In this document: piece by piece, positions 1 through 64,000 of the stretch
Layout of the letters: each line of letters begins with the position of its first letter
Position numbering within the stretch: position 1 is the stretch's first letter
Assembly (NCBI RefSeq): GCF_000264995.1
Contig: NW_006767440.1
Coordinates: forward strand, 828,788 to 892,787
DNA from: Punctularia strigosozonata HHB-11173 SS5
Taxonomy: Eukaryota > Basidiomycota > Agaricomycetes > Corticiales > Punctulariaceae
Direction of reading: 5' to 3'
Length of the DNA: 64,000 nucleotides
Translations under genes and position numbers: made by a program
The notes under the pieces: model-generated
Database searches by the model: none
What the model was told of the DNA's origin: nothing
The model's input: only the letters and a program-made list of their open reading frames with translations

Positions 1-593
1 TGACCCATTGCATCGCCTGCGTCCCGTCAGAGAGCACTGTGAAGTGCAACGCGAACTCGCGATTCTTGAAGTTGGCCTCCTTGACGTGCTCGACAGCCTG
101 CATGCTCTCCGCAAGCGGGCGCAGGAGCGGTTGGAGCGTGGCCGCGTCTGCCGGGCGCTGGCACGCTGCCGCAAGCGCGATCAGGCCCCGGAGCTCGCGG
201 AAGAGCGCCTCGACGAGGTCGGCCTGCTCCGCAAGGGGCGAACCAGGGAAGTACTCGCGCGTAAGGCGGGCGAAGGGCTGGACGTGCGCGTCGAGAACCT
301 GCTCGTCGTACGCGGCGACCGCGGGCGGGTCCGGCGCGGGCGCCACGGCAGCCTGAGGCTGAGAGGAGTGCGGGGGCGGTACTGGCGCCGGGGGTGCGTT
401 CGGGTTAGGCTCGTCGCGGAACTCATCGGACGAACGGGCGACAGTGGAGGAGGCCTGGGCGACGGCGAGGTCCTCGAGGCGCGACGTTGCGGCTTCCAAC
501 CTGCACAATATTCAGAGATCGTGTGCGACGCATATCATGATTGTCGCCGTACCGCTTGATGATCGTCGCGAGCGAGTGTAAGCCGCCCGACAT
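1..593 (-). CDS. CAP1: Adenylyl cyclase-associated protein (CAP/Srv2), 5' part
   Basis: CAP binds adenylyl cyclase through its N-terminus and recycles actin monomers through its C-terminus (family knowledge). Exon 1 (593-553) encodes MSGGLHSLATIIKR, the typical CAP start; a 52-nt GT-AG intron (552-501) follows, then exon 2 (500-1) runs off the window. Exon 2 starts LEAATSRLEDLA, the oligomerising helix that binds cyclase. A Pro/Ala-rich linker follows, then the start of the helical folded domain (DAHVQPFARLTREYF, LIALAAACQRP, HFTVLSDGTQAMQWV). The ATG at 593 was chosen because it gives the conserved N-terminus; the frame is also open upstream to about 644 but has no ATG there. Only the first ~180 residues are present. 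The identification is strong; the actin-binding half cannot be checked here. Confidence 0.88.
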
Positions 594-912
594 GATGGAG
601 GTTATCGAGGATGAGGAGAAGGACGAAGTTGACGCGGCCACCAACGAGGTGAACGTGTTTTCTGACGACGACGATCACCACTGCGATCAGTAACTCTTGG
701 ATTGCCAGAGCCTGCTCGTTTGCTCACATGCTTTGAAAGGTCTCATAGGCTCATTGTTTGTCACGAACGACGACGAAGTGTGCTAGACAGAATCCACCGC
801 GCGCGGGCGAGCGTGCACTCAGCTTCGAAGAATTCAAGGATCTTGTCTCATCCTCGACGAACACAACTTGAAATTCAGGGTATTCACTCCACTGCCCCTC
901 GTAACCGCGACA
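594..912. promoter_or_regulatory. Divergent promoter region, CAP / ASH2-like
   Basis: 319 bp lie between the two start codons, and both genes are read outwards. No open frame of interest lies inside. A shared or overlapping promoter is inferred from the spacing only; no clear TATA box was recognised. Confidence 0.4.
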
Positions 913-3081
913 ATGCTGGCCACCGACACGCCGCCTCCCTTTGCTGGACTTACTCCCGCCCCGACGCCGCCGCCCCCAGGTTCTGCTCCTACAGGCCGCA
1001 AGCGCAAACAAGCGCCCGCGCAAGCAAGCACCAGCACGGCCTCTACTCCTCCCCCAGAGGGTAGCACCCCTGCGCCAACCACCACCATCATCTCCGACCG
1101 ATCCGACCTCTCCACACGTGAACGTCGCACCATCTCGCGCTACCCGATTTTCCTTCCAGCCCTGAACCAGCCCTTGGCATCCACGTCCACCCCGCGCTCG
1201 CGCTCCCCCTCCTCCAGCTCCGCTGACCCAGACGATGACCCGCTTTTCTATACCACCGACGGCATCCCTCACAACTCCCTTCGCTTCCGATACTACCCCG
1301 CCGGTGTCAACTCGCCCGGCGCCATCCTCACCTGCCGCACCATTGAATCCCTCCCCTGCTCCTACCGCATCTCATGGGAGGACCGCTCTCCCTTCCTCAA
1401 AGTCTCGCGCTCCGGCCTGCGCCTCCTCGGCGACAAAGGCTTCCGCTCCGCGCGGGGCAACGCGCCCGTTCGCGAGGGCCGCTGGTACTTTGAGGTCAAG
1501 ATCGAGAAGGGCGGTGGTGAACCCGGCGCGCGTGCAGAGGGCGCACACGTCCGCCTCGGCTGGAGCCGACGTGAGGCGCCGCTCAACGCGCCCGTCGGCG
1601 TCGACGGCTACTCGTACGCCTACCGTGACAAGACGGGCGAGAAGGTGACCCTCTCCCGCCCGCGCCCATATGGCGCGCCCTTCCGCTCCGGCGACACCGT
1701 CGGGATGTACATCGCGCTCCCGCCGCGGCGCACGCCTGGTACAGTCCGGACGCGCGGCGGGAAGGAGGTTCCTGACCCGCACGACCCGGCGAACATCCGC
1801 CGCAACCGCATCCCAATCGACTTCAAGGGCCAGGAGTACTTCGAGACGCTCGAGTACCAGGCGTCGAAAGAAATGATTTCGCTCATGGAGGCGCAATCCG
1901 CCAAGCCATCCGCCTCCGCGTCGCTCCCCTCCGCGCCATCCAAGAAGTCAGGCGCGACCGTCAAGAATATGTCGAACGCACGTGCTGCTGCTGCATCTGC
2001 TAAGAAAGCGCAGCCCGAGCTGCGCCCGCTCCCAACGCTCGGCCCGGACTCCTGCCTTGCCTTCTTCGTGAATGGCGTGTGTCAGGGCGTAGCGTTCCGC
2101 GACCTGTACGACTACTTACCGCTCCGTGCCCCGAACGACGCCGCCGCGGCACAGCGTCACAGGAAGAAGCGAGACGGCGGCACGCATCACGAGCACGCTC
2201 CCAATCCGTTCGACGACGGCACGCTTGGATACTACCCGACTCTGTCGCTGTTCAACGATGCCCGGGTGCGGTTGAACCCCGGTCCGGACTTTGAGTATCC
2301 TCCACCGGATGATGTCGATGCCGTGCTCGCCGAGCACGAGCGGAAACGACAAGGGGAGGGGGAGGACGACAAGTCGCAGCTGAAGATGGACGTGGACGCG
2401 GACATCAAGCCTTCCACGCAGCGCACCTGGCGCCCGCTCTGCGAGCGTTATCCCGAGTACATGGCCGAACAATGGGCCCTCGACGACGAAGAGGAAGCAC
2501 GCGCGCGCGCGGCGCTCGCCGACGACAACGTTGACGACCCGTCCCCGTCCCCCCTCCCCGCGCTCCCTGCCACGACGAAGCCTCCGTTGGACAACGAGGC
2601 GGAGGAGAAGCGCCAACAACGGCTCGCGAAGCGACGTGCGCAAGCTGCCGCGCGCAAAAAGGCCAAGCTCGCACAGCAAGCGCATCCGAAGGACGACTTG
2701 CTGAGCGTGCCAGGCGGCAGCCCGCTGAGGCAGTCCGCGACGCCCTACATGGATACCGACCCGGACGCAGCAGGGACGCCGGACACGGCTGGCGTGTACT
2801 ACTCGCCCGCCGTGACCCCCGATCCGGCGCTGATGCGGAGTAGGACGTACAGTCCCGACTTGGATCCGGACATGGACAGAGGCGCGAGCCTCAGGCCATA
2901 CTCACCCGCGGCGAGCGCGTCATCGGGCGTAGAGGTACGGGACGGCGTAGAGAGCGAGGACGACGAGCGTGATGGTCATACCGCGGGCGCCGAGCCAGAG
3001 TACATGGAGTTCGAAGAGGCGCCACCACCAATGGAGCCCACCAAGGAGGAGGAGGAGGAGGAGGAGGAGGATGACGAGTGA
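913..3081 (+). CDS. Ash2/Bre2-like COMPASS (H3K4 methyltransferase) subunit, SPRY domain
   Basis: Single-exon gene, 722 aa. Ash2/Bre2 proteins support Set1/MLL methyltransferase in COMPASS, which methylates histone H3 lysine 4 in the nucleus (family knowledge). The SPRY core is clear: REGRWYFEVKIEKGGG near residue 188, then VDGYSYAYRDKTGEKV, FRSGDTVGMYIALP, CLAFFVNGVCQGVAF near residue 376 and YYPTLSLFNDARVRLNPGP near residue 440. A ~100-residue insert rich in Ala/Ser/Lys splits the SPRY domain. The N-terminus (~80 aa) is Pro/Ser/Thr-rich and disordered. The C-terminus has a basic helix and ends in a run of acidic residues. No PHD or winged-helix domain is seen, as in yeast Bre2. The start at 913 is the first ATG of the frame. 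Confidence 0.85.
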   Translation: MLATDTPPPFAGLTPAPTPPPPGSAPTGRKRKQAPAQASTSTASTPPPEGSTPAPTTTIISDRSDLSTRERRTISRYPIFLPALNQPLASTSTPRSRSPSSSSADPDDDPLFYTTDGIPHNSLRFRYYPAGVNSPGAILTCRTIESLPCSYRISWEDRSPFLKVSRSGLRLLGDKGFRSARGNAPVREGRWYFEVKIEKGGGEPGARAEGAHVRLGWSRREAPLNAPVGVDGYSYAYRDKTGEKVTLSRPRPYGAPFRSGDTVGMYIALPPRRTPGTVRTRGGKEVPDPHDPANIRRNRIPIDFKGQEYFETLEYQASKEMISLMEAQSAKPSASASLPSAPSKKSGATVKNMSNARAAAASAKKAQPELRPLPTLGPDSCLAFFVNGVCQGVAFRDLYDYLPLRAPNDAAAAQRHRKKRDGGTHHEHAPNPFDDGTLGYYPTLSLFNDARVRLNPGPDFEYPPPDDVDAVLAEHERKRQGEGEDDKSQLKMDVDADIKPSTQRTWRPLCERYPEYMAEQWALDDEEEARARAALADDNVDDPSPSPLPALPATTKPPLDNEAEEKRQQRLAKRRAQAAARKKAKLAQQAHPKDDLLSVPGGSPLRQSATPYMDTDPDAAGTPDTAGVYYSPAVTPDPALMRSRTYSPDLDPDMDRGASLRPYSPAASASSGVEVRDGVESEDDERDGHTAGAEPEYMEFEEAPPPMEPTKEEEEEEEEDDE

Positions 3082-3539
3082 ATGGCTCCGCGTTTCTGCG
3101 CATCGAAGTCGTTCTCAGTGTGTTGAACATTGTCATGTAACACATCAAGTCGTACTTCACGGTCTAAGCTGGCCGCAATACTACCGGGTGCAATAGCAGT
3201 TCTCTAAGAGCATTGGTCATACACGACCTGTAGCGATAGCGTGAAAATCACGAGCTGCAGGCGATGAATCGTTGTGGCCCACGAAAGGCGTTGGTTTTGC
3301 CATGATAATCAACGAAGCATGTCGTCCACCCTCTCTTCGCCAGCTCACATCTGCACTCTAGCTGGATTGCAAGAAAGCCCCGAGAGCGTCTATGCTGTCG
3401 TAGTCAACAAACCTGAAGATGAATTCGATCCGTATCCTTTCTAGCCTCGGTAGCAAAAGGGAGGTGGGGCTGTGTTCTTCACCGGTCCAAAATATCCGTT
3501 GTTGGTACAGAGGAGGGAAAATGTATGCAGTAGCATTCA
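3082..3539. other. Intergenic, no gene seen
   Basis: This is the 3' flank of the ASH2-like gene. No open frame resembling a known protein was found on either strand. Confidence 0.5.
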
Positions 3540-4070
3540 GCTCACATTTTAGATGCCGTATAACCCAGACCGAAGAGGTTATTCATTATGGCTAGTGCCC
3601 ATCGGCTGGCCGATCGCTCGCGTATATCGACGATCTCGAGAACGTCGAGTCGCAGCTGACGGATAAAGTCAAGGCTGAAGCACAGGTCCAGCATGGGAAG
3701 TGCACCACCATCCAAGCTGCAGTCAGGATATGCAGCGAACGTTTGGAACTTTCGGATAGCCAGGCAACAGACCGGTTGCTCATATCCATTACGAGTGCAA
3801 CAATTCTTGAGGATGGATATGATTGAGGTCGAATCTCGAGGGACGATGGGCAAATTGACATGGCGAAGAGCCAGAAGTGCTGTGAGGGACTATGACATGA
3901 TCGAGGAGATCAAAGATTTCCATACCCTGAGAGTCAAGCCCCAAGGTAACGATCCGGTTCAGCGTCGTGACATCAGGAGAGCCGGTAGCAGGCCTTGGCG
4001 AACGATACTCCGTCCGATGACTGGTGTCAATGACCAATGTTGCCAGGGATGACATTGCTTTGGCAGACAT
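3540..4070 (-). pseudogene. F-box/LRR-like gene relic (C-terminal part)
   Basis: Broken open segments on the minus strand resemble the C-terminal half of the F-box gene at 54 kb. The clearest stretch is LDFIRQLRLDVLEIVDI, close to LDMIRQLRLDDLEVIDL in the 54-kb gene. Upstream, SLATLVIDTSHRTEY and TTLNRIVTLGL lie in another frame and look like leucine-rich strands. The frame changes near 3800, and no F-box or start is present. I infer a degenerate duplicate; splicing across the frame change was not found. Confidence 0.4.
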
Positions 4071-4839
4071 TGCGCGCTATACGGACGCACTTACGCGGGC
4101 ATAGTCGCGCTGTTGTTTTCCGTCAATTAATAGTAAGTCGCTTGTCTCCCCGGGCAGACTCTGGAGCGTGAAGACAGTCGTAGTCAAGCGTAAGTACATG
4201 CCGCGAACACGGCAACGCGACTTCACGGGTGGGCGGAGAAGTGAGTCACCTGACCTAATTACCCTAGGGTGGGCCGTACACGATCCCGTACAGATACCTT
4301 ATCGACGGCGGCTGGTCATCACTTCGAATCATCGCTCATCGCTCATCTCTGTATGTTTCCGATTCCAAACATTTTGCGCCCAGTTGTGAGGCCGCAAGAG
4401 CGGGATCTAGCACGAATACCTTCGACACTCCCGATAATCCGTTGACACGACCGCCGACAAGCGTACAACGCCATGCCTTCTCTGGAGCTACTCAAGGCAA
4501 GTTATCCCTTGGGATCAATACTGACATCTGGAAATATTGGCTAACACCCGTTCGCTAACCGAACTGCAGGGTCTTTAAGACCTTGCAAGTGACACTACAA
4601 ACTCGCGATTACAGCGCATCGACGTTCGCGCGCAGGTGAAACTCGGAAGAAGGCCGTCTGACGAAGCCGGGCATATCGTCATTCTCCAACAACACAAGGA
4701 AAATGTCCTGGAACTACAGGGGAGACACCCGCTTCCGATTGTCCATTCGAGGCGCGTTCTGTTGACATCGGTCACCATCATTTCCGCTCATAAAGAATAC
4801 AGTCAAAAGATTCGACTTCATACTCACCCACTGGAATCA
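4071..4839. other. Intergenic, nothing recognised
   Basis: This lies between the F-box relic and the 3' end of the zinc-finger gene. Both strands hold short open frames with no recognisable domain. Confidence 0.4.
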
Positions 4840-5884
4840 TCACACGTTCGGGGCCGTCCTCTCGCAATAGCCTTTGTTGAAGTGCCTGCTCCACGAATCA
4901 TCGCGCGCAAAGGTCCTATCACACCGCGCGCACGTTACCGTGCCATCCCGGTTACCGGCGTGCTTTACCGATATAAGGTGCCGAACGTGAAAATCGTACG
5001 CGCGATGGAAACCTACTCCGCACTTGGCGCAATAGAATGGCTTGGATCGCTGGGAGACGGTCTGCTTGACCTTCGATTTCTTTACGCATGCCTTCTTCTT
5101 GCTCGGCTTGGCGGCGTAGTCGTCGTCGTCCAGATCCGAGGTCGGGAGGTAGTCGTCGTCAAGCTTCCGCTTGCGACGATTGGTATATGTTTCAGGTGAC
5201 AGTGCCTGCTTCTTGAATCTGCCGGAACGGCGGAGACCGTCTGGCTCTTGCACTGCGATGCCACTGTCAGGGTTCAAAGGGGGACCCGGCCGTTGGGGAG
5301 GATTTGAACCACCCGAACAGAAATGGTTGACCGTGCTACCGGGCGCTAACAGAGGCTTGGCGTTGCCAGAGCCAGGGGCAAGCTCCTGGCTCCGCAAGTC
5401 AAGCTGGGCGATGCTTGATGTACCTGGCGTAACGACATGGGATCTGCGAGGATTGAGAAGACCAACGCGGTGGGTTTTTTTGGGTTTATGCGTGCTTGCA
5501 TATCCAAAAGGCTCAACCTCACTCAAGGGACGTGCCGATAAGGAGGAATATGACAGCGTCGATGGAGGGAGAACGGCGAACGACAGATCGGTCCGCGGCC
5601 GGCCATGAAGCGTGTCCTAGCCCGTCATGTATCAGCAGAGCTCATTTGTTGTCATAGGGAAAGTACACCTTGGATTGGTGTTCATGATTGTTGTGAAGGC
5701 GTTGAGCTGAGAAGCCTGGTGCGTCGATGAAAAACGCGAAGTCTTGCGGAAAGAGATCGTCCAACGCAAGTTCAAAGTCGGTATCACTCTTCCATGCGAG
5801 CGTGAGGCGTTGGTCCTGGACGACGGGTGCGTTCTGCCTGCGCTTCAGATCAAGACCCGGTTCGTTCTCGCTGCAGTGCTTCAT
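4840..5884 (-). CDS. Two-finger C2H2/C2HC zinc-finger protein (family member Z1)
   Basis: Two exons: 5884-5669 (72 codons, ATG in context GACATGA) and 5616-4840, joined in phase 0 across a 52-nt intron (GTGTAC...GGGCTAG). Product 330 aa. The exon-2 acceptor is placed by homology with the sister genes at 30.3 and 34.4 kb, whose second exons also begin Asp/Ser and lead to the same block, EVEPFGYASTHKPKKTHRV. A Ser/Pro-rich middle follows, then a conserved basic/acidic patch (LRRSGRFKKQ ... RKRKLDDDYLP). Two fingers close the protein: FYCAKCGVGF...RHLISVKH and CARCDRTFARDD...RHFNKGYC, the second with Cys as last ligand. Nuclear nucleic-acid binding is inferred from the fingers. No named orthologue is recognised. 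Confidence 0.7.
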
Positions 5885-8105
5885 GTCGAGCCACGACTCC
5901 CTGACGAGGCGTCATTCGATTAGTCAGTGGCTTTGTGGACAGCCGCAGCGGTTATCACATACATCAGCTGGTCGACAGTGGGGAGGTCGACCGTGACAAC
6001 CACTGCTTCATGAGGACTGGACCGCAATGCGGGCGACGGAACAGGCGCCAACATTGCGAAGTGTGGACGATGGCAAAAACCAAGAGGATCCTGCGAGAAT
6101 TGCGGCAGGAAAATGCGAGATGGGGAGTCGTTTGAGCCGAGGTTGCTGCCCTTTATTCAGGCCTTGTTCGCTGAATGGCAAGATGTAGGTCCGGAACACG
6201 AGCGGAGTGTTGGTTGGCATGCTTCCGACTGCTTCCGGAATGTTACTCGAGGCGCGTGTACGATTTACGAGCTGTCATACTTACGCGCGTGTATCGTCCG
6301 ATACCGAGAATGGCACATTGTCGAGTCGAGAATGACTCTGCCTGGGCGTCGGTCCGGGAGCGCCACATATTCTTACTCTAGTAGTGGCATGGCCTCGGAG
6401 TGGTCAAGTATGATCAGACTGCTAGCTGCAATAATCTAGTGGGGGGCGTATCGATCTCCACCACGAACTCTAGATGCTTCGCAGCTTTGGCACCGAATTC
6501 CCCTGACGTGAAGTTCCACGAGCGCCCCCATCACACTCCAACATCACCCCGATGGCCGACTCGGCGATCTCGAGGCCAATGAGCAAATTCTAAACATCAC
6601 CTTGTATATTGCTGACTGTCTAGGCACACAGTCGCAAGGGTGAAGACATCGATTGAATCTAGTCATCTTCTACGCTACCTTCCAATTTATAGCTAACCCC
6701 CCAAAACAGCCAGACTTCCGGTATGCCGCGGCCCATATGCGGATTCAATGATCTCACCATCATCGACACCACCGGCGATCAGCTTCTATGTTCTTAGGAA
6801 TGGCAAAGACAAGCCCTTATCCACCATTTCAACGATTCTTGTTTTCTACGCCGTGGTAACGTCTCTCATGCTCTCGCCATGTTCATCTTGAGTGTCGAAC
6901 AATTTCGCTGTCAGGCTTTCGGGCTTGGAAATGCCTGCGGCGGCTCGAATGAGGCTCTAGATATGACGGCGGTGATCCCTGTTGCCGACTTCCTCAGGCT
7001 TCCTTAGCTGTGACAATCTGCCGGGAAATGCGCTCAGGGTTTGTCCACGCTCATCCTTCTCTGTCCCAACTCACACTTGCTTGAAGGAATATATCACGAC
7101 AAGTCAATACTTTTCTGTTCCGATATCTGGAACATATCGGACTTCACGCGAGCTGCGTGTCCTTGTCGCTCGCTGGCGCGACGAAGCCATTCATTGAGAA
7201 AAAGGTGCTGCAACGTTGATGTTGTCACCCGGACTTGGACCAGCACTTGGACGCAGCTCCCAAGCGCTCTGATTATAAAATATAGTCGCGGTGCTCAAGG
7301 CAATAGATGTTAGGTTGTTTTGCCATCCTTCGATTGACAACATACGCGGAACGATAGCCATACGAGGCCGGGGCACGCACTTAAGCCCCCTCCCCCCTGG
7401 ATGAAAGAGCTAGAAATGATCTCAATCGAATAACTGTAGGCACCGCGACCTCGCAAAGCATGGTCAGTGTGGTTTACATATGTTCCATGATTTCCAAGCA
7501 TCCCATAAGTCCGTGACGGCTAACATCACGACGCGAAACTGGTGGCGGGTACAGTCAAGAATTCAGCGTTGTATCATTTGTGTAGAAGCTGACCATCATG
7601 CGCTGATGAGTACGGGAACGGGGTACATACGCCAGCCAGAGCGATCGGAGTTCTTGCACAAGGACTTCAACTTGAAGTTCGAGTTGGCGGGATTGCTCTG
7701 TCTTGGATCTGAAGTCTAGCTATATCACAATGGTTCGTTTGACATTGAAATTTCAACAAGTCCAGCGTTCCAGTGTGCAACGTAGAACGCAAAGAAATAG
7801 CGAGGGCTGGGTCCAGCGCCAGGATGCCGGTGACGCCGTTAAGCGTGAGAAACACTATTCAATCAACAAAGGCCGTGGGAATACGAGCTTCGGAAGGTCA
7901 ATGTGGCGGTGCCGCCAAACAACGCGACATCATTTCACGTGACGTGGACGCGACCTCATAGCACAGCCACAACATCTCCGGATTAAAACGTCAGGGGCGA
8001 TATGCCGCCGCCAAACCCGCTGTCCCTGCTACGCTCACCCTTATCGCCACCCCAGGTCTCACCCAACCCTATCCTCGTTCCCCCTCGTTTCACCGTCTCA
8101 ACGCA
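5885..8105. other. Long gene-poor stretch
   Basis: The left end is the 5' flank of zinc-finger gene Z1. From 6.4 to 7.9 kb both strands are cut by frequent stops. A short string NDLTIIDTTGDQLL (near 6750, plus strand) faintly recalls a DUF6593 start but has no supporting context. No repeat or RNA gene was recognised. The last ~130 bases are the 5' region of histone H1. Confidence 0.4.
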
Positions 8106-9178
8106 ATGTCTGCCCCCTCGTCTCCCGAACCCAAGCCCGCCTCACAGACCGAGGAGAAGGTTGCTCCGTCCTCGAAGAAGAGCTCTCCTGCGAAGAGCCC
8201 TGCCGCTAAGAAGTCGGCCGCGACCAAGAAGGCTACTACTAAGAAGTCGTCTGTATCCAAGAAGCCCGCCCCGCAGGCCAAGGCTTCGGGGCACCCATCC
8301 TGGAAGGATCTCATCAAGGTTCGTTTTTCATGTTCGTATCTTGCACTACCTACATCGACGAACCTGCGCATCTAGGAATGCATCGTCGATCACCCCGACG
8401 ACAAGCGCGCCGGTGTCTCGCGACCCCAGATCAAGAAGGTATGCCGATCCGGTTTCCTAGCTTGCAATTTGTCCGCTGACCCACGGTTATCACTCTTCCG
8501 TAGTGGGCTGAGGACAAGTACAACATCGACATGAGCGGTGCCAACGTCTCGCACATGAACCGCGCCATCGCATCCGGCGCCGAGGTGGGCATCTTCCTTC
8601 TCCCTAAGGGCGTTTCCGGCAAGGTCAAGCTCGCGCCTAAGAACGTCGCATCCAAGGAGGTTAGTCCAATGTTCCTACCGTCTTACGCTCTACGTCCTAA
8701 ACGTTTGCCAGAACGAGCCCGCGACCAAGAAACCCGCTACTGCTACCACCTCGAAGAAGCCTGTCGCCAAGTCTGCTCCCACGAAGAGGTCCGCGGCTAC
8801 CAAGACTTCGTCCACTAAGAAGTCCACTGCTACGAAGAAGGCCGCGACGAGCAAAGCGCCCGCTCGAGCAGCCCTCGCCACCAAGTCGTCTACCGTACCT
8901 GCGAAGAAGGCTGCCGCCCCGAAGAAGACTGCCACTGGGACCAAGAAGGCGCCGGCGAAGAAGACGTCCAGTGCGAAGAGCATCGAGAAGAAGGTAGATT
9001 CGTATTCGTGCATCTGTAAGCACTCCGATGCTGATCGTCTTCGTAGGCTGCTGCCAAGACCGCCGCGACGAAAGCGTCGAAGGCTAAAGCCAAGCCCGCA
9101 TCCTCCAAGAAGGCGGCACCGGTATCCGCCACGAAGGCGAAGCCGACGTCTAGGCGTGCCGCGAGAGCGTCGGCATGA
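8106..9178 (+). CDS. Linker histone H1
   Basis: Five exons (8106-8318, 8376-8438, 8504-8659, 8712-8993, 9047-9178), all introns in phase 0 and 52-65 nt long, 281 aa. A Lys/Ala/Ser/Pro-rich tail precedes one winged-helix linker-histone domain (residues ~60-125): HPSWKDLIKECIVDH, KRAGVSRPQIKKWAEDKY and the GVSGKVKLAPK wing. A long basic tail of repeated AKKxxAxK-type blocks follows and ends in SRRAARASA. It binds nucleosomes and linker DNA in the nucleus (family knowledge). The ATG at 8106 sits in a good context and begins MSAPSSPEP. Nothing is broken. Almost all lysine codons are AAG, as in highly expressed genes. Confidence 0.93.
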
Positions 9179-9788
9179 TCGTCGCCTATGGCACGCATAT
9201 GCACTACTGCTTGGACGCCTGGCCCGTTTGTCATATTTATCCACTTCTAGACTTTCTATCCGTGCGTCGCGCTGTCGTAGGACGCGCGTGCATGGACCCA
9301 TACTATTAGTCCATGTTTCGGACTTGTCATCTGTCTTATGTCCGGTGTACTGTATACGCGTAGGATTCTCTTAGTGGTAATGTATCCCTGAATCATGATC
9401 TACTTGTCACGCTCAGTTGATGTGTCTGAATCTGAGCAATATTCGAATGCGTAATGCCCTTGCAACGCCACGTGGTGATGAATGTCGCCGCGCGAGTTTA
9501 CACCTTGCGTGCTAACTGCTACCACATCCAAAGGACCAGGAGCCATCGCTCATATCTAACTTGCGCTCTACAGCTGTATTAGAGATTTTGTTTTGATTCT
9601 CGGCTTTTAGGATGTTCTTCGATATGTGAGCCTTCACTATTATGTGCCCACTAGGACGGACGCGTCTAGAATATTAATGCAAGCCTCTCAGTCCAGAGAC
9701 TCTTCATGGACAGCGTCCGCAATACGGACAATCTACCGACGACAGGAAATATAGGATAGATTGCGAGATCGAAGCTGCCGCCGACAAC
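9179..9788. other. Spacer between histone H1 and GH31 fragment
   Basis: No gene is seen. The right end lacks the upstream part expected of a GH31 gene, so a rearrangement junction may lie in the last ~100 bases. Confidence 0.4.
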
Positions 9789-10502
9789 ATGGCGAAATAC
9801 TTGGAGGTCAAACACCGCTTAATGCCCTACATATACAGCCTCGTGCGTGTCGTCGCTCCGCGTAGAGAGTGCCTGCTAATCCGATGTTGCTCATCATACC
9901 CAGGCTCTGAAAGCGCACGAGACTGGCGCGCCCGTTCAACGCGCGATGTTCATCGAGTTCTTCTCACGACGCACTACCTCGACAAACAGTACATGCTCGG
10001 TTCGTCGCTCCTAGTGGCGCCCGTCTTTGTCCCGGAGGGCGAAGAATCCGAGTATTACCTCCCCGCTGGCCGATGGACGTCCTTCTTCCATCCCGAACGC
10101 GTCGTCACCGGCCCGACGTGGGTCAAGGAGGTGGTGCCGCTGGACGACATCCCCGTCTGGGTTCGCCCCAACACGATCCTCTGCCTGGGCCCGGAGCACA
10201 CTGGTCGGCCGGACTACAAGCTGTCGGAGGGGCTGGAGGCCCGGTTGTATGAGCTCGAAGAAGGGGCCAAGGTCGAGGCCGTGATCCCGACGGGCGAGAC
10301 GGGCAAGGTTGCGGGCACAGTGCGTGCGGAGAGGAAAGGGGCGGAGATCAGGGTGAGCGTGGTCGACGGCGAGGTGGGGCTTGCGAGCATTTCACTGTTC
10401 GATGAACGCTTGCAGATCACGGGTGTCACTGCTGGCGGGAAGGTTCAAGGTAAGGCGGTGGAGGTGGAGAAGGGCGCAAAGGAGGTCATCTTCACAGTGT
10501 AA
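9789..10502 (+). pseudogene. GH31 glycosidase (alpha-xylosidase type), C-terminal fragment, frameshifted
   Basis: GH31 enzymes hydrolyse alpha-glycosides using two Asp residues in a TIM barrel. Here only the end of the barrel and the C-terminal beta domains remain: YLEVKHRLMPYIYS, an intron (9843-9903), ALKAHETGAPVQRAMFIEF, then YLDKQYMLGSSLLVAPVF, EYYLPAGRWTSFF and VRPNTILCLGPEH. The frame before and after about 9965 differs by one base: after the intron the first part reads into a stop, while the rest is open to 10502. Upstream sequence has no catalytic barrel. Codon use is strongly coding-like and the tail is intact, so truncation looks recent. I infer a 5'-truncated duplicate. An assembly error could explain the single-base shift but not the missing N-terminus. 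Confidence 0.75.
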
Positions 10503-10915
10503 CTCTCGAGACAGTGCAGAAACAAGCTCAGTAATGCGCGCTGGCCGGCCTGCGTGATCATTGATCAGTCTGCCCAAGCATGTCATCGCCGAGGTTGTTG
10601 ACTGGCAGGAGCCTCCGCCACCCATTATGCAAAGCTATTGCCTACAACAGCATGCCGACGTAGCCAGGATCGTTACAAACGTGATTTTCGAAGAGGTAAA
10701 TAGCCGAACCGACCAAGGAGTCATAGGAGTATATGTCACCGCTATCGCGCTCAAGAGCTCTGGGCCGATTCGCCTGCCGCCGCCCGCGAAGCGAGAGAGA
10801 TCTGAGCTCGGACACGCCGCCCCGTCATGGCCTCGCCACGTCCGCGCTAGGCCTCTCCAATACGCCTCCTCCTCGCTCGATATCGTCGCACCAAAAGCTG
10901 TCAAATCGCCTGCGC
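10503..10915. other. Spacer, no gene seen
   Basis: This holds the 3' flank of the GH31 fragment. No recognisable coding sequence was found. Confidence 0.4.
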
Positions 10916-11425
10916 TCGGACGCCTTTTCTCTATGGATAGAAGGAACTTGGATGTGCGACGACGTGGTCATTCTTTCCCCCTGAACACCTTAACCGTTCG
11001 CCTACCGCTGTACTTTGTTGTTGGATGAATGTTACGATGTCGCCTCCCAATCGACCACTCTATCCGTGGCGCATGTTACATAAGGGCACTGCGTCGACGA
11101 GAACGGGGAACCGATGCAAATATACACGGCATGTATACACGGCATGTACGGTACATGTCGCATCTTGGAAGATCTGGACATGACACGGCGTCAACTGAGT
11201 CGCGCGAACGGTTCCTGGAACGCCTTTCAGGCCGTCGACAATTTCCAAGATAATATGATAACGGTATGGATGACGTTTCGCGAGTGACGACCAGTTCATG
11301 CGCTTCTAGCCTGTGGACGCAAATCGTCGCCGTCAACTACCATTTTGACTGGTCAGGGAGGTCCATGCACGACGAAAGCGGATACGCAACTCGAAAACGA
11401 TCCCATCCCGATACCCCACGCTGGC
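10916..11425. repeat. Duplicated 3' flank of kinase-WD40 gene, copy 1
   Basis: This closely matches 17078-17571 in the same orientation (for example CGGACGCCTTTTCTCTATGG and GAACGGGGAACCGATGCAAA in both). It lies just downstream of the stop codon of the kinase-WD40 gene, so the duplicated block extends ~500 bp past each gene. Copy 1 has an extra short tandem repeat of ACGGCATGTATAC near 11130. Confidence 0.8.
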
Positions 11426-14075
11426 CTAATCGACCTCTCCATCCCATATTTTCACCAGACCGTCCGAACTCCCCGAGACGAGGTGCTTGCCATCGGGCGA
11501 GAACGCAACGGAGCTCACTCCAAAACTGCGACCGTGAGCTTGCCAAGGCCCTGCCACGGTCTGTCCCGTCTGCGCGTCCCATATCCGGATCGTGCGGTCG
11601 TCTGAACCGGAGACGATGTACTGGCCATCCGGCGAGAATGCCACGGAGGTGACCACGTATTTGTGCCCTTGCCCTTGCAATGGCCCCAGCACCGTCTGTC
11701 TTGTCTGAGCGTCCCAGATCCGGATCGTATTGTCTACGGAGCCCGAGACGATGCGCGCGCCATCGGGGGAATATGCGACTGACAAAACCCAGCGGTCGTG
11801 GCCTCGCAGCGGGTCCCCGACTGGCTGGCCTGTCTTGGCGTCCCAGAGTCGAATCGTGCTGTCGTCGGATCCAGAGGCGACGTTCTTCCCATCCGGCGAA
11901 ACTGCGACGCTGTTAACTTCGCCAGAGTGACCCCGTAAAGGCTCGCCGATGGCCTGTCCCGTGTGCGCGTCCCAGAGTCGGAGCGTGTAGTCGTATGAGC
12001 CCGAGACGATGCGGTCGCCGTCGGGTGAGAATGCGACACAGGAAACCCAATGTGTATGCCCTTCAAGCGGCTGTCCGACCTGCTGCCCCGTCTCCACGTC
12101 CCACAGTCGCACGGTCTCGTCACCTGAGGCCGAGGCAAGGCGCTTTCCATCGGGGGAAAACGACACCGAGCTGACGTCGGACGTGTGTCCCCGTAAAGGC
12201 TCGCGGATTTCCTTTCCAGTGTGCGCGTTCCAGATTCGGATGATTTTGTCCCCGGATCCCGAGGCGATTTGCGAGCCATCCGGAGAGAAGGAAACAGAAA
12301 ACACTTCGTTGGTATGGCCTCGCATCGTACGCTGCAGCGCTAGCCCTGATGATGGAGTCAATACAACGCGCACAACGCATCCAAATACCGCGTACCACCA
12401 CGCCTATTGAATTTCTGCGTCATCCTTGCCATCGCCTGCTGGATCCCCTGTCGCCTCTTGTCAACGTGAGGCCCAAGTTTGTCCATCACGCGTCCGGGAT
12501 ATTGCTTCAAGTTCATGTCTGGCAGGAACGAAGACATCGTGCCGAGGACCAATATCATATCAATCGCACGCGTCTCGCGCAAATTTGTTTCTGTTGATTC
12601 GCCTAGCATGGTTTCAAGAGACTCAGAAAGCGTGCTTGAACCAGCGTTACTGAATATAGCAGCCCTGCCCATCTCTGTGCGAGTTGAGTACAGAGCTTGT
12701 GGGAACATGACAACGTGGCCAACCTGTAGACAGCATCTCGTCGAGCACTTGACGATCCACCTCCGCAAGGCCTTCGTCCAGCAGCTTCGCAATCAACCGT
12801 CGAGCAGTTTTATACCATTGAAGCCGATTTAGTACTTCCAAAATCCGAGGTCGCTCAGACGGGCGTGCTACCCAACAGGAGCTGATGACATTGCTCCAGA
12901 TGAAATCGTCCAGGCCTAACGCCCGTGCATGAAGAGGACGCTCCGGTCGTTTGCCGTCGCGAACTTTGAGTAGGACCACGAGTTCGTGTGGGATATTGTA
13001 GAACGGGTGCCGCTCAGCAAAGATCTGTTCAGAGTATTTGGTTACATGGTTCAACTATGTCGGACTGATGGTTGAACTGTGCTCACCTCCCACGCGGTCA
13101 TCCCAAACGCATACACGTCAGACTTCCACGTCAACGTCTTGCCCTTCTCCTCGATATCGGACAACTCGGGGGCCATGTAACGGAACGAGCCCCAATTTGC
13201 TGACGACCCAGCAGTCGGTGCCAGAGTGGCGGTACCAAGTACCGTCGTGGCGAGACCAAAGTCACTGAGACGCGCATACCCAAGGCTGTCAACGAGGACA
13301 TTGCGCTGCGTCCCGATGACTGAATATTGATTGACCGTTCAGGAGGATACCCACTCACACTTTTGAGATCTCCGTGGACGAGACCGCTGGCATGCATGTA
13401 CTCCAAGCCACGAGCAACGTCCGTGATCTGACGTGGCCCCGTGAGGTTGACACGGTGCGCATCAAAACGCGACGCTCACAAGTTCAACGCGATTCGCACG
13501 CGGGTAGTTTTCAAGATACGACATGACATCGCCATGCTCCATCCATTCCGACACGATGCACGCTTGGTACGACGGATCGATGCCGATGAAGGGGACGATA
13601 TGTGGGTGATTCAGTCGTTTCCAGACGACAGCCTCCCTGCAAAACACCTGATCGTAGTCGCCGAGTTGACCGAGCGGACGGTTTGGTCTGGCATCGTAGG
13701 TGACGCACCTTCATGAACGATTTCCCATCCCTGACGTGCAGTCGCATGAACTTCAGAGCCACAGCTGTGCCGTTGTAGGTCCCCCGGTATACGTCGGCGA
13801 ATCCGCCAGCGCAGGGTGGATCGGTCCCAATCCTGGCCAGTCCCGACAACCTGTACCTGGTGGGTACGAGCCCGCTTTCCCCGCACAGTTCTCTCAGCGT
13901 GCGCAGGGACCTTCGAAACGTACCGTCCGTTTGACGTATCTGGTCGAGGCTCTAGAGAGCATCTTGAGTTCCTCGTTTCGCTCCTTTGCGGTCCATGCGA
14001 TGAACCACTCACGTTGTCTAACAAGTCTATCTTCGCCTGCAAGTCCACGGTATGAGGCGCTGAACTGTCCTCCAT
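11426..14075 (-). CDS. Protein kinase-WD40 propeller fusion protein, copy 1
   Basis: Eight exons: 14075-14013, 13951-13709, 13647-13480, 13427-13359, 13305-13087, 13024-12724, 12674-12396, 12345-11426; product 753 aa. The kinase domain has AGGFADVYRG (Gly-loop), VALKFMRLH (Lys), an HGD-type catalytic loop (VHGDLKS...NVLVD), LSDFGLA and YMAPEL, so it looks catalytically complete. A ~130-residue linker follows (LLDEGLAEVDRQVLDEML; LRETRAIDMILVLG). Seven WD40 repeats with GHT...SVAFSPDG...GSxDxTIRIWD patterns form one propeller at the C-terminus. The kinase frame and WD40 frame are joined by a 50-nt GT-AG intron (12395-12346); without it the kinase would end 30 bases later. The paralogue at 17.6 kb has the same structure, which supports the fusion. 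Function is unknown; a signalling or recognition role is inferred. Confidence 0.78.
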
Positions 14076-14924
14076 GTAACGTCGCTCTGGATGTAGGTGA
14101 GGAAGCGTTGGGGCAAAGGGTCGGCCACCGTTGCGCCTCGTTGATGTCCTCGATAGCGATTAGCGCCGAGAGGCCCGTCTGGGTTAAAGCGGCAAGCATG
14201 GCTGTTCGCACGTGTATCACCTTTGTACAATGCATGGCGGCAGTGCGGTAGGCTGTTGTGCGTGCATTGCCATTGGACCTAGTTATTTATACGGGAGAGC
14301 ATGCGCAGAAGCATGGCTCCTATCTTGCATTAACCGTTTTCGGCTGTAAGCATGAAGCTCGTATATACATTACTCTCGTCGTGAGCAGCTAGGCTAAGTC
14401 GCGAGGCTTGCCAGAGTTGACTTGAGACCTGCGTTGTGCCGCTAATAAGGAGTTAGCCTCGGACGGTCGATATGGCAGGATCGTCCGGGCTCCCGTGCAC
14501 CTCTCAACAAGTCAGTCCGACTCGCGGGCACGCATTTGGTGAGCGCCAGAAACTCAGGCGGTCAGCTCGAGCAGGCGCCAGGTACGATCATCCGCCGAGG
14601 TTTCGGGGACTCCGCGTTCCTCCCAGCAGATCCTGCACCAGCAACCTCTCGGGCCGTCATGAAGCGTAAGACGGTGTAGGATTCACGAGATATTCTAAGC
14701 TTTCAGATGCTAGCCCCGCTGACGACGAGCTCGCCGGTGGATCCTGTGTTTGTGGTTTCATGCGGGATGCGTGCTCAGAAACGTCGTGGGTCGTGCCGGA
14801 AGAGCCGAGAGTTGTCGAGAGTCGCAAGAGAGCTGAACTGAGCTGACAGAGGTGGCCCGCTCCAGGATTGGAGGTGACGTTTCGAGTTTGGAAGCTGACT
14901 CTGAGCTAAGAAGGAAAGGCAGCC
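14076..14924. other. 5' flank of kinase-WD40 copy 1, and spacer
   Basis: Bases 14076-14290 resemble the 5' flank of copy 2 (20188-20380), for example GCGTGCATTGCCAT against GCGTGCACTGCCAT. Beyond that nothing is recognised. Confidence 0.5.
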
Positions 14925-16290
14925 ATGTCGAAGTCGAAGTCGGCGCGAGAGGTCGGTGGGCAAACGCGACCGACGATCCCGACGATCATCGTCGCGTCTC
15001 GCGGAAGTCCGCTCAGGTCCGCTCTCGCACTCTCACCGCGCCGGCTCAGGTACCTCCACTTCCGCGCACACAACGCAAACCCTGAACCGATATCACCGTC
15101 AAGTCCCGGTGAAGCGCGAGCGATTTCCCCCCCCTCACGTATAGGCGCCCGCTCATGGCCTTCGCCGCTCTGCCCGCAATACGCCTCTCTGACTCCTTGC
15201 AACCCATGCGCCAGCCTCAAGCGACGTACTTGCATCAAAATCTGTCAAATACCCGGCGGCGGCACCGCATCGCCTTTGTTACCTGCAAACCCAAAGGCGC
15301 ACGATCCAACGGCGCACAAGTTCTATCACGTCGGGCTACGAGGCGATCTCATTCGGTATGTCCCATGCATGTCGCGCCCCCTCGCCACATCGTCATCGGC
15401 GCGTTCTGTTCTCCCTCTTTTTTCCACAGGTATGGTATATGGGTCTGATGACGGCCTGAATATCGTGGTCGACATCTACCGGAGCTCTTGCCTTGACGTC
15501 TCCGCATCGGCGGACGCTACATCGGCGGCCTGCGTGCGTCTCATCACCTTCTGTTCGTACATACGCCGGGAGTGAGTGACGAACCAATCTCGATGCTTTG
15601 GACGCCATCTCACATCTGTGCCAGCGATCCAATGCGCGGCGTTCCTCGACAAAGACAGCGAAAGGCAGGGCGGATACATAATAGACCGGGCGGACAACGA
15701 CGCCTCTGCAAAAATCGCTGATTGTGAGTCGTTGTTGTATGCACGGTGCTGGTACAGACATCTAACCTCAGCATGCAGCTGCGCTTGACGTAACGCGATT
15801 CGATTCTGGGCTCGACACTTCCATGTTGAAGGATGTCCACATCGTCGGATCCTCCGCGCTCCCCTTGCCGCCATCGCGTGAACTATCAAAGCTCGAGGCC
15901 GCGTTTCGGGCATTCATTGCTTCGAGCTTTCGAGAGATGTCACGTCGGGCGGCTTGTGTTTGAAGGGCATTACCCGTGCGCTCCTACCCCTTTTCCCATC
16001 CTCCAGATGCTGATGCCTGTTGTTCTGCAGACACGGCGCACAAGGCAACCAGTAGCGTCGTCGCGCGAATGTACCGGCCGCCGCATTGACTTGACGACCA
16101 CTCGCCATGATCACAATATCGCCCGGAAATCTCGGAAGTGAATTCGTTCGCGTTTACGACCGCTCGAGCGCCATCTGGCTCATCTCCGTGTTAGCCTCCG
16201 ACGTCCGGCGTATCTCGACGACGACGCAGCTAGCGTTCGGTAACGCCAATTGCTCATGCAATCCAGGCTATGGTAAGTTCTCGCCCTCTC
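14925..16290 (+). CDS. Unresolved multi-exon gene candidate
   Basis: Several open segments on the plus strand are bounded by plausible splice sites. ATG at 14925 opens MSKSKSAREVGGQTRP. Near 15430 an exon reads MVYGSDDGLNIVVDIYRSS. Near 15620-15720 IQCAAFLDKDSERQGGYI...ASAKIAD joins in phase to SALDVTRFDSGLDTSMLKDV (acceptor near 15780), which ends near 15960. I could not make one continuous model from the ATG onwards, and I do not recognise the family; MVYGSDDG resembles a beta-propeller or CNH-type strand only weakly. It may be a decaying gene caught between the two kinase-WD40 copies. Confidence 0.25.
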
Positions 16291-17077
16291 TGCGTGTCCG
16301 AGGTCTGCGCCGACGCTCAACTCTTGCTTCCAGCTCTGCTACCTCAGGCTTCGCGAACCGGAGACACGTCCGCGAATACGCGACTGCCGTGGCCCGCTTG
16401 CTTTGCTGAGCTTTGAGAGGTCTCCTCTCCCATCGACCTTCCCTCTGCACCTTCGGATGTTCTCTTGCGCCGGCGATTGGACGGACAAAGACCTACATCA
16501 TCGACTATATGCACCCACGCAAGTCTCAATCGCAGTCCCAAAGACGCGCGAGGGGCTAAGCCCTTCTTGTAATGGATGGACTGATGCTCGTACCGATCCT
16601 CTACGATGCTGATGGCCTTGCCAGCTCTTCGCCCATCCTCGATCCATCCTCCCGTGCGATCGAGCATGACGGGTGTCCATGCCGTCCGTCGATTCCAACT
16701 GGCGATGACCGTTCAAATACATTCGCCCATGAAGATGCGCTCACGACCTCTTCTCCGACGTTCTTCCGGTCACTGGGGAATTCGACAGGTCAAGGCTACG
16801 GGACCAGGCTCAGTACGCGGCGCCTTCCGGCTCTTCCGACGTTCTGCTGAGGTGTATCAATCTGCATTTCTCCCTCGCGCGCCGCCCCGGACCGTCGACC
16901 GGTGGCACCTGCTCGGCCGCTTGTCGTCCCCAAGCCATGCACGCACCGGGCTCCGCGCACTGGGTGAACTTCGATCGGAAGATGGTGACGGAACGGAGGA
17001 TGACAATCGCGATGTAGCGTAGCATCCGAAATGCGCCAGTGCTACTGGCACTGCATTCAGTACATCACTACACTCCG
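16291..17077. other. Spacer, nothing recognised
   Basis: Frames on both strands are short and compositionally unremarkable. Confidence 0.35.
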
Positions 17078-17571
17078 TCGGACGCCTTTTCTCTATGGAC
17101 AGTAGGAACTTGGATGTGCGACGACGTGGAGATACTTTGCTCCCTTTGCACCTCGATCGTTCGCCCGCCGTTGTACTTCGTTGACGCGTGAATATTACAC
17201 TGTCACCTCCGGCTCAACCGCTCTATTCATGGCGTGTGATATACAAGGGTACTGCGTCGACGAGAACGGGGAACCGATGCAAATATACACGGCATGTACG
17301 GTACGTGTCGCATCTTGGAAGGTCTGGATATGACACGGCGTCCACCGAGTCGCGCGAACGGCCACTGGAATGCCTTTCAGGCCGACGACAATTTCCAAGA
17401 TAATATGACAACGGTATGGATGACGTATCGTGGGTGACGACCAGTTCATGCACTTAGCCGGTGGACGCGAATCGACACCATCAACTACCATTGACTCGTC
17501 AGTGAGGTCCATGCACGACGAAAGCGGATACGCACCTCGAAACCGATCCCATCCCGACACCCCACGCTGGC
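17078..17571. repeat. Duplicated 3' flank of kinase-WD40 gene, copy 2
   Basis: This is the counterpart of 10916-11425, directly repeated. It marks the downstream limit of the duplicated block at the shared string TCGGACGCCTTTTCTCTATG. Confidence 0.8.
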
Positions 17572-20187
17572 CTAATCGACCTCTCCATCCCATATTTTCA
17601 CCATGTTGTCCCAACCCCCCGAGACGACGCGCTTGCCATCGGGCGAGAACACAACGGAGCTCACCCCAAAGCCGCCACCGTGAGCTTTCCAAGGCCCCGC
17701 CACAGTCTGTCCCGTCTGTGCGTCCCATATCCGGATCCTGCCGTCTTCGGAGCCGGAGACGATGTACTGGCCATCCGGCGAGCATGCCACGGAGATGACG
17801 CCTTTTTCGTGCCCATGCAATGGCCACAACACCGTCTGTCTTGTCTGAGCGTCCCAGATCCGGATCGTCATGTCGTAGGAGCCCGAGACGATGCGCGCGC
17901 CATCGAGGGAATATGCAACTGAATAAACGTAGCTATCGTGGCCTCGCAGCGTGTCCCCGACTGGCTGGCCTGTCTCGGCGTCCCAGAGTCGAATCGTGGT
18001 GTCGTAGGATCCAGAGGCGATGTGCTTCCCATCCGGTGAAAATGCGACGCTCAGAACCCATGCAGAGTGACCCCGTAAAGGCTCGCTGATGGCCTGTCCC
18101 GTCTGCGCGTCCCAGAGTCGGAGCATCCTGTCGCGTGAGCACGAGACGATGCGGTTGCCGTCGGGTGAGAATGCGACACAGGAAACCCAGTTCGTATGCC
18201 CTTCGAGCGGCTGCCCGATCTGCTGCCCTGTCTCCACGTCCCACAGTCGGACGGTTCTGTCAACCGAGCCCGAGGCAAGACACTTTCCGTTTGGGGAAAA
18301 TGCGACAGAGGTGACGTAGTTCGTGTGCCCCATCAACGGCCTCAGGATTTCCTTTCCGGTCTCCGCTTTCCAAATTCGGATGGTGTCGTCCCCGGAGCCC
18401 GAGGCGATTTGCGAGCCATCCGGAGAGAAGGAAACAGAATACACGGCGAGGGTATGGCCTTGCATGGTGTGTTGCTGCGCTGGCTCTGCTGGAACGATCG
18501 TCGGAAGCCAGAATATGAACAACGCATCAAATTGACCGCGTACCACCGGTCTGCATAATCCACCCCGTATCTTGGCGAATCCCAAATTGCCTGTGGTCAA
18601 CATGTTTCTCCATGATGCGCGTAGGATATAGCTTCTTGCCCGGCAGCAACGACGAATATAGGCCGAGAACCATGATTATATCGGGCGTATGTGTCTCGCG
18701 CAGGTTCGAGTCCGTTAGTTCTTTTAGCATGATATCGAGAGACTCAAAAAGCCTTCTTGCATCAGCAACATTGCGCATAGCACGTCCGCCTATTTCTATG
18801 GTGGTTCAGTGCAGAGCTCGTAGGAAGCCATAGCGTCACGACTGACCTGCAAACAGCAGCTGATCGAGCTTTTGCCGATCGGCTTCCGAGAGACCTTCGT
18901 GCAGCAGCTTCGTGATCACCCCTCGTGCAGCTTTGTGATACCCGAGGCACCCGAGTACTTCCGACATTTGCGGTCGCTCAGATGGGTCTGCTGCCCAGCA
19001 CGAGCTAACGGCGATCCTCCAGACGAAATCGTCCAGACCTAGCTCTTTTGTGTGCGGGGGGCGCGACGGTCGTCTGCCGTCAAGAACTTCACGAAGGACC
19101 ACGAATATGCTTGTGATATCGTGGAATGGTTGTCTCCCATCGAAGATCTGTGAACAGCGTCAGTTAACATGAATCGGTCACGTCGGAATGCACCTCACCT
19201 CCCAGGTGGTCATTCCAAACGCGTACACGTCGGATTTCAAAGTCAAGATCTTGTTATTCGTCGTGCTGTCGTTCAACTCGGGAGCCATGTAACGGAAGGA
19301 GCCCCAGTTTGCGGACGATCCGGCGGTCGCTGCCAAAGAGGCGGTACCAAGGACCGTCGTGGAAAGACCAAAGTCGCCAAGACGCGCATGCCCGGATCTG
19401 TCCACCAAGACGTTGCGCTGGGTTCCGATGTTCATTGATCGACGGTAGAGGTGGCTGTCAACTCACGCCTTTGAGATCCCCGTGCACGATACCGCTCGCG
19501 TGCATGTACTCCAAGCCAGATGCGATGCCCGTGATCTGAGCGTGGCGTTGTAAGGTTGGCGCAGTACGTCGCAACGCATGATGCTCACCAGTTCAACGCG
19601 ATCGGCACGCGGGTGCTGTTTGAGATACGACATGACATCGCCGTGGTCCATCCATTCGGAGACGATGCATGCTTGATACCCTGGCGCAACGCCGAGGAAG
19701 GGAACGACGTTCGGATGATCCAGTCGTTTCCAGACGATCGCCTCTTTGCAGAACACCTGAATACCAGGACGACGACGTGAATGAAGGTCCTCAATGTCTG
19801 TGGTGAAGGTAAAGATCGCACCTTCATATACGTTTCCCGATCTCCCGCGTGCAGTCGAATCACTTTCATGGCAACGGGTGCACCGTCGTGAGTTCCCCGG
19901 AATACATCTGCGAATCCACCAGCGCTATGCGGATGTTCGTTGGCTTTCACGAGTCCTGATAACGTGTAGCTCGTGGGTAAGAGTTTGTGTTCCCCGCATA
20001 GCTTGCTGAGCGTGCGCAGGGACGTCCGAAAGGTATCGTCATCTCGAGGGGTCGAGCCGAGAGCCTGAATCACAAGCCGTATGTCACCTCATACGGTGTT
20101 GCGTTTCTGAAGATAGCTACTCACCCGATCTAACGTGTCGATCTCCTCCTGCAAAGCCGTGTTGCGAGAGGTCGGATTATCAGCCAT
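17572..20187 (-). CDS. Protein kinase-WD40 propeller fusion protein, copy 2
   Basis: Eight exons: 20187-20125, 20064-19822, 19756-19589, 19535-19467, 19417-19199, 19147-18847, 18795-18544, 18488-17572; product 743 aa. Kinase features by residue: Gly-loop SAGGFADVFRG (68-78), Lys88 in VAMKVIR, Glu107 in FCKEA, HGDLKG with Asp178, DFG at 196-198 and APE at 226-228. Linker ~300-445 (LSEADRQKLDQLLFA; NLRETHTPDIIMVLG). Seven WD40 repeats run from ~448 to the end, each of the form GHxxxVxSVAFSPDGxxIxSGSxDxTIRIWDAxTG. The kinase and WD40 parts are joined by a 55-nt intron (18543-18489) that keeps the frame. Every exon boundary is shared with copy 1. Product location and substrates are unknown. An HGD instead of HRD motif is common in TKL-type fungal kinases and does not by itself mean loss of activity. 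Confidence 0.8.
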
Positions 20188-20888
20188 GAAAGTTGTTTTG
20201 AGCGCGGACGAAGGGAGTGCGGAGGCGAACGCTCGGCAAGGAATCTACCTCTATGAGATACAGGCGATAGCTTATACAGCAATAGGCGCCAAAGGAGGGG
20301 AGCGTCTGGGTGATAGCTGTGTGTCCGTGTATCACCTGGGTGGGCTATTTCGCGTGCACTGCCATCCACGGAGCTAATCATAGAGGATGACACGCATAGA
20401 AGCCTCGCGTCTACTTGCTATTCAGCTGTATACTGTCGCGTGAAGCAATGAGTCGGTGCGTACCTCATGGTCATAGGAGCTTTGAATTGGGGGTCTCGCA
20501 GCAAGCAAATCGTGATGCAATTGCAGAGGATCGGAGACGTTTGACGATGTTGTATCGTAGGCGAGCGATAAGCTACTCGCTCTGGTGTCTCAGATAGCGC
20601 CAGGATGTGCAGAGCGCATATATCTCACCTTACGTTTTGGATAGAGGAATGCCAGACTATGTATAGACAGCGTTACTTATCGTCAGCAGCTCCAGTATTT
20701 GCGACCTCTTGAGTACGTTGGCATAACAGGAGTCGGACGGCCAAGACTGGTGCCGTACTCGTGGTATGATCGAGCAAGATAGGTATATCTGACGAAGATC
20801 GTATAGAGAAAGGCGAGGAAGATTGAGGAGAGAGTTTACGAACTGAGCACGACTTTGAGCTCGTCGAGCTCGCACCTCGGATGGCAAG
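20188..20888. other. 5' flank of kinase-WD40 copy 2, and spacer
   Basis: 20188-20380 is related to the 5' flank of copy 1. From there to the F-box relic no gene is seen. Confidence 0.45.
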
Positions 20889-21850
20889 CCGCACCGTACC
20901 GCACTTGCCGGGGCGATGCGTCTTGCACTCGGAGCGCTCTTGGACCTGTCGGCTCCGCAGCCGTCACACCTGGTCATAAATCAGAGGCATTTCGATTGGA
21001 CAACGCTGCAGTTTCGTTCGCTGGTTGGCTGCTTGGAAAACCTTGAGTTGACCGCACTTCCTTGGGACTCCATTCCAACAGGAGAACAGCTACGCATTGC
21101 GCTTGCAACTGCATCGATGCCAGCACTGCGAGTTCTCCGACTCGAAATACCCAGCAGGGCGACATACCATCAGTATCCGCCGTCAGGAAAACCCCGCGAA
21201 CCCCTGTTACTTGATCGATTGACCGACTTGACCATCACAGAACTTGGGTCGGTCGTTTGCAGCCTCCTCTCCCAGTTCCGAGTGCGCTCTGATGCCAGTG
21301 TGTTTATCCGTCCTTACGATTCGGACCAAGAAAACGACTTGATCACGTTGACGACGTTCCTCGAAGATCATGACGCGTTCAGAGCGGACGGATCCGTAGT
21401 TCAGCGCTTAGTGTTCGGCGGCACTAGCCTCAACTCCTACGTTCTCGGAGTCCACCTGGACGCCACGCACGACACTCGCCGCCAGCTGCGCCCATTGCTA
21501 CACCTGGAAATCCCACCGGGATTCGTTCCTCGTATCCTCCAACGATTGCAACTCTGCCAGCTCCAGGTCATGGAGATGCGGAACTTCTTCGAGTCGAATG
21601 CGTCTGTCGTTGTGTCCATCTTCGAGCACTGCATGGTCGCGACCGAAGTGCGATTCGTGGGCACAACGACCCATCGTATCATGATACTCTGCTTGCCACG
21701 GAACCGGGCCTACTCCCGTCATTGCGTCGCGTACATATCGACAATATGGGGTCTCCCCAGAACCTTCGCCTTCCTCTGGAGGCCCTGTTGAAAAAAGCGG
21801 GAAGCGACGTTCAACGAACCGCTGCGATTCCTTATCTCGAAGAAATCCCG
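20889..21850 (+). pseudogene. F-box/LRR-like gene relic (no F-box, frameshifted)
   Basis: A long open frame (20916-21791) matches the leucine-rich part of the F-box gene at 54 kb: DLSAPQPSHLVINQRHFDW against ALSAPNLCHLKIRNTSLDW, and LENLELTALPWDSIPTGEQL against LTSLELEFIPAGSFPSGAQM. No F-box or coiled coil precedes it; upstream is closed by stops. Near 21680 the homologous frame shifts by one base: DTLLATEPGLLPSLRRVHID continues in another frame to ~21850. I call it an N-terminally truncated, frameshifted paralogue. Confidence 0.6.
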
Positions 21851-22591
21851 TTCCCGATCTGTGCGGGAGTTACGCGGGATTGTTGGCAGGCTAGGTCGCG
21901 TAACGTTGGTATCCGAGCCGTGAAACGTTTCTGCAACCCGAGATGCAGATGGCTGGGGTTATCTGGCTACAAGACTATTCGTGCGTCCTCTACTAAACCC
22001 GCCGTTAGCTTTCGAGTCATATTTGTTATTATAGTAGGTTGTCAGAATCCACCCTATACAGCTGCTCTCTTGCGCACGTCTGCCTCCGATATTTCGCGTC
22101 ACGATGCGGTTCTCCGTCACCAGCCTGCTTCCACCAGCACGCAGATTGGTGTGCCATTGCGGGACGCACACCGGAGATCATCGATCATCTGCGGCTCGCG
22201 GATTGCTAGAGTTTTGCCCTCGGGAACGATGACGATCACGAAGATGCGCGTGCTCTCCGCAAGAACCTCGGTCGATATCTGCGCGCGCGCCTTTGTGGGT
22301 TCAAGAGCCGTTCTTCTCTGACGAGGGTGGGTCAAAGATTAGGGCCAGTGATTAAGCGGGTGCAGCATGAAGCTTGTAGGGTGCTCGTTCACAATCTATT
22401 CATTATACCAAGATCGTGCTAGGATGTCTCAATGCCATATGCAACCGTCCGAACAGAGCTCGTTATTGGATTTGAATGCGCACAAGGTTCGGACTATATC
22501 ATACAAACGAAAGCAAAGCCATCAAGCCAAAGTCTTCTCCATCCCGAACACCATCCCCGGCCCCTCCGATCTTCGATCTTTTTTTATTTTT
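21851..22591. other. Spacer, no gene seen
   Basis: This lies between the F-box relic and the 3' end of the AMP-binding-like gene. A poly-T run (22578-22585) lies just past the latter's stop and may belong to its 3' UTR. Confidence 0.4.
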
Positions 22592-24738
22592 CTAAGCGGT
22601 CCACACCTTGAACGTCCCGTTCGTCAACACCCGGCCCCTCTCCCCGGTTTCGACCCACCCCTCCTCGCCGCCCGTCTCGGTGCCCACCGCGCCGGCGACC
22701 TCCTTCGGCGCGAACCGGGCCTTGGTCGGCGACGGGCTCTGGACCGCGAACACCTCGCCCTCCTCGCCGACGCCGACGCCGCGCCCGACCGCGGGCCCGC
22801 GCACGAGCACGTCGCCGACGGGGTCCGCGCCCGACGCGAGCTCGGCCTCGTCGACGCGCACGAGCTTGGCCTCGACGTTCGCGCTCGGCGGGCCGACGTG
22901 CGCGCTCCCGCTCCCGCCCGACGACGGCTCGTCGAACGCCTGGAGGTCGAGCGCGTGCGACGCGAACACGGGCGCGGCGACGAGCGGGTGCGCGTGCGCG
23001 TGCACGAACGGGACGCTGAGCGCGAGCCGGGCGGGCGTGAGGTCCGTCGCGGCCAGCCCCTTGTCGTCCTCGGCGGCGCCGAGGCCGACGCGGTTCAGCG
23101 CGATCACGGCGCGCACGGTCCCGGCGCCGGCGCCCATCACGCCGACGCGCGCGCCGTCGAAGACGAGCCGGTCCCAGAGCGAGTCGCGCGTGACGAAGCC
23201 CTCGGCGAGCGCGGCGAGCTTGTGGCGCGTGGCGAGCGGGGCGGCGAGCGGGGAGGAGGCGGCGGCGGCGGAGAGGATGGCGGTGGAGAGCGCGCGGGCG
23301 TGGGCGGGGGTGACGAAGAGGACGGTGGGAGAGGGGAGGGGGAGGGACGTCGCGGAGAGGAGGTCGGCGACGTCGAGCTTGGTGGAGGAGGGGGAGATGA
23401 GGGCGGTGGAGGCGAGCGTGGCGAAGGAGGTGCCTTCGTAGATCGCGGTGTAGGCGAGCGCGCGGCCGATACCGGAGGATAGCGCGTGGGCTGAGAGGAC
23501 GGTGTCGAGCGCGGAGAGGAGCGCGTTAGGCGGGAGGAGCGCGCGCGTGGCGGCGACGCCGGCGGTGATGTTTTGGTGGGTAAAGTGGGCCGAGCGGACT
23601 GCACCGGAAGGAGTGGAGTAGAAAGAGACAGTGAAGACGTCTTCCGGGCCTGTTAGGGTCGTGGATCAGTGGGTATGAATGGCTAGGTGAACCGTGCAGG
23701 TGCATACCAACGGTGGACGGAGCAACCTTGTCAGAGGCCTTGACGCCGGCGCTTTCGACGTCGGACCAGCTCAGGACGGTGACGTTTGGAGCACGTTGCA
23801 GGTCGAGCGTGGCGGGAAGCGTGCCGAGCGCAATGACGGTGTGCGCCTCGCCCTGCGCACGGGCGTCGCACAACAGCTCCAGGAGCTGCGGAAGGAAGGC
23901 AGCGTGCGTGATGATCGCGCTCGGGGAGTGCAAGTCAAGCACGGGCGAGAGCAGAGCAAGAGAGGAGAGAGTAAAGGAGGGGATGGCGTGCGACGCGAGA
24001 GCGAGATCAGCCAGGATGAATTCTGCGGAGGCGGGGAATCAATCGAAGTAACAAAGAAAGGGAGGGGTGAGAGACAAACCGAGGCTGTCGTTCAGGAGGA
24101 GAAGAACGTTGGATTCCCCCGGGACGAGGTTCGCGAGACGGATGAGGCCAGTGCCCAGCGCCGCTACGCGGGCTTTCAGCTGCGCGTTGGTGACCTGCAA
24201 AGCAGGGTTAGCACGCATAACGAATCATCCCATTGCGGACGTACCTTGGTCGACCAGAGCGTCCTGGGAGAGTCGAAGTCGGTCTTGACGAGGTCCGTGA
24301 TGAGCTGAACGTTGTTCGCGGGTCGGTGGGGAAGCTGCGAATTGACGCCATGTCAGTACGGCAATCTCGTTGTCTGAATAGGTGGATGAGAGACGTACGC
24401 GGCCCAACATTCCGGTGCCATAGTTGCGGTAGACGGCGCTCTCGCCCGGGTTGCGCACGCGCGAGACGTCGCTCTGCCGACCGAGGAGGATGGGGTGCAC
24501 GAGCGACTGGGGTTTGTACAGGTTGCGCAGGAGAAAGACGGAGGCGGCGATGAGACCCAGAAGGACCGTGAGCTAGTGATCGAGTATACTAGTCAGTCGC
24601 GCCGTCCGTAACAGCGACATGCGTGAGAGGCGCGTTTACCTCGTCGGTGACGACGTAGTCTGCGAGCGCCATGTCGGCGGTGTTGGCGGACGGCGTCTGG
24701 AGCTTCGAAAGGAGCGAAGTCAGCGACTGCAAAGACAT
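22592..24738 (-). CDS. Membrane-anchored AMP-binding (acyl-CoA synthetase-like) protein, degenerate active site
   Basis: Six exons: 24738-24640, 24572-24399, 24334-24245, 24194-24080, 24022-23708, 23649-22592; 616 aa. A hydrophobic helix (LTVLLGLIAASVFLLRNLY, residues 34-52) should anchor it in a membrane. The overall order is that of ANL adenylating enzymes: LWSTK/VTNAQL near the start, the site of the P-loop-like motif, then NVEAKLVRVDE, VLVRGPAVG and GWVETGERGRVLTNGTFKVW at the end. The usual YTSGTTGxPKGV is replaced by FYSTPSGAVRSAHFTH, and the ATP-ribose-binding Asp of TGD is Glu (TGE). The usual C-terminal ~100-residue lid with its catalytic Lys is missing. I infer a pseudoenzyme or altered substrate use rather than a normal acyl-CoA ligase. 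Confidence 0.72.
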
Positions 24739-25056
24739 GGTCGTGTGTCGTCGCCGTTGTAGACAGCGAGCACGCACTAAGTGCTTGGTGCTTGTCGGTT
24801 TCGTCGACGGAGTCGATTCCTCTGCCGCGTTAACGCGCCAGCGTTCCCGAAATCGTCAGCGGCCGACGGCAACGGGGAAGCCGTTAATCACGTGATCTTG
24901 TCCTTCTTGATCCTCCTCGTCTTTCGGTGTCCTCGACCCGACCAGGATCAATGGGCAGTTAATGCAACGCTACTTGGTGCTTTGAACATCATCAATATAT
25001 CTGCAACTGCGAGACAACGTATAATTTCTTTGTATCTCCAGTATTTAGAGCTCGTC
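24739..25056. promoter_or_regulatory. Divergent promoter region, AMP-binding-like / TEL2
   Basis: 318 bp separate the two ATGs. No structure beyond head-to-head gene spacing is seen. Confidence 0.35.
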
Positions 25057-28000
25057 ATGTCTTCCGGACCCGCAGACGCATCGTTGCAGCCGATACGCCA
25101 AACGATTTCTCGCTTGCAGAGCCCGATCCCCGACCTCGACACGCTGCTCGCCCTCCTCACCGCGCCGCTCGACGCCCTGCGCCTCCTCCCGCCTCAGTTC
25201 CTCGCACACAACACCCAACCGCTTCCCCCAAACGCGTTCTCTATCTCGCGCCACCTACCTCCCCTACAACGCGCCCTCATCCTGCATGTTGTACCGACCT
25301 GGCATGCCGACCTGCGTGACGCCGGCGCGCTCCCGCTTCTCGATCAATACTTCTGTCCAGACGCCTTCTCCTCCGCCTCCACCACGGCAGGAGAAGTAGC
25401 GCTGCACGCATATCCGAGCATTATCTCCACCCCTCTCAACGAATACACCCTACGCGTCCTCTCCAAGCTCTCCAAAGCCTACCCCATCGATAGGCTGCAC
25501 ACCGTCATCTTCAACTCCCCAACCGCCACCGCAGATGCTCACGGCCGCGCCTCCGCTGCGAAAACATGGGAAGATTGCGTCCGCGACGTCTGCGCCGTAC
25601 CCGCTAAAGCCACCAACGCCGCCGGCCCCGGATCGCCCCTCGCCCTCCCCGCCGAACTCGCCCAAGACGTGTACTTCAACCACCTAAGCCTCCGCACCGA
25701 GTCGCTCGTCGCCGATTTATCCGCCAAAAACGATCGTGACGAGGGTACGTCCCGACCTCTCCCCGTATATGCCGCCCGCAGATATCCTAACGACCTGGCG
25801 CAGAACAGACGCTCTGGCCTCGCTCGCCTACCTCCTCGCCAAGCTCGTCAACCTCGGCCTCTTTCCGGCCACCCCGCCCATCGCCCGCTCCTCGCCCTCC
25901 TTCTGGACCGCCGTCCTCCCCACCGTCCGTCGCCGCCTCCCCTCTCACCCCCGCTACGCGTCCTACTGGCCCGCCGTCCTCGGCGCGCTCTCCTCCCCCA
26001 TCTCCCTCCGCGCCATCATCAGCTCGCTTTTGGCGCACCTCCCCCGCCTCTCCGAGGCCGAGGCCGAGGCCCTGGACGCGTCGCCGCCCACAAGGACAAA
26101 AATCCGACGTTCGGCCGTGCTGCTCTACCGCTTGCTCGGCCTCGATATCGACGCAGAAGGTTCCGAAGATGTTTGGACCGCCGCGCGAGAGGTGATGCTC
26201 CTCCCCCGCGGCGGGGCACAGTGGACCGAAGCTGACGCGCGTGTTTTCGTCTGCGCGGCGGCCGAGTCGAAGACCACTGACGGTACGGTCCCATCCGCCA
26301 CATATTGCGCTTCCGTCAGACCTTAAACACGTACGCTGACCCGCAGCTCTCGAATCGCTCCTCGCCGCGACGATCGACCTCTGGTCCACCCCGGAGCACG
26401 TCACGCACTCCCTCCTTTCCCGTCATCGATGTACGTACATGCTCCCTCCCTCTACGCTCGCTACGAACCTGACATGGGACATGGTCTATCACCAGACGTC
26501 ACCTCCCTCGCGCTCCTGGCGCTGACCGCACTGCCCCGCTCTTCGTCCCTCGTCCCGTCCCTCGCCCACTCCCAACCCCTCATCCATGCCGTCGGGCTCT
26601 ACATCGGTCACCTCGACAAAGGCGTGCGCCGGTGCGGCATGCTCCTCGCCGAGACCCTCGCTCAGAGGGCGGGCAAGGCGCTCGACTTCGGGGCAGACGT
26701 ATGGTCAGGCGACGAATGGGCCGCGCGCATGCGTGCGCTGACGAGCGCTCGCGACGTCGACGCGCCTCTATCCAACGAGGCGGATGACTCGGACGAAGAG
26801 AGCGGGGCGGAGCCCGTCCGAAACAACGCTCCAGCGTCCTCGGCCCACCCGCCCACGAGCCGCAAGATCACCGTCGCCGCATCTGGCTACGACTCGGACG
26901 ACTCGCTCACGGGCTACGCCTCCCCGCCCTCCTCTCGCTCCCCATCGCCCACGCCGTCCGAGCTCGAGGAGCTCGCACGCGAGCCGACCCTCGCCGTCGG
27001 TGCGCCGAAGGTCTCCCGGCCGGTGTACCTCCTCCAACTCGCCGAGCTCGTGCGGCCCACGTCGACGCTCAAGGAGCCCGAGCCACGGGAGGCGGCGGAG
27101 AGGATACGCGTCGCGCTCGACGTCGGCGAGGAGCTCGTGCGGCGCAAGGCCGCGTATGGGTCCGAGCTCGGTGAGCGCCCCCCCTCCCCCCTCTACCTTC
27201 TTCGCATGCATGCTGACAGAGGCTCACGACGTGATGTGCAGAGGAGAACGCGGTCAACCTCGTGCACGGGTTCATAGCGCTGAACGACAACTACGAGACA
27301 CCTGGGTTCGACGAGAAGCGCCAGGCGGTGCTGACAGCCCTGGTCGCCTGCTGCCCGCGCAAGTCCGCTCCGTGAGTTCCTCCCGCCCCTCCTCCTCCCG
27401 CCCCTTCCCCTCCGTCTGACCCCCACTCGGGATCGCCAGGACGATCATCGAGCAGTTCTTCAGCAACCAGTACTCGACCGACCAGCGCTTCGTGATGCTC
27501 GCCGCGCTCGCGCTCGGCGCGCGAGAGCTCGCGGGGCTGCCCGTGCCGGCCTCCGCGCGCCTCGTGCCGAAAGACCCGGACCGCCTCTCTTTCCCGAGCA
27601 GAAAGCTCCCGCCCGCGCTGCATCAGCAGCTCCTCACGGCGGCGGACGAGGTGGCCAGCGCCGACCCGGTGCGACGCCTCGTGCAGGACATCAGCCGGCA
27701 GGCGATCGACAGGACGCGGGACGAGACCGCCGGGCACGGCGACGACAAGGCGGCCGCGCCGATCGTGCGCGAGCGGAGGCTGCGCGTGCGTCAGCCCGCG
27801 GGGGCGATGATACAGGAGGTCCCGGGAACCGGGACGGGGTCGGGGCCGGGCCCGGGGATGGGGATGGGAGGCAGTCTGGCGCAGCGCCACGCCGCGCTGC
27901 GTCCGCCCGCTCCGCGGCCGCGCACGACGTTCGCCGACGTCGGCGTCGAGTACTTCATCTACCCGCTCGTCACGCGCTTCTGGACCTTCCTCCGCGACGA

Positions 28001-28574
28001 GCAGGCGCGCGAGGCGCGCACGGCCCACCTCGGCGCGCAGGGGCGCTACCACGGCGCGGGCACCGGCCTCATCTTGAACGCGGCCGTGCTCGAGCGGCTG
28101 CTCGGCGCGCTCGCGGTGCTGGCGCACGCGGCGCGGCACGCGCCGGCGTGGTTGGCGGTGGTGGCGCCGGACGCGGTGGAGGTGGCGCTTGCGATGGGCA
28201 CGCGGCGGGTGAGCCGGTGGGAGGCGGAGGATATCGCTCCGGCTGGGGAGGATGGGGAGGAAGGCGCAGGGAAGGGGAAGGGCGAGGGGAAGGAGGCGGC
28301 GGTGGTGACGGCCGCGCTGGAGCTCGCGCTCACGGTGCTGGACGGCTGCGTCGATCTGGACGGCGGGCGCTCGTTGGGACTGGAACATACGGCGCTCGTT
28401 CTGGGCGTGGGCGAGTGGGCAGGGAAGGTGCTCGAGACGACGGATCGCGGGCAGCGCATGCGTGGGGTGGGCGGCGCTTTGGAGATGAGGTTGGCTAGGG
28501 CGGCGGCGGGGGTGGTGCTGAAGACGGACGAGATTACGAGGAGGTGGGGCCGGTCGATGGTTGACGTTGTATAG
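25057..28574 (+). CDS. TEL2: Telomere length regulation protein TEL2 (TELO2/Clk2)
   Basis: Six exons: 25057-25744, 25809-26282, 26347-26430, 26496-27170, 27242-27371, 27440-28574; 1061 aa. Tel2 with Tti1 and Tti2 forms the TTT co-chaperone that stabilises PI3K-like kinases (ATM, ATR, TOR) through Hsp90 (family knowledge). The sequence shows an all-helical HEAT-like protein. The conserved C-terminal block starts at PVYLLQLAELVRPTST and continues VALDVGEELVRRKA, NLVHGFIALNDNYETPGFD, IIEQFFSNQYSTDQRFVMLA and YFIYPLVTRFW. An acidic Ser-rich segment (DDSDEESGAEP; GYDSDDSLTGY) before this block is where CK2 sites lie in relatives. The second acceptor is placed at 25808, because the nearer AG at 25803 breaks the frame. 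The long Arg-rich frame on the opposite strand is a GC shadow. Confidence 0.85.
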
Positions 28575-28909
28575 GTCAGTGCAGGGGGACGTGCCATGTG
28601 GCGACTGTATGGCATGGGTGTTAATGTACTCTGGACGACGTTGTATATCAGCGTTTGAGGCCGAACTTCAGCATGCAAGCGACACAGACGCCTAGTTAGG
28701 CGAGAACCATTGACTGTTGTTGGCTCGCTCGGAAACTGTTGCAGAGCTCAGAAACCCGGGCGACGTTAGACATCGGGGCTAATCAGTAAGATCCCGGGTT
28801 AGGTACACCGCTCCGGCATCGTAATCACGATTGTGTGCGTTCTGTTTCACAATCCTATTATTCAATATCGACTAGTGAAGAACGACCTGAACGACTTTGG
28901 CTCTGATGC
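28575..28909. other. Spacer downstream of TEL2
   Basis: This is TEL2's 3' flank. No gene is seen before the MITE. Confidence 0.4.
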
Positions 28910-29032
28910 CATCAGGAAGAATCGGACTATCGAAAGAGTCGCTTATTGGGTACCGAAACCCTCTAAAACTACTAAATGAGCACGTTTTAGTGCGTTTTAG
29001 GAGGCTTTTAGCAAATCCGGTTTTTCCTGATG
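28910..29032 (+). mobile_element. MITE-like element, copy A (123 bp)
   Basis: The ends are inverted repeats: CATCAGGAAGAATCGGA at the left, and the complement of CATCAGGAAAAACCGGA at the right; one more GCC/GGC pair also matches. The inner sequence includes TTGGGTACCGAAACCCTC. A second copy in opposite orientation lies at 31733-31849. There is no coding capacity. Target duplication is unclear. Confidence 0.75.
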
Positions 29033-30292
29033 GCGCTGGTGTACAGGGCACGTCTCGCGAAAGCCCTGAACAAGCGTCGTGAACCCATGCTGCCGCACCG
29101 CAGTATATCTGAGCCATGAGCGCCGACAAGCTCGTAGGCTCCGACATATCACCCCACGAGATATAGCTGGTCGGGCCCATTCCGGAAAAAGAGTGCCTGC
29201 CTCCGAGTAAGTATTCGAGCGGCGGGGCCCTCGTCAGGATGGAGCTATCGGAACAGCCCGTGTTCCCGTGTTCCCGTATTCACAGGATCGGACACAGAAC
29301 ATCAGATACCACTTGAGCCGGCCGATTGATCTGGAAGAACAAGGTCACTAGGGGGCAGAGTCGTTGAGACCAGATTCAGAAGGCAGGAACCGTCGGAGTT
29401 GTCTATTGTGACGGCTCTTCTAACCGACAAGGGGATGGTTGTCTGTATACGTTGAAGCTGTGACGATCCAAGGTGTCCACCTCCGATTTCATTCGTTTGC
29501 AGTGGCGTCCCAGTAGTCCGGCCGAACGCTAGCTATACAAGGGAACTGTCATATGAGCTTGTTAGACGTGCCCGCGCAAGCCTAGCACACCCGAAAACCT
29601 GAATTGTGTATGCCACCAAAAGGGGGACAAAGAATGCTCGCCGACTCACAAGAAGTTCACGAATGCATCTAGACAGTCTACGGAAATGGCAGCGCTGCCG
29701 CACACGTCGTGGATTTGAAAACGTTGGGAAACCCAGCCATCGGATCCTAGTACGTGAGAAATCAGTACAGCTTCCATCCAACATGCATCCAATCTGCTTC
29801 AAGTCAGAAGCAGAAGCTGTGAGCCTGGAGCATCGTCTTCGTGGGAGTACACTGACAATCACGAACGATTGTTCTGGTCAGTCGCGCTAGGCTTGTGTCT
29901 CCAGGTGATAGGAACGGATCGCTCTTCCGAATGGTCTACCCACCGCGCAGAGTCATCTTCGAACCGACGACATCCCACTTCTGGCATGCAAGGCCACACG
30001 CGCCGTGGAAACGTCAGTTCGCACCTCATACACGCGGCATGGGCGCCTGTGTTATCCAACCGAAACCGTTGGAAGCCACGAAATATACTCCACTCGACTT
30101 CGCTCGGCCGTTTCGCAAATATCCGCAGTGGACCTACAAGGTTCAGTTCGGCGAATGATAAGATACAAGATGAGAGACCTCGATTCGACGCCCAACCACC
30201 CTCCCGTGTCCAGCGTTCCCCTGCCGAGACTGTAAAACCTTCCCTCACAATGTCTCTTCGCACTCCGTTGTCGGGTTTGCTGACAGGTCTGG
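29033..30292. other. Spacer; from ~29310 a duplicated 5' flank of a zinc-finger gene
   Basis: From about 29310 the sequence aligns in patches with 33330-34390: AAGGTCAC(T/C)AGGGG, CGCAGAGTCAT...TCGA, and GTGGACCTACAAG followed by TTCGGCG. Both copies end at a zinc-finger gene start, so the upstream region was duplicated with the gene. An alternative first exon from ATG 30250 (context CACAATGTC) is possible for the gene at 30.3 kb. Confidence 0.55.
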
Positions 30293-31475
30293 ATGAATAT
30301 AATTTATTCAATGATCCACTGTACGCGCTACAGTCACGTCGAGTCCGCCGTGCCTTGTCTGACGCATTTCCCTAGTTCTCAATATACGACCGTCGACGAT
30401 GAGCTCAACAATCCCTGGACCGAAGAGACAGATGGACCTCATACTGCAGACTGGCTTCACACCTTGCTGGCCTATACACTGTTGGACGATGAATTCGCCG
30501 CGGTGGATAACCTTCCTTTCATCGAGACGGGTTCCTTGGCCGGCAGTATGTCCTTTGACGGACACGAGACGTTCGGCGCCGAGGTGACGCTCGCTGCCAG
30601 GGATCTTTACAATGTTGGCTAACCGGAACATCCTCATCCGTCAGTCACGGAACGATTCGTCGAAGACGTCGCCCTCGCTACCGTCGTCCGACTACACGCA
30701 ATCAGCGTTACTCTCACCCGAATTTTCTCCCTCGCCGAAAGCTTCTTCTAGAGTTGAGCTCATTGAACGTGCTTATACGCACAAATACAATGATGCTCAC
30801 CGCCTGTATCCCTTCGGCACACGCGGATCGCCACCCGAAAAGCAAGGCAACACTGACAGCCCACAAGCTGCTGATCTGGGTCATCAGATATCAATCCCCA
30901 ACCTCGTCGCGGCCGCCAATAACTCACCGGCGCTATCACCTCCCGTCGATGCGGCGAATTCGGGGGGTTCTGCAGCCCTTCGCTCTCCAGCACAGTCCAC
31001 CCTCTTGAGGGGCGATTGCAGGACAGAAGGGCAAGGCTACCGGCGCTCGACCAGATTTGCCACCCAGCCAATCTCGTCCCAGATGCACCCTGGCAGTCGT
31101 AAGCGGGCGTTGGATGGCATGGAGGACAGCGACGACGATGAATACAATCCCACACATCACGGCCGCTCCGACCCCAGCATCGCGTATCTCAGGAAGCGCA
31201 TGAAAAAGGCGACGTCTACGGCGGGTCAAACACACGTCCCCAGTCCCGCAGAGTACTTCTGCGGGAAATGCCGTAAGAGCTTCAAGCATGAAAGGTATCT
31301 TATACGGCATTTTACGAGCTTGAAGCACACCGGCAGTATGGAAGGGAAGTGCGCGTGCAGATGGTGCGGGAAAAATCTGTCGCGCGCGGACGCCGTGACG
31401 CGGCATTTGGGAAGCTATTGCGAGAAAGCCCCCGGTGGTAAGACGCGGGGAAAAAGGACTAAGACAACGGAATAG
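30293..31475 (+). CDS. Two-finger C2H2/C2HC zinc-finger protein (family member Z2)
   Basis: Exon 1 30293-30583 and exon 2 30645-31475 join in phase 0 over a 61-nt intron (GTGACG...CGTCAG); 373 aa. The donor position equals that of sister gene Z3 (both after ...F/YGAE). An upstream ATG at 30250 could replace the start through a 40-50-nt intron ending at the AG near 30375; this is open. Shared features: acidic N-terminal domain with LLAYTLLDDEFAAVDNLPF, a Ser/Pro stretch, the RVELIERAYTHKYNDAHRL block, the basic patch YRRSTRFATQP ... RKRALDG, and two fingers (YFCGKCRKSF...RHFTSLKH; CRWCGKNLSRAD...RHLGSYC). Probably a nuclear DNA-binding protein (inferred). A damaged copy of the same gene follows at 31.7 kb. 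Confidence 0.7.
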
Positions 31476-31659
31476 GGCTCACCGAAGGATTAGTCGTCTC
31501 GCGCCCGTTATAGATGGAAAGTGTGTAACATCGTTTCAGTGCACGAGATTTTGTGTCGCGAGCTCTACCTCCGAATGACATGTAGACGGTCCACCTGCAA
31601 GGCACTGGAGGACATGTCCGCATCAAAACACACATGAGCACATTCATGAACAGCGCAAA

Positions 31660-32390
31660 CCTTATCGCCTGTTTAGCCTATACACCGTTGGACGACGACT
31701 TCTAGTTCGCCGCAAGGGATAACCTTCCCTTCCATCAGGAAAGCCGGATTTGAGTCTCCTAAAACCTGCTAAAATGTGCTCACTTAGTAGCTTTAGAGGG
31801 TTTCGGTACCCAATAAGTGGCTCTTTTGATAGTCCGATTTTTTCTGATGTCACCGAGGCGCGAACCTTGACCGGCAACAAAGCCTTGTACGGACACGAAG
31901 TACTCGGGGGCGAAGTATGCCCCATGTTCTGGCTCCCTCACAATACTGGCTAACTGTAACTTCCTCATCCATCAACAATGGAAACGACTTGTCGGAGCTG
32001 CGGTGCTTGCTACCGTCGCCCGACTTCACGCGATCAGCGTCACTCTTTCCCGAATCCTCTCCTTCGCCGAAGATTCCCGCTAGAGTTGAGATCATTGAGC
32101 GTGCTTATACGCACCAAGACAATGATACTCACCGCGTGTATCCCGTGGCACGCGCGGACCCCGACCCGACATCAGAGCAACAGACCGCGATCCCTGACTT
32201 CGCGACCGACGTGAGGAATGTTGGTAACGATACAGGTACATTGCTTGGCTGTTTCGCAGCGCAGGAATCGCGCAGATGTGCTGCTTCGAGATTCCCCTCG
32301 CCCGACCTAACTAAGGCAAGGGGGGTCGGAGAATTGGTCAGTCGATCAACGCGTATGTTGCACGAATATCGGCTCCTTCGTCGGCTCTGA
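31660..32390 (+). pseudogene. Zinc-finger family relic (Z4), interrupted by a MITE
   Basis: Exon-1 remnants (LACLAYTPLDDDF, stop, FAARDNLPF) match LLAYTLLDDEFAAVDNLPF of Z2. The MITE at 31733-31849 follows, then GNKALYGHEVLGGE and an intron-like piece. Exon-2 remnants (SPDFTRSASLFPESSPSPKI, RVEIIERAYTHQDNDTHRV) follow and run to a stop at 32390. Both zinc fingers and the basic patch are missing. There are stops in exon 1, and it cannot encode a family-type protein. Confidence 0.75.
31733..31849 (-). mobile_element. MITE-like element, copy B (117 bp)
   Basis: This is the reverse complement of the element at 28910-29032 with a few small gaps. Its ends are CATCAGGAAAGCCGGAT and the complement of CATCAGAAAAAATCGGA. 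It sits inside exon-1 remnants of the zinc-finger relic. The paralogue at 30.5 kb (CTTCCTTTCATCGAGACGGG) gives the empty site: here the text reads CTTCCCTTC, element, TCACCGAGGCG. Confidence 0.78.
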
Positions 32391-34397
32391 CAATATTATA
32401 AGCTTATCCTGTCAGCATCATACGACAACATGGAACGTGCCTTTGAACGATCGAGAATAACATGTCCTCCTCTCCCGATACATAACGATCTTCCATCGTT
32501 GCCCGAGCCGACAGACAACCCCTGGCGCACTTGGCGTAAACATCACAAGGCAAGATCGCATCCTGCATACGGCAGGGCCTCGTGCTGCTTCGTTGACGGG
32601 CTAGATCTTCGTTGATGTCGCGCGATGCATGGCTGCATGCCTACGATGCATCGTGTAGCATGACCCAAGGTGCTGCGTGTCGTACAAGATGCCGACAAGA
32701 TGCCGACAACAAGGAATAGTTATCCTAACTATTCCTAGTCGGAATCTGCGCTGCTAGTGCATGTAAAGGATGTGCGAGATGGTGAGTACGCTGGTCTGCG
32801 ACAGAAAACTGGGGGGGCTGGCGATGGGGAGGCAGAAGCAGTGCTGGCCTCAAAGCCACCCGCGGGCCGCGCTAGCCACCGGCGCCGAGCTCTGTGTCTG
32901 CGTGCCACCTCGGTGACATTGACAACGGCCGACCAACTCATTATTTTGATATTTCCTCGCCGCTGGAACGGGAGACATGAGTACAGGCTCACCGCTCGAG
33001 TCAATGTCTTCACATTGCGCGCAACAAATGACTTCGGTGTGGCCTGGACGCCGAATTTGTGCAACCCTGAACATCTGGATTTGGGCCCTCACTAGTACTG
33101 CAGACACACCGGGATACAGACATGATATTCACGTCTACAAGACTAACCTTCCTGCCCAATTGACTTGAGGCTGCAGCATTCCAGTTGCTCTACAATGGCG
33201 TGGCCCTGTCATCAAACATCATGGATCCTCATATACACGAGGGCAGATCTGGCCCGCTCATGATGGGACGGAACCGTCGGAAGATCCGCGAACGTTCACA
33301 GGCTATGAAATACCAGATCAGATACTGCATACCGTTGCGCAGCTTACCTGGAACGAACAAGGTCACCAGGGGACGTTCACCCCTCAATCTGACAAGCAAG
33401 AATCGTCGGAGTCGTGTCCACGAGCGTCTAATGCCACGGCACGCCGCAACTGTGAGAAGATCCTCGCATATCTGCATCGATGATCTGATCTATCGACTTG
33501 TCGGTCCTTGTTGTTTATTCGTCTTCGATGGTGTCGTGCGACCCAGGAGTCGGGCCGAGTCTGGGTTACCCGTAAAAGGGATCTAACGAACGCCATTCAA
33601 CTCGAAAAGAGGCTTTTGTGATCTGTTGATTCTATCAGTTAGGCAAGCCCATAATCTGACTGACAGATGAAGCTGCGCACGTTAATCGGATTCGGGCACA
33701 GCGAACGATTGAAATAAGCTGGCAGAGTAGGTGTTCGAAGACGTGGTGTCTTACCATTTGTTCTCGGTTCTCCTTGTAGGCTACGATAAGATTGCCATAG
33801 CTTCCCACCGGCAAACATCTGGAGGTAAAGGTATAAGATTGTGAAGCTATGAGCCATCGATCTTGCGGAAGCTCCTCGGAATCGAGACCGACTCTTAGAT
33901 ATCTAACGTTTCTAGATACCGCACGCAAACGATATCAGAACCCTCGTCGACTCCTGTATCGGGAGCCAAGGAAGGAACGTACGGGTTTGCGCGCCCACAC
34001 CCACCAGCCGCTGGGTCCGGACCATCCCTTCGAGAAGCGCACGATCGTCAGGTAGCAAGAACCGGCGGCTCGTACGCACCCGCACAGAGTCATACTCGAC
34101 CCCATTACATACCGTCCCTGGAATCGATTCGCACACGCCCGTCATGTTGTCGCCTCGTAAATCACGCACGCGGTATGGGCGCCTCGAACGAGGGGCCGGA
34201 AGCACCCAGGAAACACTCCGCTCGACTTCGGCCAGCTACCGGTCGCTGATTTCCGTGGTGGACCTACAAGTTGCCATTCGGCGGATAAGAGGTCACCAAA
34301 GGAGATAGCTTGGGTCGAGACCCCCCCTACCGCCTCCCGCTCGTAACGCATTCCTCTCAGAGTGATTTTTGTTCTTTTTCCTCTGCTACATTCTGCC
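32391..34397. other. Spacer with small repeats and a duplicated zinc-finger 5' flank
   Basis: GATGCCGACAA is tandemly repeated at 32688-32710, directly before the palindrome at 32712-32736. From ~33330 to 34390 the sequence is related to the upstream region of Z2. No intact gene is seen. Confidence 0.45.
32712..32736. repeat. Perfect 11-bp inverted repeat, 3-nt loop
   Basis: AGGAATAGTTA, TCC, TAACTATTCCT. Read as RNA it forms a tight hairpin. No T-run or gene end is nearby, so no terminator is claimed. Confidence 0.7.
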
Positions 34398-35866
34398 ATG
34401 ATCCCGACTGCACAGCAGATCAGTGTGCCGCCTGATCCATGGTCGGGAGTGCTACCCGGCTCGTTCACCTTCGAGTCGGAATATGCGGCACATGCTGTCT
34501 CCTTCATGCATGATGAACCTGACATATTACCTCTCAGAGAGCTCTTGGCCTCTATGGACGTGATGTTGGAGACCTTCAAGCCGTGGTACGATACCCAGGA
34601 CGAACCGATGATGGCGGCCGACGCCACTCCCATTCATCCCGGGACTAGCGTCTCGACGGGGATGCTTGGTTGGCCCGACAATTACGGCGCTGAAGTATGT
34701 TCATTCTGGTAGCGAGCGAGAGCTCTAGCTCACATGTGCTCTATCTAGGATATCGCTTTCAGTCATCCATGGGATGCTTCCCCAAACGCGCCTTCCTCTC
34801 TATCGACGCCATACTCCGAAGACTCGCTGTCACTCTTGCCTAACTCTCCTTCCCTGATAGACGCTCTGCCTGAAGTTGAGCCCGTTGAGTGCATTTTCGC
34901 GCAATCAAACAACAGTACTGACCGCACTTGATCTAGGACATCGCCTCCAGTCATCCATGGGACGAGTCCCCAAACACGCATTTCTCTCTATCGTCGCCAT
35001 TCTCCGAACACTCTTTGGCGTTCTCGCCAAGTTCTCCTTCGTCGGTACAGTCTCTCCCTGAGGTTGAGCTTGTTGGATGCGCTTTCGCGCATAACCAAAA
35101 CAAAACTCACCGTGTCGATCATGTTGATTCTTGCGGATCCCCCTCGGACGGACAGAACACCGTCCAGCCAAATCACGATCCTGGTATCCTCTTCCTCACC
35201 TCTGAATTCGATGTTCTTCCGCCAGCACATGCGTCCACCATCGTCACGCCCTCTTCCGCGGGCCCGGCGACGACTATCTCCACCGGAACTCCAGACTATA
35301 CCCCCGATCACCCCTCGAACGCCAGCAGCAAAGAGAGCGGCCCGCGGCGCTCTAGCAGGCTTGCACAGCGGGTACATAAGCGGTTGCTCGACGACACTGA
35401 CAACAGCCTCGAAGACGAGTACCTACCTGGCATGGATGATGGCGCGTCCAGGGACACGTCGCGCGCAAATAAGCGCAGACGTACAGTGGATCGGAAAGCC
35501 GACGGCTCTATTGACCAAGGTGCCAATCTGCACTTCTGTCCCATTTGCGGTAGGGGGTTTGGACGCGAGCACGACATGAAGCGGCACGTCGAAACGACCA
35601 GGCACAAACATGCCTTGACCGAGGAGGAGAAGGTCAAGATCTACGCTGTGAAAGACGATGACAAGCGTTGGTGGTGCGCTTGGTGCAGGGAGATTAAGGC
35701 GCGCAAGGACTCTCGCGTGAGGCATGAAAGGCACTACTGCGAGATCAACCCCGATGTCGTGCCTCCACCGCCGAGGGTCGTCAAGAAGGCCGCCACTGGA
35801 AGGTCGCAGCAGCGAAAGGGGACGGCCGCGCGCGCCAGGAACGCTGCACGCGATGGATTCTATTAG
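34398..35866 (+). CDS. Two-finger C2H2/C2HC zinc-finger protein (family member Z3) with duplicated exon start
   Basis: Exon 1 34398-34694 (99 codons). Two acceptors fit the same donor (GTATGT at 34695). The distal one (AG at 34936) gives exon 2 34937-35866 and a 408-aa protein. The proximal one (AG at 34748) gives 60 codons and then TGA at 34929-34931, so a ~159-aa protein with no fingers. The full form has DIASSHPWDESPN, LPEVELVGCAFAHNQNKTHRV, the basic patch PRRSSRLAQRVHKR, and two fingers: FCPICGRGFGREH...RHVETTRH and CAWCREIKARKD...RHERHYC. Each finger has a 12-residue gap between Cys and His; the last ligand of finger 2 is Cys. Which acceptor is used is not known from sequence. Confidence 0.72.
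34749..34936 (+). repeat. Tandem duplication of exon-2 start, unit 1 (188 bp)
   Basis: Unit 1 (34749-34936) and unit 2 (from 34937) align over most of 188 bp: GATATCGCTTTCAGTCATCC against GACATCGCCTCCAGTCATCC, and GAAGTTGAGCCCGTTGAGTG against GAGGTTGAGCTTGTTGGATG. Each is preceded by ATCTAG, so the splice acceptor was copied too. Confidence 0.85.
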
Positions 35867-37410
35867 TCAAGGGATCACGATAATCAAGTGTTCATTGTAT
35901 CACTCACATCGCCTGCCGTGAAATAGTGTGGTATATGACCACTAGTCTGCCTCGATGAAGAGCTACTATCCGCCGTATGATGGTGGATCGCAGCGACTTA
36001 TGAGCCCAGCCATGTCATCAGAATGCTTTGCCATCCCATTGACAAGCCAGATGCCGGACGATATGAAACTATGCCAGAGCCCCATGCCCTGTGTAGGATG
36101 GTGGTTGGACAAGACTCCGCACAGCCAGTAGACGAGAACGTACTGACTGGGGACACACAGCGACCCAGTTGGCTACAATGAGCTATGAATACTCGATTCA
36201 CTGAGTGCTGAGCGTTGAGCGCTGAGCGCTGGCGAGGTACGAGTAAAAGACTATCATCATGGTGGAAGCGAAAGCAGTGCTGCTCCGATTTGGCCGTCGA
36301 CGCGCGTGTCCCGACTCCCGACCCTGTCCCAACTCCCGACCTCTGTCCCTGGTTTTCTGGTCTCCCTGGTCACTCGGTCAAGCAACGAGTCTCTTCAGTC
36401 GTATTTTCAATGAGCGCCGAGGACAGTGAGCGGCTCTACAGACATGCAACGTTCAACGGAGCCCGGGACTCTCAGGATGCGCATGAGACGACCAGGAAAT
36501 CTGAACCATTATAACGATAACCCGGAGAATATGGTTGGAGAAGCACGCCCACACTCCACTGATTGCATACAGACACGTAGTGTCCATGCATGGGTCTGTG
36601 ATATTGCCTACAGCCCATGCAAAACTCGCAACTCAACATCTTCGCGATGTTTACTCAACATTTCCTGGACTCGTTTCGACGGATTGCAGATGATAGGATG
36701 TGTGATATGGAGCTCACCATTTTCGCGCCATCAGGAGTTATAGAGGCGTGTTGGCCGAAACTGATATCCCTTGATATTTCACAGGCATCGAAACCCTATA
36801 GTGTACTCAATACGGTACACTCACGGGGAGCAATCAAATCATAAACTTACAACGGAATGCCGCAGCTCATCGCGTACGTTCAGATGCGCAAGCATTGAAT
36901 TCACATAGAGTCGGCCCATGTTGCTGTACACGAATTCAGCGATTTCCCATCAACGCAACAGATGCCGTATGCAGTTGCACGAACAAGTATAGCCCTGCGG
37001 GGTCAATCGACGGGATGGTCACCTGAATATTGATTAATCTTGTGCAAGATGGATAAAATGACGAAGGATGACCCACGACAATCACTGTAGCGATCGCCAG
37101 AATACTGGCAGGCAGCTAGTCAGGACCGATCATAGCTACACGACACGATTTTCCGTTTACCTAGTCAAGAGGCCCGCATTGACGATATATAGCATCTTGA
37201 TGCGAGACGTGAGCTTATAATATATGATGACAGATTATCCAACCAACCAGCTTGTTGATGACGCTGTCGGAGCTAGCATACCATATGAAAATGCGAACGA
37301 TTAGCCAAGGGCATAACGCATACCGCTCAAAACCACTTCGAGAACGTTGGAGAAGATAACACTAGATGGTATGGCTCATTAAAAGTTCAAGAGTTCAGGA
37401 ATAGGTGATG
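35867..37410. other. Spacer with short tandem repeats
   Basis: GAGCG(T/C)T repeats at ~36210-36232 and a CCCGACTCCCGACC / CCCAACTCCCGACC pair at 36309-36345. No gene was recognised. 36.9-37.4 kb is AT-rich. Confidence 0.4.
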
Positions 37411-38575
37411 TCAGCTCACCGAGACGATCACAAGAATCGTATCACCCACGGCAGCGATGGCGTAGTAACTCAGCTCCAGCGGCTGTGTGTACCAGTGAGT
37501 TACGCGCAGAATCACGTACGCAATACACACAGTGATATTGTTCAGTAGTATGTCTGTAATGGGCCGGAAGGATAACTTCGACCAAGCTGAATGACACATG
37601 AGGATATGAAACCGCGGCACAGCAGCGTTTGCGCACCAACTCCCAGCGCTGCAGGGATAGTACCAAGTCAAACCACTGCAGAGATCCTGGCTTCCCGAAT
37701 AAGAACTCACCGAATTGGGCTAACAACGGAAGCCCCTGCATCTCAGGTGAATCAGGTCACTGACAGAGACAGACTATATGTAGCCTTACAAGCGCGCCGG
37801 TGAGTAGGAACTTCTTGTGGCTCACTACGAACGATTTAACGCTAGTCATGAGAGCTTAGTATCCACCTACTCGAGTATATCCGGAATAGAAAGAAGCTAC
37901 AAACGTGAGCTGCAAGCTGTTTCAAGCATCCAATGTAGCCACACCCTTGTGCTTCTAATGCGGTCAGACTCTGATAACAAAGGTCAGACCTAGATAGTGA
38001 TCCGAACTGAGGTGTTCTCACGTTGAAAAGCACGGCGATCTCAAAGTTTGAGCCAAATGAATTTAGCGATTCAACGGCTATTCGAGGGTATACGCTCACC
38101 GAATCTGTCCTATAGAGAGAGACATGTTCAGCCACCACTTTATCCACTGCTGGACGGCGGGAACAACGTACGTTGGTGCAATTAGGAGCTTTTCGTAGTT
38201 TCCGAAGTCCAGAATGAGCAAGCGGTATAGCGAAGCGGCCAGGAGGATTTCGTGGACAGTATCGGTTATCCACATAAACAATACCTGGGACACAAAGTCA
38301 GCATATACACAGCAGAGGCGGGCTTCTACGCACTAGTGAGCGGAGAGCCCAGTGATCGTTGAATGATTTCCTGTAATACGACCATGTCTGCGAGCAGGTA
38401 ACTAGACCGTGATGCGTTATGATTCAGCACCCTAGCGTTGCATCTGCAATCTTGTCATGATCACCTCCCCAGAGCGCAGTGGCAAAGATAAACCCGACGA
38501 AACGAGCACCAACGCTGCGCGCGAACGATGAGTACGTGATCGTAAGGACACAAGCATGTTGATATATCGCACATG
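37411..38575 (-). pseudogene. DUF6534-type fungal membrane protein gene, probably broken
   Basis: DUF6534 proteins are Agaricomycete membrane proteins with about seven helices and no known function. In order on the minus strand: GARFVGFIFATALWG (38510-38465, first helix), TWSYYRKSFNDHWALRSLV (38390-38335), then VLFMWITDTVHEILLAASLYRLLILDFGN (near 38285-38200), matching the family's helix 1, loop and helix 2. Further down come fragments such as YPRIAVESLNSFGSNF and YAIAAVGDTILVIV (near 37430). The first three exons have plausible splice sites, but later exons do not join without stops. No clear ATG was found. I call it decayed, or at least not resolvable. Confidence 0.5.
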
Positions 38576-39385
38576 GGCCCAAATTCTGCGGTAAAGAAAC
38601 CAGACATGACACAATGGAAGAGCGCTAGTGAAGGGGGGATATCAAGGGGGATGGAGCAGGAGAGTCTGGGTGATCATATCCGTAAACAACGCCACGAAAT
38701 ATCATCGAAGCACGGGATGGTTTCGTGCGCTTTCTCTTCCTCCATACACCCGCGATCTGATTAAAGAAATAAAGATCATACAGTTCACCAGGGCAACCGT
38801 GCAATATCCTCAGTTGAGGCCGAACGTCCTAATACGGAACGCCGCTTAAAATATGAATGCTGATGAACGTGACGGCACGCTGTGGCAGCGCAGAATAGAA
38901 GCCGAGTTTGCACACAAGGACTGGAGAAAATAGAACTGTGAGACGCGCAGCAAAGATGATGTGAGCGAAACCAGAACCCCATAAATACCTGAGTTGCTAA
39001 ACGAGTGCAGAATATGACGAATGAGCCTGTCCAGTACGGGCCCTGAGAACCAGCCTGAAAGCGTCGGAGCATTTGGTGGCGTCGATGAGCTGAGGGACGA
39101 AAGGAGCGACGCTAGCGCTGTTCCTCCGGGAAAAGGGAAACAAGCAATGGTGGCTCCTCAGAAGTCGTAAACATGATACCGTCCAACTTGTTTTCAATTG
39201 AGATAGTCACTGAGGATGGATGTAGGAGAGCGATAAGCGAGCAGATTATGGAAGTCTTGGGGCTGGTTATGGGATAACCATAGATGAGCCGGATAAGTTT
39301 AAGCACACGAGGAGGACATCCTGCCTCTCTGACCGGACTACCCGTCATAGATATCAGCTGGTAGTATACCCGCAGAGGAAAAATC
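38576..39385. other. Spacer upstream of SDR gene
   Basis: Minus-strand fragments here may belong to the broken membrane-protein gene, but none shows a clear domain. Nothing else is seen. Confidence 0.35.
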
Positions 39386-40490
39386 ATGAAGTTGGGTCTC
39401 GAAGGCAAGATCATCCTCGTTACTGGTGAAGATAGAGTTCCGTACATTCTCACGCGACCACTCTTACTGACTCTTCGCTGGAACGTTGGCGTAGGCGGTA
39501 CGAAGGTATGTCGGCTCGATCTGACCTATTATACAGATCATCTGATCTGATTTCAGGGCATAGGCCGCTCAATAGTCGAAGCGTTCATCGATGAAGGCGC
39601 ACATGTTGCCTACTGTGCTAGGAACGTGAACGGACAGGAATTTTCGTCCATCGTGGTCAACTCCAAAGCAATCGGCACGGCAGTCGATATATCGGACAAG
39701 TCCGCACTAGAGGAGTGGGTGAGCCAGACCGCGGCGACACTGGGAGGCATCGACATTGTCATCAACAATGGTGAGTATCGTCCTGTAACCCCCCACCGCC
39801 TTCACCACTGAGTCGTCGAGGACAGTATCGGCTATCGCGATCTCAGACACGCCCGAGAACTGGAATACGACGTTCAAGTTGGATATGCTGGCACCCTTTC
39901 ACCTCTTCAATACGTGTTTACCCTATCTCGAGAAGTCGTCCGCACCGGCTGTGGTATCTATCGGCAGCGTATCGGGGCATGAACTCGATTTCACCGCCCC
40001 AGGCCCCTACGGCGCTTTCAAAGCGTGCGTTAGGCAAATGTCAAACTGATAGAGCATGATCACTCAATTGCCCTTCTCTCCTAGTGCACTCGCCCATTAC
40101 ATGCAAGGTTTAGCATTGCAGTATGCCCCGAAAGGTATCCGCATCAACACTGTCAGTCCCGGGAACGTCTTCATCGAGGTGAGATCACTCTCATGATCAT
40201 GGTTCGCTCACTTAATCGTGTTATCATACAGGGCGGAGTATGGGACAACGTCAAGCAACACAACCCTGATCTGTATAAAGTGCGTCTTTGACCATCGATA
40301 TGTATACAAGCATCTGATTCATCATGGTCATCGTACCCAGTCCGCCCTGGCGCTGAATCCAACGGGTCGGATGTGCACTCCCCGAGAAGTCGCCAACGCT
40401 GTGGTCTTCCTCGCGAGCTCCGCCAGCAGTTTCACGTCGGGCGCGAACCTTATCATTGATGGTGCGTTGACGAAGGGTGTAAAGATATGA
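39386..40490 (+). CDS. Short-chain dehydrogenase/reductase (classical SDR)
   Basis: Seven exons: 39386-39425, 39495-39505, 39557-39770, 39826-40024, 40085-40178, 40232-40279, 40341-40490; 251 aa, a normal classical-SDR length. It should oxidise or reduce an alcohol/ketone with NAD(P)(H). The Gly-rich motif VTGGTKGIGRSI is assembled across exons 1-3 and needs the 11-nt second exon. AYCARN follows strand 2, then IDIVINN, VVSIGSVSG (catalytic Ser), PYGAFK (YxxxK), RINTVSPGNVF and a C-terminal SGANLIIDGALTKG. Arg/Asn after strand 2 suggests NADP(H) (inferred). The substrate cannot be told. Confidence 0.88.
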
Positions 40491-40550
40491 GCCGGTATTG
40501 CACAAACTGTTTCATTTGTATTGTACTCAACACATGCAGACACAGAGATG

Positions 40551-41777
40551 TCAACCAAATCCTGCCCACTCGATGCTCAGATACCTAACTGCGCTCTGCT
40601 TCTCCGCTGTTGCATCGCCGCCCTCCGCCACCTCCGCAGCATGATGCTCGTCATGTGTGCACAGTAGATGCGCCTTTTTTGTCGCAGTTCCCAATCGCCC
40701 GTGCGCTACAATCTCCATCGGGCGGAGCGGTGCATCCGGCGTATGCGAAGTAGCGACGAAGTGTGAATGATATCGCAACGGGTCACCTTAGGAATAGAAC
40801 GCTCAGAAACGGGGTGGTAGAAGACGTAGAAAAATAGCGAGGTACTTGCCTGGATAGACGAGCCAATCTCCGCCAAACTTGATGCCGCCGCCCATGTAAT
40901 ACCCCTTCTCCCACATATCACGGAATACGGCACATCGTGTGCGCTCGGCCAGGTTGGCAGGGTAGGTCCACACGCCAGCTTCAGCGGCGGATGACAGCGT
41001 GTAGTGTACGTTGGCCTCGGAAGGTAGATCAGTCCTTGGGGATGGGCGATACCAAGGCAGTTCAGAGGACGATGCAGGGATGGTAATTGAATATGGTGGT
41101 GCGGAAGGGCCTTTGTCCGCACTGGTGCCTACCGGTGCTGGGCGCAGTTCAGGAGGATCGGTGTTTTCGAAGAGAGACCCGGGCTCGTCGCGGTCATCCA
41201 CTCCTTCGCCCTCATTCCGCGCCCTCTCCGCTGCCTCCCGTTCCTTTGCAGCTCGTCTTTTCTCCCTCTCTCTCCGCTTCCGGATTGCCTCCTGGCTCAT
41301 AGCTTGGCTTTTTCCCTTCTCCTCGCTCGCCGCCTTCAGCTTGAGTTGCTCCAGCTGTACGGCAATATCACGCGTCCGGGATTCGTTCCATTGAGAGAGT
41401 TCCGCGTCTGATGCAGGGAGGTGGGCCGCAGGATCGTCAAGTATATAGGCGATTTCTGTTGCTTGCGTTAGCATAAGCTGGCCCGTGGCGCAGAGTAACA
41501 GATGCCATACCCTTTTCTACAAGTAGAACAACCTCTTCAGGCATCAGGACGAGCGGCACTCCCAGAAAGACATTTTGCTGCGAGAGATGGGGTAACGTCC
41601 CCGCCAAGACACCGCAAATGTGATGTTCAGAGCGGAGCACCTTGATATCTGCTCTGACAAACGATGATTCAAATTATGACCACAAATTGGGAGATACGAG
41701 GGCACTATACCATCGACATCCCATACGTATGCTCGCTGATTGGACACGCACAACGGAATCTTCGACGCCGGAGTCAT
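40551..41777 (-). CDS. SEN34: tRNA-splicing endonuclease subunit SEN34
   Basis: Four exons: 41777-41711, 41648-41511, 41455-40850, 40786-40551; 348 aa. SEN34 is one of the two catalytic subunits of the nuclease that removes tRNA introns; it cuts the 3' site (family knowledge). The N-terminus (KIPLCVSNQRAYVWDVDDIK, CGVLAGTLPHLSQQNVFLGV, LVLMPEEVVLLVEK) matches the family. A charged coiled-coil linker follows. The catalytic domain has GYYMGGGIKFGGDWLVYPGD, the active His in YHSHFVA, and GTATKKAHLL (active Lys), ending VRYLSIEWAGFG. The last intron (40849-40787) begins GCAAGT, so it is GC-AG; splicing there restores the invariant YPGDPLRYHSHF. Confidence 0.9.
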
Positions 41778-41896
41778 GGTGCGGAAGGCGATCAGTGCGC
41801 CTGAGATTGATGGCTGTGAAGGTCCGACTCACTGTCAGTGTGCCACTCACAGCACTCCCCGAAAATCGTCCACAGCCACCGTCTCTGCTGCTGAAG
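41778..41896. promoter_or_regulatory. Very short divergent promoter, SEN34 / POL5
   Basis: Only 119 bp separate the two start codons. 5' UTRs and core promoters of both genes must overlap or be contained here, unless an unseen 5' exon lies elsewhere. Confidence 0.5.
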
Positions 41897-44800
41897 ATGT
41901 CGACCACCCTCCCTCTTTTTTGGCATTTATCTTCGGCGTCCCAGGAGGAGCGTATCGATGCCTCTGTCAAACTGGTATCGGCACTCGAGCATTTTCAGAC
42001 GCAATTCGCGCCGAAGGTAGCCAAACAGGCGGAGGAGAGTGAAGGAAGCGAGGAGGATGAAGGCGAGGATGAAGACGAAGATTCCGAGGAACAAACGGCT
42101 GGAAAAGGGACGGGGCAGAAGGAGAGCGACAGGCTGGATGAGATGAATGCGCAGGATGTTTCGTACTCCATACGGAGATTGACCAGAGGTCTTGCAAGTC
42201 CGGTGGAAAGTAGCCGACTGGGATTTGCCGTTGCATTAACGGAGGTAAATCGACCGTGCTTACTGACACGGAAAACTTCTACTAAACCGAAACTCAGCTA
42301 TTGTCAAGGATAAACACCGTGACTTGCTCTCAGATCCTCGCGTTAGTCGTGGATTCGTCGAAAATTCAGGGATCAATGACTGGCCAAGAAGAACGCGACA
42401 TGCTCTTTGCCCGCCTTTTCGGTATCACGTCCATCATTCAATCTGGCCTCCTTGTACGACAGGAGCCCCTGCCATCATCATCGACTCCCGCTTCGACCCT
42501 AGAAGGTTACACCGGTGCTCTCGCTGAACTCGTTGCCTTGGGCGAGAAGAAAAGCTGGTTGAAGGAGGTGGCCTGGTGGACCATCGACCTCGCCATTGAC
42601 GCGCTACATTCGTCTACCGTTTCCTGGAAGGATGACGCTTGGCAGGAAACGAAGGAGACACTGTATTTGCAAAACAAGACCTGGACGCCTGAGAAGGTCG
42701 GCGTGACCTTGAAGCTGCAGGAGTATCAGCCGGATTGGGACTGGAAGGCGCTCCTCCAGCCTCCGTTTAAGAATGCTGATGTGTTGAGCATTCCCAACTT
42801 CGCGACGTTGGGCAAGGTCTTGAAGGTTTGCGTCGTCACATTACGTTGTCACGAGAGCTCAAGCAATGCCCTGCTAGGAGTCATACGAAATTGATGATGA
42901 CGACTCCGTCCACAAAGTTAACAATCCTGGATCCTGGAAGCCGCAGGTGCACTGGGTTTGGGACGCGATATTCGCGGAGCTTCTCCCCGCTTCTGGCTCC
43001 GCAAAATCTTCTTTCCCTGAGTTCTTCCGCATCGTCGTAGACGGTAAGTATTCGATTCCGACGTACCTTCAAGGCTGCTATAATCGATGGTTGCTCATCC
43101 TCTGAAATCTTAGAAGCGTTATTCTCTGCTGCGTCATCTCCCGAGCGCAAGCTTTGGGGCTTCCAAATATTTCAAAAAGCGCTTCCTCGGGTAGACGCGG
43201 ATAATGTCCCGTTCCTGTTCACGAAGAATTTCATGCGCTGCTGGATTAACCATCTTAGCAAGCAGGATCGGTACCTGCACAAAGCAGCACGTCAAGTGGT
43301 GCGCTTGCATCCTCCCATGTAGCCTATTTTGATTATCTCATACATATCCTTCGTCATATCCTGCAGGCGACCGACATCCATACCGTCGCGCGCTCCAACC
43401 CAAAGATCGGTTTCGCTCTCATACTCCAGCTCACGGGTGTCCATGGCAACAAGCAGTTCGATAAGCTCACCCGCACCAAGACTGTCGAGAGTATATTAAC
43501 AAGCATGGACGCTGAAGGCATCGACAACTATATTACTAATCTACTGGAGCAGTTCAACGCGTCGACTGCGGGCGAAGAGTTTGTTTACTCCATAGCTCAT
43601 CGAGCAGTATACTAATAACGACTCACCCCCGACAGATCCGATTTTCAGGCTTTGAATGGGCGACGCTCGTGGGTGATCGACCAGCTCGCTGCGCTCATCC
43701 GTAACGGTGCCATACCCAAAACCGACTCCTGGGTGGTGCGGATCTTAAACTGGCTAATCGTCCATGGCCTGTTCGTTCTAAAGAAGAATTCCGAGAAGAG
43801 TCCCATCGACGCGGTTAGCACAGGATCTCGTTGCTTGTCCAATGCTCTCGCCCTAAAGCCGTTGATTGCTCCCCAGTTACACACCGTTCCGAAACCCGTA
43901 CTTTCCGACGAACTACGCAAGAGTTGTCGCGAACGATTGCTAAGCTGTCTCGGTGATCTCGCTAACCGCACCATCGCTGTCTCCGGTGTCAAGAGGACTG
44001 GCGTAGCTTCCGATGGCGAGCTGTGGGTGTCCAAGGTCGTCGCGATGGTTAACGCACTGAAGCAGGACACGAAACACGCGAAGAGCCTTAAAGACGTTGA
44101 CGAGGCAGACAATGCCGTGTTTGAGAAAGCCTTGACGATCGCCGCAAAGCTGCGCGACGTCGGCGGAGACGATGGCTCGGCGTCGAGTGCGCAGGGTGCC
44201 CAGTTGCTCATTGAAGCTCTGTACCTTCGTGACCTTTGCTCAGAAGAGAACGAGGAAGTTGACACGGACCCGCTTGAGGTAGATTGCATCGCGTTCTACG
44301 CCGCCAGAACAGGTACTGATACGTGCTCCAGGCTTGCGCTGACGCCGCCCAGCGCATGTTCCTCACTTCGTCAAAGAAAGCAAAGAAGAAAAAGAGCCGG
44401 AAATCTTCCGGCGGCGACGAACCTGACGTTGTTCCGGATGTACCAGAACCAATTGATATTCTCGTCGATGCGATCATCGGTCTGCTTGAGAACTCGTCCT
44501 CGTTCATGCGGACGATTGCGAATCAGTCGTTTGCTTTGCTTTCGGATGCAGCAACGGATAGTACGATCGATTTGATCCTAGCGGTGAGCCTCGTTGACTG
44601 CAGTCCGCACCCATGATCTTCATACTTCCGTTTAGCAACTGGAGCGCCGGGATCCGAACGCCGAAGAGGATGAGGATGAGGAACTGGATGAAGAAGCCGA
44701 CGACGTAGAACAGGGCGACGACGACGACGACGACGATGACGACGACGAGGGCAGCGAAAGCAGCGAGAACGACAAAGCAGAGGAGGATGAAGAGAGCATG

Positions 44801-46102
44801 GACGAAGAGCCCGATCTCGAACTGCGCAGTAAAATTGAAGAGGCTCTACGGGTGAACGGCGTGGACCGCGCGACACGCGATGCTGACGAGGAATCGGAAG
44901 AGGAGGCGATGGACGATGAGCAAATGATGGCTATTGACAACCAGCTCGCGGAAATATTCCGATCGAGGGCCGAGAGCAAGAAAAAGGGTAAGTGCGAACG
45001 GAGAATACTCAATGGCCTGGTACTTATGCATAGGATCACGTTAGAGGCGGGCGCGCAACGAGAAGCGACGCACTTCAAAAACAGGGTGCTCGACCTTTTG
45101 GACATTTTCATCAAGACGCAATCTGCTAGCCCCTTGATTGTGCGCATCATCGTCCCACTGGTCGTTCTCGTAGTGGGCACCGGCCAAGACGAGAAACAGC
45201 TCTCCGACAAGACCCAAGCGTTGCTCAAGTCGCGCGTTGGGAAGCTGAAGGAAATTCCCGAGGCCGTCGATGCGGATCACGTTATCGAAGTTTTGAAGGA
45301 TGTCCACTTGCGCGCACGGAAAGCTCGCTCCTCCGATGTGCTGGCTACAATTAGCCAGTGCAGCTTGTATCTCTCTCGGATTCTTCTCCGGCACGGACGT
45401 CAGGACGCCGTAGTGGAGGTGTATCAGGACTCACTCAGCGACTTCGCGACGCGTAAGGCGTCGCCGCTCAACAGCAACTTCTTCCTCGACGCCATGCGCC
45501 GTCATAAGGATCTCGCATGGGCTCTTCGTGGGGCAGTTCTGAAGCTGCAAGCCAATGCGACCAACGCGTACCGCCGATGCCAGATATTCTTGCTTTTGCA
45601 ACCAGTCATCAATCAATTGCCGGTACGTCGGATGCTGAAACGTTTTCTTGCCCTAGCTGATATCCAGCTTCAGGACGACAAGGAGGAGGCGGGCGCCTTT
45701 CTAAAGAAATTTGCTGAGGCGCTGCATGGGGCTCTGATCGAGGCCTGCGACGAAGCGACGACTCTCAGCGCACCGCAGATGAAGGAGCTCCTAAAACTGG
45801 CACTCGCTGCAGTCCGCCATACAAAAAACTCGGCTTCAACCGACGTCGCGCTCGCATGGTCGTCGGACAGCTGGACAACTCTACACAGCAGACTCATAGC
45901 GACGGAGCGGTTCAAGGCGTCGAAAGCATTGCATTCGTTAAGCAAACAAATTGTGCAAGTCATAGGCGAGTCCAGCGGCGATAGCAAGAGCATAGCTTCG
46001 ACGAAACCTTCCGCAACCAAGGCGGCAAAGAGGAAAGGTGCAGAGGGCGTAGATGATCCAGGGAAGGAGATAACCAAGCGAAAGAAGTCCAGGAAAGATT
46101 GA
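41897..46102 (+). CDS. POL5: DNA polymerase V / MYBBP1A-like nucleolar protein POL5
   Basis: Eight exons: 41897-42244, 42298-42825, 42878-43043, 43114-43298, 43367-43578, 43636-44278, 44332-44583, 44636-46102; about 1266 aa. Pol5 is a B-polymerase look-alike in name only; it works in rDNA transcription and ribosome assembly in the nucleolus (family knowledge). Seen: FWHLSSASQEERIDASVKLV at the start, YSIRRLTRGLASPVESSRLGF, LFARLFGITSIIQSGLL, then HEAT-like helices. A long Asp/Glu run encoded by GAC repeats (~44715-44750) comes next, then HFKNRVLDLLDIF. The tail is Lys-rich (nuclear localisation). At 44988-45033 a 46-nt GTAAGT...ATAG segment looks like an intron, but removing it breaks the frame, whereas reading through stays open; I kept it. 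Confidence 0.82.
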
Positions 46103-46108
46103 TAGGGA

Positions 46109-49100
46109 TTAAATGTGTTTGTCGTTTAAATCCAGCGACTTCGCTAGATCCTGTAGCTCTGGGAGACGTGTGTCTAACCCTGAGGATAGTTGCAGGCACT
46201 CCGCTAATAGTTTCATACCCTGCCGAGCTCTACTGCACGTAAGATTGTGTTCGTGTTCTCCAAGGAAGAAGGCAAACCTTGACAATCTCGCCCTTGCGTC
46301 CAATTCGACGCGCATATCCTCCGCCCGCTTCGCGGCCACTTGTAGTACCGATTCTGGCACGCCTGCTAGGCGGCCGCACTCCACGCCGAAAGATCCTGAT
46401 GCAATTCCACCAGTCAACTTGTAGGTGAATGTGATCTCGCGGGTTCCGTCGACACGAGTGTCTTCAATAAAGCCCATATGGAGATTCTCCAATTCAGTTG
46501 GGAACTTTTTTTCCAACTCTCTAGCCACCAAGGGGTAATGAGTAATAAACAGCGTCTTGCACGAGGTACTTTCGAGGAGATGATGTAGTACCGCACTTGC
46601 AATCGCCATCTGGGACACAGTACTGAGCTAGACAGATATGAAGGCAGCGAGCGACGCACCCCATCGTAAGTCGAAGTTCCACGCCCGAGTTCATCGAGTA
46701 TGACGAGGCTACGATCTGTAGCCGCCTGCATGACATGCTGCGTCTCGCTCAATTCGACCATGAAGGTACTACGACCGCGAGCGAGATCATCGGCAGCTAG
46801 ATAAATCTGTAAGTCTCCGTAGGACGATGCAATGACGCTCATCGTACATACCACCCATCCGAGTAAATATTCCATCCAGCATGCGCATGCGTACTCGAGA
46901 TGCAGGCACCCAAGAGCCAATTTGCGCCATGAGAGCTACAATGAACCTCGTCAGAGGTCTTATCACGTCTTTATGCGATTGCAACGTTTGTACACACCAA
47001 TGAGGGCCGTCATCCTCACGCACGACGACTTTCCTCCCATGTTCGGCCCTGCAAGGTTCGTTAGTCTAGGCGGTCCGGGCCAGGATTACGCTAAACTTGC
47101 CAGTGATGACCTTGCTTCGTGGACTACCAGCGCCCAGGCGTACCGTGTTAGGCACAAACGGATTCGTACTCAATGCTTCGACTATCGGATGCCTCCCGTC
47201 CTCTATCTCCAGCACGTCCTCCTGAGTAAACTCGGCTTTGACATACCCCTCTTGTGATGCCACGTGCGCCAGGCTTAACAAGCAGTCGGCTGTTGCCAGC
47301 TTGTTGATCACTTCGCGCATGACGGCATAGTGGTCTCGCGCAATCTCCGCGAGGAATGCGAGATACGCTTTCTCCGCTTCCGCTTGGAGTGCTTCTTGAT
47401 ACTGCGCCCGTTCCTGTATCTTCTGTTTGACGAGAGGGATGCGATACCGGCGGAGGAGCTTCGTGCTGCGCCGTGATTCAACCCAGGAAGCGTAGTCTAC
47501 GCGGCCTGCAACTTACGTGTTAAGCACATTCCAGGAGGGCGGTACAAGTTGCGACTCGTCCTTCCGTATTTCTACCAGATACTGATTGATGAACGTGAGC
47601 AGGCTGGCGAACGGATAATGCGCAGCTTACCTCTTCGCCATTCCAAGTGGACCAACGTAGGGAGGGTCGTTTGAGGAGTTTCTGGACTGCATAGACGTTA
47701 GCCAACGTAATTGTATGCGCTCAAAACGCACCGACCTCGTTTGAGCTCGTCCGCCAACTCCCCTTCGATCATGTCAATGGCCTGGATGTGTACAACGTGT
47801 CAACAGAAGTCCCAATGGAGACCATGCTGCAACTCACAGCCCGTCTATCGGCGATAGCTGGATATTTGTCGCTGTCGATCCACATCTGGTCTTTCCTAGC
47901 TTTCTTCAGCATATCCATCGACACAGATCCAAGAATTTGCTGCATCGGCTTATGCAGCTTTGGCAGGGAATGTATGATCTCGTTCAGCAGCGACGACTTG
48001 AAGCCGACCTCCGATGGGTCGGATGTCGGCCGGAAAGTAGTCGAGACACGATTGAAGTGAACTAAAAGCGCCGCAAGCTCTGAAGGCGTGCACTGGTCAA
48101 CGTTAAGTCAAACAGAGCGAAGCAATGATATCAATCAAACTGCTTACTTTACCGTATTGGATCCGACAGAGGCCTGCACCGGTAAGTGATCAGTCTACCA
48201 CCATGAACGGAGTTGAGCGGCCCTCGCCTTTCGCTAGGTCAGGCAAGCCTTTCAATAGGTCCTTGAGCATGACCAGTCCTCCAGAGGTAGATCCCAGAAT
48301 TTCCTCTATGGCGTCAGTTCGCTCCTTCAGAATACTGTGGACAAAAACAAAGGACACGAGGTCAGCATCGCACACTCAAGAGAGGACATACACATACGTT
48401 TCGTCCATCAACGGCCGCCCGATCCAACTTCGGAGCAATCGACTACCGAACTTCGTTTTCGTATGATCGAGAACCCAGAGAAGGGAACCCTTGACAGCGT
48501 ACGTCGTCTCGTTGCGGTATATTTCGCTTAACGAAGTAATGTCAGGAACGAGAGCGCGCCGCAAAGAGAACATGCGCACAGATTCGTCATGGTCTTCCCG
48601 TTCAAGAGCTGCGCGATCGAGGATCGCGATGTCAGCCTCGCGATCGGGAAGCAAATGCAAAAGCCGTACCATATGCGCTCTCCCTGCGAACCGGGTGAAG
48701 AAGTTGATCTCTCTCAAGACGTCTGCTACGTCGAACGCGGAGAGATACTTGATCGCGCGAGCCAGCGCTATGATGACTGTATGCGGAAAGTCGGCGATGG
48801 CTTCTACGAGACGATTTTCCCTCGCAGTCTGCGAGGAGGTCGATGGATGATGATCATCACGAGAGAAGAACTCCGTCACGTATGAGAACGCATCCGTATA
48901 GGTCATCGGCTCTTCAAAACGCTCGATTCGCGGTTTAGTTCCGCCTGTTGGTCCTCTATGGCAACTCCTCATCATCACGGCCGGGAAATCGGCGCGCACA
49001 GGAACACGTACCGAACGAACTGCAGCAGCGTCTTTTCGGATGGATCGGAAAGCTTGGAGCCAGAAAGAAGGATTTCCGACGGTTTGGTATGGACGAGTCT

Positions 49101-50405
49101 TGTCTGGAGCAGAATGAATACCGTTTCTCTTTGAATATGAATGCTTATCACCTCAACTTCGATTCTCATATGCGTATCTGAATGTACATATAAGTACGAG
49201 GTTGAAGCAATCACATAACCCTCACCGTAGAACTCGTCCCACACAACATCGCCAGTGCTCGGGGAAATGCATATCATCCCGATGCGTACACGGTCGTCTT
49301 TGCCCATTCCTCCGGCTAGCTGCTCGACGAGGCACATGAGCGGACCGGACGCCACCGCGCTGCCCCCAGACTCCGAATCATCCAAGGAGTTAAGTTCATC
49401 AACGTACCTGTAACAAAGTCTGCCTATCAGCGCAATATAGAACGATTACGGGTACCGGTGGACGTACGTCGTCGAGGTGTAAAGATTCGTTAATCCTCGA
49501 GCAAAGAGCGAGTTTCGGGTGCCGCCAGCGGCCTTAAGTGCGGCCGTCTCCGTCTGGTCGACGATACCTACTCGGTATCCCTGTGCGAGAAGCCTACGCC
49601 ACAGAATTAGCCCGCCTTGATGCCTCCCGTTATCGGCTGAAGGTGCTCCCACTCACTTTTTTACGTATATCTCTCGTCTGAAGATTGGAGCAGTGGCAAC
49701 CAAAAAATTCCGCTGTGGAAAACATGCAATTCCGAGTTCCTTACTGGCAATCTTCGCGTCCTCCCCGTAGAACTTGTATTTGTATCCCACAGCGACCATC
49801 AAGAGCGTGCCCGGGTTGTCTTCCTTAAGTTTCAACACCTGCTCCTCGAGCGGTGTCCAAGTTTGTCCGCTCGGCCCAATATTAGCTTTCTTCTTGCCTT
49901 TCGCTGCTGCGGACTTCGATCGAGGGCGCGCCTTCGTCTTCGCGCCCTTTTGCGCGAACATGCTCTGTAATTCTTGGAATCTATCGCCTTCCTCCTCCGA
50001 AGATTCCGGGTCCTCTGGACCTTCGGTTTCCTCGATGTCAGAGCATTCAGCGCCTCCCCCCTCGGATGCCTTCCTGACCAGCGGGTTGTTCTGTCCCAGC
50101 AGCGTCCGCTTGAACGCTTCGTGTCTTTGCCGCTTTTTGCGTTCCAACTCAGGGCCCGTGCTCGTGGACTCCGCGGCGGACAAAGAGAAAGCTTGTGTCG
50201 AGCCAAGCTTCCATCTTTCCGCGCGCCGTGCAGGTTGCGAACGCGGAGTCGGCGAGTCAGCAAGAAATAAAGGGGTTCCTTTATGTTTTTTAGCTGGTGG
50301 GGGCGCCTCGTCGTCAAGAGTCAAGTCAATAGGAGTGTTTCCGCGTTTCTTGGCGGGTGACGCCGAGAAGAATCGTGAAATACGAGTCTGCTCAACTGGA
50401 GGCAT
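46109..50405 (-). CDS. MSH3: DNA mismatch repair protein MSH3
   Basis: 19 exons from ATG 50405 to TAA 46109, all in phase; 1101 aa. Boundaries: 50405-49657, 49593-49468, 49407-49226, 49177-49158, 49103-49012, 48955-48670, 48608-48580, 48526-48398, 48334-48228, 48173-48148, 48092-47838, 47781-47736, 47686-47631, 47581-47517, 47465-47101, 47048-46998, 46935-46852, 46796-46660, 46609-46109. Msh3 pairs with Msh2 (MutS-beta) and binds insertion/deletion loops. An N-terminal PCNA-box (QTRISRFF) comes first. Mismatch-binding MutS I follows ([35 protein letters not shown]), then lever and clamp. The ATPase has Walker [11 protein letters not shown], Walker [17 protein letters not shown] and LFITHYP. 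Introns 48227-48174 (GCGAGG) and 47100-47049 (GCAAGT) are GC-AG. A last 45-nt in-frame intron near 46275-46230 is possible. Confidence 0.92.
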
Positions 50406-50541
50406 AGAAAGGGGAAGGCACTGGGTAAAGCGCCAACCCTCCGATGACGGCGCGCGTCCGGACAGTGACACGCGTTAGACTCAGTCACGTTCACCCTGAC
50501 TTAGGGTTACCCTCTTTTCTCCGTCACTCAGCAAGCCGGGG
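50406..50541. promoter_or_regulatory. Short divergent promoter, MSH3 / ATP12
   Basis: 136 bp between the two ATGs. Shared promoter inferred from spacing. Confidence 0.45.
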
Positions 50542-51616
50542 ATGCACAACCTGCGACGAGCTGTTGGGCCCGCATTGGCACGCCGGATAACCCCCGGTTT
50601 TCGAATCCAATCCTGGTGCCTGCGGAGATGCCAAGCTACCGCGGCTACGGACGGCCCCGCGATTACGGCGACGAACAAAGCTGAGGCAAGCCTCAAACGT
50701 TTCTGGAAGACGGTCGGCGTTGAGGAGAAAGACGGGACGTATGCGGTCACGCTTGACCAACGCACTCTGAGGACGCCTGGAGGGAACCGGCTTCTGCTCC
50801 CCAAAGAGAAGAAGTTGGTCGCAGCCCTCGTAGCGACCGAATGGGATAATCAGGAGACGTTACTCAAGCCTCATGCATTGCCAATGGTGCGTTTGTCGTT
50901 TCTATGTAGTCGATCTTCGCCAATAACCCGTTACATTATGTAGACGTCCCTTGCTTCCAGAGCTGTTGACGCATTCAAAGACCCGGAAACTCGGAAGCAA
51001 GTGCGCAGCTCATTGCTGAAATACTTCGAGACCGACACGATATGGTACGTCATCGCTTGACAATGCCGAACATGAAACCATCCTCACCGTCCCTTCAGCT
51101 TTCACGAGACAGAACCTCCGGCTTTGGTTGAACTGCAGAAGAAGCACTGGCATCCGATACTAGATTGGGCGCGCTCTACTTTCGGTGTCGAGATCCACGC
51201 ATTCGACTCCCTGCTGGCGGGGCCACAGCCTCCAGAGACCGTACAGAAGTTCGACGAAATAATGCAATCGTTAGACGCTTGGGAGCTGGCTGGTACGTTG
51301 CCGAGCTCCGGTGATCCTCGTACGCCTTATATTCATGCGTTCGATATAGCCCTGGAACGGACGACATACGTCACCAAATCCTTCCTAATCGCCCTCGCGT
51401 TGGTCAAGAGGCAGATCACTGCCGAAGAAGCCGCCCTTGCCTCCCACGTGGAGGTCAATAGCCAGATACAGCGCTGGGGCGAAGTAGAGGATTGTGAGTC
51501 CACGCTCGAAGAACTCATTCAACTCGTAGTAACGGCATTTTGCAGCTCATGATGTAGATTATCACGACGTAAGGCGGCACTTGGGAAGCGCTTCCGTGCT
51601 GCTGTCAGCGGTATAA
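50542..51616 (+). CDS. ATP12: ATP12, mitochondrial F1-ATPase assembly chaperone
   Basis: Four exons: 50542-50886, 50944-51044, 51099-51493, 51546-51616; 303 aa. Atp12 binds free F1 alpha subunit in the mitochondrial matrix until F1 is built (family knowledge). The Arg-rich, acid-free N-terminus (MHNLRRAVGPALARRI) is a likely import signal. Then LKRFWKTVGVEEKDGTYAV, LDQRTLRTPGGNRLLLP, ALVATEWDNQE, LLKYFETDTICF and HWHPILDWA. It ends VEDSHDVDYHDVRRHLGSA, which is reached only by splicing the 52-nt last intron (51494-51545). Confidence 0.92.
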
Positions 51617-51799
51617 GTTATTATCTTGCTAATGCCATTATGCTTTGGATGCATCGTTCCCCCATCCTCGCTCCAAGTCGTAACAGCCCCTGGCCAATGC
51701 GAGGACCCCCTGCCCACGAGGCGATCGTTCTCGGGGAGCAGACGGTCGTTATTCGTCAGGGCGCATCGCATTATTCGTTCAGGGTATAACTGTATTTGT
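51617..51799. other. Convergent spacer
   Basis: 183 bp between the stop codons of ATP12 and the DUF6593 gene; both 3' UTRs should lie here. Confidence 0.4.
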
Positions 51800-52410
51800 T
51801 TAGAAGGCAGGTGGGGCTGGAGGCGGTGATTCCCGGTCCATCTTCTCCATGATGGCGTACGTCAACACGATCACGTCCAGAAACGGCAACACCGATGCGT
51901 CCACGTCCAGGTTCATTCGTTGCGCCTTGTGAAGAATCCCGCTGTGCGCATTATGGCTCTGCACCACAGTAAAAGCCGAGTTTTGGTCGATAAGCTTGGA
52001 GTGTATAGGTTAGCACGTTATATCGTCACCTTCGACATGTAGAGAGATACTCACGTGCCATTTTCCATCAGATCCCTTCCACTTGTATTCTATTCCATTA
52101 GGCGCACGGAAGGTTCGAGAGCTGGCGGAAAGGTTCAAACCGGCGACGCACCGCAGCGGTGGCGTGAAGCTTACCTATGTAACCAGCTCGCCGTATGCAG
52201 CCACTCATCGAGTTCTGCCCTCTCATCCCGAATCGTTACTCGGTTCTTGTGGAACGTATGCCACTCAACAGCGCCTACGACTACGCCAGACTGGATATCG
52301 CGCAAGGTCGTGGTGCTGGAGTGCGTTGAGAGTTCGAATATCTCTCTACCGGTCGCGCTGTCGACGATCGTGGCGTTTTCCACCGAGTCCCTGGTGAAGG
52401 ATACGTTCAT
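51800..52410 (-). CDS. DUF6593-family protein, paralogue 1
   Basis: Three exons: 52410-52175, 52121-52055, 51994-51800; 165 aa. DUF6593 proteins are small fungal proteins of unknown function with a tubby-like beta-strand pattern. Seen: NVSFTRDSVENATIVDSATG, REIFELSTHSSTTTLRDI, VGAVEWHTFHKNRVTI, RTFRAPNGIEYKWKG, DQNSAFTVVQSHNA and a hydrophobic end (PFLDVIVLTYAIMEKM). A tandem paralogue sits just upstream with identical exon phases. ATG 52410 begins the homologous part. Confidence 0.75.
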
Positions 52411-52838
52411 GTCGCAGTCGTGACTCTCAAGCACAAGAAATGAGGGGAGTGGTATACTTGCCGCTGGTCTGCATCTTAAGTACTTAAAAAACGTTTGACG
52501 GATCACTGCATGTCGTTGGCAACCGCGGACGTCGGACACAGCAATCGCTCGCGTATTTTCAGGGTACACGTTATGACGCTACTGAAGCGATCGACGAGTA
52601 TACTGCTTTATGTTTGACCGACCCCAGTTCCTCGTCGAACGGCACGAAAGCCGCGTTGCGCGTCTTCTAAAAGGCGAGCAGGTGCGCCGAATCTCACTCA
52701 CATTCTGAGTAGTTAGCCACGCACGGCTGACGAGACGCCCTCGATTCAGCTAGGACTCACGATATGGACCACCACTACGTAATGCGTAGCTCCCGTTCCC
52801 CATGGACAAAAGCCCGCATACGTGTCTAGACACGCTCA
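52411..52838. other. Spacer between DUF6593 paralogues
   Basis: Shared promoter side of paralogue 1 and 3' side of paralogue 2. No other gene is seen. Confidence 0.4.
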
Positions 52839-53453
52839 TCAAGGGGGTGGGGTCCCTCGATTCATCTTCTCCATGATGATGAAGGCTAACACCACCACGT
52901 CCAGGAAAGCCAACACAGACTGATCCACATTCAGATTCGTGTTCTCCGCTTTGTGGACCATGCCCAGATGCGCTGGATGATGTTGTACAACGGTGAAGCC
53001 CGAGTTTCCGTCGACGAGCTGGAGTGAAGAATAGGTTGATAAGTATGTAGGTCATGCAATTAGATCAGCGGTTCGAAGGATGCTTACCACCCACTTGTTG
53101 TCAGACCGCTTCCACTTGTATTCTATACCGTTAGAGGCCCGAAACGTTCGGGAACTGAGCGAATACCGTGCTCAACGTTTGACAACCATTTACGGCCGAC
53201 ACGTGAAGCCCTCTCACCTGTGCAGCCAACCCTCCGAATGTAACCACTCGTCCAGCTCTGCCTTCTCCCCTCGAACGGTCACTCGGTTCTTATGGAAGCT
53301 ATGCCACTCGACGATCCCCACTGTCTCACCAGACTGGACGTCTCGCAATGTCGTGGTTGTCGCTGGCGTCGATAGCTCAAACAACTGCTTTTCCGTGGCG
53401 CTGTCGATGATCGTGGAGTTCTGGGGCGAGTTCTTGGTGAAGGATACGTTCAT
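52839..53453 (-). CDS. DUF6593-family protein, paralogue 2
   Basis: Three exons: 53453-53218, 53154-53088, 53018-52839; 160 aa. Exons 1 and 2 have the same lengths (236 and 67 nt) as in paralogue 1. Matching strings: NVSFTKNSPQNSTIIDSATE, EWHSFHKNRVTVRGEKAELD, TFRASNGIEYKWKR, and a C-terminal hydrophobic strand LAFLDVVVLAFIIMEKM. Its C-terminus is five residues shorter (RGTPPP end). The role is unknown. It arose by tandem duplication with paralogue 1 (inferred from layout). Confidence 0.75.
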
Positions 53454-53948
53454 TATTCGTCGCGCTTTAGATTCGCGTGAGTAGGTAGATGAGGTGAGAG
53501 GTAGGTTGCGCAAGTGACATCGATCGCGTTGTCCCTCCTCTCAGAGTCTTCATATAGGATTTCTGGAGATACTGCATGTCATACTCGAGTACCACCTGCA
53601 TCAATGCCGTATCGGAGCGAACGATGTACTGCTTTTGTTTTGATCATCCATTCAGGCGACCATCATATCGACAAGTTCTTGTCGTGATGACCGTTAGAGC
53701 TTAGACGTCCATAGACCTCATACAGCATTGACAGAAAAGTACCGTATGTTCGAGGATCTGTGCCCATCGTGTTTGCTTGGTCAAGGAGGCTGCCGATGAG
53801 GCTGATTGCGGTGGTGCCCATTGCGTGTGAGTACATGTTACGAGGATGCCCGGCGTTATCTCGGTTTTATTCCATGCAGACCAATGATGAAACCAAGATA
53901 CTACGCATCTGTGGTAAATTCTCTTGACGTTCCTTGGCTAGTAAAGTC
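53454..53948. other. Spacer, no gene seen
   Basis: This lies between DUF6593 paralogue 2 and the 3' end of the F-box gene. Confidence 0.4.
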
Positions 53949-55720
53949 CTAGTCTAAGTCACTGTCATACTCCGAGTCCCAGTCTGAGTCCGGTGTTCCG
54001 TCCCATTCGGAGTCACTGCTAGTCTCCACCTCCCAGTCCGAGCAATCTGTCGACGCTTCAGAGTCAATGCCGTCGGATGCTGTGACCAGTTCCGAGCGCC
54101 CCGCGACGCTTCGGAGTCCCTCTATAAGGGTATCTTCTAGCTGGAACCTGTTCACAATCGCGATCTCCAGCACCCTGTCCGAGGTTTCGCGTCGCCGAAG
54201 AATGAGGCTCCGCAGATCATTCATGAGACCGGCGGGCTGCACAAAGAGGAAGTCTCGACTCGCCATGTTCAACCGGATGCGCCGTATTGCAGGGAGCAGC
54301 AAAGGCTTCATCGTGATACCGTCGTCTTGGCCATCTTTCTTCAACCACGATTTGAGCAGAAGAGGAATGACCGCTTGACAAACCGTCATACTTCCGAGCC
54401 ACAGTTCGGTCGCACTCCGGCACGCGTCGAGAAGAGGCACGACGGGGCAGCGGATATCGTCACCGGCGCACCGCAGATCGATGACCTCCAGATCGTCGAG
54501 GCGTAGTTGGCGGATCATATCAAGGATAGAACCTTGATAGTATAGTAAGGCAACCACAGTCGCAGAAGATGCGGATGGTTGTCGTTGGGGTCGGCTTCGC
54601 GGAGGCTACGCGTCGGAAACGCGGCGAGTTCGTCGACTTGATACAGGACCAAACGCCGGATGGGAGGACCGGCCCCACAACAATGATCCATAAGGAACGT
54701 TGTCAATGACGGGATTTCGTTCGCTGAAATACGGCCGTCCGAGTCGCGCAGATAGAGATTTACAGCTGCAGCGGCGGAGATTTTCATATAATCCAGCATG
54801 TCGCAAATATGTGTTCCTGGACCACGGAGGTCCAAAACACGCAGGTGAACCAAGGTTGCTTTGTTGGTAGTAGATACGCCCGTAGGCACGACGGCTTGGA
54901 AGCCCGTAGAATGTACGGCCCCGACGACGAGATTCCGCAACGATGGCAGGACCGCCAGAGCTGCACCCATCTGTGCTCCGCTAGGGAAAGATCCGGCTGG
55001 TATAAATTCCAACTCAAGACTCGTCAAGCCTCGAACGAGGGAAGCACAAGACATCATCTTCCAGTCCAAGCTTGTATTGCGGATCTTCAGGTGGCAAAGG
55101 TTTGGTGCAGATAAAGCAAAGAGGTCGTGTGGTACATGTTCCTCGTATATGGTGATTGAGCACGAGGCGAGCACGGGAGCGGGGCGCGTGAGCTGTTCAA
55201 GGTGCGGGGCAATGGTATGCGCGCGGAGGCGCAGCCTTTCAGTACGGTCCAGGTGTGACAAAGCAGCTCTGGCGGCGTCTTCCGGTGAATTCGGGCCAAT
55301 GTCGACGTCCAGTAATCTTCTCCTTGACCTCGACAAGAACGCCTCGGTCATGTCCAGCGCGGTTCGCCTCGGCACGGTCGACCACAGTTCAGGGGTATCC
55401 AGCGCCACAAATCGCCAATATCGACATACGCCCATGAAGCTGTGGCTGGAGGGATACGTCCAATTGTTACGCAGATCCGGTAGGCAGTGACGGAAAATCT
55501 CCGAAAAGACTTCCCGGGGGAGCCGAGCGACAGGGGCCAGCTGGTTACGGCGCTCGCGAAGTATCCGAATCCGTTCGAATAGAATACGGATTTGGTCTTG
55601 CAGATCATCAATTTCGCAGTCGATTTCCACTCGCTCGCCCCAGTAGGCAGTCTCTGTTTCGCCGTATGCCGTTGAAAGACGCCGATCCAGGTCGCCGCGC
55701 ACCGTGTCGAGGCTATGAAC
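53949..55720 (-). pseudogene. F-box/LRR-like protein gene, nearly complete but apparently disrupted
   Basis: F-box proteins select targets for SCF ubiquitin ligases. Open from ~55720 to 54515: a coiled coil (IDDLQDQIRILFERIRILRE), F-box (RLPREVFSEIFRHCLPD, then FMGVCRYWRFVALDTPELW), and leucine-rich strands. Near 54530 the homologous frame shifts by one base; ILDMIRQLRLDDLEVIDLRC continues in the next frame to 53949 and ends in an acidic SDSEWDGTPDSDWDSEYDSD tail. No ATG precedes the coiled coil in frame; it starts GTG or needs an unseen 5' exon. The 47-nt segment that could be spliced encodes conserved residues, so I favour a frameshift. Sequencing error is possible. Confidence 0.65.
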
Positions 55721-55981
55721 TCCTGGTCAACGGACGATCATTTATGAAAGAATTGAATAGTCCCCACGCAGTCATCTCTGTATATTCAAACTTGTACGAG
55801 CGCATCCAGGCAGGTGCGTTAGTTGTCGATGACTCAAAGCTGAAAGGTTGCAGTGGCTCACAAGAGAACCGTACTCGGAGAATCGGATTCAACTCCTCGG
55901 CACTTGTACTGCGTGAGCCTGTTGCTCGGTGATGCTCCGCGCTCGGGAGCATGATATGCGAGCCGAGTGCCACACCATACA
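55721..55981. other. Spacer between F-box gene and TIR element
   Basis: A possible upstream exon of the F-box gene (MLPSAEHHRATGSR..., from ATG 55953) was tested, but no donor joins in phase. Confidence 0.35.
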
Positions 55982-56639
55982 GTGGGGATGGGCAACGCCT
56001 ACGAAGTAGGCGTAACCAATCCCACGGTTACACTGCCACGCATTTACTTGATGTGCGCGTTGTTGTGTGTCCAACCTCATTCCTCGACCTTTCTCCCAAG
56101 TCATAAATTCTGCGAAGCTTTCAAAACTAGATAAACTGACATATCTTACTATCTAATCAAATTTAAACACCCTTGGTTGCTGCAAACTACGCGCTCCCTC
56201 TTACAGAGCACCGCCAAGTGGCTGTGCGGAGTTTAGTGGCTGACTCTCGACGCTCAAACTCCCGCAAAAAGAGTTCTTCTTGCACCAAGTGCCGTACCTT
56301 CCACAAAGGTTCTAAAATTGCAAAACAATTCTATAATATTCTTTTGGGTGCCAATAGACAATATTTTGAGGATAGATTTTCATGTTTGGCCCTTTTAAGC
56401 GGTGCTGATATCAGTTTACACTACTCAGAGGACAAGGAAAGAAATTCTTTTTTGAACATTCTCTCGAGAACCAAATTTCATTGGTAGTCTCTCTACAGTC
56501 CTAAATGTCAGCTGGCACGGTTGACTGCAGAAACTGGTCGGACATGACACTGTGTCCGGTACCTTCATTATCGTGGCAGTGCTATGTGTGGGAAGTTACG
56601 TCGGAGTCGAATTTTTGGCTGGGCGTTGCCCATCCCCAC
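55982..56639. mobile_element. Non-autonomous DNA transposon-like element, 18-bp TIRs, ATACA target duplication
   Basis: Left end GTGGGGATGGGCAACGCC (55982-55999); right end is its exact complement (56622-56639). Both sides are followed outward by ATACA (55977-55981 and 56640-56644). The element is 658 bp. The inside is AT-rich (especially 56105-56490), unlike the genes around, and encodes no transposase. A small hairpin (GCCTAC GAA GTAGGC) follows the left end. The superfamily is not assigned. Confidence 0.82.
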
Positions 56640-56871
56640 ATACAGCATGGGGATTATTTCCATGGATATGATATGGCGTGGGAATCTCGCCCCTCTGGTA
56701 CACGTGCTCGTGTCGATCGCTGGCGTTGCATTATGTGGCTCCTTCAAAGGAGACAGACAGTGCGTGCGATGTGAGTGATTACAGTACATATGCGTCCAAA
56801 AAATCCGCGAGCAGCAGAGAGAGAGGAAACGAGTTTAGGGTTTGAATTTTTCTTCTTTTTTTTCTTTCTGG
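56640..56871. other. Spacer between TIR element and SHR3
   Basis: This contains the 3' side of SHR3. A T-rich run lies at ~56850-56870. Confidence 0.35.
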
Positions 56872-57802
56872 CTATAACGCGGCTTTTGGCTGGACGGGCA
56901 ACCTTTTCTTCTTTCCGCCCGCCCCAGGCCTAGCCGCGACCTTTGAAGGTAGTTTTTCGAGGCGAGGCGAGGCGTCGGATTGCGGGGCGGTCGCGGGCGC
57001 GGAGGAGGCGGCGTTTTCGACGTGCTCGTCGTCATCGTTGTCGTCGTCTCCGTCGCCGTCGGTGTCCTTCTCCTCGGCCCACCAGCGGGCGGCCTGGAAG
57101 ACGAGGACGCCTGTCCGTGCAACAATAAGATTAGAAGGAAAAGGCGAGAGGGAGTGGGAGGGGAGAGGGGGGGGGGGGACGTACCGGTGAGGGCGACGCT
57201 GCAGATCACGTTCGCGGACGCGACGTCGAGCAGGGGCGAGCGCAGCGTGACGGGGAAGGGGTGCTTGACGTTGCCCGTCCGCTCCGGAACGAGGTCGAGC
57301 ACGTTCGGCCGCGTGAAGCGCTCCCTGATCGTCGGCACCACCGTCCGGAGCTGCACCGCCAGCGCCGACACGAACAAAACTATTTTCATTCACGATTTTT
57401 GTCAGCGCCTATATGGCGGGGTAAGAGGGGAGGTAACGGGGAGACGCACAGATGCTACCGCCGTCGAACATGAGGTTGCCCGCTTGGCCGCGGGCCATGC
57501 TGGACGCAAGCGCGAGACCACCGAGGCCGACGACGGCGGCGAGCGCCCAGGCCATGTTGGCGGGCAGGCTGGCGAGGATGGAGTAGTAGCGCGCGGAGGT
57601 CCAAAGCGCCTCGTCCGTGACGGGGTTCTTCCAGAGCGTGAGCGAGTCCGCGATCCAGTTCGTGAACAGGACACCTGTGGATGCGTGCGGAGAAAGACGG
57701 AGCTGCGTGAGTAACTGTGCGCGCGGAAGCTTCGGGAACTGCGTGCTCACCGAGGAGGAAGGAGGTCAGGCAGATGATGATGCTCGCGCGTAGACCGGCC
57801 AT
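56872..57802 (-). CDS. SHR3: SHR3-like ER chaperone for amino-acid permeases
   Basis: Four exons: 57802-57751, 57674-57450, 57379-57185, 57110-56872; 236 aa. Shr3 sits in the ER membrane and is needed for export of amino-acid permeases (family knowledge). Four membrane segments are seen: IIICLTSFLLGVLF, MAWALAAVVGLGGLAL, IFLFVSALAVQL and ANVICSVALTGVLVF. Family strings: IADSLTLWKNPVTDEALWTS, ARYYSILASLP, LRSPLLDVASANV. A C-terminal tail is Asp-rich (DGDGDDDNDDDE), then basic, and should face the cytosol. The orthologue call rests on these strings and layout. Confidence 0.8.
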
Positions 57803-58058
57803 GGCGACAGGAGGGTCAGGATCCTCTGCCGTCTTTCCAGGGCGTTCCTCGCAGCTCAAAGACGACCTGGGGAAGGAGGATGTGCCAGCAGCAAAGCCGT
57901 CTGGTGGCAGCGCGCCGAGCGAAAGCGTCAGAGAGCCGTGCACGGTGCAGAAAACAAGCGCCCTGTGCCCGCACATGATTTTTCGACCCTCTTCCCGGGC
58001 GCTTATTCTGAACTAAGCCCATTACGCGCCAAGTACTAAGTACTTGCTCGCTCGAAAT
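57803..58058. promoter_or_regulatory. Divergent promoter region, SHR3 / RsfS-like
   Basis: 256 bp between the two ATGs. Confidence 0.35.
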
Positions 58059-58905
58059 ATGTTCAGGGCAGGTATATCGACAGCGCGGGCCTCTGCTCGA
58101 CGGACGGCGGCGACTCCGTCACGCCATACGACCGCACATCTCTCGACAGCGCCTCCTCCGCACCCATGGTTCGTCGACGACCACTCGCACTCCCACCGCC
58201 CGGGCGCACCGCACCTCCCCAACTCGCTCACCTCGCCCCGCTCGCTTCCCCTGCCTCCCTTACCTGACTCCCTGCCTCCAACGTCCCCGATTCAACCTCT
58301 GCACGTCGTCCTCTCCAGCTCGCCGTTGCTCGAGCCCGGCACGCTGCTCGTGACGAAGCCGCCCCCGACACCGGCGCACCCGCTCCCGCCGACGCCGCCG
58401 CGGGGCGCGAAGCGGCGGCGGGGGGGCACGATCAGCGGCGAGGGTGTGGTGCTGAACGGGACGGCGATGAGCGACGGTGGCGCGCTGTTCGAGGACGCCG
58501 GGATCTGGAGCTGGCTCGTCCTCGCGCAGGTGAAGGAGGGCACGGAGAAGCGCGGGGCGATCGAGAACGTGATGATGCTCGTCAGGGCTACGGTGCGCGC
58601 CTCCCCGTCTCATCACTCCTTCGTTTTTCTTGCACGCTGAGGTTGCTTCCCGTTTCTTTTTTCTTTTGCCCTTAGCTGAAGAGGCTCGACCCGCCGGTGG
58701 CGCTCCCGCCCACCTCGTTCAAGTCTCGGAAAAGGTACGTTCCTCCCGTCGCTCTATCATACCCAAGCTGATCTCTTTCGGCTTTCGGTGTCACAGTATG
58801 CAACGGACCGACGGCTGGGCGATGCTCGACGCGGGCGATTTTGCCGTCCACGTCCTATCCCGCCAAGCCCGCGAACGATATTTCGGAGACCGATCCAAGT
58901 GGTGA
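58059..58905 (+). CDS. RsfS/Iojap-domain protein (ATP25 N-terminal-like), mitochondrial
   Basis: Three exons: 58059-58592, 58676-58734, 58797-58905; 233 aa. The Arg/Ser/Ala-rich N-terminus (MFRAGISTARASARRTAA) is a likely mitochondrial signal. WFVDD begins the mature part as in Atp25. The Iojap/RsfS fold is at the end: IENVMMLVRATLKRLDPP, SMQRTDGWAMLDAGDFAVHV and LSRQARERYFGD. RsfS proteins bind the large ribosomal subunit and block joining or help assembly (family knowledge). The yeast Atp25 C-terminal half is not present; the stop follows directly. Chosen start: the first ATG of the frame. Confidence 0.83.
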
Positions 58906-59149
58906 TCACGTCCACCGTGATCGACGCAGCTGTACACTTATCCGTCTTCTCTAATCTGTCCTATCCATGAAGGCACCGCATAATGGCGAATTGCATCCGC
59001 GTTATTCACCATCGTTCGACGGAACCAGGGAAGAAGCCGTGCCCACTACAGACACCGAGCCCACACCGCGTTGCTATATCGGGGCAATGCAGCGTTTACG
59101 TCTCCAATCGCGTGGAACCATCGTAGCAAAACCAACAACGATATTTAGT
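58906..59149. other. Convergent spacer
   Basis: 244 bp between the stop codons of the RsfS-like gene and NTAQ1. Confidence 0.35.
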
Positions 59150-60925
59150 CTACGGCGGGTCGCCTTCCCCCGCGCACCACCCCGCGAACTCCGCCACGCT
59201 CATCACCCTCCCATACCCCTCCTCCCCATCCCCATCCCCATCCCCATCCCCATCCCCATCCCGATCTTCCTCCTCGGTCATGCGCACGAAATGCGACATG
59301 AGGTTATGCGCGACGCCCCGCTCCCTCGCGCCGCGTCCCGCGAGCGGCGGATAAGCCGGCGGCGGTTTCAGATACGCCCGTCTAGCCGCGACGTGCGGCG
59401 CGTCTCCCGCTGGACCGGTCTCGCCGCCGTCTACTATCGTCGTTTCCCCGTCCCGTGCGTCGGCCACGTTCGTCGGCGCTAGGACGCTGTTATGTCCGTC
59501 GGACTCGTCATGCCCCGGCGCCTGAGCCGTAACAAAAAAAAAACACTTCTTATCAGCCTCAAATCTTAAAAACTCAAAAAAGCGGGGGATCCAGGTCGGA
59601 CTGCATATGTAGAGAGAGGGGAGTAGCGGGTCGGACTCACCAACATGTGGGATCGGTCGGATGCGAAATTGGCCAGGAACGCGGATGCAGGGACGACGCG
59701 AAGCAGGCTATGTAGAAACGTGTGTACACCGTCAGCAGGAAGCTGGTAACGGCGCATTGCATCATCGCAGGGTTTCGAGGTCTCGGCCGTCGCGTATACA
59801 TGGGGACGTGGGGTACGCACTCACCTCTGATAATCTGGCGCGATTTCGCCGTCGCGCGCGAACGTGCCCGGGATGTACACTATGTCAGTAGAACGGATGG
59901 ATCGAACGTCGCCGTCAGCAATCAGGGCCAACTCGCAGTCGCCACTTCAAAGCATAAGAAAAGAAAAAGACCAACAGTCGGCTCAGTGATGAGCTGACTG
60001 AGGACGTCGACCCGAGGAACATCCTTGGGACGCGTTCCCTGGGGCCAGACACGAAAACGCGCCGCGCGGTTCCCCCCGAAACCCGCGAGATCGCGATCGT
60101 TATTTACTCATCCAAGAACCGCCAATCCCGTCACGGGCGCATATCAGACTTTCATGTCGGTTGTGCACGTCCATAGAAGTCGGTAGCATATGTATGACGA
60201 CACGCGAAGACACGCACCGGTCGCGTCGCACGGAAGCCCGAGCCGCGTGTCGAAGTCGTATATCCACGTCCTCGCCGGCGAATCGGAATCTTCTGTCCAT
60301 AAATGGTCTCGTGAGTACTTGGGTGTACATAACTTAGCTGGGGGGAGGTAGGGATGACGTATGACATCATCATCACCCGTCGTCTTACCGAAAGCGCGGG
60401 CCTCGCTATCAGACGGAGGAGAGACGGGCCGGGCTCGGGAGCGGAGGCAGAGCACGACGTGGTAGTCCCAGACGACGAGCCCGTCGAGATCCCGGGACGC
60501 CTTCTGGCTCCATAACGCTACCTGGGGGGTGTGGTTTTGACGTATCGACAATCGACATGTTATTTTAGTTGGAGCGCCGAGTGCGAGTCCGTGATTGAAG
60601 GTCAAAGCGGAGGGGCCCGGTAACGGCCCGTATGATAGCGGCGGAGCATAGAGACAGACGACGTCAAGGGGTCAGGCTCGATATCAACCAATGATCATGC
60701 AGGGGATGGATATATCGATTGGGGGTGTTGGCGCGGAGAAGTCGGGGCGAGGAAGCGCACCGTCTGACGCGCGTTGGAGACGAAGGCGACGGAGACGTCC
60801 CAGCTGGCAGCGACGTCCGCGTTTTGGGAGAAGGTGGCGCAGAGAAGGTACGCGTTCTCTTCGCAGTAGCAGCTGGTGTAGGTGACGTCGGGGGGCAGCG
60901 GCGGGGGATCGTGTTTTGCGCCCAT
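59150..60925 (-). CDS. Protein N-terminal glutamine amidohydrolase (NTAQ1-type) with long C-terminal tail
   Basis: Six exons: 60925-60761, 60521-60389, 60292-60218, 59879-59825, 59707-59641, 59521-59150; 288 aa. NTAQ1 turns N-terminal Gln into Glu in the Arg/N-degron pathway (family knowledge). Catalytic triad in view: Cys21 in TSCYCEENAY, His76 in VVWDYHVV, Asp112 in IYDFDTRL. Then GTFARDGEIAPDYQ, SLLRVVPASAFLANFASDRS. Two introns are long for this window (239 and 338 nt). After the folded part there is a ~120-residue tail: HNLMSHFV is close to the family's usual end, and a DGDGDGDGDGDG run comes from CCCCAT repeats at ~59225-59262. The tail's role is unknown. Confidence 0.88.
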
Positions 60926-61308
60926 TGATGGTGGTGGTGGTGTAGGTCAGAAGCGGAAGAAAAATGGCATGGGATTGATGTGACAAGCAAGAAAGACGAG
61001 ATTATTATTGACAGGCAATGTATCCTAGATACCCTCGTGCGTAGCATACACAGGCGACAAGGACCGTCCCTAGTTTTGTTTTTTCTGTTTCGTATCGTGC
61101 AAGTCGATAGCATCGAGCAGACGAAGCAGCGGGCAAGTGATATAGTACAGTGATTTCATTATCGTTGGTGGTGTTCCGGGGTGAATGCAAGATGTGATGG
61201 CTGCCCGAAAGCCAACATCGTCAGCTACCGGAACCGCGACGAAGAGAGGGAAATGTTACGCACTATCAGCGTGCGTCGGGGTATTGAGCGGGTTCTCGCC
61301 TGCCGCTT
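60926..61308. other. Spacer between hypothetical gene and NTAQ1
   Basis: Promoter of NTAQ1 and 3' flank of the next gene. No RNA gene is seen. Confidence 0.35.
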
Positions 61309-61713
61309 TTATGCCTTCTTCGACGAGCCGGACGAGCGCGGGCTCTGGAGGCCCCAGGCCTGGACGACCTTGCGCTTCGTGACGATGTCGCCGAGCTCGG
61401 GCGACGCGCGCCCGTCGGGGCGGAAGGGCTCGAATATCGGCTGTGGCTGTGGCTTCGACGAGGTCTGCCGCTTCCGGTGCGCGGTGGGGACCATGACGAT
61501 CGGAGAGCCGCTCGAGGGCGGGGTCGAGGACGGCGTCGTCGCGGGGGACGAGGACGGGGTGGAGGACGGGGTGCGGGATGTGCGCGCGTAGGCGGTCGAG
61601 GTCGAGTGCAGAGCGTAGGGGGAGGGCTGCGCGGGTTGAGGGGGCACGCCGGCGCCGTTGGTGAAGGGGTGTACGGCGAAGGGGTTGAAGGAGCCGAGGT
61701 TGGGTGAGGTCAT
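61309..61713 (-). CDS. Small Ser/Pro/Thr-rich hypothetical protein
   Basis: One exon, 134 aa from ATG 61713. No domain is recognised. The middle is low-complexity (TPSSTPSSSPATTPSST); the C-terminus is less biased (EPFRPDGRASPELGDIVTKR, VVQAWGLQSP), which suggests selection on protein. The N-terminus NLGSFNPFAVHPF also looks specific. The frame stays open upstream to 62262 without another good ATG context. It could be a regulatory peptide-binding protein, but this is a guess; no function is claimed. Confidence 0.5.
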   Translation of the reverse strand: MTSPNLGSFNPFAVHPFTNGAGVPPQPAQPSPYALHSTSTAYARTSRTPSSTPSSSPATTPSSTPPSSGSPIVMVPTAHRKRQTSSKPQPQPIFEPFRPDGRASPELGDIVTKRKVVQAWGLQSPRSSGSSKKA

Positions 61714-63734
61714 CGTGGAATGTGTATACGGTGTCCGGGAGTATGGACAGCAAGTGTGTAGGGTGGGATGGGGCTGCGGGGATGACAACACCGGGGGATA
61801 CGAGAGGGCAAGGGCGGGATTGTACGGTGACGGAGGCAAGCTACCGCCAACTTTTATGGACGGTCGGAGTGGCCCGTCCGCCGGAAAGGGTAAGAAGGGC
61901 AGAAGGTTTGCATGTTCTTTCTTCGGAGAGAGCCTCTCAGCCTGCCCTCCGCCTGCAGTTGTGGCCCGGTTGATTCTGCGAGATAAAATAATCCGTCTGA
62001 ATTTCTCCTGCCGTGCGTCCCGATGAATCGCCGGCAGGGCGCGTGGCGGCCCGGGGGAGTGGTTGAGCCGACAGCGCGGGCTATCACATGAACCACGGCC
62101 AGAGTTCGTCCCTTGCTCGTTGGCAACTTCGAGGCTGCAAGCGGCGAGGACGGGCTCTTCGTGATAATTAACGGCGACGCGGTGGGAGGACGCGACACGA
62201 TCTCGTACGAGCGCGGACGCTCGGCCGCAGCACACCCTCTTTGCAGATACGCCCGCTCTCACAGTCCGCGGTCACGCGCGTACGCGGACAGTGCCTTATC
62301 CACCCCTTGCAGACGGTTTGTGCGGTTCGAGAGATGAAACGGCGTTTAGGGCGAACGGGAGCGAGCGAGTCGCGGTGCGTCTCCTTACTTCCTCGCTATC
62401 GTGATGCCGTACAGACAGAAAGAAGGGGTTATGGTCCGGTTCGCGGGTTCGTGCAGTGTTCGATTTCCTTTCTATTGCATTCAATCAGCTCGAGCTTGTT
62501 CGCTAGCTAGGTTACATAGGCAGCAACCTTCCCCGGTCGCGGCGTGTTACAAACCCACAGGGGTGGCAGTTTCGCGGGGTCAGGAGGTGTTTGCTCTGTA
62601 TCTCATCCAACAGACGCGGGATCTCTCGATACTTTCGGGTTTCACCAAACGCCTCCCTCCGTCCCGGATCCAAGAGACTAAGAAAGAATCGCCTCACACA
62701 CGCACACGCACTTCTCTGCGAAGGTAGTGCCCTTGCATACACACCCCGCGGCGAAACTTGTCAGCAAGAACGAGCCAAGGCCAGAACGAACACCGTGAAT
62801 TGTACGTGTACGTGCATCGACGGCCCGCGATCAATACCAAACGCTCTCGCTCGCTCGTAATTGAGTCGTCCCAAGGATCGCGCCCTGCTTCGGATCTTGA
62901 CCCTCCAGCTCTCGTACGACGTTACTACTTGTTCATTTCATTTCATCTCCCCCCCTCTCCGATCGGGCAATAACGGGACGGACGCGGGCTTAAGACGTAC
63001 AACACTACAAACCCAACCTCGCCTTTTCAGAATTCTTCTGCCCCTATTTTTGCGTCTTGCGCGAACTCAACCTTGAGCGAGAGCGTCGAAACGTTCCCGC
63101 TACTCTCTCAAGCCCGTAGGTCAAGTGTCATGTCGCGGGCCCGTTTCCGCCCCGCGAGCGGTGCGGACCCCGCCACACGAGGCTCGAGGTTTCCTGATAC
63201 ACACCATAGATATATAGCCAGAAGTGAACACCGTGCTCGTCTGAGATTAGCCAGAGCTTATCCATAACACCCAAACCACGCCGATCCCCTGATCGGAGGT
63301 ATTTCGGGCCCCTCTTTAACGCAGACGCAGTAGTGTGGGGGTAGGCACGGCCCACGGGTGGGGTCGAACCCCGTACTACCCCGCATTCCGTGTCAGAACT
63401 TCCTCCCCCCGTCCTTCCCTGGCGCTCCCCGTTGTATGGGGCGAAAAAAAAGTGGGGCCCCATTTCGCCGACGAGAGATTATGGGATCGAAGCGTTGGCG
63501 GTGGAACGAGATAGGACGTGTTAAACTTTGTATATCGTACAAATATGGAAATATCACACACTCGTTACCTATTATGTACAGATTCTCTCACATGTTCTAT
63601 TCTTGTGTTCTTCTTTGCGATCTTCTATCTTTCCTGATTGATATTACCGCTTTAGGCACATTCTTTTGTTCCCTTTATGGAAATGCTTCCCTCGAGCTCC
63701 CTCACATATACCAGGAGCTCTCCCTTCGCATCTC
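61714..63734. other. Gene-poor right flank
   Basis: This is the 5' flank of the small hypothetical gene, then ~1.7 kb without recognisable coding sequence. From 63.48 kb the composition turns AT-rich. Confidence 0.4.
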
Positions 63735-63883
63735 CTCAGTCTTTTCCCTTATACTTGACTGAGGAGTGAGTCTACCATGTCCCTTCATGTCCCTTATGTC
63801 CTAACGTACTTATGATGCCTCTGTAGTCATATATTAGGTACTACATGCGTAACTCAGTCTTTTCCCTTATACTTGACTGAGGA
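63735..63883. repeat. 31-bp exact direct repeat containing a hairpin
   Basis: Copies 63735-63765 and 63853-63883, both starting CTCAGTCTTTTCCCTTATAC and ending GACTGAGGA. Each folds as CTCAGTC, 15-nt loop, GACTGAG. TCATATATTAGG also occurs twice nearby. It could be part of a transposon end or LTR that continues past the window. Confidence 0.7.
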
Positions 63884-64000
63884 TCATATATTAGGGAATT
63901 ATCGCTCTTGCCTTCAGATCCAGAAGTTCATCAGGTTATGAGCCCTGAGCTCTCGTAACTCTGAATCTCGATCGACTTTGCGCGCGTCTTTGCTGGCTGC
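63884..64000. other. Window end, nothing recognised
   Basis: AT-rich run-out after the direct repeat. Confidence 0.3.

What the first reader, a model, noticed from the sequence alone, without database searches (positions are those of the whole stretch)
11426..20187. Tandem pair of kinase-WD40 propeller fusion genes
Both copies splice, with identical exon phases, from a complete TKL-like kinase domain through a linker into seven WD40 repeats. The kinase frame closes by a stop within tens of bases unless the last intron is removed, and both copies preserve a usable intron (50 and 55 nt) at that point despite having diverged. Kinase plus a regular WD40 propeller resembles fungal recognition proteins such as the HET-E/HNWD group in design, but with a kinase instead of a NACHT domain.
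Basis: partly seen in the sequence, partly recalled or inferred. Interest (0 to 1): 0.75.

Follow-up and report, generated by a model that had tools for sequence, protein, structure and literature searches.

The report
Fungal kinase receptors with hypervariable propellers
A fungus carries a large family of genes that join one of two enzymes, a protein kinase or a lipase-like enzyme, to the same kind of fast-changing ring-shaped recognition domain, which looks like an immune-receptor design that works without the usual central switch domain.

Summary
Both genes splice with phases 0,0,0,0,0,1,1 from a complete kinase domain, through a small linker exon, into seven WD40 repeats. The pair belongs to a family in this 33.6-Mb genome: 18 kinase–WD40 loci found, plus 12 loci with a related propeller behind a Tle1-like hydrolase (PF09994). 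No NACHT match lies near them. In 22 close members the most variable repeat positions are 11, 12, 14, 30 and 32, all in the high-dN/dS set of the allorecognition receptors HET-D/E; same-slot identity is 0.17 there, 0.85 in the framework. Kinases of close pairs are under purifying selection. Propeller exon and 3' flank are homogenised between genes, across both enzyme classes; the propeller tree rejects one kinase clade (p = 0.004). Best reading: cytosolic recognition receptors in which a diversifying propeller cassette controls one of two enzymatic outputs, without a nucleotide-binding switch. Differences from HNWD: no HET, no NACHT found, seven blades, repeats much less alike within a protein. 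There is no transcript, allele or ligand evidence, and only one genome was available. Kinase–WD40 fusions as such are known, mostly in bacteria. New variant of a known kind.

The parts
18847..20187 (-). Copy B, exons 1-6: short N-terminal segment and complete kinase domain (HGD in place of HRD) with TK/TKL-type kinases as nearest solved relatives
18544..18795 (-). Copy B, exon 7: linker module, phase 1 on both sides
18489..18543 (-). Copy B, last intron (55 nt, phase 1)
17572..18488 (-). Copy B, exon 8: seven-bladed WD40 propeller, with hypervariable positions 11, 12, 14, 30, 32 in repeats 1-6
12724..14075 (-). Copy A, exons 1-6: N-terminal segment and kinase domain
12396..12674 (-). Copy A, exon 7: linker module
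12346..12395 (-). Copy A, last intron (50 nt, phase 1; an alternative acceptor gives 56 nt, ending at 12340)
11426..12345 (-). Copy A, exon 8: WD40 propeller, seven repeats
10926..11425 (-). 3' flank of copy A, 91% then 84% identical to that of copy B (250 nt each): part of the homogenised cassette
17072..17571 (-). 3' flank of copy B, the same cassette
9770..20947 (.). Block holding both genes; stretches 9770-14925 and 15967-20947 are 91-93% identical, inverted, to the loci at contig C8 about 787-799 kb (L009, L010); the middle part of the other copy was not fetched

Best explanation
The two genes encode cytosolic receptor-like kinases of a combinatorial recognition family. The C-terminal seven-bladed propeller is the sensor: five positions per repeat diversify while the frame is kept, and sensors spread between genes by conversion of a cassette made of the WD40 exon and its 3' flank. 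The linker exon, flanked by phase-1 introns, joins the sensor to an interchangeable N-terminal enzyme, a kinase here or a Tle1-like hydrolase elsewhere. Ligand binding (a non-self or altered-self protein) would bring kinase domains together or release them, and kinase output would start a defence or incompatibility response. Shown here: gene structure (by sequence), domains, two effector classes, hypervariability, cassette sharing, purifying selection on kinases of close pairs. Inferred: the receptor role, the ligand, activation by proximity, the output.
For: Gene models and domains. 31 family loci with two effector classes. In 22 close members the five most variable repeat positions (11, 12, 14, 30, 32) all lie in the seven-position set that PMC12222747 uses for HET-D/E (chance 2.2e-5 if positions were drawn at random). 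That set ranks first of 43 circular registers in all members (22), kinase-type (13) and hydrolase-type (9). Nonsynonymous to synonymous changes are 557:84 at the five positions and 421:440 at the other 38 (sums; odds ratio 6.9). A-L009: kinase dN 0.035, dS 0.080; dN at the seven-position set 0.744 against dS 0.147 in the rest of the propeller. B-L010: 0.022, 0.093; 0.686 against 0.142. A-B: kinase dS 0.72 but rest-of-propeller dS 0.17; 3' flanks of kinase and hydrolase genes up to 95% identical (L032-L029); the propeller tree rejects one kinase clade, AU p 0.0039. The VAxK lysine and HGD are kept in 18 of 18 kinase-WD40 loci, DFG in 17 of 18. No membrane segment: highest 19-residue mean hydropathy 1.16 and 1.05.
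Against: No transcripts, alleles, ligand, activity or phenotype. Only one genome was available, so diversification is seen between paralogues, not between individuals. Per-position tests on slot trees are weak: in the 22-member set four of the five positions have p 0.0012-0.045, position 12 has p 0.17, and none passes correction for 43 positions; positions 10 and 39, in the HET-D/E set, are not significant. Conversion between genes breaks the assumption of one tree. Three NACHT-WD40-type propellers of the same genome also vary more at six of these positions (identity 0.52 against 0.84; the family 0.24 against 0.88), so the pattern is stronger here but not unique to this family. The linker exon is not clearly constrained (L031-L033 dN 0.118, dS 0.085; L030-L031 0.043, 0.025) and its fold model is low-confidence (mean pLDDT 63).
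Confidence: 0.66

Rival explanations
1. Substrate-choosing kinases: the propeller does not sense non-self but docks the kinase on different host substrates or scaffolds, and the family diversified to regulate many fungal targets.
For: WD40 propellers are common docking platforms (recalled); kinase catalytic motifs are mostly kept.
Against: A related hypervariable propeller serves a Tle1-like hydrolase, and the variable positions match those of an allorecognition receptor. Stable substrate docking would not be expected to favour this rate of change.
Confidence: 0.17
2. Separate kinase and WD40 genes lie head to tail, and the fusion is an artefact of reading across them; or the main product is kinase-only through retention of the last intron.
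For: The kinase frame does close if the intron is kept; the retained-intron peptide is alike in A, L009 and L023. A methionine lies just before the first WD40 repeat in A and B.
Against: 26 of 30 modelled loci have a phase-1 intron of 47-70 nt at the junction, including genes with a different effector; there is no room for a terminator and promoter. In B the retained peptide differs (GTRSI).
Confidence: 0.07
3. Neutral expansion by duplication and gene conversion, with little function left in most copies.
For: Clustering and an inverted duplicate of the pair; damaged members exist: L017 has a stop in the WD40 part, L024 has lost DFG, the model of L023 needs a 40-nt gap in a kinase exon.
Against: Kinase dN/dS of 0.08-0.44 in the close pairs A-L009, B-L010, L031-L033 and L036-L039, and an excess of replacement change confined to a few positions with the frame kept, do not look neutral.
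Confidence: 0.1

Closest known systems
HNWD receptors HET-D/HET-E/HET-R of Podospora anserina (NLRs)
   Same: C-terminal WD40 sensor behind an N-terminal effector; variable repeat positions 11, 12, 14, 30, 32; exchange between paralogues (PMC12222747 and PMC12881547, passages seen; here)
   Different: No HET, no NACHT found; seven blades in A and B instead of usually 11 repeats in functional alleles; repeats 0.57 identical on average within a protein here
Thermomonospora curvata PkwA and other bacterial kinase-WD40 proteins
   Same: Kinase and one WD40 propeller in one protein; the PkwA propeller (5YZV, residues 441-742) is the best PDB match of the model, 43% identity; copy B is 743 aa with exon 8 starting at about residue 440. 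Actinobacterial, cyanobacterial and planctomycete kinase-propeller fusions are reported (PMC7159879, PMC5587647, passages seen)
   Different: The kinase resembles metazoan TK/TKL kinases among solved structures; in the passages seen I found no counterpart of the hypervariability, the linker exon or the hydrolase sister genes
Other eukaryotic kinase-WD40 proteins
   Same: PMC5587647 states that the WD40-kinase association also occurs in eukaryotes, much less often (passage seen); Vps15 and LRRK2 are examples (recalled)
   Different: Neither Vps15 nor LRRK2 appears among the 60 best of 2432 solved-structure matches of the kinase; no kinase tree was made
Fungal gasdermin-controlling protease proteins with WD40, TPR or ANK repeats
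   Same: Enzyme fused directly to superstructure-forming repeats, outside the NLR architecture in part (PMC12881547 and PMC10197012, passages seen)
   Different: Effector is a protease there, a kinase or Tle1-like hydrolase here
Fungal NLRs with a PKinase effector
   Same: A kinase among the N-terminal effectors of receptors with C-terminal repeats (PMC4986451 table 1; PMC10197012; passages seen)
   Different: They have a NACHT or NB-ARC domain; none was found here. In Sordariales PKinase is rare and mostly C-terminal (PMC12258605, passages seen)

Membership tests
NLR/STAND, HNWD | central NACHT or NB-ARC domain | tested here: not met
   NACHT model (PF05729): 23 matches in the genome, none on C23 or C9 and on C8 only at 1428 kb, far from the window. 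Not among the 25 Pfam families shown of 57 (B) and 56 (A). NB-ARC was not searched genome-wide.
NLR/STAND, HNWD | N-terminal HET domain | tested here: not met
   residues 69-320 are the kinase, leaving about 65 residues before it; HET itself was not searched
NLR/STAND, HNWD | high replacement rate at repeat positions 10, 11, 12, 14, 30, 32, 39 | tested here: met
   as a set and in five of seven; 10 and 39 not significant
NLR/STAND, HNWD | repeats highly alike within one protein (over 85%, the cut-off of PMC4986451) | tested here: not met
   mean 0.57, highest 0.74 between slots 1-6 in 22 members
Bacterial PkwA type | kinase plus one seven-bladed WD40 propeller | tested here: met
Bacterial PkwA type | kinase of bacterial type by descent | tested here: inconclusive
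   best solved matches are an EGFR entry, a Src-Abl ancestor, ABL1, RIPK2, EPHA8 and RIPK1 (60 of 2432 shown); no kinase tree was made
RIPK/MLKL-type cell-death kinases | RIP-like kinase with an oligomerising or four-helix partner domain | tested here: inconclusive
   RIPK2 and RIPK1 are among the best matches but not alone; the HeLo model found nothing in the genome, and nothing in the controls either

The most novel reading that the evidence does not exclude
A switch-less immune-receptor system: about 30 genes in one fungus in which a hypervariable propeller cassette (exon plus 3' flank) is passed by gene conversion between two unrelated effector enzymes, a non-RD TK/TKL-type kinase and a Tle1-like hydrolase, joined through a linker exon that can be multiplied, so that one recognition repertoire feeds two outputs without any nucleotide-binding domain.
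Probability: 0.5. Interest if true: 0.8.

Novelty: new variant of a known kind. Interest (0 to 1): 0.66.

Why it matters
Fungal allorecognition and immunity are studied largely through receptors with a nucleotide-binding switch, and the N-terminal parts of basidiomycete NLRs are poorly annotated (PMC9815663, passages seen). If these genes are receptors, the same diversifying sensor works without the switch and feeds a kinase, which would give this fungus a phosphorylation-based recognition pathway comparable to receptor kinases of plants and RIP kinases of animals. The family also gives a direct test of how sensor cassettes are traded between effectors.

Tried and rejected
Isolated tandem pair: rejected, 31 family loci. 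Kinase as a stand-in for NACHT: rejected, see the hydrolase sister genes. Linker as a known family: no Pfam match in the first member; over 21 members four weak single-member matches (E 0.019-0.087), three of them (GCN1, adaptin, STAG) to proteins recalled as HEAT/ARM-like; the fold model is helical but weak, so no fold search was made with it. HeLo search in the genome: nothing, and nothing in controls, so uninformative. Rfam on the window: no match at gathering scores. Literature: ten searches; 'DUF2235 + WD40 + fungi' gave 0 papers. In their listings and the passages I opened I saw no description of a fungal kinase-WD40 or Tle1-like-hydrolase-WD40 family, but most subscription papers are not held, and no fungal protein database was available, so occurrence in other species is untested. 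Recalled, from no call: the non-RD remark on HGD, the label TK/TKL as a kinase group, and the repeat register (G8 H9 ... V13 ... D31 ... W37 D38); the register was fixed before the counts and checked by circular shifts. The last part (divergent members) failed with an error and was not repeated.

Rows dropped before counts: of 29 loci with a WD40 frame the variability counts used 22; L011, L014, L015, L018, L021, L022 and L025 were left out as divergent or oddly modelled. L017 gave no usable WD40 frame and L042 was fetched later; neither was counted. L012 and L026 are not family members. L016 has a family kinase but no WD40 part was found. Repeat 7 was left out because its length differs. Family counts are lower bounds: the WD40 search scored 150 of 856 candidates and the kinase list was cut; WD40 and PF09994 matches near C8 1606 kb were not fetched.
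Full report
What is there. The window lies on contig C8 (828,788-892,787) of a 33.57-Mb genome in 32 contigs. Two genes on the minus strand each have eight exons with phases 0,0,0,0,0,1,1. Exons 1-6 give a short N-terminal segment and a kinase domain with P-loop, VAxK, HGDLK..N, DFG and APE. Among solved structures the best 60 of 2432 matches by sequence are led by an EGFR entry, a Src-Abl ancestor and ABL1, with RIPK2, EPHA8 and RIPK1 close behind. Exon 7 is a linker; the modelled repeat has 83 positions. Exon 8 is a WD40 domain of seven repeats; for copy B AlphaFold2 gives a propeller with mean pLDDT 96, and the nearest solved structures are the WD40 domain of the bacterial kinase-WD40 protein PkwA (5YZV) and designed seven-bladed propellers (PMC6113231, passages seen).

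The last intron. Of 30 loci with a modelled last exon, 26 have a phase-1 intron of 47-70 nt before the WD40 exon; in 25 of these 26, keeping it would cut off the WD40 frame, the exception being L018. L011, L013, L035 and L038 got models with a long last intron that I did not resolve.

The family. Kinase and linker searches of the genome and spliced alignment of 31 fetched stretches give 18 kinase-WD40 loci: A, B, L009, L010, L015, L017, L021-L025, L027, L030-L033, L036, L039. Eleven of 18 show the same phase string; L015, L021, L025 and L036 lack the linker exon or its intron; L017, L023 and L027 depart otherwise. In all 18 the VAxK lysine and HGD are kept; L024 has lost DFG, the APE motif was not found in L023 and L024, and L031 and L033 have PPE. 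Another 13 loci have a related propeller without a kinase. Twelve of these 13 show Tle1-like hydrolase motifs (GFSRGAY in all 12; all six motifs searched for in 10), in keeping with matches to PF09994 there; the thirteenth, L014, is cut by the contig end. The linker was found once in 12 of the 18 kinase loci; of the hydrolase-type loci scanned it was found four times in L011, L013, L014, L020, L028 and L034 (L013 with a further fragment), three times in L029, once in L018 and L019, and not in L035, L037 and L038. Seven kinase and six hydrolase members sit interleaved on the 262-kb contig C23. The window pair has an inverted copy, 91-93% identical where it was fetched, about 40 kb away; the two kinase pairs have dS 0.080 and 0.093, as one duplication would give. 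NACHT matches lie elsewhere: none on C23 or C9, and on C8 only at 1428 kb. All counts are lower bounds.

Diversification. I took repeats 1-6 of 22 close members slot by slot. Mean entropy at positions 30, 14, 12, 11 and 32 is 2.2-2.8 bits; the next position has 1.24. All five are in the set 10, 11, 12, 14, 30, 32, 39 that PMC12222747 uses for HET-D/E because of high dN/dS (passage seen); the chance of this for random positions is 2.2e-5. The set ranks first of 43 circular registers for all members, for 13 kinase-type and for 9 hydrolase-type members alone. Between proteins, the five positions are 17% identical in the same slot and the framework 85%. Parsimony counts are 557 replacement to 84 silent changes at the five and 421 to 440 at the other 38 positions (sums). 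Single positions do not pass a correction for 43 tests, and positions 10 and 39 show no excess. For A-L009 and B-L010, dN at the seven-position set is 0.74 and 0.69 with dS 0.15 and 0.14 in the rest of the propeller, while kinase dN/dS is 0.44 and 0.24. The linker is less constrained: dN exceeds dS in L031-L033 and L030-L031. As a control, three NACHT-WD40-type propellers of this genome have identity 0.52 at six of the positions and 0.84 in the frame, against 0.24 and 0.88 in the family: the same tendency, weaker.

Cassette exchange. A and B kinases differ by dS 0.72, the rest of the propeller by only 0.17. Nucleotide identity is 0.60-0.81 in kinase exons, 0.67 in the linker exon, 0.64 in the last intron, 0.86 in the WD40 exon and 0.91 in the first 250 nt of 3' flank. 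The 3' flank is shared between enzyme classes, for example 95% between kinase gene L032 and hydrolase gene L029, and 87% between copy A and L029. The framework tree, with 11 of 19 inner branches open, rejects a single kinase clade (AU p 0.0039), while 8 of 10 inner branches of the kinase tree are well supported. Slot by slot the nearest paralogue changes in the six members printed.

Mechanism and standing. I read these as cytosolic recognition receptors: propeller as sensor, linker as coupling piece, kinase as output. The sensor role rests on the pattern of variation and on analogy; ligand, activation and output are inferred. Against HNWD membership stand the missing NACHT and HET and the low identity of repeats within a protein. 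Kinase-WD40 fusions are known in bacteria and, less often, in eukaryotes (PMC5587647, PMC7159879, passages seen); enzyme-repeat fusions outside the NLR plan are described for fungal proteases (PMC12881547, passages seen); kinases are known effectors of NLRs (PMC4986451 and PMC10197012, passages seen). So the kind is known and this is a new variant; the double-effector, shared-cassette arrangement is what I did not find in print (searches listed under Tried and rejected).

Noticed in passing
window 12395-12346 and 18543-18489, and L009, L023, L030, L031, L033: If the last intron is kept, A-type genes would end in similar short tails (GTRYLDALCALY in A, L009, L023; GTSRCLDVLRALY in L030 and one residue different in L031; GTRCLDALRALY in L033); B does not. 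A kinase-only splice form is possible.
   Followed up: partly
L024, L017, L023: Damaged members: L024 has DFL for DFG and DLH for DLK, L017 has a stop in the WD40 part, L023 seems to lack a piece of kinase exon 5.
   Followed up: partly
contig C23 of the same genome: Thirteen family members, seven kinase and six hydrolase, interleaved on one 262-kb contig.
   Followed up: partly
window 787-3078 +: Long open frame with a SPRY domain; SPRY is discussed as a sensor domain of some fungal NLRs (PMC12258605, passages seen).
   Followed up: no
window 9678-10499 +: C-terminal part of a GH31 glycoside hydrolase gene at the edge of the duplicated block.
   Followed up: no
window 26327-27274 + and 44636-46099 +: Frames matching Tel2 (just over its cut-off) and DNA polymerase phi.
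   Followed up: no
L002, L040, L041: NACHT-WD40-type propellers of the same genome also vary more at the six positions compared (0.52 against 0.84 identity, three proteins).
   Followed up: partly
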